Assembly (NCBI RefSeq): GCF_000003815.2
Contig: NC_049994.1
Span: 12,202,236 to 12,266,235, forward strand
Origin: Branchiostoma floridae
Lineage: Eukaryota; Chordata; Leptocardii; Amphioxiformes; Branchiostomatidae
Direction: 5' to 3'
DNA length: 64,000 nt
This document shows positions 1 through 64,000 of this stretch, one piece after another. The notes beneath the pieces were generated by a model, which saw only the letters and a list, made by a program, of their open reading frames with translations, had not been told where the DNA came from and searched no databases. The position numbers and the translations under genes are program-made. Within the stretch, counting starts at the first letter, position 1. The number at the start of each line of letters is the position of its first letter.

Positions 1-90
1 TTGAATTAACTGGTACAAAACCCCAATGGGTAGAGTGCATGCTTGGCATTTGGAAGGCTGGAGGTTTAAATCCCTGCCGATTCATATTGA
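1..90 (+). repeat. tRNA-like promoter remnant (possible SINE end)
   Basis: A D-arm-like stretch (GGGTAGAGTGCATGC, about 28-42) is followed by a B-box-like GGTTTAAATCC at about 63-73. The spacing resembles a tRNA-derived SINE head. No clear acceptor stem was found, and the left edge cuts the context. Confidence 0.35.
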
Positions 91-292
91 AGACAGTCAC
101 TTAGTGCTTGCAAAACAGTATGGCCAAAAGGCTATAAGAAGAGGTGGGCTTGTAATATACAGTGTAAAATAATACTGTAGTCCAAATAGATTTCAACTTC
201 TTCATGATTGACTTAACAATCAGAGAATGTATTAACAATTTCTGGAACATTCTGAAGTTTTATGTCACAAATAGTACAGTGTGTTCTCTTAC

Positions 293-463
293 CAACACAG
301 ACAGGAACAGCATTACTCCAGCTTCCATCCCCCTGGCATATCGTTGAGGATGCTCCATTTAGGATGAACCCAGCATTACAGCCAAAAGTCACCACATGGC
401 CCTCAAAATAGGAACCAAGCCTAAAACCGTTCACTGGAACACCAGGGTCTCCACACCATCCAG
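293..463 (-). CDS. CCP domain 6 (last exon in window)
   Basis: 171 nt, phase 1. WCGDPGVPVNGFRLGSYFEG, FGCNAGFILNG and AVPVCVG, followed by a good donor (GTTG/GTAAGA). If the super-repeat holds, the next domain to the left should be an A-type vWA with a Thr/Pro linker. Confidence 0.9.
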
Positions 464-733
464 CTGGGGAGGGGGATAAACATTGACATTATGGGTTAAA
501 AATCTGTGAGTAGGTGTGTGAGTGAAGGAATGAGTGAGTGAGTGAGTGAGTGAGTGAGTGAGTGAGTGAGTGAGTGAGTCAGTCAGTCAGTCAGTCAGTC
601 AGTCAGTCAGTCAGTCAGTCAGTCAGTCAGTCGGTGACTGAGTGAGTGAGTGAGTGAGTGAGTGAGTGAGTGAGTGAGTGAGTGAGTGAGTGAGTGAGTG
701 AGTGAGTCAGTCAGTCAGTCAGTCAGTCAGTCA

Positions 734-791
<58 letters not shown>

Positions 792-3700
792 GAATGTGTG
801 TGTGAGTGAGCGAGTGAAGGGGAGAGTGAAGGAGTGTGTGAAGGAGAGAGAGAGTGGGTGAGTCAGTCAGTTAAACAATCAGTGTCTAAGTGAGTGAGTC
901 AGTGAGTCGATTCATGATAATGTGTACCAGTCTCAGGCTAGATATGAAATTAACAATGTATGTTGTGTGGCCTTGGTAGCAACTCACATAATCAAATGCA
1001 CAAGCAGACTTGACTCACCATCACACACCAGTTCCTGCAGATTTTCCCCAACACTGAAGAGTGTGGAGAAATCGGCACTCTGCACCACCCTGTCAGCCTG
1101 TCCTGCAATCTGTAGCAGCTCATTGGTGTCCACGCCGTTACCGATACCAACAGCGTACATGGAGATGCCGGCATTACGAGCAGTTTGGGCCGGGCCCACG
1201 ACGTCGTCAGAGGACTGCCCATCAGTCACCACGATCATGACGTTAGGAACATTGCTTCGGTCGCCGTTGTTGGCACTGAAGCTGTTGACACGGACAAAGT
1301 CGATCGCTTGACCGGTGTTTGTTCCACCCTGAAAATTCAAAACATATTTAGAAACGGAACATATTCAATCAGTACGTAACCATGAAGATAAGGACTTTGC
1401 ACAAACTCAGTCTGTAATCTGTAATACAAGGGCTTAAATGGAAATACTGACTGCATTCTTTTGCAAGTTGCTTAACGGGTCCATGAGAGAAATCTTTCTT
1501 TAGCTATCTATCAACTGTGCAGAAACGTCAGTTTAAAAAAAATTCTCATATTCTGACATCCTTCACAATTGTATGACAGGATTCTTAGTAGTATATCATT
1601 TCCTTTAAATGATAGACCTACCTGCTGATATTGGATATTTCTGATGGCCAAGTCCACAAGCTCATTAGTATTGAAAGAGTTCAAGTTGATCTCGGAGGTA
1701 GGAGAGTCACTGTACTGGACAACTCCGACCCTGGTGTCCGCCAAACTGATGTCAAAATTGTTGGCAAGACGGCGTGTGAACTCCTTCACGATGTCAAAGT
1801 TGGCAGTGGTGACGCTTCCAGATCCGTCAAGCAGGAACACCAGGTCCAGCTCAATGTTCCTGTTGTAGCAAGGAGAATCTGGAAATACAGGCAGGGACAA
1901 ATATTACATCAGATTCCATAGGAGTCATCTGGAAGAAATGCTTGCTACAGTGCAGAAGACAAATTTTCATGTCAGCATTGATAAAATAAGATGAATAAGA
2001 TTTTCATTGAAATACAACAAATGGCTGCAGACCCACTTGTCTATCTGTTCAATTGTGCAAATGTTGTGTATTAGAACTGGATTATTCGTGCTGTATTGAT
2101 GCTGAACATATGATTACTGTCAAATTACCATGGCAGTCGGCATTAATATCAGACTAAAGCAGCATCAAAACATTAAGAATGGGCATCAACACATGTACAC
2201 AGCAATTTTGCTGAAGGTTGCTTGTAGCAGTTGTTTCCCACACTGCCTTCCATTGCAAATTTTCCAAATTCATGTACTAACATGTAGGCATACAATTTCA
2301 AAAAGATTCAAAGCTGTTCTTTAACATACTCGTGAATTGATAACTCACATCTCTGGCAGACGTCTCCTTCGTACATGGGTGGACAGGTGCAGCTGCTGGT
2401 GAAGGCCACAGCCTGGCAGGTGCCTCCGTTCAGGCAAGGGTTAGGGTCACACACATCTGTAGTGGGGGAAGGATAAAGCTTTTAAATCTTTCATGTTATG
2501 TAAAACATCTAATGCCAATTATAATCATTGAATCTACAGTCAAAACTGGCAGGTGCCTCCATTCAGGCAAGGGTTAGGGTCACACACATCTGTAGTGTTA
2601 GGTGAAGATAAAGATTTTTAATTTTTCACGATATTTGGTGGTGTCACCTCTCCAAGGATGAACTGAACTGAACTGAAAACATGGAAAGTTTATCTACTTT
2701 CTGAAGGAAAGCCTGACCCTGGCAAAGGAAAGACAAGCCTGGAGGCAGCTCTGACCTTGAGGTCAAGGGACTAGGTACTAGGTAGGGTAATTTTCATAAT
2801 CGTAGCATCTACAGTCAAAACTGCGAAAGAAAATAACCCAGGAGACAGATAAAATCTGGTCTATATGGTCACTATATAATATAGGTAAGATTCCTGATGC
2901 TTGTTTCAATGGGAAATTATCTATAGCCACCAAAAACTATTAAAAAAATAAAACCACTGCAAAGGTATATGAATTTACAGTAATGATGGAAAAAGTGTTG
3001 CTGCAGAACTTACCAGTACAGACAGGGGGCACTGCAGACCAGGTACAGTCAGCCTGACAGACCGCAGAGCTTGCACCCTGAAGCAAGTACCCATCATTAC
3101 AGCCAAACGTAACTGTGCTGCCTCCAAAGAACCCTCCACGTGTGTACCCGTTGACTGGTGCACCGGGGTTCCCACAGTAGCAAGCTACATTTTTAGGAAA
3201 AATATAACAAATGTCTCACTAACAAAAATCATATCTCAACAGTCATAATCTAAAAAAAGGAAATTTTAGATTGCTGATTATTGAAATAATATATGCAGTA
3301 ATGACATAATTCTAGACTAAGTATAGATGGGCAATAAACTACACACATGAAAAGTTTGTTCTGTAATTGTATACAATCTTGCTCTTTATGAATTAAAATC
3401 AAATAAAAAATAGATTTAAAACAAAGGATTGACCTTTACCCATAATGACATATAATAAACAAGCACAACAGCATGCATGTACTTTTTAAATGTTTGTCAA
3501 TGAGTTAATTTGTGAAGTAAACACTCATTCTGTCAATAAGTGCCACCATGTTGGTTTGTGATGTCACAGTTCAGCCATCTTGGAACCATCTATCAATCAA
3601 TCAAGTAATCATAGATTAAGATAAGTGTAAGTGTTGTACCTGTGCAGATGTCCTGCGGCAGTGTCTGGGAGAGAGTCACCAGGCTGGAGAAGTCGCTGAC

Positions 3701-6700
3701 TTGACTCACTCTGGAGGTCAACCCTGCTATCTGTTCCAGAGTGTTAAAGTCAATGTCACTACCGACACCGACGGCGTAAATCGTGACTCCCTGGGCCCTG
3801 GCAGTGGCCGCAGGACCGGAGACGTCGTCTGTAGACAACCCGTCGGTGATCACAACAAGAAGGTCGGGGTAACCATCGCGTTCGCCAGAGATGGACGTGA
3901 AGACGCTCTGCATGACGAAGTCTATGGCGAATCCAGTGAAGGTCCCTCCAGTTAGGTAGCTGATGTTGTCAATGGCATTGTAGACCTGTAAGATTGTACA
4001 ACATGTGTCAATACTGGGTTTTGATGTGACAATGTACACCAAGTCATATCTTCACATATGATATTACATAATCATAGATTTCTTTATCATATTCTTCGTA
4101 TTCAGACCAATTGGGAATGATTGAATTGTCATATCAAACATTCTTACTGTCATTACAAAACTTAAAACATTACTAGTAACATGAAATCAACTGCAGTGTT
4201 AAAAAGGCTGCTTTCAATGAAAGTCAATTATGAGAATTAAAAGTGTCTTGCTTGTCTAGTTTCATCACAGTTATGGGTCATTATTTGTGGACAGAACATA
4301 CAACTAAAAACAATGTTACCATGGTTATCGAAATATCTATGGAGTAATGTATTCCCCTTATTCTACTGTATTAAACGATGTATAAAGATAAAGAAGCAAA
4401 TGTTATCAAAGAAATGCAGATGCGACTTGAACCAAACACTTAAGACAACACTGGACATTACATAATGGTTTAAAAATAGCAAAATTGGAGCTTTACCTCA
4501 TTTTTGGTAGAGAATGCGTTCAGAGAAAACTCAGTGCTGAACTGGTCACTGTACTGCACCACGGCAACCCTCGTAGCAGTCTCGGAGATGTCAAAGTTTT
4601 GTACGACATTCTTGGTGAAGGTTTTGACCAGGTCAAAGTTGACGGAACCCACACTGCCGGAGCCATCCAACAGGAAGACGAGGTCCGTACCGTTAAAGAG
4701 CGGAAAGTCGTTACAGGCTGGGGCCTGGGTGGGTGCTGGTGTGGTGATCGCTGTAGAATTCATGTACAGTTAATGCAACAATTCTTTAAAACTATGTAAA
4801 TATTTTTTGAGATAGCAAACAAATAAACAGCAGATTCTAAAGGAAGTGCAAATAGAAACACAATAACTAATTGTATTAAAATTATGTTTTATTCACAGTG
4901 AAATTCAAGACAGTACAATTAAATACTGGATACTGTTACTTCTATACTACTATTTTATGCCAAAGGTACTAGTACATACCTGCTTTACACATGCAGATTA
5001 ATATCATTTAGTAACACAGATTGTTAATACAAATCTAGAATATCAATAATCTAGTTCATAAAAAAATAAGCCAAAATTGAATTGATAGGATGACAGAATT
5101 TTGTAAGAATGAAAGAAAAATGAACTGCTTACATGCAGAGATTACTATAATTTACTCAACATCCCCATGGTATTTCTACAAAATTACAAAAGGTGACAAA
5201 CAAAACATCATTCACAATTACGAATTGCTCTTACCGATACAAACAGGCAGAGGGTTGCTCCAGGACCCGTCGGACTGACATTGGGTGTTGTCAGTCCCAG
5301 AGAGAAGGAAACCAAAGTTACAGCCAAAGGTGACAGTGTTTCCCTCGAAGTAGGTTCCCTGCTGGAAACCGTTAGCTGGGGTGCCAGGGTCGCCACAGAA
5401 GGCCGCTGTTCAGGAGAAAAAACAATCATGTTTCTTACACAGTTACTTGTGTAACTTTCTTTACTGTTAGCTTGCTCATCTTATTCCCCAAATGTCTGAC
5501 CTACATTGACAAATCATGGCTTAGCTTAGCATGTCACACTGTAAATGTAAGGGATAAGGGGATAATGCATCTGCAAAGCACAGAATCATAGATTAAGTAC
5601 AGATTAATTTCTTTAAGTGTTAAATTTGTATAACCATGTGCTGCAGTATGCTATCTGAAGTGCATCTCGTACCTTGACAGATGGTCTCATGAAGAGGTTG
5701 TCTGATTGCGCTCAGGTCACTGAAGTCGTTGGCCCGCAGTACACGCGAGAACGACCCTGCTGTGGACGTCAGCTCGGCAAAACTGACGCTGTTTGTCACT
5801 CCCACTGTGTAGATGGTGATTCCTGTACACGTGTAGGTGCATTGTGTGATGGTTAAAAAGTGGAGAATTTATGGGTATGACAAGAAAATAAGAATCCCAA
5901 TCTGTTAACTTCTTCACCTACAAGCATGAGATTCAGCTAGTCTTAAATCAGACTGTATGTACCAAATGTGTACTATCATACTTCATGCCCATTAGTATGG
6001 GACTGTAAATGGACTACTTGCAATCTTAGCAGTGAGAAACTGCCACGATTCAAATCAAATGAATGTAAAGAGTGCTTTAAAAACTTCAGAACAAAAAGCT
6101 ATGCAAAAACTCGTACAAACACCTGTAACTAAATCTTAAAACATCCTTAAACAGTCTTTGCAAGACAAACGTCTGGTGTCCAAATATGACTTTGTTCGAG
6201 GGCACTTGTAATTTTTATCCCACCTTCTTTTTCAGCTGTCTCTTGTGCACTGGCCACGTCATCTGTCGAAGCAGAGGACGTGACGACAACCAGCAGATCA
6301 GGCACGCTGGTGCGGTCACCGTTCCCGCGTGTGTACGAGTTCTGACGGACAAAGTCAATGGCTGCTCCAGTAGTCACATTACCCTGGATGAAAATGTTGA
6401 CAGGGACTTCCATAAACATCTTGAATATGTATACATGCAGATCTTGCAACAACAAGAAACCAGGGACCTAAACGAGGATGAATGTAGACTGTAGGTGAAC
6501 TTGCTTGTGCCAAATGGGGAGTTACTCCCACAGTACATGTACAATGTAAGTCCACTCTATGTTGCCATGTCTGAGGCCTGTTGGTGTTAGTTTTGGTAGA
6601 CCATTATCTGGAGTAATTGGGTTCAAATTATCTTGATATTTTAGCTGGCTATTCTTATGGTCGTCCTTTAGTTACATGGTTAGGCAACGAAAAAATAGCC

Positions 6701-9700
6701 TATGGATTTAACTTTGAAGCCACCAGAAAACAGTTCTGACCAATCTTGACCTCTAAACCTACCACTTGATTGTCGGTGTAGACTATATTCTGAATCCCAG
6801 CCAGGGTCTGCTCCTTGGTAGCAAAGGTGTCCATGTCAAAATCCTTGGTCTGGGCGTCGGCAAACTGCACGGCACCGACCCTGGTGTCTGACAGACCCAC
6901 GCTGAAGGTGTTGGTGAAGTCGTACATGAATTCCTTCACAAGCTCGAAGTTGGCAGGTCCAACGGAGGAAGACTTGTCCACCAGGAACACAAGGTCAAAC
7001 TCCACCGAGCGGTTCAAGCAGGGGGTGTCTGGGGGTGATACAGACAGTAAATTAGTCCAAATGGAAACCCCCTTACGTAATGGAGCAGTCCATAATATAA
7101 ACACCAAGCATCAAAACACAGTAGACTTAAGTTTTTGTTTATTATAGTTGACAAGACTATGAAAGAGTGCATCTAAAGCTGGATCTGGATCTGTATAGCC
7201 TGGGTATAATGGCACTTTGGCATAACACATCAATTTGCAGGCAGGCATTCAGAATGGAAAGTTACTTATAAATACTCTGAATGACTTGTCACACGTTACC
7301 TTGCACCTTAACATGTCTTGTTCAAAGCTACATGTACATTGTATCTAATGAACATACTCCCACAGTTCTTGGTGGCAATGAGTACCACTCTGTGATAACA
7401 TCGCCTTAAATTTGATCAACTATACTTGTACATAGCAAAATTTCTTTAAAATCTGTACCAAGAGGGTTCAATTTTTGAATAGGAGAGATATTTTGAAAAC
7501 CAATCTTACAGAATTGGCAAAGTTCTCCCTCGTAGTTGGGTGGGCAGATACAGACGAAGGATGATCCCTGGACGGAACATGCAGCTCTGTGGAAGCAGGG
7601 GTTGGGGTCACACCGGTCTGGGGAGAGAATCAAATGTATATAGATTATACATGTAGACTTGATGAGAAACAGGATTCCTATTCTAGTGTAAAGAAATTCA
7701 ATTTTGATCCAAGAAGTCTGTCTATATGTGTGTGATAAAAATAAAGTCCATCAACATGCATGCCATTGGGCTCCCAAATACATATAATGAGTGGGATTTT
7801 GAGCCAATGACAGTCGAGTTGCATACACTGCTTTGGATTTACTGTCAATTAGATAGCCTACTATAGCCTAGATACTGTCTAGTATCATCAAACAGAAGAT
7901 TTTACTGAGTCATGGTGTCTGGAATCTGTTTCTCTTTCAACATGTTCCACCAACAACATTTAGTAGTTCCAGATCTAGAGGTGTACTGTATCTTAAGTTA
8001 TCATACAGTAGTGTGATGCTTTAAGCTAACTAAGGAATTTTTTTTTTTAAACAAGAAGACTGTACTAACCAAGACAAACAGGCACAGGGTCGCTCCACTG
8101 GCCTGTACCTAAGCAGCTGGTATTCGAGGACCCCTGGAGGAGGTATCCATCATTGCAACCAAACGTCACCACGCTGTCCACGAAGAACGTACCACGTCGG
8201 TACCCGTTGGTGGGGGCGCCAGGGTCTCCACAGTAGGCAGCTTTAGGTGGGAACAAAAATGATTACAGCCAATATCTTATTAATAAACACACTCACAAAA
8301 ATAAACATCGTAAAAAGCTATTTCTTCTTGCGCAATTTCCTACTTCAGCTGGGAAGAAGACTAGGAAGCTGATTAATCAAAATGACAACATACAAGTAGG
8401 GAGGTGCATCATACTCTTTCAATGTATATCAGAATTCATCTTCAACCATTACAATAATAAAAAATACAGTTATCATTTGAAAATAGACAAAACCATTGAG
8501 TAATGTCTGATACCATATATAGCTAACAACTAGCTAGGAAAAAGCAATGATTCCTCTTCCCAAAATCAAGATCTTGCTACAATTATGATAAAATCTTCTG
8601 ATTCAGTCTCTTGTTACTGTAAGTTTGGTAACAAAATCTCATGTTCTCCTACCAGCACACAGCACTGTAGGTAAAGTCTGTGCAGCAGTAGTCAGTCCGG
8701 TGAAGTCCGACACTTGGAGAACGCGAGAGTTCACCCCTCCTGTCAACTCCAGCAATGAGGCAAAATCAACGTTATTTCCCACGCCAACAGCGTAGATCAG
8801 AATGCCCTGGTCAATGGCGGATGCCACAGCACTTGTCACGACATCCTCGGAGTTGCCGTCGGTTACGACAATCAGGATGTCGGGGTAGTTGTCGCGTGTT
8901 CCCGCAGAGGTTCTGAAGGCAATCTGTCGTGTAAACTCCACCGCAAACCCAGTGAAGGTTCCACCTGGGGGACATAATGGTGCTCAGTATCAAATTTGTA
9001 ATCACCACAGGACTGAGGAATTCTTAGGAAAACAATGTCACATTGTTTGAGAAAAGCAAAGGTGCAAGATTGTACAATACCTAGTTTCTTACATTGTGTT
9101 TTGTCTGTTACATGCGATAAGAATTAGTAATTTGATTTGCCGTAATATTTATGACAAAGAACATTAGCTTCAGCAAGTACCAAAGTTGAGTCGACTATTC
9201 TGAAAAATTGCTAAGACTCAATGACATGTAGAATCATATTTCATCCATTGCAGTGTATTGAGTGAATTTGTGCTGACTTCCAAGTAATAATTAAAACTTT
9301 TTGATAGAGTAAATTATGATGCCTTGAATTAGGCAAGAACAAGCTATTATAATGATATCTACTACAATGCACACTTAGCAACTAGTCTAGCAAGTCTAAC
9401 AGTATCTTAGGATGCAATTACACTGCAAAGTTGTGGTACTAGCGGTACATAATTTGAAGCTTAATTCCCACCTGTCTTGTAGACAACATTGTCCACTGCA
9501 GTGTACAACTCATCCCTGGTGTTGAACTCGTTCATGAAGAACTCATTATCTATGGTGTCACTATACTGTAGTAACCCCACCCTGGTTGCAGTAGGAGAGA
9601 TGGCAAAGTTCCTGATCACCTCCTTTGTGAAGGCCTTCACTAACTGGAAGTTGTCAGTGCCGATACTTCCAGAGCCATCCAGAAGGAACACCAGGTCGGC

Positions 9701-12700
9701 ACCAGGGTAGGCCAGGTTGCTACATACTGGGATGGACAGAAATGAAGGACTGTGAGTACTGAATGATGATGCATTAAACTGGAGCTACCTCTTTCAACCA
9801 TTAGGTGGCATGGTGGGAAGGAAAATCCTTTACAGTGTGTCTCATCTGCATAAACATTTACTACCTATATGTTGTAGAGCTGAAACATAAGACAACAAAA
9901 GTTTAGCATGCTAGAAATTTTACTATACTTTCTGTAATTAACCCTCAAGGACAGACTGCAGACCATTACAAGGTAAGCTCAAAAACTCTTGGTCTTGGAG
10001 AAACTAGATGGTATAAACTTCCCCTCCCTTCCATGGACTGTACCACAGTTGAGATGAATACATTAAACATAACTTTAAAAATACCCAATGGTAAAACTCA
10101 AGAGAAGAATTGTCCAGTACCTGGAGCAGCGGTAGGTGCAGGAGTAGTAGTAGCCACACATGTAGGTACAGCGTTGGTCCAGGCCCCGTTACCCTGACAC
10201 ACGGAACTCACGGCACCCACCAGCTGGTATCCCAGGTTACATCCCCAGGTCACCAAGTCGTTCTCAAAGTACGTCCCAACTTGGAAACCGTTGGTGGGTG
10301 TGCCGGGGTCACCACAGTACACAGCTGTGAGGAAAATAAGATTTTGTTTATTAAGAAATATCTATTTCCCGAGCACAGTGATGGATAAAGAAAAATGAAT
10401 TAACCTTTCATTACATGAGTTTTAAAAATTTGGTCAACAATCTGTGTGTGTGTGTGTGTGTGAGAGAGTGTGCTGTGTGGAATCATGACTCTGCATTGCT
10501 TTCATCAGCCAAGACTTATGAGCCTCTATACAGTTTGCTATCAATAATAGAAGGTCAAAAGACGATTATAAGGGTAAAAAACAACTCACATACATGTATG
10601 TAGGTCTGACTCTGAATGAAAAATATATGTTTCAATATCAATGACCATGCCAATGTCAAAGTCAATTACTCACCATCACACACGTTCTCCTGCAGTGTCC
10701 CTAAGACAGTTGTCAGGTCCGTGAAGTCTACTGCCTGCAACACTCGCCCCGGCCTTCCAGCCGTCATCTGCACAAGATTGGCCTGATCTACGTTGCTTCC
10801 GATACCAACAGCGTACGTCGTGATTCCCGCGTTGTTTGCGGAGATGGCTGGTCCACTCACATCGTCATTAGGGTTCCCATCGGTGATCACGATCAGGATG
10901 TTTGGGACATCATCGCGGTCTCCATTCACTGACGTGAACTCGTTGTTGCGTACAAAGTCAATGGCAGCACCAGTAAAGGTTGATCCGCCGTTATAGTCAA
11001 TCTTACTGATAGCGTCGAGCACAGCAGCTTTGTCTGTGAAGGTGTTGAGACTGAACTCGGTGCCTGGGAAGTTGCTGTACTGCACCACACCCACCCTGGT
11101 GCCGTTAGGGGAGATGTCAAAGTTGTTGGCCATCCGCTCGGTGAAGGACTTGACGAGCTTGAAGTTGTCAGTACCAATGCTGCCGGACTCATCCAACAGG
11201 AAGATAAGGTCAAATTCTGGGTTACGGACCAGGCAGGGGGTATCTGGAAAAAGTTGTAGAAAAGAAGTCCATAGTGTTGATTATTTCCTGTTTTTGCACA
11301 CATTGACACAGCAAGAAATGTTCAGTGCAAAATTGTTTTGCTGCCTGCCTGCAGCATGGGTAATTTTTGCACACACAAAAACGTAATTGTTACACCTACA
11401 TGTACACGAAACCTTTTCATATTATCTACCTCTAATTTCTGTTTAAAGCTGTCAAATAAAAAAGCAATTATACAGTACTTGAAGGCAACCAGGGCTCCTA
11501 TTGTAAGTAAACTACTACAAAATGTAGTATCTAGGATGGCACTCAGGTTACCATTCTAACATAATATGCAGGGAAAACAAAATCTTAAACATGTTTATTG
11601 TGAGCCGATAAGACTCCATGTTCTCTGTATGCATCAAGTGCTAATAACTCACAATATTGGCAGTTCTCCCCCTGGTAGTTACTGGTACAGGCACAGGTGT
11701 AGGAGTTCCCAGATGCCAGGCACACACCATTGTTCAGGCAGGGGTTGGGGTTACAGGGAGCTGGAAAAAAATGGGGATATGTTTGAAAAGTGCTCACCAA
11801 GAAATTGTCAGAACAACACAATACAACCTCAATAGGTCTGTAATGTTGGTTCAATAAACATTGAATTGAACTGAATTGACTATTCTGATGAAAAGTAAAA
11901 AAAATATTGAGATGGACTTACTTATGCAGGTAGGAAGTGGATGGCTCCATGTGCCATCCCCCCTACAGGTGGCATTGGTAGAGCCCACCAGGAGATAACC
12001 GTCATTGCATCCGAAGGTGATGGTGGTTCCCTCGAAGAATGATCCACGCCGATAACCGTTAACCGGAGCACCAGGATCACCACAGTAAGCCACTGTAAGT
12101 TAGGAGACAAAATTGATGTGTCCAATGTGACAAAAATGAATCATCATGACAACTCATTAAGAAAAACGTTATCAACTCTCCTTGGTAAAGGACTCACTCA
12201 ACTCATGTGAAAATGAGCGCCTATAGCTTTGGTTAGGGATATCATTTTGGCTGAGATGTAACTGTTCACTCGGTCCTGTGTTTGAGGAGAACATCTTCTT
12301 AAGCATGTTAAAGAACACAATGCATGTACTGAAAAGCCTTAACATTGAGGGATGCTTCTTACCATGAGTTGAATGAACCCTTCAATACCATTTTACCCAG
12401 CTTGGTTTTATTGTACGAAATGGTGTGTTATGCCTCAATGTGGTGAAACAGTTCTGCAAAACAGACAAAGCCTTCTCACAAATTATCACTAACCAACAAA
12501 TCCTTGAGTAAAAGGTAAAGAACTTACATCCACAGAGGGTGGACTGGATGGTGTCAGCAGACTGGGCCAGTTGGACAAAGTCGTTCAGTTGCAGCACCCT
12601 GTCAGTGTATCCAGCGATGTCCTGCAACTCTGACAGACCTACACCGGTCCCCACTCCCACTGCAAACATCGTCACACCCTGCTCCCTGGCAACACAAATG

Positions 12701-15700
12701 GCATTTTGTTTTAAATTTTTGAATGTCCTTTCCCAAGATGTTTCTGTTGGACAACATTGCATGTAGGGTGCTTGCATGTGCGTCACAGTCACTGGAACTC
12801 CCATATTCAAACATCCTACATAATGTGTGTGTCATAGTCATTTGTGTGCAAACTCTATCTAAGCAAATTGCAAATAGAAAAAAATAACTATAAAGAAATT
12901 ATGATGTAATTGATAGAGAGACTGATCAGGTTTCTGAAGAAACTTTAAACAGCACAATTTATTCAGACTGAAGGACATTTGCGAGAGAAACTTGTATCAC
13001 AATATCAAGAAGTATTTACCTTGCAGTGGCAGCAGAGGATGTCACAGAATCAGCTGATTGACCGTCGGTTACAACAACCATAATGTCTGGCTTGTCATCG
13101 CGGGCACCGTTGAAACTCGAGAAGGCACTCTGGCGAACAAACTCGATGGCAAAACCAGTGAAGGTTGAGTCACCTGTTCACATAAAACAAATCAAGAGCT
13201 ATAATGGACCAAGATTATATAGATACAGATAATGAAGATTAAAACATGACATCTTTATTGTTAAACTTTTACAAATGTATGTTCTTTCCTAACTTTCAGC
13301 AACCCTATATGAGACATATTTCTTTTTGTATCACACTCAAGGCCATCAAATTTCATTCGTTCAACTCCCTTCTTTCTTCCATTTAAGATTGATAAATAAT
13401 TTCTTGGCAAAAAAATTCAAGATAAAACTATAGATAAGATGCTATGTTATCAATGTCAAAGTGGTTTTCTGTTTTCTGGACTGAAGAACAATTACACAGT
13501 GGGTAGATTTTGTAAATGGTTAGACATTTCAGATAGTCCTTCCAGTTGTTTGATTAACTTTTATCAATGTTTGTATTTTTTTACCAATTACCTGGATGTC
13601 TAACATTCATCAATGTATGAAGTACAACTAGTACATATTTGTACCTAGATCAAATTCAAAATAAATAGATGTAGATGTACCATTCATGTAGGTGATCTGC
13701 TCAATAGCATTTGACAGTGTGTCCACATCTGAGTTTGTGTTCAGGTTGAACTCAACCTGAGGTGTACTGCTGTACTGGGCCACTGCAACTCTGCAGACAA
13801 CAAAAATATTCTTTTCAGAAAAACAACAACTTGAAAACATGCTTAGGGATTGCTTCAATTCCCAAGGATACCCAATCATCATCATCATCGGTCGGCTGCT
13901 GAGCAGTCGATCACAAGCCTTGTCCACTTCTGTCTGTCCGCACTACATAAGTATTGAAATGTAAAGGGTAAGAGTAGCTAGAGATCTTTTGTATCAAGCA
14001 TCCGATTGCCTGGATGTCATTTGTCATCAACATAATTCCCTAGGAAATGCATGGTAGAAACGTTCTAAAGGCTTTTGAAGATACAGTGGAATCCGCTTTA
14101 TTGTATCGCCTATTTGTCTGGGCATTTTATCCAATTATCCGGCCTATTCTAGAGTCCGAAGTTGGCTATATGACCAGCTTTAGCGGCATTGGTTGGGGAG
14201 GGGTGTAGTTTTGAAAACCAATTACGCAAACATAACACACAGACGCTCATAGAGGTTACCACTCTAACGATACGGTACTCCGTTTACAAAACTTTAATCA
14301 TATGTTCCGATACTGTGCGATTTCTGTGAGATGGTTGATCTAATAAAGAGTTCAAATCAGTGGCTAAATGCACATGTGGAAAAGTACGCTTGACTCGCAC
14401 AGCCGTGCGTCGGCAATTTGGCGGCATACCAAAACAAAGACGAACATGGCTCCGCTCGTATGCCGGAGAATATGACGTTACTTTCATAATTTTAAGTTAA
14501 AACAACGGTATTGGAGAGTGATAAACTCTTCACCTTCTTGTCTACAACTTGTGTCCACAAATTACTCTGAAATTTACGTCTTTCGCGGTGGAAGACGGAA
14601 AAAATTCACGTTCAAAACATTTAAAATGGCGGCGCGTGGGTTGAGATATCCCGCCATTCAATGCGCAAGATAGGTCATTGCGAAATCACACCCCTGTTGC
14701 ATTACGTGCATTGTTGTAAATCTACGCAGCGCAGCCGAAATCAGCTCAATTAATGAGACAGTGGATATGAAAAAACACTTTTTTGTAGGGTAAACCAAGT
14801 TTAGACGTTGTCTGAAGGGGAAATATGAACTCAAAAGCGTGTTGACGTTCCCATGACGTTCGCCCATCATGCCTTGCGGCAAGCTAACAAAATGGCGCCT
14901 AACTCCAAATGTTCGCACGCTAGCACAGCGCTATCGGCTAGATTTTCTGTGGAATGTAACTTTCTTACGGTCCTTTACATGGCTTTACACCTTTATACAT
15001 ACATTTACTAGTTACCTTTGGACTCATTTTGTGAGTTTTAGGGCATATTTTCCCATTTTTAATTTGTGTGACCTGACGTAATTCTATCCAAAAACCCGAA
15101 GTTTGAGACCGTGGGTTATCCAATTCTGCGATGTTCTAAACAATAGAATGAATGGCAAATGTTTTGGGATTTCGTAATTCTATCCGATTACCCGAATTAT
15201 CCAAAAAGGCGTAATACGAATAATTGGAATCCACTGTACCACAATTCCCTACCAAATGCATGGAATTATTTTCACAGAAAAACATAAACATAACATTATA
15301 TCAGACAGATGAACAACTTAATAAATACATAGGATAAGCACATAAGATATTTTCTAGATATTTTCAATTCCATGGTAACACAGCTTCACCGCATCTGTCC
15401 CTAAGGCGTCGCCAAAAATTATTCAGTTGCCAATCAAGGAACATCATGGGTTTGGTGGTTAATCTCTAAGATCATTGCGTCATCTCAAAAGTGTCTACCA
15501 TACATTATGATGATTTCTTACCTCGTGCTTCCATCTGATATGTTGAACTTTGCGGCGGTTTGCTGGGTGAAGTCCTTGACCAGTTCGAAGTTGGAGGCGC
15601 CGACACTGGCGGATCCGTCCAGCAGAAACACCAGGTCCACACCGCCGAACTGCGTGCATTCCGGCGCCGGGGTGGGCGCAGCTGGTAGGGAAATAATAAG

Positions 15701-18700
15701 ATAACATCTTCAACTTCTTCCTGTTCAAGAAGCAACTGTCACTTTATCCGTGAAGGTCTTATTCTTTGCTTAATTCTTGTCAAGACCGAGGCATAATTTG
15801 CAGGCTGTATGCGTGGACACCAGGGAATCTATCTACAGGTCAGAGGTCATGTACAAATTACAGATCCCTGATTAACCACCTAAATTCGGAGATGTTCCGC
15901 TTACAGATTGAAGTTCTGTACAACAGTTGAGAGGAAAGGCGTTTCTTGAATCATTTAATTAACTTTGTCGGTCTAATGAATCTTCAAGTTTTACCTGTTC
16001 AAGAAAACAACTGTTCACCTTATCCGATGTGGTTATATCCTTGCTTTACCCTTGTAAGACTGAGAAACTGGATGGGCATCAACATGTAGGACAGAGGTCA
16101 TGTACAACTACAGATCCCTGATTATCCACTTAAATTCGAAGGTGTTCCGCTTACAGATTTGCAACAACCACGGACTTCAGTTGGGAGGAAATCGTTTTAT
16201 AGATCAGTTGCTGAACTTTGTTGATTCAATGGTGGAAAACAATTGAATGAAAAAATTATTGTAGATGAAACCCTTACTAGTTTATGCTCGCAACTGTGTT
16301 GTTACAGTCCTTACTCATTTTAGATATTCGAAAGGATTTGTGACTCTTACAAGTAGTTATAGCTTACTAACCCAAGGTCTCATATCTGAGGAAGAAGCCT
16401 CTCCTGACGACATTCCTGTCGGTGAAGAAGTTGAGCCAGGCAACAGGACCGGACACCGTGGTTGTCGGTATGGTGATGTTGCCGCACAGGTTCGTCAGTA
16501 CCGGGTTGAGCGGATAGGTGTCGCTCGCGCCCACCTCCAGGACATCCTTACACGAGCTGCCGTCCTGATCTTCTACTTCAAAATCTTCGAAAAATAACCG
16601 ATATCCTGTGGAAAACGATAAAGTTTGGGTTGCGTTGTAGATTAATATCTCGTAAAGTAGTATATATCTGTAAGTTAGCCCATTGGTTCGGAATGTGAAC
16701 CCATACGCCCCTAATCACAAAAACAAATGCATTACGATGATGATTCAAACAGCAAATTGAATGCAATTGGTTATATAGCAAGCTCATTTCGTTTTATCGT
16801 AAGGCATTAAATTCTGGACAAAGGTAAAGGTACATATCTACTTGAGACTGAAATATCTCCGTTTTAAAATTGTTGTTCAGATTTAATGCACGACTAAGTT
16901 TATTTCAAAATGACCACAACCGTGGAAGTCCTGCACTTGTTACAAGACCACTTGCATTACTTTTTGACTCACCTTCGTACATGTATCGCATGTTAAGGGA
17001 ACAATTATGCAAACGATGCTGATTTTGAAATTCACTCAAGGAGGTTAAAGGATTTTTTTACATCTTTACTTCTACGGTAACGACAAATAGGTTACCTGAA
17101 GCTCCGGGTACTCTGATAAGGGCCGTACAGTCCAGACGGTTGGTGTAGTCAGCCGGGTAGTTTGGTGATGTGATGTTCCCTGAGGGTGCTGTGTACTCGG
17201 GTGTGCTGCATATGTCTGAGGGAAAAGGACGCGTGACACTGAGAACGTGTGTGTATTACGCATCTACGTATATTTTTGCAATAGAAAATTGATTGATATT
17301 GGTAGCAGTCAATATGATAACACGGCATCTTTCAAAAAGTTTGATTGCGAAGGGCTATTTGAAAGTCACTCATTTTTCAACACCTTTATTTCCAGTTTTG
17401 AATGCATACTTCATCCTGATTGAGCCATTTTCCTCACAAAAGGTCTCCGAGACCTAACTAGTATGTAGATCTTGTTTTGCGTTGAACCTTAGGTACAAAA
17501 CGCCGGCTTTGCTGTTATCGTGTGATGTTATCACACATGATTAGCCGATCTATTACATACAGGGGATTACACTACTAATGATATCAAAATGGCTAATTGT
17601 TATATGAGACCATTGCTGAATAGGTATGTATAAACTTCTACTTATATCCACATTGTGTGATGTACAGTATATAATGATTTCATACCGGTTACATGGTGTC
17701 ATTTTTTTAATGTCACCCTTCGTCGTCGCAAAATCAAAGCACTAAGCAAAAGTCGAAAGCAAATAAACGTACCCCAATAGAAAGGTTAAAGAATAAAGCA
17801 AACCTTTAAAGTGACTCTCTGATTCATGAATAGAAACTATCTATACTTTTATTTTAAAGATGACTCATTGTCGTAACATTTACTATGATTAATGTCCAAA
17901 AGTAAGAATAGAATACAGGCTTAGTAAAGTCACGCCAAAGTTATAGAACACAGGACCTTCGCCCCCATCGGTCAGGGAGGCACATACCTGGGATGCACCT
18001 TCTGTTTGCCTAACCTATTTCTCATCAAACAAAGAAATTGTTTGTACACTATGTCCAGTGTGGGTGGCACTAGCAGTATTAAGATTGAATTTACATGTTA
18101 ACTGTCAGTATTCGAGCTTTAAAATGTTTTAGCGTACATGTAGACTACAAAGCGTGTCTGCCAAAAGTAAATAATATCATCAATGAGCAGTGGAAGTATT
18201 ACCAATGATATCTTTGAAAAAACATATTAAAGCAACTTTAAGATGCTAAAGAGTTGAAAAGTCAGAATTTTCTATTTTTCATAAAACAAATTTCATATTT
18301 GGGTATTATTGAAAACATGGCGAGAAAGTAGATGGGATTAAAACTGTTCGTGTAATATGATATCTGCTTGACCAGGATAATGCTATCAACAGGGAGGGGC
18401 ACTGAACAAACTGAAGAAAGAAGACGCAAAGTGGTCTCGAATAGACATGCTTTAGATCAAATAAGAATGGTGAATGGTTTCTGGATTGCCTATTACATGT
18501 TTAAAGACGTGGTATATAGATGGTTTATCATTGCCATAGCGTCCCATTTCAGACAGATGTGGGAACTTTACAATGAATAGGTGGTTACACCCTCTTTGTT
18601 AATAGGTTCGGGTTCGCTGGATGTAAATTCGTTACGGTAAACTGTCACAGCTTTGCTTATCTCTTTTGGTACAAAGAACCTGGCTTGTTTTCATTCACAT

Positions 18701-21700
18701 TTCTGTTTGAAGTTTTGCTACGCGAAAACAGTATAATTTGGTACTGGCGTCTCTCTTCTGTCATCAAACCGAAAGAGATCCGATGCCCCATCGTAGTGCT
18801 TTTCGTTGTATGTACTTTAAACACCCTAAATAATGCTATAGGGGCAAGATTAACTACCACGCCCAGTCTGAAAACACACAATTGCTGATTTAAGAAAGTT
18901 TCTTATCCTTCGGAAAGGCACTTTGATGGGACGGAAGTATTATCTTAAACGCTGTTGTACATAAATTGACATGAGCAATCATGCTTTTTGCTTGATTCTC
19001 AGTCTTCGCATATAGTCTAAGGTATCTGTTCCATTCAAAGGATGCAATGATAACACCATTACCACACCCTACCATAACCCCCCCTCCACACTCCCCCACT
19101 CAGTTCACCATCTTACGAGAATATTTGCGATACAATGTTTGTCTTCCCTGGGTACATGTTGACCCCTGTGTTCTTTGTTCCCTGGTACGGAACGATTCCC
19201 CCTCCCACGCAAAAGATAACACAAATAATCATCTCTTTTCGATGTCTCATCTGTTTTGGCTCCCGCTCTATGGTGATGGTAAAGGTGAATAAATAGATAA
19301 ACAAGTAAACAAGCAAAGTTAGTATTCTTTGGAATCGCAGCAAACCTCTATTACAAGCTTGACGTTTTCTGCTATAGTCCAATGAATCATGGGTTTTACG
19401 TATGAAAAATAAAACTGAAAATGTACCAATCGTCTTTTTGCGAGGTTTTGAAGTGTNNNNNNNNNNNNNNNNNNNNNNNNNNNNNNNNNNNNNNNNNNNN
19501 NNNNNNNNNNNNNNNNNNNNNNNNNNNNNNNNNNNNNNNNNNNNNNNNNNNNNNNNGTGGAGCAAAGAAATGGTAATGTTAGAAAATAAGAATATTGCGG
19601 CCAAAAGAAGCTATAGAAATCAAGACCGCCACCCCTATTGGTCCGGACGGAGAATTCCAGGCATGCATCCTCTGTTTGATTAACCCTTGTCCCAAATTAA
19701 ACACATGGATTAGATATCAGATTAAGTCAATTGATTTACACCTTATGGTTTTCATCTACATCCCAAACTGAATACTAGTACATAACACACATGCAGCTTC
19801 CTCTGTCAATGAAATAGCTGTATAAGACCCTTGAGACTCTAGAACATCTTAGTCATTTGCATTTAGTTACAGAAGAAAAATGCTCCTTCCGGAACGTCTT
19901 ACACAATGTTTGATGACGACTTTTCAAGCAGAACCTCTTGATGAAAAGGAAGTTTTCTTGGTATGTTAGGCTTATTTGTACAACTTACTCCCTTGAATGA
20001 AGTTACCTGTATGGGTGGGGAGTATACACCTCTTCTCTTTTCGTCTTTAACTCTCGAAATAGACAATGCAATCTATGATATTCGCATTATCTTTAAGAAA
20101 ATGAGGCGAAATCCATTTCAAAAATTCAAAATCGTGCTATGGGCGTCTAGAAATTTAACACTCGGATAATACAATTGTTGTGAAAAAATGATGAAGAGCT
20201 TGAAATAGCATGGGAACAGGGGCAAGGGCGTGGCATGAAGCCGTGGTGCATCCTGGGATAGTAGATCCTAACTTTACTGAGATCATCTATCTGACATTGG
20301 CTACACTCCTTAGAAAAGGGTGTGTCTGGGCTAGTTTAATAGAACAAATACGCTATGTTATAATTGCGTACATTTATCGGTATTTTTATGCGTCTTTATA
20401 CTTTGTATCTTTCTTAGTTTAATTTTGTTCTTGTCCGGTGGCGGCGCTTACAAACGCTGAACAAATCTTTTAAGATGGCGACACACTGAAAACAAATAGT
20501 TAAAACTATTTGTTTATCTATATTTGCTTATTACATGAGGAAGAACAATGATGGTTGAAAACCTGTAGAATTTAGCCAAGACTCTCCTGGTCAATCAGTC
20601 AGCTGTTTATGAATCCTGTCATCCATATCCCTTGGGAAAGCCTGCTGGAGGCTACGCCCGCGCATGCGCATGAAGAAAGTGCTGCCCCACCACCCCTATG
20701 CTTACATGCGTGTTATCCTGGGTTACACAAATGGTACTTAGCTAATCCCAACAAATCTACTGACGAGTCCAAAAGACTTACAAAGATCCTCTCAATCCCT
20801 GACATTCAATGGGTAATTGTTAGTCATTTTGATAACCTTTCCATCACTTGTATCAGCCATTTGTTAAAAAGTTACAAAATGCATTCTGTAGATCTTACGT
20901 CACCAAACTGTAAACAGCGTTACACCTTTGTTGTGATCCATATATTAAGGCCTGGCTCGTCACCTCAACTAAACCTTAATAATCCTCAGCGTTTTGATAA
21001 CCTATGATGTATTAGTTGCTTGTTAAAAGGTTACAAAACACATTTACAGATAGCCCTACTTAACAAAGCTTTAAACATCCCACCTTTGTTGTAATCCACA
21101 AACCACGCCTAATATCACCACCTCTACTAAGCTAGTATAGCGATCCATTAGCATCGCTATTGTGTTCCGTAATTGCATGGATATATCTATGAATGTTGGG
21201 TGGGATCCGCATGAAAAAATAGGTCACGAATTGTACATGTAGATCCTCTTTTTTATTTCAAAACTGTCTAATTTTACTCCTATGCGTCACTCTTAAGAGA
21301 TGCTATCATGTATTGATATTCAATGGCTATACTGAGTAATTGTAAAAACTCAGTAACACCATTATTTCACTAGGGCGTGAACATGCATGGATATATCTAT
21401 GGATGTTGGGTGGGATGTGCGTGAAAAAATGGGTCACGAATTATAGGTCCTCTTTTTTTCATTACAAAACTATCTATTTTTGCTCCTATGACTCACTCGT
21501 CAGCGATGTTCCTATATGACTAGTCTATGGTCATACGACACTGATCATGAGTAATGGTAGAAACTTAGTAACACTATTATTCCACTAGGGTGTTAATCTG
21601 GCTGCGACCTGGGCTTTGACAGAGTGCTCAACGAATTTCACAGATGAAAACAATTTTTACGATCTGTTTGTTTTGTTGTCCTTTCAGTCATACTTTTTCA

Positions 21701-24700
21701 TTTTGCATGGTATTCCAATCGTTTCTTGAAGGGGACAGTCAGAATATTGAAGATTAGATAAATACATGAAGGGCTACACAGATCCAATTTAGGGCGCGGT
21801 CACATGGGTCGTGCGATCGTGGCACGATTTTTATGCCATAGGACTTTCAAGCAAGCCTTGGCAGAACCAACAGACGACATGGATCCAATACAACAGTTTA
21901 TGTATCAAGGTGTTGACCTTTTCAGAAGACGCACATTTTTGTGCTCCTAAACGCCCGAAGTTAGCGATCGTACGACGATCGCACGACCTCTGTGACCGTG
22001 CCCTTAGGTCACACGAGATCGCCGTGTAGTGAAACAGGGTTCTAGAATATTGTGACAACATTTTTAGTTACTATGTGGTTTGAGAGTGCGGTGTGTTTTG
22101 TGAGGTGACACATATGGGTGCTGTACAAACAGGGAAGTCAGGAGTCAACATTTGTCCCCTCCTCTCTCTCTCTCATCACTGTATAAAGGTGAAGGCACAC
22201 ATTGTGCGAGTTGTCGCAGGTATTTGCCCTCTTGGTATAGTTTTTTCTTGTCTACTCTTTGAGGCGTGGTTATTTATATTGACTGAAAGTGATTTGAAAG
22301 GCACTAGCTTTAGATGCCAATCATTTTGCATGGATAAACAAGTAGGTAAAGAGTCGAATGCAGTTATTGAAAGAACCTTAATTCAATCCATGATGGCTGA
22401 TTATCTCTTATCTTTAATCAATGTTTAATCTTCATTACGGCAAACAGAGTTTATTAAGACTAATCATTGACAGAGTGCACGAGAGGCCCCTTTCCACTGG
22501 ACCTCTCTGGACATCTCTCTGGGACAGTACGGTGACCAAAGTAGAATCTGTTTTAATTGCAATTGGAATACCATGTAAGATGTTCAAGTATATGGTTTAA
22601 AAGACAACAGCACACTAAACGTAGAATAATCAACCTTTATCTATGAAATTCGTTGAACGATTCGTTAGATCTGTGGTCACAGCGTGTTGAATAAAAAACA
22701 CGTGTTTTCGATAAGAATGGCGATTACAAAACTTGCTACCTGTACAATGGAGATTGTAGCATGTGTTTCCTAGAAGAAAACATGAAGAGATTTCACTGTT
22801 TTGAAGAAGGTTATGTATTGACTAGTAACGTCATAATAGTCCATCCCATGGAATACTTGGGAGTGGCACTTTTATGTGCTTATCATGTATTTCCTCTGAC
22901 ACCCCCATTCACCAGTTTTCTGACCCTTTTAGATCTCTTTGTTGTCTGTAGCCTCATTGTTTTAAATCCAATGGCTTAAGCTGGCTTGACTCGTTGTGCC
23001 AACAAGAAAGAAGAACCGAAAACAAGTATCAACGATTGTGCTAAAAATATAACATTAAAGTCATAGATAGCCGATATGCCACAAAGATACTTAAACTGCG
23101 AGTGACACTTTCACACCTGTCACGCCCTTATTTGATTGTTTTTAGAACCACTTGTTGGATTTCGTTTTGTCAATGGCCTCTCTGTTCAACATGCTAATCT
23201 CTCTGCACATATCAACAACGAAAAAAGCACAGACCCGAAAAGAAAACATAAAAAGATTTAGATATAAAGGTTACGGTGACGTTATTATAGCAATTTTACA
23301 GAGATCTGGGTGGGGCATCTTTACGCGAATATTGGTGTAACTAACACCTCCATTCACCAATGGTAACACCACTAATTGACTATGCATGAAACTCATTATT
23401 GACACAGATAGTTAAAGATCCCTTTATTATTTCCATGTTTACACGTGTTCCATTTAGGCCATACACGCGCACATTTTGATTGACCTCGGCATATCCCATC
23501 GTCCTGTATTTCCTCTGCTCTTTAATTTTCATTGAAAGAGAGGTCGATTCACTGTATTCGCAAAAAAAGCTTTGTCAAATGGAAAATACATCATTCAAAT
23601 GAGAATTACTTTCAGATGTCGTGTGAACTTTTCGGCAATAGTTAAGACTTGCTATATAATGCGCAATTATACAAAAACGTGCTTGGAAATCGCATCTACG
23701 CCCATAGGTCAATCCCCTTTCCCAAGTTGGCTTAAATTATCATCTGTATCTGTATGGGTGATATCTGCCCTTCCACACAACACACCAGCCTACTTACCAG
23801 TGTTAAGACGACGAAAGAAATCGTTTTTCCTTCACTGAAGATTTGAACTTTCCTTCTAGTATAGAAATATTCTCACACAATACAAGGTAATATGACATAA
23901 CGGTTTGTAATTGGAAACGTATGACATGAGGAAAGTATGTGACCCTAATTGAAAACTAGTCCTTCCCTTTCACACGAATCGAGCGCTCAACCTTTAAGAT
24001 GCACACGGATTGTCATTCGGACAAAACCGAGACTGGGGCGGTTTTGTGTGTTATCAAAAGCCATGATGCCACCGTACTCGGACCATGCAGGCAGAGATCA
24101 TCCTCGCTATTCAGGTGACGGAAAACCACACAGCACCACACCTACCTAATCTCCAAGCAGATCCTACGGTAGCATAAGATAGTATCAAATGCTGGCAGAG
24201 GAGTAAAGCCGGACTAGGAGTGTGCTGCGGTGCTCGTTTGACTCCCTTTGGCCGGCTATACTCCTTTGCCATCTTTGATCTTATGGCACCGTAGGGTCTG
24301 CGTAGAGACTAACACCGACCAGCCCTGAAGCGCTATCTCCTTTCCAGACAAACACGCGAGTGTGAACCATAACTGATGAGGGGCAAAAATCTTGCACTAA
24401 AAAGTTATCCTCAAACACAGCGACGAAAACTACAATGGGATGTCCTAAGGTGGAAAGAATTTTGACGATTTCTGATAGAAAACAAACTATTCTCACTATT
24501 TAAATCGCATTAATCAAGGCGCCGACTAAAAAGAACCTGTTGATCTTTTAAAGAAGCGTCTCGGCACAAACAGGCCAGTTTTGATACAGAATCACTCGGG
24601 CTAAAAGTACACCAGGCCACGACAAGGTAAAAAACGACAGTATAACAAAGGAACGAATAGAAAAGCCAACATAAACCACATACAGCGAGAACACACCTGT

Positions 24701-25783
24701 ATATGCTAATGATTTTAAATGGCTTCTTTCCTTCTATACCTAACCCACGATTGCTTCTGAATTCAACGAAACGGATACTAAAACAGTCAACCAAACATAT
24801 CTTTTCGATATACAACATTTTACTAAAGATCTGAGAACATTTTTGTGTGGGTTTTGTAAGGTACAGCGGTGGAAAGAAAACAAATGCGAAGGAAAGTGGG
24901 CCGTAACGCCAGATTAGGGTGACCTAGTTCACTTCGTGCATCAAACCCTCGCCTACTTATACAACACTCGATTTATTTGTGCTTTTAACAAAGAAAACAT
25001 TCCGTTATCAAATTGTTTTGAAATATTCTACAAAGTATCAAAGGAATGTGACACTGCCCAAAGAAACCAGTAGTTTTTCTTCAAGTTACCATCGCTGGAC
25101 CGAATAAGGAAAACTGGAACGCCCAGTTTTTAAGCCGCGTGCTTTGAACAAACAAGCGCCAGTTTCAGTCCCGTTACAAAGACGCGTCTGTTCAACACTT
25201 TCTATTCATACTTTTACCATTAATAAACGATTTTTTCTTCATTATTAAAGCTTATCGCTATTTCATCAACCCCATTTGTGACTATAGACGGTGACCACTT
25301 TGTGACCTCTGAGCGCAAAAAAAATATTTAACAAATGGCTCAACGAATTTCATAAATACAGAACGATTTTTTTTCATTTTGTGCGTGCTTTGTTGTCTTG
25401 CAAGTTCAACTTTATCATCTCGCATCATATTCCAATTATAAAATGAAAGGTAACACAAATTCAATGTTGGTCGCTGTACGCTTGCTGGCCTAACGCCGTC
25501 TAGTTGAAATGAGGACTTAGAAGTTGAACAAAACTCTGAAGAATATTGCCACAGCATGGCCACACAAAAATCAGCTACTTGTACCCACAACATTTTCGTT
25601 GTCAGCTTTCCATCCGTCGTTTCACGCTGCTCACACATATTGATAAGCCATACCGTTATCTTCATAGATAAAAGATAGGAGAAAGAAGACTGAAAACGTC
25701 CGGTGCTTACCTTGTCCTGAAGACACGCCAACCCACAAAAGTACCACCAGTAACGGTGATAAAAACCGCTTGACTCTCTCCAT
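293..25783 (-). CDS. Large secreted CUB/vWA/CCP/EGF multidomain protein (5' part; continues beyond left edge)
   Basis: I assembled 26 exons by eye, giving 5,272 coding nt (about 1,757 residues) with an open frame and matching phases at every junction. Order from the N-terminus: signal peptide, CUB, then vWA1-CCP1-EGF1-vWA2-CCP2, vWA3-CCP3-EGF2-vWA4-CCP4, vWA5-CCP5-EGF3-vWA6-CCP6. The last exon in the window ends in phase 1 with a good donor, so the protein continues past the left edge. Most domain exons are flanked by phase 1 introns, typical of shuffled extracellular modules. Five of six vWA domains keep both DxSxS and TDG MIDAS motifs. No membrane segment is seen so far. By family it should be an extracellular matrix, adhesion or complement-like protein (compare matrilins, SVEP1 and vWA collagens); the ligand is unknown. 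The domain order fits none of those families exactly. Confidence 0.88.
521..800 (+). repeat. Tetranucleotide microsatellite (GTGA)n/(GTCA)n
   Basis: Alternating blocks of GTGA and GTCA repeats fill most of the intron between the CCP6 and vWA6 exons. Imperfect units continue to about 900. Confidence 0.95.
1019..1878 (-). CDS. vWA domain 6 (B-type), two exons
   Basis: Exons 1622-1878 and 1019-1328, joined in phase 0. The YSPCYNRN lead is followed by DLVFLLDGSGSV. The second exon has GGTNTGQAIDFV, VMIVVTDGQS and ISMYAVGIG. MIDAS is intact. Confidence 0.91.
2349..2456 (-). CDS. EGF-like domain 3
   Basis: 108 nt, phase 1. CDPNPCLNGGTCQAVAFTSS with CTCPPMYEGDVC. A truncated duplicate of its 5' half lies just upstream in gene direction, at 2548-2630. 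Confidence 0.91.
2548..2630 (-). pseudogene. Truncated duplicate of EGF exon 3 (5' half plus intron end)
   Basis: It repeats roughly 2413-2495 with few changes, about 135 bp away. The acceptor and the codons for DVCDPNPCLNGGTCQ are kept, but the second half and the donor are missing. In frame, the codon after next is a stop, so inclusion would truncate the protein. Confidence 0.75.
3014..3184 (-). CDS. CCP domain 5
   Basis: 171 nt, phase 1. YCGNPGAPVNGYTRGGFFGG, FGCNDGYLLQG and PPVCTG. It has an extra Cys pair (one before YCGNP and one in QADCTW) absent from the sister copies; these may form an additional disulfide. Confidence 0.9.
3640..4750 (-). CDS. vWA domain 5 (A-type), two exons
   Basis: Exons 4497-4750 and 3640-3985, joined in phase 0. 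It opens with an ITTPAPTQAP linker, then DLVFLLDGSGSVG. The second exon has GGTFTGFAIDF, LLVVITDGLS and VTIYAVGVG. Both MIDAS motifs are intact. Confidence 0.91.
5235..5405 (-). CDS. CCP domain 4
   Basis: 171 nt, phase 1. FCGDPGTPANGFQQGTYF, FGCNFGFLLSG and PLPVCIG. Confidence 0.9.
5673..7028 (-). CDS. vWA domain 4 (B-type), three exons, degenerate MIDAS
   Basis: Exons 6763-7028 (ends phase 0), 6224-6383 (ends phase 1) and 5673-5822. The lead is YTPCLNRS, then DLVFLVDKSSSVG keeps DxSxS. Where the other five copies read VTDG this one reads LLVVVTSSASTDDV, so the third metal-site motif is missing. The reading frame and splice sites are otherwise intact, so it is probably expressed but may not bind metal in the usual way. 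Confidence 0.86.
7510..7617 (-). CDS. EGF-like domain 2
   Basis: 108 nt, phase 1. CDPNPCFHRAACSVQGSSFV with CICPPNYEGELC. All six cysteines are present, but the usual NGG before the third Cys is replaced by HRAA. Confidence 0.9.
8070..8240 (-). CDS. CCP domain 3
   Basis: 171 nt, phase 1. YCGDPGAPTNGYRRGTFF, FGCNDGYLLQG and PVPVCLG show the usual four-cysteine CCP pattern. It lies between vWA3 and EGF2. Confidence 0.91.
8653..9726 (-). CDS. vWA domain 3 (A-type), two exons
   Basis: Exons 9472-9726 and 8653-8964, joined in phase 1. The first has DLVFLLDGSGSIG, with an intact DxSxS. The second has GGTFTGFAVEF, ILIVVTDGNS (TDG) and ILIYAVGVG. A Cys in VLCAG closes the domain. Confidence 0.91.
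10121..10324 (-). CDS. CCP domain 2 with Thr/Pro linker
   Basis: 204 nt, phase 1 to phase 1. A YCGDPGTPTNGF CCP domain is followed, in the same exon, by a TTTPAPTAAP linker that is probably O-glycosylated. The linker marks the boundary between super-repeats 1 and 2. Confidence 0.9.
10674..11243 (-). CDS. vWA domain 2 (B-type), one uninterrupted exon
   Basis: 570 nt, phase 1 to phase 1. The B-type lead YTPCLVRN joins it to the EGF. MIDAS residues are DESGS and ILIVITDGNP; TFTGAAIDFV and TTYAVGIG complete the fold, and a Cys near the end (ENVCDG) closes it. Every other vWA in this gene is split by one to three introns, so introns were either lost here or gained elsewhere. Confidence 0.92.
11653..11760 (-). 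CDS. EGF-like domain 1
   Basis: 108 nt, phase 1 to phase 1. CNPNPCLNNGVCLASGNSYT is followed by C-x-C and GENC, giving six EGF cysteines. The exon has the same length as the other two EGF exons in this gene. Confidence 0.9.
11922..12092 (-). CDS. CCP/sushi domain 1
   Basis: 171 nt, phase 1 to phase 1. It has YCGDPGAPVNGYRRGSFFEG, FGCNDGYLL, C-RGDGTWS and PTC. The spacing is shared with the other CCP exons, of which five are exactly 171 nt. Confidence 0.9.
   Translation of the reverse strand, partial: WLTVVILVLRLTVIGVDHSSREPPSPSDAMTVISWWALPMPPVGGMAHGAIHFLPA
12528..15681 (-). CDS. vWA domain 1 (A-type), four exons
   Basis: Exons 15522-15681, 13681-13790, 13020-13173 and 12528-12685. A short TPAP linker leads into DLVFLLDGSASVG, which holds the MIDAS DxSxS. 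The later exons carry VAVAQYSS, TFTGFAIEFV, IMVVVTDGQ (MIDAS TDG) and VTMFAVGVG. Both metal-site motifs are intact. This is the most intron-rich vWA here; its first intron is expanded by an inverted-repeat transposon. Confidence 0.87.
14084..15236. mobile_element. Non-autonomous TA-target DNA transposon (1,153 bp, Tc1/mariner- or pogo-like)
   Basis: The ends are CAGTGGAATCC and GGAATCCACTG, with terminal inverted repeats of about 30 bp that are imperfect inside. A TA dinucleotide flanks each end (14082-14083 and 15237-15238). Short motifs such as TATCCAATTATCC and CTATCCGATTACCCG recur near both ends. No transposase-sized frame is present. It sits in the intron between the first two vWA1 exons. 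Confidence 0.78.
15715..16240. repeat. Intronic tandem duplication, ~280 bp period
   Basis: Shared blocks such as CCTGTTCAAGAA, CAGAGGTCATGTACAA, ACAGATCCCTGATTA and GTTCCGCTTACAGATT occur in order in 15715-15985 and again in 15995-16240. No coding potential is seen. Confidence 0.8.
16372..16605 (-). CDS. Exon 3: C-terminal half of CUB domain
   Basis: 234 nt, phase 1 to phase 1. It contains CKDVLEVG, then LCGN, and ends with the CUB strand pattern WLNFFTDRNVVRRGFFLRYE. Together with exon 2 this makes one complete four-cysteine CUB domain, the only one in the window. Confidence 0.87.
17096..17215 (-). CDS. Exon 2: N-terminal half of CUB domain
   Basis: 120 nt, phase 1 to phase 1. It starts DICSTPEYTAPSGNITSPNY and contains the SPNYPADY signature and the second CUB cysteine (LDC), both diagnostic of CUB domains. 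Acceptor CCCTCAG and donor CAG/GTAAC are clear. Confidence 0.85.
19457..19556. other. Assembly gap (100 N)
   Basis: A run of exactly 100 N, a conventional gap length, so the true missing length is unknown. Confidence 0.99.
21175..21594. repeat. Tandem duplication, ~210 bp unit, two copies
   Basis: Both copies start TGCATGGATATATCTATG and share TGTTGGGTGGGAT, GGTCACGAATT and, near the end, AGTAACAC-ATTATT-CACTAGGG. They are roughly 80% alike by eye. Confidence 0.85.
21792..22003. mobile_element. PIF/Harbinger-type MITE (212 bp)
   Basis: Inverted repeats of about 40 bp start GGGCGCGGTCACATGGGTCG on the left and GGGCACGGTCACAGAGGTCG (reverse complement) on the right. A 3-bp TTA target duplication lies at 21789-21791 and 22004-22006, the signature of PIF/Harbinger. 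There is no transposase. Confidence 0.82.
24147..24311. mobile_element. Foldback MITE copy 1 with 9-bp target duplication
   Basis: The termini are TAATCTCCAAGCAGATCC and its near-complement. Internal arms (CATAAGAT, GGAGTA-AGCCGG) also pair. The flanks are ACACCTACC at 24138-24146 and ACACCGACC at 24312-24320, a 9-bp duplication with one change. Nine-base duplications are typical of Mutator-like elements. Same family as 36080-36208. Confidence 0.78.
25711..25783 (-). CDS. Exon 1: signal peptide
   Basis: The ATG at 25783 opens 24 codons: a basic start (MERVKR), a hydrophobic core (LLVVLLWVGV) and an SSGQ cleavage-like end. A perfect donor (CAAG/GTAAGC) follows in phase 1, matching the phase 1 acceptor of the CUB exon 8.5 kb downstream. 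The frame stays open upstream to a Met at 25864, but this Met fits a signal peptide best. The link to the CUB exon rests on phase and on there being no better candidate between them. Confidence 0.72.
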
Positions 25784-27296
25784 ATTAATATTCCCACTTT
25801 GGTAGGCTGTACTCGTACACACCGTACCGATAGAGAATATTACGAGCCAACTGACCAAGAACACCGGTCCTGTAGCCTCCGGGGTTTAAGTACCAGCTAA
25901 ACAGGTGTGGCAATGAGGGCGTTGTCTCGGCCGGGTAGACTCTCCCATGGGGGTGCGACAGCTTTTTCGTCTTTTGTTTTCAAGATAACGGTCCGTAGTT
26001 TTGTTCCAAGACCGTAAAAGCTTAAACAAAGGGGGTTTTGTGGATAATTAGCTATCATTTCGGAAGTAACAACTGCTGTTTTGTGGCAACGTAATGATAG
26101 TTTTTTACGCAACAGAGAAAGTATGTCCTGAGTTTGGACTGTTCCAAGGAATGCAGGAGAAGAAAGGTGGGTGTGGGCGTGTGTGTACGGGGAGCCATCC
26201 AGGTCTCTTCTATTATCTTACAGAACTGACGTCTTCTATCAAACAAGCCGACAGCGTGTATACTTGTATAACAGAGGGAAGGGACTTGTATATGAAAGAA
26301 GCGCGGTACATGTACATGTATGTTCTGGCTCACCATGGACCGCAAATCTTTCAAGGATTGACGGTCGCTGACCTGACAGTAAAATTAGGAAGGGCATGGC
26401 ATTTTGACCCCTTACCAAACCAACTCTGCATTTGCACTACCTGGACCACGTGGCGTGTCTAAGAAGTTACACAAGAGTTAGCATTTAGCTTCATATGCTA
26501 GCCTCAAGCGTAAAAGAAACTGAACTACTTCTCAAAAAGAGAAAGGGTGACCCGGAGTGCTTGGCTGAAAACTCGAGACGTGGCGACGACTCATCATTGC
26601 ACTTCAAAACTACTTAAAACTGTCATGCTTTGTCATCAGTCTGGGGTCACCCTCTTTTCTTACTTAAGCTTACTTACTTACTTGCTTAATGTTTCACTAA
26701 GTAAGCATTGTCTACGAACTGCAATAGTAAATAATGTTGCAGTCAGCCTATTGATAACTCTTTTACAGTCGCCAGAAATCCACCACATTTGAATCGTTCA
26801 GTTTTCGCAAATGATTTTCATTAAAAGTCCACAGTATGCTGCGCGTGGATTGTCTTCTCTATAAGTATCAACTAACAGAATACAGTGTTTTATTTCTACA
26901 ATTAGTCTATAGTTTGTGAGCTCTTGATACAACAATAAGGAAACCACACGTTTAACACCGATAGGCTACACTTGAAAGCTAACTGCTGTTGACGATGGGG
27001 CATTAATGGGGTGTATATTGACCGACAGAGGACGGATTGGTGTTGGCTAGTGTTTGCGGTTCCACACCCTTTGTCACGCCAAACAAAACGAGGGATAGAA
27101 AGTACACACTTTTACACTGTATTTGTATGTCACGTCCATATAAGGAGAGGTGGGGTATGGACGCAAACTGTAACCTTTAAAACAACCTTGACCGTGTTGT
27201 GGCATCGGCCTCGAACGACAGGGCGCTTAAAAATATCAGCTTGAGAAAGTAAAGTTGGTAAAAGTGCCTGATTGTCACTCACGCAGTTTGCGTGTT

Positions 27297-27395
27297 TGTA
27301 ATAATTTCCACTGACTATTCTCTTTGCGTCTTGTGTAGTTTGGTGTCTTTTATATCATACTTTTTGTTCCCAAAAGATACCCGGCTGCCCGGTTT
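27297..27395 (+). repeat. Dispersed repeat shared with the interior of the MITE at 46649
   Basis: GCGTCTTGTGTAGTTTG and TTTTATATCATACTTTTTGT match 46738-46803 with a few changes, including the following CCCAAAAGATACCCGG. The inverted termini of the 46.6 kb copy are not obvious here. Confidence 0.6.
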
Positions 27396-27476
27396 TTGTC
27401 TGTTTTAGTGCATTTATTTTTCATTTTTTTGCCCCTTCGCTTTGCTAGTTACTTTCTAAGAATTCTCTAGCCTGGA

Positions 27477-27517
27477 TGCCAGACCGTTCCTAGGGCCACT
27501 AAAAGTGGTCTGGCATT
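27477..27517. repeat. Short inverted repeat
   Basis: TGCCAGACC is followed about 20 bp later by GGTCTGGCA, a perfect 9-bp stem. It may be a transposon end. Confidence 0.5.
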
Positions 27518-28079
27518 CACGGTAACACGCGCACACTTTCCGTTATTCATAATTTCTAAAACCATGTCAGCAAAGGCACCAGTAGTCCACCAATGGCAGC
27601 CATCAGAATTTGCTGTTACCTTTATCATTACGTTGACAAACTCAAGTGACTCTTGTACTGCTGGCCCCACATACGTCAGTTGTTTACCAGTAACAAATTA
27701 AACACTTGTTTATTGTGAGGCGTGGCGAGCGGAGGCGTGTTCGTCAATATGGAGGTGGGATAAAGTACTTAGTAAATTTCGGCATATTTCATCTTCGTGG
27801 AAGAGCAACTGGCAAGCTTCTAAAGACAAACATCGAGGCGGGTTGGTTTAGTAAATGCGTAAACATTGCTACCTTACCCTGTTTACGTCCAAACACGTCG
27901 GCATATACGGATCGTCGTAGACTAGTAGATTTGTTCTTAATTAGTTTTTTAGCTATTGTTCCATAAAGCTAATCTACTTAGAACAAGAGGATGTGCTGTG
28001 GAATCAGAATTTTACAATCAGTGTCAATTCTGAATAAAACTTTATAACGTTGTCTTTGTTTGAGACATCTAAGGTACGA

Positions 28080-28140
28080 ATGAATGAATGAACTTTATTG
28101 CGCGACATTTGTACATGGTACAATTGTAAGGCAACAGTAA
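28080..28140 (-). repeat. Possible retroposon 3' tail
   Basis: Read on the minus strand, a GC-containing stretch with AATAAA ends in (ATTC)n. This resembles the tail of a LINE or SINE; no body was recognised. Confidence 0.35.
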
Positions 28141-28526
28141 TAAGTCAATTGATATAATGATACTCGTCTAAGGTCTATAACTACTTACATGTATAGTATA
28201 GGAATGTGAATATAAATGGCGTATTGACATAGTGTAATATGCAAGTTAAACAAGTCGGTCTGTTACTGTACAATAGATTCTCTCTTTTTAGAGCATTACA
28301 TATGCATTGGCCTAAATACAAAGATATGTAGTCTGGACATGACAAAAGTAGATTGAAAGTTTATGTGTTTGTCTTTGGTAAAGGTGTGCTAGATACCCAT
28401 GCTTCATGGCAAACATCGGGAAGTACAACTGACAATTTGTAGTACTTAGAAAGCTTTCGAAAGAAAAAGAAAAACATACATTGTTTTACTAGCTGTTCAT
28501 TGTTATCGACACAAGATTCTAGCCAT

Positions 28527-28551
28527 TATACACGTCAATACGACGTGTATA
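28527..28551. repeat. Perfect 10-bp stem palindrome
   Basis: TATACACGTC, a 5-base loop, then GACGTGTATA. Direct repeats of GATCAAGCTT-like sequence follow. Confidence 0.7.
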
Positions 28552-28876
28552 GTGATCAAGCTTAGATCAAACATAGATCAAGCTTGGATTTGATTGGTTA
28601 AATAATATGCACATGTCATAGATTGTACGAATAGGAATAAAGTAATTGGTTGATACAGCAATTAATTTTTTTTTTTCAAATCTTAATGGATCTTAATCTA
28701 CCTGTTGTGAGCCAGTACGTCACTACTGTATTGTCCAGTGGTGTGCTGTGTGGCCGTGAGGGGGCAGTGTCCGGCCGTGGGTGGACACGCAAACAATCCT
28801 GAGATGATTTACAAATCATCAACCTTGCAGGGAAGGCCTCATCCTCATTGTCTGCATGGAGTGGAACACGTATACC

Positions 28877-29305
28877 CAGGGCTGGGTACCGGTGCGCTGT
28901 ACCTGTACAAAACCGGGTTTTCTCATTGGACCGGTCCAGAAAAACCGGACCTGAAAAAATTCGGTGGACCGGATATTGGGCCGATTGGAAAATGAACAGA
29001 TTATATGATCAGGCATTCGCACGTTTTCGGGGTTACCGGTCTAGGCAAATAACAAGAGCGAAGCAGAGTAGACTTGATTCTCATTTTTACCAACTGTTAT
29101 AGCCAATCGTACAGGGGTAGTAAGCCTTGTAGGATTTTTAAAACGCCAGTGGGAGTCGAATACTACCCAAACAGATGTCTTTAGACTTTGTAGCAAAATG
29201 GACCATTGTTTTGAGTATCGTCCATTCACATGTTTTCACATAATGAATCAGGTCGGACCTGAACCGGACCTGGACCTGAATTTTCTGTACCGGTACCCAC
29301 CCCTA
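28877..29305. mobile_element. hAT-like MITE (429 bp)
   Basis: The left end is CAGGGCTGGGTACCGGTGCG; the right end read inward is TAGGGGTGGGTACCGGTACA. Flanks CGTATACC (28869-28876) and CGTATGTC (29306-29313) look like an 8-bp target duplication with two changes, as for hAT elements. CCGGACCTG-type motifs recur near both ends. There is no transposase. Confidence 0.75.
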
Positions 29306-29697
29306 CGTATGTCTCTAAATTAAGATTGGACCTTCGGCGAATCATGATGTAAAATGATGATTTTTAAGACAACAAAACACATAAAACAAACAAAACACAT
29401 TTTGACAGATTGCATATTTCAAAGATTCCGGTCTAAAGATAATTGTGTCCAAAAGGGTGTGTTTCCATTCCACCGATCCCACCTGACATACAATGTATTT
29501 GAGACTTTTAAGTGTTTATAAGTGACAGAATTACGTACTACGTAGGAAAGCTTCGGAATCCGAGCAATAAACAATACATTGTCGGACGTATACGCGTACG
29601 CTTTTTGCCCTGAGTGATGCAGTCATGTGCTGCTGGCACGAGAGGGCCTCTTGTGGATAGTGGCTACCTGCAATCACAGATCCCATCAATATATTTT

Positions 29698-29975
29698 CAT
29701 TCATTAGGTTTTGGGAACTTTTTCATTCCTAAAAACTCGCCATAGAACATGTGCTTGTAAAAGAAAAGCATCAGCGTATCAGTATAACCTTTCCAATTGA
29801 TTATACCATACTGCGGTTAGCTGCTCTTACAAATGCCATCTTTTCGTCATTCATTAGGTTTAGGGAACTTTTTCATTCCTAAATTTGTAATAAAAGGTGT
29901 GCTTGCAAAAGAAAAACATCAGTGTATCAGTATACAATTTCCAATTGGTCATACCACACTGCGGTTCGCTCCAGC
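29698..29975. repeat. Tandem duplication, 150 bp period
   Basis: TCATTCATTAGGTTT, GGGAACTTTTTCATTCCTAAA and CCAATTG-TATACCA-ACTGCGGTT occur in order in both units. The two copies differ by scattered substitutions. Confidence 0.85.
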
Positions 29976-30854
29976 CTTCCGCGATTGCGCCCCCTACCGG
30001 TTTCTCCATTTATCGACACCTCTGTGGTCTGTTGGGTACCAGCTATGGAAGAAACGGAAGTTATGCCATGCAGTGTACGTTAGCAACTGCTAATTCAAAG
30101 GCTAAATGATCCTAACAAATAAAATGCCCGACTGAAAAGACTTAGACTTCCCACCGGGTTAGGGTTTTGGAGGACCTAGCAAAGCGTACCGTACTGACCT
30201 CCTCTGAGGCGTAATTCATATTTCCAAACCGCAGTCCAACTGGGTAGCTTTCGGTAACGAAAGTGTGATATAAAAAACTGGAAAATACTCAACATAGATT
30301 CATACTTAAATTTTCTTTAATGTTAAAAATCACTTTACGGTGATTTGAAGCCACCACTTTAGTCCAGCCAAAATCATCTATTGCAGCCCACCAAAAAATA
30401 ATTATTTATCAAGATTCATAGAACGAGATATGAGAGGTGTGGGCAACAAGAGTAGTACACTATTTGCAAGGCCGACACCTCAAGCGTGAAGTTAAACAAG
30501 CTATATATAAGAAATAAGCAAATAAAAACTACCAACATGAAACATTCTAACAAATGACAGCAATTACAAAATAGCAGCAAAACCATGAAAACAGTAATTG
30601 CATCTATTTATCCAGCAGATGAGTGGCTACACCAAAGATAAAAACAAAGACCTATCAAATAAAACTGTTTCAAAGTATAAATCTGTGGGATCTAGTCAAT
30701 GGATTGTCAATATTTGCTCACCTGGTGTCCAGAGAAAGCGCGCATTATTAATACGCAGTTCTCATAGGCCACAGGTGAATATTTACTGGCAATCAACGGC
30801 TAAATATCCGGAGCTTTGTGGTTCTGACCAGTCTCCTGCGGGCGGGCTGCGGAA

Positions 30855-31043
30855 ATATAATTTTATTTTTGCCGCGGTATGCAGCTGCGTCTCAAGGATC
30901 ATATCATACGAGTATTGTCGTCGCCAGTACCATACAGACACCGCCGTCGTGAGCGCACGTCATGAGAGGTTTGATCATCGAGTCTTTTACCATTTAGAGG
31001 CCGTTCCTGCTCCACTGAGAATCGGACTTCCCTACGTACACAG
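30855..31043 (+). promoter_or_regulatory. Probable promoter and non-coding exon 1 of the 7TM gene
   Basis: An ATATAA box at 30855-30860 is followed by a CG-richer stretch ending in a perfect donor (CAG/GTAAGG) at 31043. The next strong acceptor is at 32907, just upstream of the 7TM coding frame. The start of transcription is inferred, not seen. Confidence 0.45.
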
Positions 31044-31844
31044 GTAAGGTAAACACCGTTGACACACATTCTTGCAGTGTTTGAAATGATATTTTAGAGG
31101 CTACTGAAAAACATTGGTCTGAAACATTTACTGACGGTCAGACTGGGACGTTAAAAAGCATGGGCAGCTGTCATGTTGTATAGGACATTTTGTCTCAATG
31201 TTGTATTCCTAGCAGGATACAATTCAATCCGTAAAATTGTGTTCCAGCATTGTGGTAGTGAAATAGCAGAGACCGTTATATAGGCATTGCCAATTGACAT
31301 GGGGGGGTGTAGTCTAAAATGTACGGTCAAACATGTGTGGACGTATTCAATGCTTGTTCACGTTTTTTGACAAACAAGCACTGCACGAAAAGGTGAAGTT
31401 CCATCAAAACCCATAGATTTCATACCTGCGAACGAGACATGTGCAGACCTTTACATGACCCAGAAACTCACGAAAATGCACCACTTATTTATTCATTTCT
31501 GTGATCTTTATCCTGGGTAGTCCAGCTCAGTGCTATTGCACTGCTTTGCAGTGGAGCCCTTTTGTGTACAGGACATGTAAACGGTGTGAAATATCCTTGC
31601 TCTTGACAATAACTTGCACAAAAATGAAATTAACCGTGTGTTGTTGGAGTATACGAGTATATCTCGTTACGTATTACACTCGTTCTCATTGAAATGTCGA
31701 AAATGGCATTTTTTTGGTCGAAAAATAAATAGGCTTTATTCTCACTGAAAACTACTTGGTTGTTTGCGAAAATTCGTCTTTTAACCATAGCCAAAAAATG
31801 GCAACTTATTATTTTCGGTCCCATTGGTAATGCATTACATGGCA

Positions 31845-32221
31845 TGTAACAAACGTTACCGGTAACGTTTGTTACAACAGTAGACTTTACCCTGTTTTCT
31901 TCGAAAGGACTTACCTTATTGACTACATCATCTAGGTATAAGTGGATGTCCATAGGGGCATTTGAAAAGTGGGCAGCTTTTTTACACCAGGTCAAGTTGA
32001 AAGCTTAGACAGCATCGAACAATGGTAACGTTTGTTACAGTCATTTCTGTACAACATTTTGGTAAGCAAGGTGGGATACAAATAACAGTCAACAACCCTT
32101 TCTTGTCTCTTTAGAAAGCCAGAAAAACTGTACAGCGTCACAAAAACGGCCATTTCTAGCCTTATACGTGGATAACATAACCGTGGCAACCATCGTACTG
32201 GTGGTGGTAACGTTTGTTACA
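31845..32221. repeat. Four copies of a 16-base palindromic motif
   Basis: GGTAACGTTTGTTACA lies at 31861-31876, 32024-32039 and 32206-32221, and inverted at 31845-31860. The first two abut head to head and form a perfect 32-bp palindrome. The motif is itself a near-palindrome (GTAAC ... GTTAC). All copies are in the presumed 5' UTR intron of the 7TM gene. Confidence 0.9.
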
Positions 32222-32987
32222 GAATCTGGCGACAGGCATAAACCACCTCACACAGCCTCCAAGATCAGTGACAGGGGTGATCTGACGTGATCGGGCAGAG
32301 GGCCTGGTCAGCTGGTTTCACCTGCCGAACAATCATTCTGGGAACTGAATTATTACATTTTTGGCAACTATTTGAATTCTTCGTTTCTTCTCAGGCGACA
32401 GCCATTTTTTAGGGTGTGAAATCCCACCCGTGGCTCTAATAATCTTCTAACCCATCAACCTATACGAATGTTGTTGTGCATCTTTTGTAAAACATTACAG
32501 GGGTTGTGGGAAAATGAAGGAACCAGTGAAGCTGCCTATAATTTGCGCCATATCAAGGCGTAAAGTCAGGCGACAGCATTTCGACATTTAAATGAGAACG
32601 AGCCATTAGAGGCAATTATCACTTGATTATCTTTCCCCGATCGGGCTCACCCAGTGCGCTTGTGCGGCCCTGCTCGACACGCCCAGAATCGACTTCAATA
32701 TTTCCTTTGTCATGGAAAATTGCGTCAAGACTACTCTCGCCCCCTTTTCCGGACTTGTCCAGGTATGTATAATCTCTGTCTGCACTTGTCCAGGTATGTA
32801 TAATCTCTAGGACAGTACAACCCCACCCCTGGAAATTAGGCTTTTTGTCCAGTGACGTTTTTAAATTCTTATTTCTCTGTGATAATTTTTGTCACTTTTG
32901 TTTACAGCTGCAACAGCTCTTACTACTCGCACGGCAACTGTACATTTCCAACTTCAAACGCCAGTGTCAATACATGAACAATTGCAA

Positions 32988-34136
32988 ATGATGAATAATA
33001 CGATAACAATGACTGAAACGGGTCTTGTGAACACTACCAGGAACGTTGTAGAATTCGATGCCATCTCAGACCCCACGTCCAAGGGTTTTCAGATCGCCTA
33101 CGACGCCGTTTGTCTGGTCGTCGCCGTAGTGTGCAACACGCTGGTCATCTTTCTCGTCTGCAAGACGGAATCTCTCCATAAACCAAGACACTACCTGAGA
33201 TGTCATCTAGCCGCCGTGGAGATCGTCTTTGCCACAATTTTGATACCTTTTAACATTGAGACAGTTGTGAATGGACCACATACCATACCATTTGCATGCG
33301 AGCTACTATATGTCATTGGCAACTTGTCAGGTATCGCAATATTCGGTACATACTTCTTGATGGCCATTGATATGTATTATTTCATCTGTCACCCTTTACG
33401 GTATAACACGCAGGTGTCTGTCCGAAAGGTAGCGTTAGGTATGCTTGTGGTAGATGTTTTAGCTATATCTATAGGAATTACACCTGTCGCTATTGCTGGG
33501 GAGATGAAATCATCGGGCAGCCTCCAGTGCGCCCCAGAGGCGATAGACAGCGTCCAGGCATCGGCGGTCATCAGAAATTTGGGAATCGTCTTTCAAATCA
33601 TTTTCGTATTGATAATCTTTATACTATATTACTTAGTGTTCAAAGAAGCCAGGCAGCAGCAAGAAAGAGATGCGAATCAACACTTGCGAATTTATCAGAC
33701 GAGGGCCTTCAAAACCATGGGTGGCCACGTTATTATTCTTCTTGTTTTCCTGTCGGCTACTATATTCCTGATAGTTTCACGGCGGGCTGTCCTTGTACAT
33801 GAAGGGAATCCATCCGACGCGCAGCTCATAGCTCACAAGGTCGCTGTGCATCTCTTTCGAACCCTATCACCAATGGCGGACCCGTTGGTTCATAGTCTTA
33901 GGGTGCCAGACTTTAGGAGGGCGCTCAAGCGGCTGTTCCAGCGATCTCACCGGGTGGATGTTGCAACATCATCCAGTTATCAAGCGACAGGTGTTGCATT
34001 TGTACACGCAAAGCCTACATCTAGTTTTGTGGACAAGGACAGCCAAGTAGAAATAAACAGCCGGCTAGATGAAGAGAAAGATGCCGTAACTGGTAACCCC
34101 GTGGTATGCATGTCCTTTTCAGAAGATAGTGACTAG
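32988..34136 (+). CDS. Atypical class A (rhodopsin-like) seven-transmembrane receptor
   Basis: 382 residues in one coding exon. A strong acceptor (TTTGTTTACAG) at 32907 precedes it, so earlier sense codons would be UTR. I start at the first in-frame ATG after it; a second ATG follows immediately. The N-terminus has several N-glycosylation sites (NNT, NTT). Seven hydrophobic segments are visible, with the TM3 Cys (FACELL) and an ECL2 Cys (LQCAPE). Core motifs are altered: LAAVE for LAxAD in TM2, DMY for DRY (followed by ICHPLRY), no CWxP in TM6, and DPLVH for NPxxY, then VPDFRRALKRLF as helix 8. The tail is Ser-rich. Ligand unknown; I could not assign a subfamily. Confidence 0.87.
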   Translation: MMNNTITMTETGLVNTTRNVVEFDAISDPTSKGFQIAYDAVCLVVAVVCNTLVIFLVCKTESLHKPRHYLRCHLAAVEIVFATILIPFNIETVVNGPHTIPFACELLYVIGNLSGIAIFGTYFLMAIDMYYFICHPLRYNTQVSVRKVALGMLVVDVLAISIGITPVAIAGEMKSSGSLQCAPEAIDSVQASAVIRNLGIVFQIIFVLIIFILYYLVFKEARQQQERDANQHLRIYQTRAFKTMGGHVIILLVFLSATIFLIVSRRAVLVHEGNPSDAQLIAHKVAVHLFRTLSPMADPLVHSLRVPDFRRALKRLFQRSHRVDVATSSSYQATGVAFVHAKPTSSFVDKDSQVEINSRLDEEKDAVTGNPVVCMSFSEDSD

Positions 34137-35131
34137 TCATTGACATCTTCACGTCACAGTCTATGTTGGCTGTTCACTAATATGATATGTTATCTTATAT
34201 TCAGTCAAGCGTAGGCAAACTGAACTATGTAAAGTTTTGTAGTCAGTTATTGAGGTTAGATAATACTCTTTATTCAATGTTGAAACAAAGAAGACAAATC
34301 ACCTATGTTTCGTAGATGTAAAATGAACAGATGACCTTGTTCCTATTGTCTATTTTTTGTGTGCAGTATAGAAGTGTTTAAACAACAAATTTACGTATAT
34401 TGAAGCAAGTTTTTGTAGTAAAGTAATTTTAACAGATACGTTGTTGGGCTCGATTTCTTGGAAATCTATCTAAAGCTTTTCTGCTTCAGGTTTTCGGATA
34501 CCGTCTGATTATCTGGATTATTTTCAAGGTGAGTACTTTATTTGGGCTCAGCTTGGATAGAATCAGCATTTGCCATAGCCGTAAGCTATCTAAACATATG
34601 CAAATGAAACAACCATAAAGTAAAACATGAATCAAACAAAAGATAGCATATCAGTGTGTACATGATGTTACCTATTTTCCTCTATGCTTCTCCATCTTCC
34701 CTTTCCTTGCAGTGATAAAATCCTCCAGTTCATTACTTATAACTCAAATTTACAGAAGAAACCACAAAGCGCTTCTAAGTTTAGTACTATTTGATTGCTC
34801 TACACCACGCTCCGCATGTTGCTGAAAATGGTGGAAATTGACCAAATAGACAGATAATATACCAGAGGAGCTTGCTTGACTTCAAAGAAGATGTCGACTC
34901 CTTGTGTCAGACCCCCTGTGTCACAAACTGTAGTTTTGGGCCCTACAATTTATGTTGTGTGTTATCTGTATACGTATATTTAGACAATTTCTACCATTTC
35001 CTGCAACACGTGAAAGCTACTATTTGATGTAACGTGTTACACTTCCGTTATACAAACCACTTCATGATTGATATGACTTAGGAGGCTATTATGCTGGCAC
35101 GCATGTTTTGTTCACTGTTAAGATTGTTACG

Positions 35132-35141
35132 AATAAATAAA
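35132..35141 (+). terminator. Polyadenylation signals of the 7TM gene
   Basis: Two overlapping AATAAA hexamers lie about 1 kb after the stop codon, followed by a GT-rich stretch. Placement implies a 3' UTR of about 1 kb. Confidence 0.5.
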
Positions 35142-35367
35142 ATGTTTGTTTTGTGCTTTGTACGTGGCACTGTTGAAATAAGTTATTAACTTGAGTACAG
35201 TGCCACATTATCGCTAACTTTGATGCACATGATACTGTTGAGTGCAACAATTCAATTCAACACTGGCTTGTATCGGCTCCAGGACAGATGATCGTGTCTC
35301 TTCTCACCTTCCCTTGCGTTAATCCGTGCCGCTAAAGCAAGATATCTGAAGATGAAAAGAATGTTAT

Positions 35368-35845
35368 TATTTGATTGAAATGCTGGGAGTCAACTTTTCC
35401 ATGGGAAAGGCCAAGTATTAATTGGATATCGGGGTCCTTCGAAACATGGTCGGACCCCGAGGATAACTGTTATGTTTCTTTCAAGTTGTGTTCTTTTGAT
35501 GTGTTGAGATGACATTTTTTTTTTTATTACATTCACTTGTTATTTAATTGAAATACTAAAAGTCAACTTTTCCATGGGAAAGGCCAAGTATTGATTGGAT
35601 GTCGGGGTCCTTCGAAACATGGTCGGACCCCGAGGATAACTGTTAAGTTTCTCTCAAGTTGTGTTCTTTTTATGTGTTGAGATGGCAATTGTTTATTGCG
35701 TTCACTTGCTATTTGATTGAAATACTAGAAGTCCATGGAAAAGGCCAAGTATTAATTGGAAATCATTGGAAACATGGTCGGACCTCGAGGAAAAGGTGTA
35801 TGTTTCTTTCAAGTTGTGTTCTTATGATGTACACGTTGCCATGAC
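35368..35845. repeat. Three tandem copies of a ~175 bp unit with a hairpin
   Basis: Shared blocks include TTTCCATGGGAAAGGCCAAG, AACATGGTCGGACC and TTTCAAGTTGTGTTCTT. In units 1 and 2, TCGGGGTCC pairs perfectly with GGACCCCGA across a 14-base loop. Unit 3 has lost the left arm. Confidence 0.88.
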
Positions 35846-36079
35846 AAGTTTTGATTACAAGCGATGGGTTACATATTCCCTCAAAGGACAGCTAATAGAC
35901 CGACAGTGAAAGGGGTAAAAGGAGTCGCGAAGTTAATTTGCAACTGCGGTGTATCGTGACGCCTGCTGTAGCCCCAATTACTTTACGCCTGAACACTAAT
36001 TGACAATGCTTGGGGGGTTCCAGGAAATACATGAAACGAGAGAAATGTGTCGCACTCATATGGCTATGGCGCAGCAAGG

Positions 36080-36208
36080 TAATCTCCAACCAGATCCACG
36101 GTGCGTAATGTATAGTATCAAACTTACAGTTTGACTCCCTTAGCCGGCTATACTCCCTGGCCAGCTTTGATACTATCTTATGGCACCGTGGGATCTGCTT
36201 GGAGATTA
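36080..36208. mobile_element. Foldback MITE copy 2 with exact 9-bp target duplication
   Basis: TAATCTCCAACCAGATCCAC pairs with GGATCTGCTTGGAGATTA at the other end. GCAGCAAGG flanks both sides exactly (36071-36079 and 36209-36217). Same family as 24147-24311. The 9-bp duplication suggests a Mutator-like source transposase. Confidence 0.85.
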
Positions 36209-36289
36209 GCAGCAAGGTTCAAGCAGAATTCGAAGTCTGTGCGGATGTTGCGCTCTGCAGACAAGCCCTTACTCTAATCCTTATAGTAG

Positions 36290-36450
36290 TACCAACAGTA
36301 ACACTACACTAACATTAACCATATCCTAAACGTAACCATAACCTTAACCCTACCCTATTGCCTAACTCTAATCCTACCCTAACTCTAACCTACATTGTTA
36401 CCCAAATCTTAATTCTGTCTCTAAACATAACCCTTACCAGAACCCTAACA
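36290..36450 (+). repeat. Degenerate CCTAAC-rich tract
   Basis: Irregular units such as ACCCTAACC, ACCTTAACCC and CCTACCCTAACTCTAACC resemble a decayed telomere-like array, but no run of perfect hexamers exists. Confidence 0.5.
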
Positions 36451-37105
36451 ATAGGCACAGTGCCTAATCTTTTGATTGTATGGCAAGCCACGACACTGAA
36501 AATGCATTTTACCGTTCGAAACACCAAAATTCCCTAGTATGCTCACACGCACAGCATTCGAGTTTGCGTTTCTATGTCTTGTGTTATGTTCTCATTTTTG
36601 ATATGCAGAGTACAGAGCGATTGTATTTCTTACACCTTTACGCCGTCAAATACTATTAGTCCTGAATCTGCAACGACTGGGATATCTACATATGAGGCGT
36701 TCTGCATTCCAACGACATATTAAAGTGCCGATATCGCGATGTACGATAAAAAAAAGGTGAATCGCATGGGGGCGCTTCAGTATGGTTACTCACCAAGGAC
36801 TGTCACATTGTTGTGTATGAGCATTCTGGAGACAGTGGTCATTTCTTCATAGACAACTTTGATTTGTGTGCATTATTAATTTTAATATAAGCCAAAGACT
36901 GTTCTGATTTTTTATGTCTTCGACATCCTCGCTGTGGTCATGTGAGGAGATGTTATCGTCCTTTGTTACTGTCGACCATGACACTGGTAAAGTCAAACAC
37001 GTGTGTCACGTGACCAAACTGGTTATTCAACTTGGGCTTTGCGAGGATATTTTGCACAGTAGTTCAACTGCAGGTCACAAAGTCACTAAACGTTCTACGA
37101 AGATC

Positions 37106-39807
37106 ATGTGGATTTTTGCCATCTTAACAGGTGAGAACGTACAATTAACGTTATGTTATTTCTAGTGTAACGCTAGATATCGCGACTACCGTGATCTGTG
37201 AACCAACAAATTTTCAATTTTTTTTTTCAAAATTGGTGGTATTTTAGTCTGTACTACTTCCTTGACATATTTTCTATGGTAAACATGACATCACAAAATA
37301 AACAAATACACTTGTTTTTGTACTAATGTCACCTGAAATTAATACCAAACTAGAACATTCCATAACTTTAGAATGCGAAAAACAGAATGATTTCGATCGG
37401 TATCATGATATTCTTGCTTCTGTTTTCGCCTTGAAATAACGGCAACACTGACAACAGCTGTCAGCAAAAGCTTTATTTGTTATTGTTATCAACTACATGT
37501 ACTATAAACAAACAGTCATGTATGATTAAACTTTACTAGCTTAAAAACTTTTACATTTGTCCTGAACCAAGCAAGACTATAAGCATTTCAATACGGAAAG
37601 CTTAATCCTCTCCTAAGACACATATTGTCTATGGTTTTCTGGCTGAGAGCACTAATGCCTAACACGGAAGTATATGGGATGAATCTTTCTAGCCCATCTT
37701 GCTCGGTGACGATTATTACTTATGTCTGACCTATAGTTCCCTTTTAGTTACCCCTCTTACTGCAAAAAAGAATGGCTATACGTCCTACCTTACGAATATT
37801 GCATGCTAAGCAAGAAATGCTAGATAAGAACTTGGTGTCATTCTACGTGATTATACATTTCACCCTATCCTTGGTGGAAAATACGAGTAAAATCACAGTA
37901 AAAATACAGTAAGATTATATGAAAATTGCAGTAAAATTACAGTTAAATTACAGTAAAGCTATTCTATATGTTCTTCTTTAGCGCTGGTGAGTACCAGGAA
38001 CACAATGGGATATACGGCTTGGTCAACGTACAGCGCTACCACTATGGAGACTACAGAACCCCCTTCCACTATCCAGACTACAAAACCCCCTTCCACTATC
38101 CTGACTACAGAACCCCCTTCCACTATCCAGACTACAGAACCCCCTTCCACTATCCAGACTACAGAACCCCCTTCCACTATCCAGACTACAGAACCCCCTT
38201 CCACTATCCAGACTACAGAACCCCCTTCCACTATCCAGACTACAGAACCCACTTCCACTATCCAGACTACAGAACCCCCCACCACTATCCAAACTACAGA
38301 ACCCCCTTCCACTATCCAGACTACAGTACCCCCTTCCACTATCCAGACTACAGAACCCCCTTCCACTATCCAGACTACAGAACCCCCTTCCACTATCCAG
38401 ACTACAGAACCCCCCTCCACTATCCAGACTACAGAACCCCCTTCCACTATCCAAACTACAGAACCCCCTTCCACTGTGAAGTACACGGAACAAACCTTCA
38501 CAGTAGAGACTATTACCATTATCTATACGACACATGCCCAAGCCACTACCCAAGCTGCTGAACCTTCTATCACAACCCAAAGTACAGAAACAGCAACCAA
38601 CACGTTTAAAGGTGGGTATAGACTTATAGATGACGAACCAGTTAAGTTGTAAGCGTATATTCTATAATTTCAAATATCGTAGATATTTCCAGTGCCAGAA
38701 CCATTACAATGGTAATATGTACTTATAATATAGTTATTGATAATCATGCCCATTTCATGTCGAATTTCATTTGTATTGTCTTTGTCTCCGTCAGCAGGGC
38801 CAGCCCTTTGTAATAGCCTCAGTGTAGTTGGGCTGTGCGTACTAAACAGCCAAATCCATACCTATAAATATATGCAGGGTGAATATATCATATCATATCA
38901 TATCATATCATATTACAAAATACAGAATGCATAATTTTGAGCCTTTTGATCTAAACGATGTAGAAATGACTAGCTCTTACTGTGTGTTATGCCTAATCTG
39001 AAGGCAATAATTCCTAAACGCGTCTAACATTGGTAAATATTACAGGTAACGTTACTACTACCTCCACTGGAACCAGCTCCTTACTACAGACTGTAGGCAT
39101 CCCGTTGTCTGTCATTGGTGGTCTCGTAATTATAGCTGCCGTAGTCATCGGTGCTGTTGTGATAAGGAAAAGGTGGGTTATTTCGTTTCTTTCACAAAAT
39201 TCTCATGTAGCCTCGTCTCCTTGTCTTCCTTTTGGGATATACAAAACCAATTAGATATTCTACAAGAATACATCGGTTATAGAACGGTATGACTTATTCA
39301 TATGATAATATACATGTAATTATTTGTATAACCATATATATCCGTATGTGCTTTTTCAGACAAATTGCAAAGAGAGAAAGCAGTAGCATTTCGCCTACAG
39401 CACTTGCGATGGGACCTTTAACATCCAGGTACCGAAATCCTCAAGAGGAAGAGTCTGAGTATGACAGTCTAAACTATGATGCCATTGCAGTAAATTACGC
39501 CAACTCGCCCCCTCCCAAGCAAGAAAGAGGTGCACATGGTAGTTACCCAAGCTTTCAAAATGTCGACACAACGTACATGAATCTAAACCCTTCCACCACG
39601 TCCGCATATTCTGCGAATGATGACACTTCGTACCTGGATCTTAACCCCTCCTCCGTATCACAGAATGACCCGGATGTGGACACTACGTACCAGGATCTAA
39701 ACCCCTCCACCATGTCTGACTCCACATACACTGGTCTAACCTTCCCAAGCGCGGAGGAACACATCTATTCCAATGAAGTTGGCGAGGGTCTGTACGAAAA
39801 CGTTTGA
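37106..39807 (+). CDS. Mucin-like type I membrane receptor with multiple YxxL/I tail motifs
   Basis: Four exons join in frame: 37106-37130, 37982-38611, 39046-39172 and 39360-39807 (409 residues, phases 1, 1, 2). The signal peptide is split by intron 1 (MWIFAILT then ALVST). The ectodomain is Thr/Ser/Pro-rich, with 16 units of nine residues (consensus TTEPPSTIQ), likely heavily O-glycosylated. A single membrane helix (GIPLSVIGGLVIIAAVVIGA) ends in VVIRKR. The tail of about 150 residues has YDSL, YDAI, YMNL, YLDL, YQDL and YTGL, then YSNE and YENV, which match SH2-binding patterns (YxxL/I, YxN). Three of them lie in a repeated DTTYxxLNPS unit every 19 residues. By analogy to ITAM/ITIM proteins I infer tyrosine-kinase signalling. 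No globular ligand-binding domain is visible. Confidence 0.86.
38059..38480 (+). repeat. Coding minisatellite, 27-bp unit, about 16 copies
   Basis: Unit CCTTCCACTATCCAGACTAC plus AGAACCC. Most copies are identical; a few carry single substitutions (for example EPT, VPP, PTT variants). It encodes the mucin-like repeat. Confidence 0.96.
38884..38914 (+). repeat. (ATATC)n microsatellite
   Basis: A short run of five-base units in the intron before the membrane-helix exon. Confidence 0.85.
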
Positions 39808-39873
39808 GCTACTAAATGGATCAAATTCTTGTCAGACCAGTTATAGTCACATTTTTACCAAACATGTGCCGCA

Positions 39874-39875
<2 letters not shown>

Positions 39876-39927
<52 letters not shown>

Positions 39928-39929
39928 AT

Positions 39930-39960
<31 letters not shown>

Positions 39961-39975
39961 CGCATGTGTGCGTGA
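39876..39975 (+). repeat. (TG)n tract with CG block
   Basis: Long alternating TG interrupted by TACA and followed by CGCGCGCGCGCA, in the 3' UTR region of the mucin-like gene. Such tracts can adopt Z-DNA. Confidence 0.93.
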
Positions 39976-40364
39976 GTGTGTACATCTAGGTAGAGCCCAG
40001 TGGAAACCTGATTAGCTGTCTGCGAAACAATTCGCCAATCTTAGGACCGGACGTACCGTATGGCAACTTTCACAAAATAGCAGTTAAATCATTGCCGTAA
40101 TATACACAAGTTTGCTACTCTGTGTCAAGAGCTACTCTACATTATGAATAACAGAAAAGACAATCTTACTATGCCTAACTAGCGACAACACGTCGGCCTC
40201 GCCAGAAAGTGAAAAAATATATATCAACCAATGTTTTCATTTCAGCACGTTTATCACAATATTCTATAATCATTTTTACGAAATTAATGTGACTGGAATG
40301 AATTCTCAACTATTCACCTGTTATTGTGTCTATGTCTATTTCACGAGTATGCTAGTCAAAGGAC

Positions 40365-40370
40365 AATAAA
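40365..40370 (+). terminator. Candidate polyadenylation signal of the mucin-like gene
   Basis: AATAAA about 560 bp after the stop codon. No nearer canonical hexamer was noticed. Confidence 0.4.
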
Positions 40371-41464
40371 TAGAAGTGGTTATGAAGTTAGAAATCTTTT
40401 GGGAAGATAGAAAAGTTCTTTCAAAACTATCGCTGTGTATTTGAATCTTTTTCCGTGTCAGTAATATGTGTCAGTAATGAGCAATGTTTTGTATATCATA
40501 CATTTCAACATTTCAACTGTTTATTCTAAGGTAGACGTCATGTAAGGAAAAACTATTTGAGAGAAAAGAAAACGTTTTTTTTTCGTAAAATATTTCCATT
40601 GTGTTTTGGTTAAACGTTATGACCTTACCAGTGACACGTTACTCACAAGTAACCGCAGTGACGATATAGCTCCTAATTATACTACAAAGGTCACCTCGCC
40701 TGGGGGCTCTTAGATGTACATGACTGATTTCGGCTCATTCTCCCACGGTACCTGTCCGGTGGGCATATTCTACTAAACGGTCCGGAAGGAAGGCGCCATT
40801 TTAAATTAGCCTTGAATCTAGATCTGTGTAAACAACTTGCCTGGCTGTATTCCCTTCTTAGCTATCCACGGAGTGTTCGCTACATGGGAAATATACTTCA
40901 AGAAAAATGACAAAATAGAAAGCCCGATAAAAACGACTAAATAACGTTAAAAAACAGCCGGAGCCTAACATCTGCTTGGAGAGTACCAATTTGTGCACTT
41001 GTATGTAATGACATTTGCACTTTATTCTGTCCGATGTACGATTATTGACCTTATACTGAAAATGTAAAAGAAATGGGACTCAAAACGACACCCGCTTCTG
41101 AAATGCAAATTCAGACAAAACGTAAGTAAGGCTCCCTCTCCGCTAGCTGACCATCTCAGAGCGACCTTAAAGCGACCAAAATTGTATATGTGTGACCCTT
41201 GATTTCATAGTAGAATTATGATACAAGAGGTTAAGGACAAAAAACACACAAGACGGTTAAAAAAGCTCGCCCTATATCTGTGAAATTAGTTGAGCTATCT
41301 GTCAAACCCCTAGTCGCTCGGCATGACACTACCTGTTGGATTCTCCGTTGGTCTGCCCACACATAGGCTGTCACCTTGGGAGGGGGGGCTATTACATGAC
41401 GCATTTCCGGTGTACGTGATACAGAGTTTCCGGTGATGACGCCTGGGCTTCCCTGCCCCGGCCC

Positions 41465-41537
41465 ACATAAATTAAGACACCGCACAGGTTGTGCTCACAG
41501 AGAACAAGCCAAGAGACCAAGGGACATACATCTCAAG
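41465..41537 (+). promoter_or_regulatory. Candidate promoter and first non-coding exon of DEG/ENaC copy 1
   Basis: An ATAAATTA box at about 41467 is followed some 30 bp later by sequence ending in a good donor (CTCAAG/GTAAGA) at 41537. The exon would join the non-coding exon at 43364. Inferred from spacing and splice signals only. Confidence 0.4.
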
Positions 41538-41574
41538 GTAAGAAGCTCTTCTAACATTTCCATTCATCGCATTT

Positions 41575-41940
41575 TTACCTCCATGAAAAATGGAGGTTTT
41601 GTTTTTGGGTGTTTGTGTGTTTGTGCGTGTGTGTAGATCTGTCTGTCTTCATGTCTTTATTTAGTACTACGTTAACGGATATTTATGGTCATCATAACCA
41701 TCAAAACCTCTGGATGGATGAAATGATATTTGGGGTGTGAATATGGGTTGGGAAGACGAAGGTCAAGGTTGACTTCGGGCCCCCTGGTTTGTATGGTGTA
41801 TTCTATCGGCTTCATTGTCATGCGTGTTGGAGGCTATAAAAACTCTTTTACGCTGAATGTGTGGACATTCGAGAGACAGGAAGGAACGCCCTTAGACCGG
41901 AAGCTTTCTTAAGTCAGACAATTTAAGTCTCATCAATGCC
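41575..41940 (+). repeat. Dispersed repeat with CCTCCATGAAAAATGGAGG end (copy 1)
   Basis: ACCTCCAT, GAAAA, ATGGAGGT form a perfect inverted repeat at the left end. Downstream, CTGGATGGATGAAATGATATTTGG and GGGCCCCCTGGT correspond to similar stretches in 45966-46303. Confidence 0.65.
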
Positions 41941-42903
41941 ATTATCTGCAATAGATATTTTCCGCTGAAGTCGCCGACTAAAGAACTAGAATATGTTTCT
42001 GTCAATGCGAAATATGATATCGAAAAGCGTGGTGGTTTCTTATAAAGAAAAACTCTTCCTTTGATATTTTGAGCTACAATACATTTTCAGTTGATGTTAG
42101 TGTGAATATGAAGTAGAATAGTGACATACATTCAACATTCGTAAATGACTAAAATGGCTGTTTCAACAGGTCAAATTCTAGCATTCCTGTCATCTAGCCT
42201 AGTGACAGTATCTTGGAAAAATGTCCGATACTTTTAATTTTGCAACATCTAGAGATAGATATAGAGATAAATATCAGACGAACTATTCACTGATTAACTC
42301 TTAGGAAATCAGATTGGATAAGCTTATTTCGCACTATCCTGTCCCTGAACATCAACACTTCGTCAAGAATACTTGATCAAGACTACTGTGTGGTAGGCTC
42401 TTTTGATTGTACTGACGTCTAAGGAAGGAGGTACAAGGATTGTGTCATGGGTAACCTAAATGAATACCCAAAACATAATTAGAAATGTATATGTCCAGTA
42501 ACCTCGAAAAAAATTTCTACAAATACCATAACAAATCCCTCCATTATTTCTTCAGCCCTCGACAGGGTTTCTATAGTCACAGGTGGCGTCTAGATGAGGG
42601 ATTTCTGGGACGTCACCAACAGACATAACCAGTCCAACAACATTCTAAAAGCCTCCAATAATCAACTAAAATAACAGCAGCTGTAATTGTTGCAGCTACA
42701 TAGTGTAAACGTGCTTTAAAGTTGTGTAAGCGTTCATTTAAAAGATTAGACGAAAATGCATATTCTTGATGTTACTTGTGAATGGTTGTTGCCCTTTCAG
42801 TCCTTTACAAATATGTACCTCATTCATATACCGGAATGTAATTGTTTTGCGGATGGGGTGTTTTTGGCGAAAGGTTATCTTTTGTAGCTGTATTACTACT
42901 TTA

Positions 42904-43290
42904 TCCACTCGGGTGCGTTACCAGTAAAACCACCTTGATATGGTAAAATTGACAACCTTAGTGACCTGATACTTTATAATTACGTTACAACATCGGACAA
43001 TTTGGTTAAGAGATGACAGTTTCAACCCTTATCTGTCATAGACGTCTAATATCTACTCGAAGCAGGAACCCTCTCTGGGATGACAAATTTTATGGCTTAA
43101 GTCATAGTTCAATCTGTTGTTTTTTAGTAAATACGTTACTAATGGTGTCCACTCGGGTATGTTACCAGTAAAATGACCTTTATATGCTAACATTGACAAT
43201 TTTAGTGACCTGATACTTTATAATTACGTTACAGCACCGGATAATTTGATTAAGAGGTGACATTTTTAACCCTTATCTGTCATAGTCATA
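42904..43290. repeat. Two spaced copies of a ~145 bp sequence
   Basis: TCCACTCGGGT, GTTACCAGTAAAA, TTAGTGACCTGATACTTTAT and AACCCTTATCTGTCATAG occur in order from 42904 and again from 43147, at about 85-90% by eye. Confidence 0.85.
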
Positions 43291-43363
43291 CACACCATAC
43301 CACTATAACACTATAATGAAGAAGGCAGTTCTGTGAAAAAAACATTTGCCTTCGTTTTTGCAG

Positions 43364-43451
43364 CTTCTCGGAAACCTGACCGTCGGACTGTTGTCACCTC
43401 TGACGGACATTCAGTGGGAGTCACGCCCCGCTACTGCTGTTTTGTGTGGAG
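43364..43451 (+). other. Probable 5' UTR exon of DEG/ENaC copy 1
   Basis: A good acceptor (TTTTTGCAG) and donor (GAG/GTACGT) bound it. The donor resembles the one ending the corresponding exons before copies 2 and 3 (both ACAG/GTACGTAGC). No open frame leads into the coding exon. Confidence 0.45.
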
Positions 43452-45474
43452 GTACGTAACGTACGATTCACTTCCTATTCAGGACATTCTTAAGGAAAAC
43501 ATTTGATTTTTATTGCTATTAATGAAAATACATGGCCTGGGTGTCAATGCCATCTGATTTACTGTTGGGGTTAAAATATTCTTATAGTCGTTTCCCTGAA
43601 AATAAGAATATTTTAACCCTGGTCCTGCCTGCAATTTTATAACAATCAAATCAGTAAAACTTGATCTCTGTGTTGCTGCAGCAGAGTACGTCCCCATTCG
43701 ATGTGTATTGCTGTTGTATACCACATTTAGGATGTTTAGATATACCCCAAACCCAAATCGATACGGGACCCATATATGTACAACCTGTAGATTAGCAGGA
43801 CACTGAGAGAACCAAGTATAGGAACCCCGGTAGTGAATCGGATGGAGCCCATGGCCCAGGGGAAAAGATGCAGTAACGTTTAGCATGAGCTAGAATGTCT
43901 TTTGGTCCTGATTCTAGCATACCTACCTATGTGTCTAGACCACGTGCACTTCCTTCCCTTAGTTCTGACTTGCCAGACAGAATACATACAGCTACTACGT
44001 CTTTCAACCATGACATGCCGTTTGACCCTAGGTACAAAACACGAATTCAGATCAAAAAGCAATAAACAGTCAACATGCCATGGACACAATTAGGCCATAG
44101 TGTATACAATCTGGAACTGCTTTGCCTTCAACTCTTTAGCTAACAGTATTGCAACATTGCTTGAGATATCGGTTGAGAAACAAGGATGTCGATCTCTGAC
44201 TGTTTGTAACGAAGAGAGAGTCCGTAGTGTGTCAGAGAACATAGATTCTCCGGTCACCTCTTTAAGACTATTTGTACTCAATTGTCTGCTTTTCTGAGAA
44301 TATTTGAAAAGGGAATTAAACATGGAATGCCTGTTAAAAGATTATAACTGAGGAATACAGATGTGTTCCTGCGAAAAAAAAGTACAAAGCCCCAAACGTG
44401 ATCTTTTCTTTTTTCAAAGATAAAGCTGACTTTATAGAATACATTCCGTGCAACATGAATTACATGAAAAATCACTTTCACAAACGGTGTGTACAGTCTG
44501 AAAGTCTCACAAAGGGAACTGCAGGCAAACTGAGTCATGAAACGAACGTGAGAAGGTGACACTTAGAAATACGATTCATAAGGCAACGCCAGTAATCATA
44601 CTGCTCTACTCAAAGCAAGATTAAGAAATTAGAGCGTAAATATTTCTAATACATGATTCAAGAGGTAATGTTGTCCCCATAGGGATGGGATTTATATAGC
44701 TGAATAGGTGATCAGGGGGAGTGTGAGATCATTAGTGGATGCAGCGAGGCTACTTCAGAAAAGTGCACGTCACAAGGGACATGTAATGGACATTAGGAAT
44801 GGCCATTAAAGCGGTGTGGAGGCTGTAAGTGCATTCCGTCAAGCGACTGGCGTGAATATACATCAAATGTTGCAATAAAACTGTTGATTTCTTGCATGTT
44901 TTCTAAGATAATCTAGACTTCTAGGTTTCTAAGCGTGACAACAAAACCCTTCTAGTGTGTGTCTTTCTTTACCCCCTTCTCCTGCTTACATTGAAGGACC
45001 ACTCGCTTCTATCAAAACATAATTGACGGGTTATGATGGATTTCAGACCTAGTTAATGGATTACATAGAGTTGCTATGCTATGCTTAATGTGAATGTAAT
45101 TAGGGCCTGTGACACTTTGAACCCTCTTCTTAAATGGACCTAATAGCTGTAAGCATTAAAATGCACTTAACTGCAAAACCAATAATGTCGAAGTCCCACT
45201 CTCTCTCCCTGTGCGTGCTTGCGTGTGTGCACTTGCATGTGCATATTTGCATGTGTGTACTTTGAATGAATAAGAAAGCCAAATACAGATTAAGATATCA
45301 CATTTTGCAGTATTCTAATAGTCAATAGGTAAAACGCCATATCACGTACCTGCAAATGCGCTCCTTCTAATTGCTATAGGTCTTGTTTTCACGTGACGGC
45401 ATCGTTGTATCTGCTTTATTGAGATTTAAACTCTATACATGTATATGATCGAATCAATAAACATGCACATACAG
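43452..45474 (+). other. Putative 5' UTR intron of DEG/ENaC copy 1
   Basis: About 2 kb without recognisable exons. Frames of up to 135 codons lack domain signals. Confidence 0.4.
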
Positions 45475-45499
45475 GAGCACCTAACATCTCTTCGGCAAG

Positions 45500-45664
45500 A
45501 TGACAACCACCTGCGACGATGATCAGAAACTTCTCCAAGTAGTAGACTCGAGGCTTCTTAAAATCATCGAAGAAACGGCCGAGGAGCGCGCAAAAAAGAT
45601 AGTGGAGAAATGTCTCAAAGATCGCGATGCGAAGATAAAGGAACAGAGAAAAAAAGACATCAAG
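45500..45664 (+). CDS. DEG/ENaC copy 1 exon 1: charged cytosolic N-terminus
   Basis: 55 codons from the ATG, ending phase 0 at AAG/GTATGA. It is rich in Glu and Lys with heptad-like Leu/Ile/Val spacing (QKLLQVVDSRLLKII), suggesting a coiled coil. The same exon heads copies 2 and 3, which supports the start codon. The acceptor (CATACAG) is at 45474. Confidence 0.88.
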
Positions 45665-48600
45665 GTATGATACGAATTCCTTTTTATATTTTACATTTTA
45701 ATTCTAATTCTATCAATGTTATTCTTCTAAAAGCATTATCATTGCCTGTGGCTGTATCTTTCAATTTGTTCCCATGAAAACAGACGATGACAAAGGAATT
45801 CTGTACCACCACCACCGCCCATGGCATCAGCCGAGTGGCAGAAGCTGACACAGTTAGATCAAGGTATTCACTCATCCATTTATGTAAAGTACTCCGGTTC
45901 ATGTCTGTAGTCTAGCCGCTAAGAGAAACAAATGCTTGTCTAGCTACTACAACATTCGTCATTTTTCCTCCATGAAAAATAGAGTTTTTTATGGATGATG
46001 TATCGGGGTATATCTTAAGACCTGCTGGATGGATTGCGATGGTATTTGGAAGATGAGGTGATATCGATTTGGGGCCTCCTGGTCTTTAACCTTGGTACTG
46101 CAGCATCGTTTTTATCCATTCAGCCCTGGATGTGCTGTGATTCTTCATTTACAGTTCGGAAATTGGTATAAGGGTGAAGCTGCGTAAATTTGGGCCCCTA
46201 GCAGGTTGCTTTGGATCTCCAGGGTCGCTTCTTTTTTTTTTTTTAACGATACCGTTAAAACATTCGAATGAGATTTTTTAAAGCTCTGAGTATTTCATGG
46301 AGGTATGATGTCTGAGAACTCTTCTTTTATTTATTTTTCTCTCCAATCGGGACACAGGATCATTTGGACCGCCATACTCATCACCTGCGTCACGCTGTTC
46401 GTGTACCAGGCCGCCATCTTGATCAAAGCGTACTTTGAGTACCCGGTCAACGTCGACATCAAAGTTGTGGACAACAACAAGCTCACCTTTCCGTCCGTTA
46501 CTGTCTGCAACAACAACCGGTGAGTAGATTTGTGTTAAGTCTGTACAGGTACAAGTGATCACAACTGCATCCTCTGGCTATCGCAATCATTTTTTGGTTG
46601 TTGCCTCTAACCAATTCTCCCACTGACCAAAACATTCAGAAGGCTAACGTCACATTTCCAAACCTGGGCCCGGCCGGGATGTTTGCGGAAACGAAAAATA
46701 GAAATATATGTACAAATATGCGTAAATAATTCCTACGATCTTTACGTCTTGTGTAGTTCGAAGTCTTTTATATAATACTTTTCGTTCCCGAAAGCTACCC
46801 GGACGGGCTCTGGTTAGGAAATGTGACATAGGCCTAAAGTGGTCATCCATGTACGAGATCATTGTCTTCAAGTCCCATGAGTGATCACTAAGGACAGGTT
46901 TGACAGTACGTTTTGGGGTTATGTTGGTAAATATGGTGCCTTTTGAGTTTCTGAGATGTCAAGGCAAAATCTTTCGTGAACGTTTGATTTCAGATTGCGC
47001 AGATCCATGCTAAGAGGCACCCGACATGGCGCTTTGCTGGAGCTGGATGAGCGGACTGAACGTGACGTGCGGAACTACTTGTGGGGAAAAGAAGGCGACA
47101 AAAACGGCATCGTACCTGAAATAGCCGACCGTCCTTATGGTCAGGGAGTGGAGGTCGTCTATCTCCCCTATGATAGCACCGATGCTTCTACGGAATGCAG
47201 GTAGGTCCTATGTACTTAGGCAAACTGTAAACCTACTTAGCACCAGCAAGTACATGATATCAACATTTATCGGACCATGTATCTACCTACCATGTATCTA
47301 CTTATTGTTTATTTCATACATACTGACGCACAAAAAAGACAATCACCAAAGAATGTATTACACTAGCATGCAAGTTGCTATTTGACTCTCCTCTATGCGT
47401 TTTCTAAGATTTTAGACTTTGATAGTTGCAGCTAAACAAGAACATAACCACACACTTGCCTACAAAAACCACGGACAAGGTATGCAGAGTACAATTTTTC
47501 ATCGCCGTTTGCTATTGTTTGGAATTTACTCATTACATTTCAAAAGCATGTTCCAAATTTGTTCAACTTCTTTCATTCAAACATTCAACTTTTGACCTTG
47601 CTTGAATTAAAATATGGTTATCAATTTATAAAGGTCGGGATGTTGATATTGTATACATTTATAAAATTCGACGCAGCTACTCATCTTAGCCTCCATTCTT
47701 AATATAAAGTACCGGGAAACTACTACGTAAACAGCAAAATCACTTCTATTGAGGCGTTTTCCAAGACAGTAGAAAATAACGGGCATCCACATTTTCTTCA
47801 GACTCCATATCATTGTATAATTCTGTGAAATTTCTATGCTTGTTATGCTCTTCTCCATATTAGACGTCGGTCTCGACATTTGTGCACCTTGGCTCAGCTC
47901 TTGAGAGCGCCTGAAGATCACACACGGTCAGAATGGAGCTACTTCGACCAAGAGGGGTGGGCAGCTAAGCTCTTCCATCAGTGCAACGCGGACGGTACTT
48001 GTGACATGTGCTACAATGACAAGTATGAACTATCAATTGTTTCTCTTTCCTTCAATGGCTGTCATTAGATTAATATCAACATTACATTTTTATGTTATAT
48101 TTTTAGAATTCGTTTTAGGAGACTGGCAACAGTTTATGTAACTTCTGCCCAGTAGAAAAGTCACTTATAGTCTGGTTAGCACAAACTCAGTTTAAGATTT
48201 ATCTATGGATCCAGATTTCTAGAATTCCAATTAGTGTAGTGCAGCTAGAAGCACAATAAACTTAATCTTTTATGAACGACACCTTTTTAACAATGCCTTG
48301 ATTGATGTCTATTTTGCAGGATACTTCTGAGACGTGTAGACGACATCAACGCTAAAATCAACTCCACGCTCTGCTGCGAACCTGACAGTTACGTCACTCT
48401 AACCAATCAAACGTTTGAAACTCACACCGAGGCTTTGGAGTCAAGCGCATGCGCAAACTTAGTTGGCGCTGTGCAGGGCGAACCGTGCTCCGCTAGTCAG
48501 CTGATAACAGCCTACCAAGATGGCAGACGTTTTGACGGCTGGGGATGGATTCATGCAAGGCAAGGTGTTCAGATGATGTTAAAAGATAACTGTTCAAGCG

Positions 48601-51600
48601 ACACTAAAACAACATGCTACCGTGAAGTACTCCCAACAAATGAGACGCCCCAAAAAGCCGGTTTGTTTTGTTGCTCTCCTCAAATGTGCGTACAGTCAGA
48701 ATGCACGGCCAAAGTTCCCGGATGCAGCAATCCGCTTGGAATGGAGAGTGGTAAAATATACGACCATCAGATTTCAGCGTCTTCATTTCTCGAAGGTTAC
48801 CCAGCAGAGTACGGTCGATTGAATTCCAAGTACGCGTGGAATTTTGCTCCCTACTCTGATGAGAATCCGCGCTTTGCGGTAGATCTTGGCAGAACGGTCA
48901 TCCTCACGGGGTTGATAATACAAGGAAACGTTCAAACGTATGGTTTACAGTACGGTGTGACGTCAACTGATTGGTCAGACTATGTAGATGAGTATGGTGA
49001 AGTCGTCCTTTTCTGCGGTCACGTCAACGGCAATGGTTACAACTTCCAGCATCTGTCGCACCCTGTCTTAACCCGACACGTCGCCATTCTGCCTCGTTCC
49101 AACGGACAGAACGAATGGGGAAATAAAAACATGAGAGTTGAGTTTCTTGGATGTGAAGAGAATGACTGCATCTTTGGCATCTTTCTACATCCTGTATTAC
49201 CGATAATGAGCATGATAGATCCGAGCTCCATCAGCTGCAGCAGCAAAGACTGTGTGACAAACGTCACCACATATCGCGGAACCGTACGGTCTTCTGGTAA
49301 CGCAAACTGCCAGGACTGGACCTGTCCTAACCGGTACTTCGACTATTGCCTGGAGGAAAACTTCTGCCGGTTTGCACCGAATGGAGATCGCACAAACCTA
49401 GTCTGTCCTTCTGCCTCTGGTTCCCAAGAAGCGAACCTGACTTCTACTCCCTGTCAGTCCATCCCGAAATGTTCCATCAGCGAGAATGACGACGAACCAA
49501 TATTCCCCACAAGGCACAGGTTTTACCAGCAAACTTACGCCGCCCAGTACTGCGAAGAACGTGGGAAACAATTATGTTCCCTAGAGCAGCTGGTCTTGTT
49601 AAACACATTCAAAGATGTCAAGGCAACTGAATGGGGCTGGATCGGTGATAAGGACATGGAGGCTATATTTGAGGAAGACTGCACAAACTCAACTTCGGAA
49701 TTTTGTTTCAAAAACGTTTATCGATATCGAGTTGCACACGAAGGACGAAGTGTAGCTTACTGCTGTGACGACTCCCTGTTTAAACTCACGAAGAATAAGT
49801 ACCGTAACCACAGTAGTGCTGAGAAAGGCTGCCTTGACCAGGGAATGCAACTTTGTCTACCTTCACAGCTACTCGCCATCCATGGTGCTTCCATCAGGCG
49901 CGATAGTTACCCAGAGGACATTGCGTGGATCAACATGGCCGACAAAATTGCACTGCTTAACGAAACCTGCGGGTGCAATGTTGGCGAAGGATGCTTCGAT
50001 TATAGATTTCCTTTATACGAAATCAATCGCTCTGAAACGTACAAAGCATTATGTTGCGAGGAGAGTTTCTTCCTCAGTCAGGACACGTTTTCCGAGCAGT
50101 TGGAGGCCTGTGCAGTATGCAACAATACAGACAAGCAGACCTGTTCACGCCTACAACTCAATAACTTGTATACCGACGGCGTTAGAAACGAAGATTTCTC
50201 ATGGTTTTCCGAGCCACATGTTGTAGCTCGTCTTCGAGCTCAGTGCAACACATCGGATCCTAACTGTGACCACTATGTAACTTACAAAAATGTCATTGCA
50301 TCCAACGGCGCGGCCCTTCCTGTCTACTGTTGTAGACCAGAGTCAGACACAACGCTGTCAAATCAATCCATGGCACAGAGAGCTGATGTCACTAATCACT
50401 TTATGGGCTGTAACAACCCGCTGGGTATGGAGAGTGGCGTTATCTTACGAAATCAGATTCAAACGTCCTCAATCCTTGACCAGAAACATTCACCAAACCA
50501 CGCCCGGCTTAACAGCGTGTCCTCCTGGAAAATGGAGGGAAATGACACCATGCCGTGGATACAAGTGGACTTACTGAACTTACATATGTTGGCCGGGGTG
50601 ATCATACAAGGAGGCGGTAAGGATGGTGGCTATGTCTCATCCTTCTCATTATCCTTCAGCATCAACGGAGATCAGTGGCTGTCTTACACGGAAGACGAAA
50701 CGACACATGTGGCAACATTGTTCGTCGGAAACAAAGATGGCGACACCCCAAATCACGTATACCTTCCCCGCGCAGTCGCAGCTCGATACGTACGACTGCA
50801 CCCAAAGTCGTTGAAACGAACAGGAGGCGTACGCCTCGAACTAGTCGGATGTAGATCCTCCAGTTGCACGATTGCTAGTAAAGCAAATGAAAAAGGTGTT
50901 CAGTTTTATCATCATCATCAGGCGATGTGCGCGGAACCCGAGTGCATTGTGGGTCGTGGCCTGAACTACAGAGGCAAGCAGAACGTCACCAGAAGCGGTC
51001 GGCCATGTCAGAAGTGGAACTCGCATGACCCACAGGATCATTGCACCACACCCTCACTCTACCCGGATGCAGATCTATCTGAAAACTACTGCCGTAACAT
51101 ACCGGATCACCCGTCTAAAGCACCGTGGTGCTTCACAGGCGAGCAGGACTGGGAGTACTGTCATGTCGAACGTTGTGAAGTTGGCTGTGTCGACTTGAAG
51201 CTAAACTCTGTTGGTGGAGAGAACGACTGGGATGGATTCCTTCTCAGCTCAAACACAGATGATTACACAGACATCACAGACTTCTCAATGGCTACACGAG
51301 AAGAGATTGCTGAGATGGGTCACCAAAAGGAAGACCTCATCCTACAGTGTACCTTTGACAAAGAACGTTGCTCATTGGACGATTTTAAAGTGACGCAAAA
51401 CGCCAAATATGGCAACTGTTTTACCTTCAATCATGGCGAAGACGACAAAGTTCGAACCACGACCAAAGTGGGAGCGGAGTTCGGTCTAAAACTGACACTG
51501 TCAATCGAGTCTGACGAATACGTGGGGCTCTTTGGTCAGGATCCCGGAGCAAAGGTCACCATACACAGTGTCGGTTCGACGCCATTCCCTGAAGGCAACG

Positions 51601-52298
51601 CTCTCAATACCAAACCTGGAGAGAGCACATTCGTCGGCTTGAAACGCAGTTCTGTCAAACGACAGCCACATCCTTACGGAGACTGCACTTCATACCAGGA
51701 AAGAGACGAGTTGTACGGGGGAAGGTATACGTACGAAACGTGTCAACATTCATGTCTGCAGGCAGCCTTACTGGACAAGTGTGACTGTTCTGACGAACTG
51801 ATTGCCATCAATAGCACATTGTGTAGTGTACTGAACAAGACACAGGAGTGCTGTCGCCAAGAAGTCCGAAAACGCCACGAAGACGGCAACCTTCCTTGCA
51901 ACTGTCAGCAATCCTGCGAAGAAGATTCTTACGCTCTTTGGCTGTCATCTTCCTTGTGGCCATCAGACAGGTACGTCTGGTACGTCTTGGATAACATCCA
52001 CACCAGGAGCCGGGCTCGAAATCTGCCGCTCAGCCCAGATGAACTACGACAAAATCTCACGAGAGTCCACGTGTACTTCCGTGATTTGAATTATGAACTG
52101 ATCAATGAAAATCCGACTTACACTGAGGAAACTTTACTCAGCGGCCTCGGTGGATTGTTAGGACTGTATGTGGGTTTGTCTGTCATTACGGTCTTTGAGT
52201 TTATCAACTTGGTCGTTGATGTAGTGAAGGTTGCTTGCAACAAAGAAAGGAAAGAAAGGAGCAACATGGAACCCCCGGTCATAATGACAGGTAACTGA
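45500..52298 (+). CDS. DEG/ENaC-family channel subunit with discoidin and kringle extracellular domains (copy 1)
   Basis: Six exons: 45500-45664, 45784-45863, 46358-46519, 46994-47200, 47864-48022 and 48320-52298; 1,583 residues, all phases consistent. Residues 1-55 form a charged, probably helical cytosolic segment. TTTTAHGISR holds the family HG motif, TM1 is about 83-108, and FPSVTVCNNN follows. Then come five Cys-rich modules (about 203-277, 302-376, 668-738, 762-836, 854-928), F5/8C 1 (393-535), a degenerate kringle (562-642), F5/8C 2 (954-1102) and a canonical kringle (1127-1211). The DEG/ENaC palm resumes near 1267 (ILQCTFDKERCS, GNCFTFN). The Cys-rich thumb, LSSSLWP and TM2 (1531-1560) with the G-x-S filter (VGLS) follow. 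By family it is a trimeric, amiloride-class sodium channel subunit. The insertion falls where ASIC/ENaC carry the finger region. The gating ligand is unknown. Confidence 0.92.
45966..46303 (+). repeat. Dispersed repeat with CCTCCATGAAA ends (copy 2)
   Basis: Starts CCTCCATGAAAAATAGAG and ends TATTTCATGGAGGTA, an inverted terminal pair. The interior CTGGATGGATTGCGATGGTA and GGGGCCTCCTGGT match the copy at 41575-41940. It lies just upstream of the TM1 exon of DEG/ENaC copy 1. Confidence 0.7.
46649..46827. mobile_element. MITE (179 bp) in intron 3 of DEG/ENaC copy 1
   Basis: GTCACATTTCCAAACCTGGG and the right end read inward, GTCACATTTCCTAACCAGAG, form an imperfect ~30-bp inverted repeat extending into CCCG-CCGGG. 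It has no coding capacity. The matching intron of copy 2 lacks it. Confidence 0.78.
48320..52298 (+). CDS. DEG/ENaC copy 1 exon 6: single 3.98 kb exon with most of the ectodomain and TM2
   Basis: One exon of 1,326 codons including the stop. It encodes the end of Cys module 0, modules 1-4, both F5/8C domains, both kringles, palm, thumb and TM2. Shuffled domains are normally bounded by introns, so their fusion in one exon suggests retroposition, intron loss or insertion of a processed block. Confidence 0.9.
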
Positions 52299-52561
52299 TG
52301 CGTACGAATGCGTACCATGACTAAGTGACTTAGGAACAACTAGCTGCAATCGGAAACACCACTAGCTTGCTGAAAGTAAGATAAAGTCTTAATTAAAGTA
52401 GGCATGCAACTGTGGATGATATCTCTGCTCGCAACGGCCTTATAAAAGCGCCAAGTAAGAATTCATGTCATCCGTTGTATTTGAAACAGTAACTTAACTG
52501 TGTGCACCATATGATAAAATGATGTAGGTTAGTGTGCTGAGCATAACAATGCACCGTGTGC

Positions 52562-52567
52562 TATTAA
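52562..52567 (+). terminator. Candidate polyadenylation signal of DEG/ENaC copy 1
   Basis: ATTAAA about 260 bp after the stop codon, within a 3' UTR block that is duplicated downstream. Confidence 0.3.
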
Positions 52568-52856
52568 AGATATAGCTATAACAAATAAGCATCTTGGAAT
52601 GCCTTCTCACTGATTGTTTATCACATCTTTATAAACAAGAGAGTTCTGTATGCATTGATAGATTTGGAAAATTCCCATATGAAATCATTGTATTTGGTAG
52701 TTGAAATATTTTTAAACTATCGTTTAGCAAGTTTTCCATCATAATCATTTTGAAATGCTGTTAAAATATCAGAAGTAGTGAAGAAATTGATTTGCACTTT
52801 AAGCAATTAGTATTGAAAATGTAAATCTAAGTATGCAGATTACAGTATGCTTATTT

Positions 52857-53045
52857 TGTTGGGACAATGCTAAGGCCTCTCTTTCATTACGGTTTATAAT
52901 CAATTCGGTCTTTGATGAAGTACAGGTAGTTTACAACAAGGGAAGAAAAGATAAGAACAACCTGATAATGATCATGATGACTGGTAGCTGACGTACAGGA
53001 CGAATGCGTATCATGACTAAGTGAATTAGAAACAACTATCTGCCA
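52857..53045 (+). pseudogene. Decayed copy of the DEG/ENaC 3' end (relic 1)
   Basis: It matches the last ~180 bp of the coding exon and following UTR: CATTACGGT, TTCGGTCTTTGA, GGAAGAAAAGATAAG, ATGACTGGTAGCTGACG, GTATCATGACTAAGTGAATTAG. The membrane-helix codons are disrupted. A diverged duplicate of the 3' UTR follows at about 53085-53350. Confidence 0.8.
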
Positions 53046-53511
53046 TCGCAGACTCCACTGTCAAGCCAGAAGTTAGGGTGATTGTTAACAAGAATAGACA
53101 TGCAACTTTGAGTGATATCTGTACTTATACCGGTCTCATAGAAGCACAAAGTACGAACTGATGTCACCCTTTGTGTTTACAACGAAAACTGTGTGTATTC
53201 TATGTAGTCGAAATGCTGAAAATAGTAATGCATTATATGTAATTAAAAATATAGCTATAAGATTTTGGAATACGTCAACACTGATTAATATTACACTTTG
53301 CTTAACATGAGAGTTCTGTATCTATTCATTTGATAGGTTTGGAATGGTTCTATATAGAATAACTGGCAAATTGGTGGTCAAACCCTCAATTTGGCAAGTT
53401 ACACATCTTCAATCATCAATGCTGTTACAGTAGTAATATCATCAAAATCCTGACAGAAATGTATTGCACTACAAGTAATTGGTATTGACAACATAGAGTC
53501 ATCTAATTAAT

Positions 53512-53690
53512 GGTAAGCCCATTGGGATTGTATGTAGGTCTATCTGTCATTACGTTTGTTGAGTTTATCGTTGATGTAGCGAAGGTTTTCTGTTACAAAG
53601 GTAAAAAAGAAAAGAGCAACATGGAACCTCATGTTAATGTCATGCGGCTGACGGGACGAATGAGTACCATGAGCAAGTGAATCATCGTTA
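53512..53690 (+). pseudogene. Decayed copy of the DEG/ENaC 3' end (relic 2)
   Basis: TTGGGATTGTATGTAGGTCT and CTGTCATTACGTTTGTTGAG are followed by AAGAGCAACATGGAACC. It corresponds to the TM2 tail and C-terminus, with a small deletion in the helix. Nothing upstream of TM2 is present. Confidence 0.82.
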
Positions 53691-55030
53691 CTAAGTGTTG
53701 GAATTGATAACATAAATCCACCAATTAATAGTATGTCAAGACAGTCTATCAAATATTCAACAGCAGCCGCACTTCATAGATCAGATTTGAGATAATGAGA
53801 TTACATCGCAAAAAATAGGAAGATAGGTGCCTTCCACTAACAGCCCTACTCATGAATTATTTCAAAGCACATGCACTACAGAGAAATGTTGATAGGATCA
53901 ACTTATATCATTTCCCAGAACGATGATATGGATTTGATGATTTAATTGTTATATGTCTACCCTGAACTTGGTACTTAATTGGCTAAAAGCCTTTAGTGCT
54001 TACATAATTGATGAAGGAACACATGCTGAACTGTATCCAGCTATTTACCCCAGTACGTCCAAGTCTGCGGTCTTGTCCTGGGTACTACAACATCGTCTCC
54101 ATCTTATCTGCAATCTTAACCATACTTAGGATGAGCTTTAAGACCAGTTTCAGCCATATGCATAGTTGGTAAATGGGCGTCCTTACCTACACAGCTTTGA
54201 AACTTCCCTGGGGATCTTATACATCGTGATTTCATAAATCGGATTTTACAGCAGTTGTAGTTCATAGATCAGTAGGCGCTGTTACTGGGCGGTCAGCAGA
54301 TCTCTCCCTCGGACTATTGGGAAGCCTGTTTGTCGTTTTTCCAGTTTTACAGGTACGTAGCAATGTCGCCTATTTCTGTATGCCATACTAAAATGTTAGA
54401 TATCGAGCTATCAAAAGATGTCATTGATATATATTTTGGTTAGCAACTACCATTACCTGATAACTGTAGCACAATGTATGTTACATTTTCTCCGTTCTAC
54501 ATTTGTTAGCTATATTGTTCCTATCTAGATCTTCTTTCGGAAAGTCACCCGGAACGTTCAAGTTGATTACTTTGATAGCAACGTTGTTGCCGACGGCAGC
54601 TGATGTATCCGTGTCTGCATAGCCAGTATAAACGCCCTTCGATGCAACACACCAGCTCATCTTAAAGCTTTTAAAAATAGTACATTATGCTTGAGGTTAA
54701 CACCATGTACTCAGATGCAGTTTGATAATGTGCCCTTCTAAGTACGCCCAATTTGCGGGCTAAATGACTACACAAACAGACTGACCATGACACATACCTA
54801 AAATTGCACTTTAAAAATCTAAAGATATTTTGGCCCTCTAAAATGACGCCTAATAAATCTATACAGGTTAAAGGAGAGAATAACAGAGGAAATGATGTGT
54901 GCACTTGAGTTACAAGTAGTGACATCAATAAGAATGTCAGCACCTACCTGCTCCATGGTATGGAAACGCTCTGTGTGATTCAATCATAGAACATTTGCCA
55001 CATACAGCAGACCCTATCACCTGCATAGCA
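53690..55030. repeat. Upstream flank of copy 2, duplicated before copy 3
   Basis: It corresponds in order to 62370-63636, for example ATGTCAAGACAGTCTATCAA, AACTTGGT-CTTAATTGGCTA, GATGAAGGAACACATGCTG and GTTTGTCGTTTTTCCAGT. It includes the presumed promoter and non-coding exon. Confidence 0.88.
54252..54352 (+). other. Probable 5' UTR exon of DEG/ENaC copy 2
   Basis: Bounded by acceptor GATTTTACAG and donor ACAG/GTACGTAGC, both conserved at the copy 3 equivalent (62949-63049). Confidence 0.45.
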
Positions 55031-55032
55031 AG

Positions 55033-58000
55033 ATGACAGCCACCAGCGACGAAGATCAGAAGCTGCTCCAAGCCATAGACTCGAAGCTCCAAAAAGTCAT
55101 CGAGGAAGCGGAGGAACGTGCGAGAAAGATAGTCGAGAAAGGTCTTAAGGATCGAGACGGAAAGATAACGGAACAGAGGAAAAAAGACATCAAGGTATGA
55201 CATGAATTCCTTTTTGAAATTCTACTTCCTGATGAATGTTATTCTTAAGCATTATCAACGCGTACGCCTGGCTCTATCTTTTATTTTGCTCCCATGATTA
55301 CAGACGATGACAAAGGAATTCTGTACGACCACCACCGCCCATGGCATCAGCCGAGTGGCAGAAGCTAACACAGTTAGATCAAGGTAATTACACATCAATT
55401 CATGTAAATCATTATTTATCATTTTATGTCGCTAACGATGATGTGCTACGGTTCAAGAATGGCAACCATTTACAGTACCGAAAGCTCGACATTCACTGCA
55501 GTACTTATCATTTTCCTGATTTATTATTCTCTCTAATCTCTACACAGGATCATTTGGACCGCCATACTCATCAGCTGCGTCACCCTGTTCGTGTACCAGG
55601 CCGCCATCTTGATCAAAGCGTACTTTGAGTACCCGGTCAATGTCGACATCAAGGTTGTGGACAACAACAAGCTCACCTTTCCTTCCGTTACTGTCTGCAA
55701 CAACAACCGGTGAGTAGATTTGTGTTAAATCTGTACATACAACTAACACTGCATGAGGATCACTTGGCTATTGATACACACTCAAACCTGTACTAGTGAT
55801 CACTCTATACTTGATATAAGGATCATTTGGCCATTGCTAACGTTATATAGACAAACCTGTGCAAGTGACCACCTTTAGTTAGGCTTTACAAAAGGACCAC
55901 CAGACTGTTACGGCTGTATATTTTGTTTGTTGTCCCTAATCACTTCCTCCACTGGCACGATCAACAAGAAGTCTGCCTACAGTGACCACCCAATTAGATA
56001 GTTCTAGTTATCCTAGTCCCGTGATTGGTCACTATGGATAGGTTTGGCTTTGTGCTTACTAATAGGCTAGCAATTCAAATACAGTTCGTTTTGAGTTTTT
56101 AGACTGACAAGGCAAACTTGAGGGAAAGTTTGGAATAAAACTTCATCGAGTTGATCGATTTCAGATTACGCAGATCCATGCTAAGAGGCACCCGGCATGG
56201 CGCTTTGCTGGAGCTGGATGAGCGAACTGAAAATGACACGCGGGACTACTTGCGGGGAAAGAGAGATGTACCCTCTATGACCATATCCACGACTGTCGAA
56301 CACGATCCCATTATCATTCCCATGTATAGCAGGAGACTCCAAGTCGGCTATCTCACGAACGAAAGCACCGATGCTTCTACGGAGTGTAGGTAAGTCCTGC
56401 GTGGTTAATGTTACACACTATGTAAGATTTTAGAATTATCATGTTAAAGTTGTAGCTAAGTACCAAGACCAATGTGACACTTCCCTGTAAAACATTGACT
56501 AAATCGGAGTACAATTTTTCAATGCTGACGGGGTCCTGGAAGGCGGGGCAAAACTGCTTCCACGGCAAACTCCCTTCAGTGGCAAACTTTCTTTTCCGGC
56601 ATAAGAGAACATAGCCAATTTTGATAATCACCAACCCCCCTCCCATAAAATAAAAGCCTGGCCCGCTCGAAATCTCCGAAGGTGACTAGTTGAGCACTGA
56701 GTAACTACTACGTCATGCAAAAGCAACAAACTTCTCCAGTTTTTTTATGCGATTTCTAGGAAGGCGGTTCCAAAGACATGAGAAGGACACTGACGTCTAC
56801 AAGCTCCATATAACTATAATCCTGCGAAATAATTTCTACATACTTACTTTTCTCTTATCCATTATAGACGTCAATCTCAACAACTGTGCACCTTGACTCA
56901 GCTCCTGAGAGCACCTGAAGATGACACACGGTCAGAATGGAGCTACTTCAGCCAACAGGGGTGGGCAGCTAAGCTCTTCCATCAGTGCAACGCGACTGGA
57001 CAACATGATACTTGTGACACGTGCTACAATAACAAGTACGAACTATCAATTGTCTTTCATTCAACGGCTGTCCTAAAATTGATATCAACTTTTGATATTA
57101 CGGCATATTCAGAATATATGTTTTGGAACCTGGAAATTTTCTGCCTTGCAAAAAAGTTTTTTATTGTCTGTGTAGCGTAAATTCTCAATTCCATATTTCT
57201 ACGGATCCAGATTTCCAGTGTAAAGGCAGCAAGAAGCACGATAAACTTTTATCTCTTCTGAACAGCACCTTATTCAACAATGCTTTGATTGATGTCTCTT
57301 TTGCAGGATTCTTCTGAGACGTGTAGATGACATCACTGCTAAAATCAACTCCACGCTCTGCTGCAAACCTGACAGTTACGTCAAACTAACCAATCAAACC
57401 TTCGAAACTCACATCGAGGCTTTGGAGTCAAGCGCATGCGCAAACTTAGTTGGCGATGTGCGCGGCAAACCATGCACCGCTAGTCAGCTGATAACAGCTC
57501 ACAAAGATGGCAGGCGTTTTGACGGCTGGGGATGGATTCGGGCAGGGCAAGGCGTTCAGATGATGCTAAAAGATAACTGTTCAAATAACACCGCAGCATC
57601 ATGTTACCATGAAGTACTACCAACGAATGAAACGCCTCAAAAAGCCGGTTTGTTTTGTTGCTCTCCTCAAATGTGCGTGCAGTCCGAATGCACGGCCAAA
57701 GTTCCCGGATGCAGCAATCCGCTTGGAATGGAGAGCGGGAAAATATACGACCATCAAATTACAGCGTCTTCATCTGCCGTAGATTACCCACCAGAGTATG
57801 GTCGATTGAATTCCAAGAACGGGTGGCAATTTGATCCCAACGATGATGAAAATCCGCGCTTTGAAGTAGATTTTGGCAGAACGGTCATCCTGACAGGGTT
57901 AGTAATACAAGGAAGCGTTAAAACTTATGGCATACAGCACGGCCTGACGTCGACTGATTGGTCAGACTATGTAGATGAGTATGGTGAAGTCGTCCTTTTC

Positions 58001-61000
58001 TGCGGTCATGTCAACGGCAATGGCTACAACTTCCAGCATCTGTCACACCCTGTCTTAACCAGTCACGTCGCCATTCTGCCTCGTTCCAACGGACAGAACG
58101 ATTGGGGAAATAAAAACATGAGAGTTGAGTTTCTTGGATGTGAAGAGACTGACTGCATCTTTGGCATCTTTCTTCATCCCGTATTACCGACAATGAACAT
58201 GATAGATCCCAGCTCCATCAGCTGCAGCAGCAAAGACTGTGTGACAAACGTCACCACATATTGCGGGACCGTTCGGTCTTCTGGTAACGACATCTGCCAG
58301 GACTGGGCCTGCCCTAACCGGTACTTCGACTATTGCCTGGAGGAAAACTTTTGCCGGTTTGCACCGAATGGAGATCACACAAACCTAGTCTGTCCTTCTG
58401 CCTCTGGTTCCCAAGAAGCAAACCTGACTTCTGCTCCCTGTCAGTCGATCGCAAAATGCTCCATCAGCGAGAATGACGACGAACCAATATTCCCCACACG
58501 GCACGGGTTTTACCAGCAAACTTACGCCGCCCAGTATTGTGAAGAACGTGGGAAACAACTGTGTTCTCTAGAGCAACTGGTCTTGTTAAACGCATTCAAA
58601 GATGTCAAGGCAACTGAATGGGGCTGGATCGGTGATAAGGACATGAAGGCCATATTTGAAGAAGACTGCACAAACTCAACTTCGGAATTTTGTTTCAAAA
58701 ACAATTATCGTTATCGAGTTGCAAATGAAGTACGAAATGTAGCTTACTGCTGTGACGACTCCCTGTTTAGACTCACGGAGAAGACTTACCATAACCACAG
58801 CAGTGCTGAGAAGGGCTGCCGTGACCAGGGAATGCAACTTTGTCTACCTTCACAGCTACTCGCCATCCATGGTGCTTCCATCAGGCGCGACAGGTACCCA
58901 GAAGACCTTGCGTGGATCAACATGGCCGACAAAGTTGCACTGCTTAACGACACCTGCGGCTGTAATGTTGGCGAAAGATGCGTCGATCATAGATTTCCTT
59001 TATACGAAATCAATCACCCTGAAGCGTACAAAGCGTTATGTTGTGAGGAGAGTTTCTTATTGAGTCAGGACCAGTTTTCCAACCAGTTGGAGGCCTTTAC
59101 AGTGTGCAACAAGACCGGCAAGCAGACCTGTTCGCGCCCGCAACTCAATGACTTGTATAACGACGGCGTTCGAAACGAAGATTTTTCATGGTTTTCCGAG
59201 TCACATGGCGTGGCTCGTCTTCAAGGTCAGTGCAACACATCGGATCCTAATTGTAACCCAGGTGTAACATACAAAAATGTCATTGCATCCAACGATACGG
59301 CCTTTTCTGTCTACTGTTGTAAACCAGACTCAGTCAAAACGCCGTCAAATCAATCCATCCCAAAGAGAGCCGATATAACAAATCACTTCATGGGCTGTAA
59401 CAACCCGCTTGGTATGGAGAGTGGTGTTATTTTACGGGATCAGATTCGAACTTCATCTATCTTTGATCAGAAACATTCGCCAAACCATGCCCGGCTTAAC
59501 AGCGTGTCCTCCTGGAAGATGGCGGAAAATGACACCACGCCGTGGATACAAGTGGACTTACTAGACTCACATATGCTGGCCGGGGTGATCATACAAGGAG
59601 GTGGTAAGGATGGTGGCTACGTCTCATCCTTCTCATTATCCTTCAGCATCGACGGAGATCAGTGGCAAATGACAAATTTGCCGACGTTGTTCGTCGGAAA
59701 CAAAGATGGCCAAACCCCAAACCACGTATACTTTCCCCGCGCAGTCGCCACTCGATACGTGCAATTGCACCCACGATCATGGAAACGAACAGGAGGCGTG
59801 CGTCTCGAACTAGTTGGTTGTAGATCCTCCAGCTGTGCGATTGCAAGAAAAACAAATGAAAAAGGTGTTCAGTTTTATCATCATCATCAGGCGATGTGCG
59901 CGGAACCCGAGTGCATTGTGGGTCGTGGCCTGAACTACAGAGGCAAGCAGAACGTCACCAGAAGCGGTCGGCCATGTCAGAAATGGAACTCGCATGACCC
60001 ACAGGATCATTGCACCACACCCTCACTCTACCCGGATGCAGATCTATCTGAAAACTACTGCCGTAACATACCGGATCACCCGTCCAAAGCACCGTGGTGC
60101 TTCACAGGCGAGCAGGACTGGGAGTACTGTCATGTCGAACGTTGTGAAGTTGGCTGTGTCGACTTGAAGCTAAACTCTGTTGGTGGAGAGAACGACTGGG
60201 ATGGATTCCTTCTCAGCTCAAACACAGATGATTACACAGACATCACAGACTTCTCAATGGCTACACGAGAAGAGATTGCTGAGATGGGTCACCAAAAGGA
60301 AGACCTCATCCTACAGTGTACCTTTGACAAAGAACGTTGCTCATTGGACGATTTTAAAGTGACGCAAAACGCCAAATATGGCAACTGTTTTACCTTCAAT
60401 CACGGCGAAGACGACAAAGTTCGAACCACGACCAAGGTGGGAGCGGAGTTCGGTTTAAAACTGACACTGTCAATCGAGTCTGACGAATACGTGGGCCTGT
60501 TTGGTCAGGATCCCGGAGCAAAGGTCACCATACATAGTGTCGGTTCGACGCCGTTTCCTGAAGGTAACGCTCTAAATACCAAACCTGGAGAGAGCACTTT
60601 CGTCGGCTTGAAACGCAGTTCTGTCAAACGACAGCCACATCCTTACGGAGACTGTACTTCATACCAGGAAAGAGACGAGCTGTACGGTGGAAGGTATACG
60701 TACGAAACGTGTCAACATTCGTGTCTACAGGCAGCCTTACTGGACAAGTGTGGCTGTTCTGACGAACTGATCGTCATCAATAGCACATTGTGTAGTGTAC
60801 TGAACAAAACACAGGAGTGCTGTCGTCAAGAAGTCCGAAAACGCCACGAGGACGGCAACCTTCTTTGCAATTGTCGGCAATCCTGTGAGGAAGATTCCTA
60901 CGCTCTTTGGCTGTCATCTTCCTTGTGGCCATCAGACAGGTACGTCTGGTACGTCTTGGAAAACATCCACACCAGGAGCCGGGCTCGAAATTTGCCGCTC

Positions 61001-61267
61001 AGCCCCGATGAACTACGACAAAATCTCGCGAGAGTCCACGTGTACTTCCGTGACTTGAATTACGAACTGATCAATGAAAATCCCACTTATACTGAGGAAA
61101 CTTTACTCAGCGGCCTCGGTGGGTTGTTGGGACTGTATGTAGGTCTGTCTGTCATTACGGTCTTTGAGTTTATCAATTTGGTCGTTGATGTAGTGAAGGT
61201 TGCTTGTAAGAAAGAAAGGAAAGATAAGGGCAACATGGAACCCCCTGTCATAATGACTGGTAGCTGA
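55033..61267 (+). CDS. DEG/ENaC-family channel subunit with discoidin and kringle extracellular domains (copy 2)
   Basis: Six exons: 55033-55194, 55304-55383, 55548-55709, 56165-56389, 56868-57035 and 57307-61267; 1,585 residues, with the same phases and domain order as copy 1. Differences: one codon fewer in exon 1; a longer, diverged middle of exon 4 (after ENDTRDYLRG); a 5-codon gain in exon 5 net of changes; and a shortened loop in F5/8C 2 (QWQMTNLPTLF). The canonical kringle and proximal palm are identical in protein to copy 1 from EKGVQFYHHH to LLDKC, while the region before is only about 85% alike by eye. G-x-S (VGLS) and the C-terminal MEPPVIMTG are kept. Both copies look functional and may form homo- or heterotrimers. 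Confidence 0.92.
57307..61267 (+). CDS. DEG/ENaC copy 2 exon 6: single ~3.96 kb exon
   Basis: It starts after TTTTGCAG at 57306 and reads ILLRRVDDITAKINSTLCC onward to the stop. It carries the same string of Cys modules, F5/8C, kringle-like, F5/8C, kringle, palm and TM2 as copy 1. No frameshift or internal stop was found. Confidence 0.9.
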
Positions 61268-61315
61268 CGGGACGAATGAGTATCATGACTAAGTGAATTA
61301 GGAAGAACTAGCTGC

Positions 61316-61700
61316 CATCGTAAAAGCGCAAAGTACAATTTGAGGTATGCGTTGTGTTTAAAACTATACCTGTGTGTATCATTAGTAGATTAGTATATGC
61401 TGAACATAGCAATGGCGTGTGTTGTTAAAGATGTAGCAATAGCAAATAAACATCTTGGAATGCCTTTTCACCGAGCTTATAGAAGCGCAAAGTATAAACT
61501 GATGTCATCCATTGTGTTTACAGCGAAAACTGTGTGTATGTCGTCGGAATGCTGTAGATAGTAATGCATCATGTGTCGTTATGAATATAACGATAACATT
61601 TTGGAATACGTCCACTCTGGTTAATATTACACTTTGATTAATATGAGAGTTCTGTATTTATTTATTTGATAGATTTGGCATAGTTCCATATAGAATGATT
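61316..61700. repeat. Duplicated 3' UTR blocks after copy 2
   Basis: AGCGCAAAGTA, TTGTGTTTA-A-C-AAAACTGTGTGTA, AACATCTTGGAATGCCTTTTCA and ATGAGAGTTCTGTATTTATT repeat blocks seen after copy 1 at 52440-52690 and 53130-53350. Confidence 0.8.
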
Positions 61701-61851
61701 GGCATTGAGTCGAAACCTCAATTTGGCAAGTTCCACATCTTCAATCATCAATGCTGTTGAAATATCATCAAAATCCTGCCAGAAATGTATTTGCACTACA
61801 AATAATAGGTATTTGCGCCACATAAATCCATCCCATTAATGGTGCGCAAAT

Positions 61852-62370
61852 AACACTGGGACTGTATGTAGGTCTATCTGACATTACGTTCGTTGAGTAC
61901 CTAGCTTCGGCCAGTGGTAGTCACAGGCCATTGTGGCAGTGACAGGCCAAAGGGTCATGTTCGGGCATGACGCACCCGCCATGACACAGGAGTCAGGGGT
62001 AGGAGGAATCCCTTGCATCCTTGGTTGGAAGTCCTCCTAGGAGACGGATACTCCAAACAACAAAGCTACATCTGCTGGAGCCGTCTCACACGTGGCATAC
62101 AGTTTTGTCCCTGTGAGACTTAGTGCTCCAGTAGACGAGAGGGTGGAGAAGGAATTGCACACGCCTCCTTCACCTTAAAAAGTCATGTGCAGGTCAGGCA
62201 AACAGGTTGCCGAACCCACCGGCAAATGCCTGTCTGCCTCCTCATCTGTCAAATTGACAGAAGAATCCTTTCGTTGAGTTGATCAATTTAGTCGTTGATG
62301 CAGTGGAACTTCATGTTAATGTCATGTGGATGACGGGACAATGGGCAAGTACCATGAGCAAGTGAATCTA
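61852..62370 (+). pseudogene. Decayed DEG/ENaC 3' end split by a mobile element (relic 3)
   Basis: The left part (61852-61898, GGGACTGTATGTAGGTCTAT ... CGTTGAGT) and right part (62270-62370, TTGATCAATTTAGTCGTTGATG ... ATGTCATGTGGATGACGGGA) together form the TM2 tail and C-terminus. They are separated by a 371-bp insertion. Confidence 0.83.
61899..62269 (+). mobile_element. Short retroposon or MITE insertion (371 bp) with 10-bp target duplication
   Basis: TTCGTTGAGT lies exactly on both sides (61889-61898 and 62270-62279). The left end has an A-box-like GGCCAGTGGTAG and, ~40 bp on, a weak B-box-like GTTCGGGCA, suggesting a tRNA-derived SINE. Near the right end CTGTCAAATTGACAG is a short palindrome. 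There is no inverted terminal repeat and no coding frame. Confidence 0.75.
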
Positions 62371-63636
62371 TCATCGCTACTTAGTATTGGCATTGATAAC
62401 ATAAATCCACCAACTAATAGTATGTCAAGACAGTCTATCAAATATTCAACAGCAGTCGCACTTAATAGATCAGATTTGAGATAAAGAGATTACATGCCAT
62501 TGCAAAAAAAGGAGGAAGATAAGGTGCCTTCCACTTACAGTCCTACTCATGAATTATTTCAAAGCAAATGCACTACAGAGAAATATTGATAGGATCAATT
62601 TATATTCATTTCCCAGAACGACAATATGGATTTGATGATTTAATTGTTATATATCTACCCTGAACTTGGTGCTTAATTGGCTAAAAGCCTTTAGTGTTCA
62701 CATAATTGATGAAGGAACACATGCTGGACTGTATCCAGCTATTTGCCCCGTACGTCCAAGTCTGCATGTTTGTCCTGGGTACTACAACATCGTCTCCATC
62801 TATTCTGCCTTCTTAAACATACTTAGGATGAGCTTTAAGACCAGTTTCAGCCATATGCATAATTGGTAAATGGGCGTGTTTACCTACACAGCTTTGAAAC
62901 CTCCCTAGGGATCTTATACATCGTGATTTCATAAATCGGATTTTACAGCAGTTGTAGTTCATAGATCAGTGGGCGCTGTTACGGGACGGTCAACAGATCT
63001 CTCTCTCGGACTATTAGGAAGCCTGTTTGTCGTTTTTCCAGTATTACAGGTACGTAGCAACTTTGCTAATTTCTATACACTACACTAAAACGTTACCTCT
63101 CGAGCTATCAAAAGATGTTCTTGATTTTTCAGCGTACTACCATTACAAGCTAACACAATGTACTTTATATTTTTCCGTTCTACATATGTTAGTTATGCTG
63201 GTCTCTGTCTACTTTCGGAAAATCGCCCTTAACTTTGATTAAACTTATGACAACGTAGAATGTGAGTAATACGATGTTAATGTCGGGACTGACGGACGGT
63301 AGCTGACGTATCTGAGTCTGTATTGCCGGCATAAACGCCCTTTCAAAAGAGTAAAATTATACTTGAGCACACAATGAACTCAGATTGCCGTTTGATAATG
63401 TGCCCTTCTGAGTACGAACAATATGTGGGCTAAATACAAAAAGACACATACCTAAAAATGCTTTCCTTCCACGAAAATGCAATGTTGCCCAAAAATACTT
63501 TGTGTGCCTGGGTTACGAATAGTGACTCAAAAAAGGATGTAAGCCCCTGCCTGCTTCCTTGGCATGGAAACGCTCTGTATGATTCAATTAATGAACATTT
63601 GCCACACACAGGAGACCCTAACATCTCCATAGCAAG
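62370..63636. repeat. Upstream flank of copy 3 (duplicate of 53690-55030)
   Basis: It is collinear with the region before copy 2, including the presumed UTR exon at 62949-63049 (donor ACAG/GTACGTAGC). The copy 2 to copy 3 start distance is 8,604 bp. Confidence 0.85.
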
Positions 63637-63994
63637 ATGACAGCCACCAGTGACGAAGATCAGAAGCTCCTCCAAGTGGTAGACTCCAGGCTCCTTAAAA
63701 TCATCGACGAAACGGCTGAGGAGCGTGCGAAAAAGATAGTCGAAAAATGTCTTAAAGATCGCGATGCGCAGATAAAGGAACAGAGAAAAAAGGACATCAA
63801 GGTATGCTTCGAATTCTTTTTTTTTTATTCGATTTTGAATTCAATGAATGCTGTTCGTCTCAAAGAATTACCGACGCCTGTGGCTGTATCTTTCATTTGT
63901 TCCCATGACATCAGACGATGACAAAGGAATTCTGCACCACCACCACCGCCCATGGCATCAGTCGAGTGGCAGATGCTGATACAGTTAGATCAAG
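63637..63994 (+). CDS. DEG/ENaC-family subunit copy 3 (first two coding exons; cut by right edge)
   Basis: Exons 63637-63801 and 63915-63994 encode a charged N-terminus nearly identical to copy 1 (MTATSDEDQKLLQVVDSRLL) and the HG-motif exon (FCTTTTAHGISRVADADTV). It ends phase 2 with donor AG/GTATTC six bases before the window end. The TM1 exon should follow. Whether the gene is intact cannot be judged here. Confidence 0.85.
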
Positions 63995-64000
63995 GTATTC

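Follow-up and report, generated by a model that had tools for sequence, protein, structure and literature searches.

The gene P1 of the lancelet Branchiostoma floridae, located in the 64-kb stretch of genomic DNA analysed here (the window), almost certainly encodes a single-polypeptide DEG/ENaC channel subunit that carries an array of extracellular modules in its finger. The finger of P1 displays 1,064 extra residues (aa 174-1237), inserted in its outer part after the first finger helix and before the last, and this insert makes up 1,064 of the 1,428 ectodomain residues, nearly three times the remaining ectodomain. The array is arranged as two Link-like modules, a discoidin domain and a degenerate kringle, followed by three Link-like modules, a second discoidin domain and a second kringle. 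An earlier note on this DNA had claimed such an array of more than 1,000 residues inside the finger of one channel polypeptide, and single open reading frames of paralogues support this. The channel-array fusion recurs in 11 genes of the B. floridae genome, P1 included, the scope being this genome alone.

P1 was predicted from genomic sequence as six exons, 4752 nt when joined, which encode 1583 residues, and GT/AG borders with compatible phases are found at all the predicted exon junctions (Table 1). The splice borders, the phases and the Pfam matches bear out at the sequence level the six-exon gene that had been proposed. Exon 1 is 76% and 84% identical to the corresponding segments of two other copies in the window (tblastn). 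Three observations rule out a chance origin of P1: the 1330-codon open frame in which exon 6 lies, the E-values reported below, and paralogues that are recognisable down to 36% identity.

Table 1. Features of P1 and of its tandem copies; all coordinates are positions in the 64-kb window.
Feature	Position	Strand	Content or basis
P1, window gene, B. floridae	45500-52298	+	
P1 exon 1	45500..45664	+	cytoplasmic N-terminal segment, aa 1-55
P1 exon 2	45784..45863	+	aa 56-82, HG gating motif TTTTAHGISR; ENaC gamma alignment
HG motif of P1	45820-45825	+	
P1 exon 3	46358..46519	+	TM1 (aa about 82-108) and first palm strand FPSVTVCNNN; basis includes hydropathy
FPSVTVCN of P1	46488-46511	+	
P1 exon 4	46994..47200	+	finger helix-1 region (aa about 136-165), then start of insert and of L1
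P1 exon 5	47864..48022	+	most of Link-like module L1
P1 exon 6	48320..52298	+	3979 nt, one open frame, from end of L1 to stop codon
Link-like module L2	48384..48686	+	
Discoidin (F5/8C) domain 1	48711..49154	+	Pfam F5/8C; 35% identity to discoidin 2, blastp E 2e-23
Degenerate kringle K1	49233..49472	+	aa 563-642
Link-like module L3	49494..49781	+	Pfam Xlink E 9.2e-4, 19.9 bits, below cut-off 27 (module alone)
Link-like module L4	49770..50072	+	
Link-like module L5	50061..50345	+	
Discoidin (F5/8C) domain 2	50400..50855	+	Pfam; matches neuropilin-2 and factor VIII C domains
Kringle K2	50925..51176	+	Pfam Kringle E 7.9e-20, 71.4 bits vs cut-off 34.3
Finger end, palm, knuckle, thumb, TM2	51267..52205	+	ASC profile positions 129-453
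TM2 with GLS selectivity motif (LLSGLGGLLGLYVGLSVITVFEF)	52131..52238	+	ASIC1 and ENaC gamma alignment, hydropathy
P2, second intact tandem copy	55033..61267	+	1585 aa, six exons and phases identical to P1
P3, third tandem copy, exons 1-2	63637..63995	+	continues beyond window

The DEG/ENaC landmarks ascribed to P1 in the earlier note are all present, namely the HG motif, TM1, the FPSVTVCN strand, palm and thumb, and a TM2 with G-L-S. The Pfam ASC family (PF00858) matches P1 in two stretches with an E-value of 1.9e-83 (281.5 bits against a cut-off of 23.6), and the two hydrophobic regions, TM1 and TM2, are recognised by hydropathy. The AHG of P1 aligns with the HG of ENaC gamma and its GLS with the GAS of ASIC1. 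Residues 9-459 of the P1 core, defined as the 469 residues left when aa 1-50 and aa 174-1237 are removed, align in one stretch with residues 20-473 of ASIC1 (6ave; E 1e-50), and the core matches ENaC gamma with an E-value of 5.5e-52. Scores against two subfamily profiles stay below the curated cut-offs: the ENaC subunit profile TIGR00859 gives 326.3 bits with the core and 252.8 with exon 6 alone (cut-off 428), and the degenerin deg-1 profile TIGR00867 gives 293.7 and 218.3 bits, respectively (cut-off 598.45). A weak Innexin match (E 0.035, 13.7 bits against 25) was dismissed as a transmembrane coincidence. In the alignment to ASIC1 the histidine H73 of ASIC1a is absent from P1, which has Val at that site, while Lys is kept at the site of K211; we take these numbers to denote the aligned ASIC1 residues. 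Both residues are given as near-completely conserved among the ASICs compared in an extract of PMC10507113. The acidic-pocket stretch SQDEPP of ASIC1, the single stretch compared, reads SVGSTP in P1. By likeness to other DEG/ENaC channels, P1 subunits would trimerise and form an amiloride-type sodium pore.

The array is built of three module types. Two discoidin domains, already proposed from the sequence, are confirmed by Pfam F5/8C (PF00754; E 3e-31, 108.6 bits against a cut-off of 28.2, two stretches). As for the kringles proposed alongside them, K2 is well formed and matches the kringles of plasminogen and HGF, but K1 is degenerate and is not called by Pfam Kringle (PF00051) in P1, its assignment resting on the match to K2 (blastp E 3e-5; hhalign with the K2 profile E 1.3e-6). 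When P1 was compared with itself by BLAST, repeat pairs within the protein did not show up, and the block repeat of the array is argued instead from a match across paralogues.

The modules that had been regarded as novel and Cys-rich proved in profile comparisons to be five copies of one divergent Link (Xlink)-related module. A profile built from 14 aligned Link-like modules matches aggrecan (E 3.8e-10), LYVE-1 (0.0062), TSG-6 (0.031) and CD44 (0.14); of 13 sequences found at E <= 10, 12 are Link proteins, and the reversed profile, used as control, returned no matches. The pattern A..C..G..L...QL..A...G....GW is common to these modules and Link proteins. Pfam Xlink (PF00193; cut-off 27 bits) is surpassed in P6 (63.0), P10 (47.6) and P11 (50.5), whereas the scores of P1 (16.7), P4 (19.0) and P7 (19.8) lie under the cut-off. 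Pairwise comparison of the five P1 modules gives a best E-value of 1.6e-11, with three of the ten pairs at E > 0.1 or without a match. The classical Link module contains two disulfides, C1-C4 and C2-C3, with C2 located in C-x-GW. All 14 aligned modules lack the Cys of this site and display another Cys in QLC instead, and because of this exchange hyaluronan binding by the modules is not established. The alignment of the profile with TSG-6 spans TSG-6 residues 15-57 only, and most hyaluronan contacts of TSG-6 presumably fall beyond this segment. AlphaFold models of two single modules are poor (pLDDT 54.5 and 56.3), and a Foldseek search with the second model gave none at E <= 0.001 among 281 matches at E <= 10; the 50 of these 281 that were listed are, by title, presumably C-type-lectin-like or Link folds, which was not counted as proof.

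Three paralogues join channel and array parts within one frame. In P10 (938 codons) and P11 (933 codons) one open reading frame holds the HG motif, TM1, Link modules, F5/8C, kringle and palm entry, covering ASC profile positions 1-90 and 1-87, and the next exons yield positions 174-455 and 166-455, respectively. In P8 a single 1288-codon frame spans finger helix 1 to TM2. These single-frame fusions in P10, P11 and P8 exclude, for the family, the possibility that the exons belong to separate genes, the outcome that the earlier note would have taken as its refutation. A gene-model artefact, in which neighbouring DEG/ENaC and matrix-protein genes were joined by mistake, is likewise most improbable. 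The six exons of P1 were indeed joined from genomic sequence alone, and an extract of PMC3927609 presents gene prediction errors that give false domain architectures as a known problem. Against such a joining, exon 6 by itself links modules to palm, thumb and TM2, P10 and P11 link TM1 to modules within one frame, and homology to TM1 and the first strand precedes the modules in all 11 genes, split in P6 into two short pieces. The number of Link-like modules varies among the genes, with five in P1, four in P10 and P11 and three in P8.

Furin-type processing was also considered. No R-x-[RK]-R site is present in the P1 insert (all of P1 was scanned), the sole P1 match lying at aa 136, just after the palm strand. 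The scan also covered the big open reading frame of P6; for P2, P4, P5, P7, P8, P10 and P11 it took in the big exon, and for P3 and P9 just the 3' part of that exon. Sites ahead of the first Link module were found only in P6, P10 and P11. ENaC-like furin gating was rejected as a general mechanism on this distribution.

Selection was measured between copies. P1 and P7 differ by a dS of 1.08 and a dN of 0.158, giving a dN/dS of 0.146; by block the ratio is 0.24 and 0.17 in the Link blocks, 0.17 and 0.24 in the discoidins, 0.24 and 0.07 in the kringles and 0.07 in the core. Between P1 and P2 it is 0.21-0.39 in L1-L2, FC1, K1, L3-5 and FC2, 0.17 in K2 and 0.07 in the core. Purifying selection is acting in every block tested. 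Some 3' relics lie downstream of P1, and P9 is a frame-broken member; both would suit the reading of P1 as a pseudogene or decaying copy, to which we give very little credence. The big exons of P1, P2, P4, P7 and P8 have no internal stop, and the pseudogene reading was rejected since dN/dS is well below 1 in every computable block. The same data bear on a chemosensory or immune receptor channel, in which the pore would be gated when the array binds a glycan, lipid or protein that is either soluble or microbial, and tandem copies would diversify recognition. Five copies stand in tandem at the P1 locus and three on C6, and between P1 and P2 the majority of array blocks have evolved faster than the core; both observations favour such a receptor. 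On the other side, dN/dS exceeds 1 in no block for which the ratio is computable and modules of these types occur widely in matrix proteins, and we regard this receptor as fairly unlikely.

On balance, P1 is probably a channel subunit whose finger bears an extracellular tether of its own and which is modulated by a force or a ligand. Tether or ligand binding at the finger could plausibly be its main function, with somewhat less assurance, and a stimulus that is mechanical rather than chemical is a tentative and rather doubtful refinement. All three module types act as ligand binders in other proteins, and because of this the direct sensing of a glycan, lipid or matrix ligand suggested in the earlier note can now be predicted more specifically. 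Each subunit would carry its own array above the channel, where the Link and discoidin modules may bind a polymer of the matrix or glycocalyx (a hyaluronan-like chain or some other glycosaminoglycan), a membrane or a protein partner. Through such binding the channel would hold its own tether, and a pull on, or binding to, the array would shift the finger against thumb and palm and change opening. Several observations count against this reading: the faster evolution of most array blocks, which relaxed constraint or a shift of ligand would explain as well, the frame-broken P9, the Xlink scores of P1, P4 and P7 under the cut-off, the exchanged Cys, the short TSG-6 match, the weak likeness among the five P1 modules and the poor single-module models. 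Alternatively the array might merely localise or stabilise a leak channel at the matrix or a cell junction, with no role in gating. The module types of the array are adhesive in other proteins and the core without the array aligns like an ordinary channel, both of which suit a passive anchor, but the insert lies inside the finger, which in relatives adjoins the acidic pocket and plays a part in proton gating; this is a less obvious anchor site than a chain end, and this alternative appears unlikely. The tether at the finger has mechanistic precedent in three papers: a matrix-tether model is proposed for degenerins (PMC10148893), ENaC shear sensing depends on N-glycans joining ENaC to matrix and glycocalyx (PMC7165135), and hyaluronan synthesis first appears in amphioxus (PMC7226759).

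The route by which matrix pull is passed on to DEG/ENaC channels has long been debated, and it is difficult to probe as long as the tethers put forward are proteins distinct from the channel. The P1 family presents tether-type modules covalently in the finger, with open-frame paralogues whose varying Link-like counts form a natural series for finger-to-gate coupling. The finger of DEG/ENaC thus accommodates an insert far larger than the rest of the ectodomain, and the members of the family are candidates for channels that sense matrix or microbes in an animal closely related to vertebrates. More speculatively, and improbably on present estimates, the family may have turned the finger into a matrix-binding lectin array, each being a sodium channel that is both tether and pore, gated by force or polymer without a separate matrix linker. 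L040, an unrelated lancelet DEG/ENaC, has some 1,080 residues of mucin-like sequence inserted from near the same place in the finger; if the lectin-array proposal were true, this second case would mean that extracellular sensors have been added to the finger repeatedly.

A search of one open-access library found no described channel with this architecture, in agreement with the earlier note. P1 resembles ENaC and ASIC1 in the HG motif, two TM helices, FPSVTVCN strand, Cys-rich thumb and G-x-S filter, but differs from them by the 1,064 finger residues of Link-like, discoidin and kringle modules. The module pattern is shared with aggrecan, LYVE-1, TSG-6 and CD44, from which the P1 modules differ in lacking the C-x-GW Cys, and to our knowledge the Link modules of these proteins do not occur in a channel. 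Similarly, P1 has two F5/8C domains per subunit, a domain type of neuropilin-2 and factors V and VIII, which are soluble or single-pass proteins without a pore. The GRIP domain of ENaC is an added finger sequence that controls gating and is short and protease-released; P1 too has added finger sequence, but its insert is long and devoid of R-x-[RK]-R. GRIP is named in PMC8791634. In the model for MEC-4/MEC-10 and UNC-105, as outlined in PMC10148893, the channel is pulled via a matrix made of separate proteins, whereas in P1 the matrix-type modules lie within the channel itself.

The gene under study, P1, encodes a DEG/ENaC subunit whose channel part is interrupted by a large array of extracellular modules. 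The window was placed at C16:12202236-12266235 in the 513-Mb, 431-contig lancelet genome, and the open frame holding the last exon of P1 extends over 1330 codons from stop to stop, with the stop codon of the gene at 52298. Pfam ASC matches P1 (E 1.9e-83) in two stretches with the insert in between, and ENaC gamma from solved structures aligns to residues 49–162 and then again to 1252–1564. With residues 1–50 and 174–1237 removed, the 469-residue remainder (positions 9–459) aligns with residues 20–473 of ASIC1 (6ave, the chicken protein) in a single stretch (E 1e-50), thus locating the insert between the first and last finger helices. The last of these helices reads 'MATREEIAEMGHQKEDLILQC' in P1, aligned to 'MLEFYDRAGHDIREMLLSC' of ASIC1. 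In contrast, a lancelet DEG/ENaC frame on contig C8 lacks any insert, both flanks adjoining in one 316-codon ORF.

Location of P1, its paralogues (P2–P11) and other features; plain coordinates refer to the window, C numbers to genome contigs
Feature	Location	Strand	Description
P1	45500-52298	+	six exons, GT/AG borders, compatible phases; 4752 nt, 1583 aa
K2 block of P1	50871-51191		aa 1109-1215
P1, P2, P3, P4, P5	C16		tandem
P6	C16		0.5 Mb from tandem group
P7, P8, P9	C6
P10, P11	C1
3' relics	52856-53048, 53522-53680		downstream of P1; end of TM2 with tail
Insert-free frame	C8:11356150-11357646		DEG/ENaC
L040	G000:C2:34713000-34717400		DEG/ENaC; ORF at 303-3950 of this segment
VWA-like frames	1511-12831	-	several open frames
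Scanned VWA frame	10669-11280	-	PF00092, E 3.1e-49
GPCR	32886-34136		Rhodopsin type, single open frame; PF00001, E 1.7e-26
Repeat frame	37957-38652		TTEPPSTIQ-type repeats
Tail-like frame	39283-39807		several Y-x-x-L motifs

The insert consists of Link-like modules L1 and L2, discoidin 1, kringle K1, L3, L4, L5, discoidin 2 and kringle K2. The two discoidin domains share 35% identity (blastp E 2e-23). Of the kringles previously claimed for the ectodomain, K2 stands, while K1 is degenerate and related to K2 by an hhalign match (E 1.3e-6). Residues 835–1187 of P1 (L5, discoidin 2 and most of K2) are colinear with L2, discoidin 1 and part of K1 of P3 (28% identity, E 5e-26), suggesting that the array is a [Link-discoidin-kringle] block in duplicate. 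Only one block, with four Link modules, is seen in each of P10 and P11.

The Cys-rich modules, described in the earlier note as novel, form no novel family by profile comparison. In an alignment of 14 modules (five from P1, four from P10 and five from P6, one of them truncated), Cys is invariant at three columns and at least 90% conserved at three more. Pfam Xlink matched 10 of the 14 single modules at E <= 1 (best 7.5e-7), and the 14-module profile retrieved aggrecan (3.8e-10), LYVE-1 (0.0062), TSG-6 (0.031) and CD44 (0.14) from the PDB. Link proteins made up 12 of the 13 PDB sequences at E <= 10, the remaining one being VEGFR1 (0.34), and the reversed control profile gave 0 matches. The Xlink cut-off of Pfam is passed by P6, P10 and P11; P1, P4 and P7 fall below it. 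By blastp, the five modules of P1 resemble one another weakly: of 10 pairs, the best reaches E 1.6e-11 and one gives no match. In contrast to Link proteins, the modules lack the 'C-x-GW' Cys and carry another instead, which identifies them, on alignment, as Link relatives whose disulfide pattern has changed, so that hyaluronan binding cannot be assumed. Xlink has 46 matches genome-wide, one of which (in P6) belongs to the channel family, making a donor elsewhere in the lancelet genome plausible. Outside the 11 channel genes, 24 Link-module matches of 57–81 bits occur on C2, C3, C5, C6, C7, C14, C15, C16, C17 and C19.

Searching the whole genome with exon 6 yielded at least 39 matches (35 of 671 first-look candidates were scored, so counts are lower bounds), which sort into 11 channel genes and the C8 locus, the remainder falling on the kringle segment of the query. 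Homology to TM1 and the first palm strand lies upstream of the modules in 11/11 genes (in P6 as two short pieces), and the HG exon is present in nine, being not found for P7 and P9 within the stretches examined. P10 and P11 are single ORFs (938 and 933 codons, stop to stop) joining the HG motif, TM1, the first palm strand (FPSVTVCN or FPSVTICN), four Link modules, one discoidin, one kringle and palm entry, which excludes separate genes for channel and modules at the level of the family. Similarly, P8 extends from finger helix 1 through TM2 in one 1288-codon ORF, without L1 and L2. P9 is frame-broken and N runs interrupt P3 and P5; exon-by-exon assembly covered P1 and P2. The P1 model, its 1330-codon frame and the paralogue fusions establish the architecture as real, on a firmer basis than the earlier note had. 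The relics downstream of P1 (DNA identity 75% to P2, 74% to P1) point to tandem duplication and loss in the past.

Nei-Gojobori dN/dS was computed for nine pairs of the exon 6-type big exons or their parts. P1 v P7 (1316 codons) gave dS 1.08, dN 0.158 and a ratio of 0.146, and P1 v P2 an overall ratio of 0.242. Block ratios for P1 v P7 and P1 v P2, respectively, were 0.24 and 0.27 (L1-L2), 0.17 and 0.39 (discoidin 1), 0.24 and 0.21 (K1), 0.17 and 0.39 (L3-5), 0.24 and 0.22 (discoidin 2), 0.07 and 0.17 (K2) and 0.07 and 0.07 (channel core). Core and array are thus under purifying selection, weaker over most of the array. Other ratios were 0.361 (P7 v P8), 0.281 (P4 v P5), 0.162 (P2 v P7) and 0.134 (P1 against the 3' part of P3); dS was saturated, and so yielded no value, for P1 v P4, P1 v P5 and P10 v P11. 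Between P1 and P2 the K2 block has a dS of only 0.048, against 0.36 for discoidin 2 and 0.175 for the core, which suggests local gene conversion.

L040, an unrelated locus, is another lancelet DEG/ENaC with one 1216-codon ORF, in which the HG motif, TM1 and FPAVAICNLN (ASC 1–99, E 3.7e-21) are followed by ~1,080 Ser/Thr-rich, mucin-like residues starting close to the same finger point as the P1 insert. Judged from its sequence, the finger of L040 holds a large insert of another kind than that of P1; a match to the end of ASC (profile 426–455) ~6 kb past the ORF is only putatively part of the same gene. Within the window, the repeat frame and the tail-like frame, whose Y-x-x-L motifs we read as ITIM/ITAM-like, together look like a mucin-like receptor with such a tail, and neither has a Pfam match at E <= 0.01.

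Passages of PMC10148893 describe finger and thumb as helical domains on the outside, with the acidic pocket at their interface with the β-ball, and its section 7 a matrix-tether or gating-spring model for degenerins. Passages elsewhere report that N-glycans linking ENaC to matrix and glycocalyx are needed for shear sensing (PMC7165135) and place the first appearance of hyaluronan synthesis in amphioxus (PMC7226759). Taken together, these make a channel carrying its own Link/discoidin tether the simplest reading; the array would bind and thereby act on gating, both steps being ones we infer. The function of the array channel is directly testable.

Judged by one open-access library, searched for lancelet DEG/ENaC, channels with such domains, hyaluronan, Link modules and shear, the architecture is new within DEG/ENaC: among the papers listed, none was found to describe a channel of this family that bears Link, discoidin or kringle modules, passages of PMC8791634, PMC3927609, PMC7226759, PMC10507113, PMC10148893, PMC7165135, PMC11788884, PMC9822975 and PMC9234716 included. 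This agrees with the earlier note, which knew of no such channel. An automatic domain-database listing may well exist. A published tree contains uncharacterised cephalochordate DEG/ENaC groups, for which the passages of PMC10507113 mention no extra domains. P1 falls below the curated cut-offs for both ENaC and deg-1, as core and as exon 6 alone.

Relative to ASIC1, P1 has Val at the column we take to be H73 and keeps Lys at that presumed to be K211. Both positions are nearly completely conserved among the ASICs compared in passages of PMC10507113. ASIC-type proton gating is predicted to be absent from P1, in which the SQDEPP of ASIC1, near the acidic pocket, corresponds to SVGSTP.
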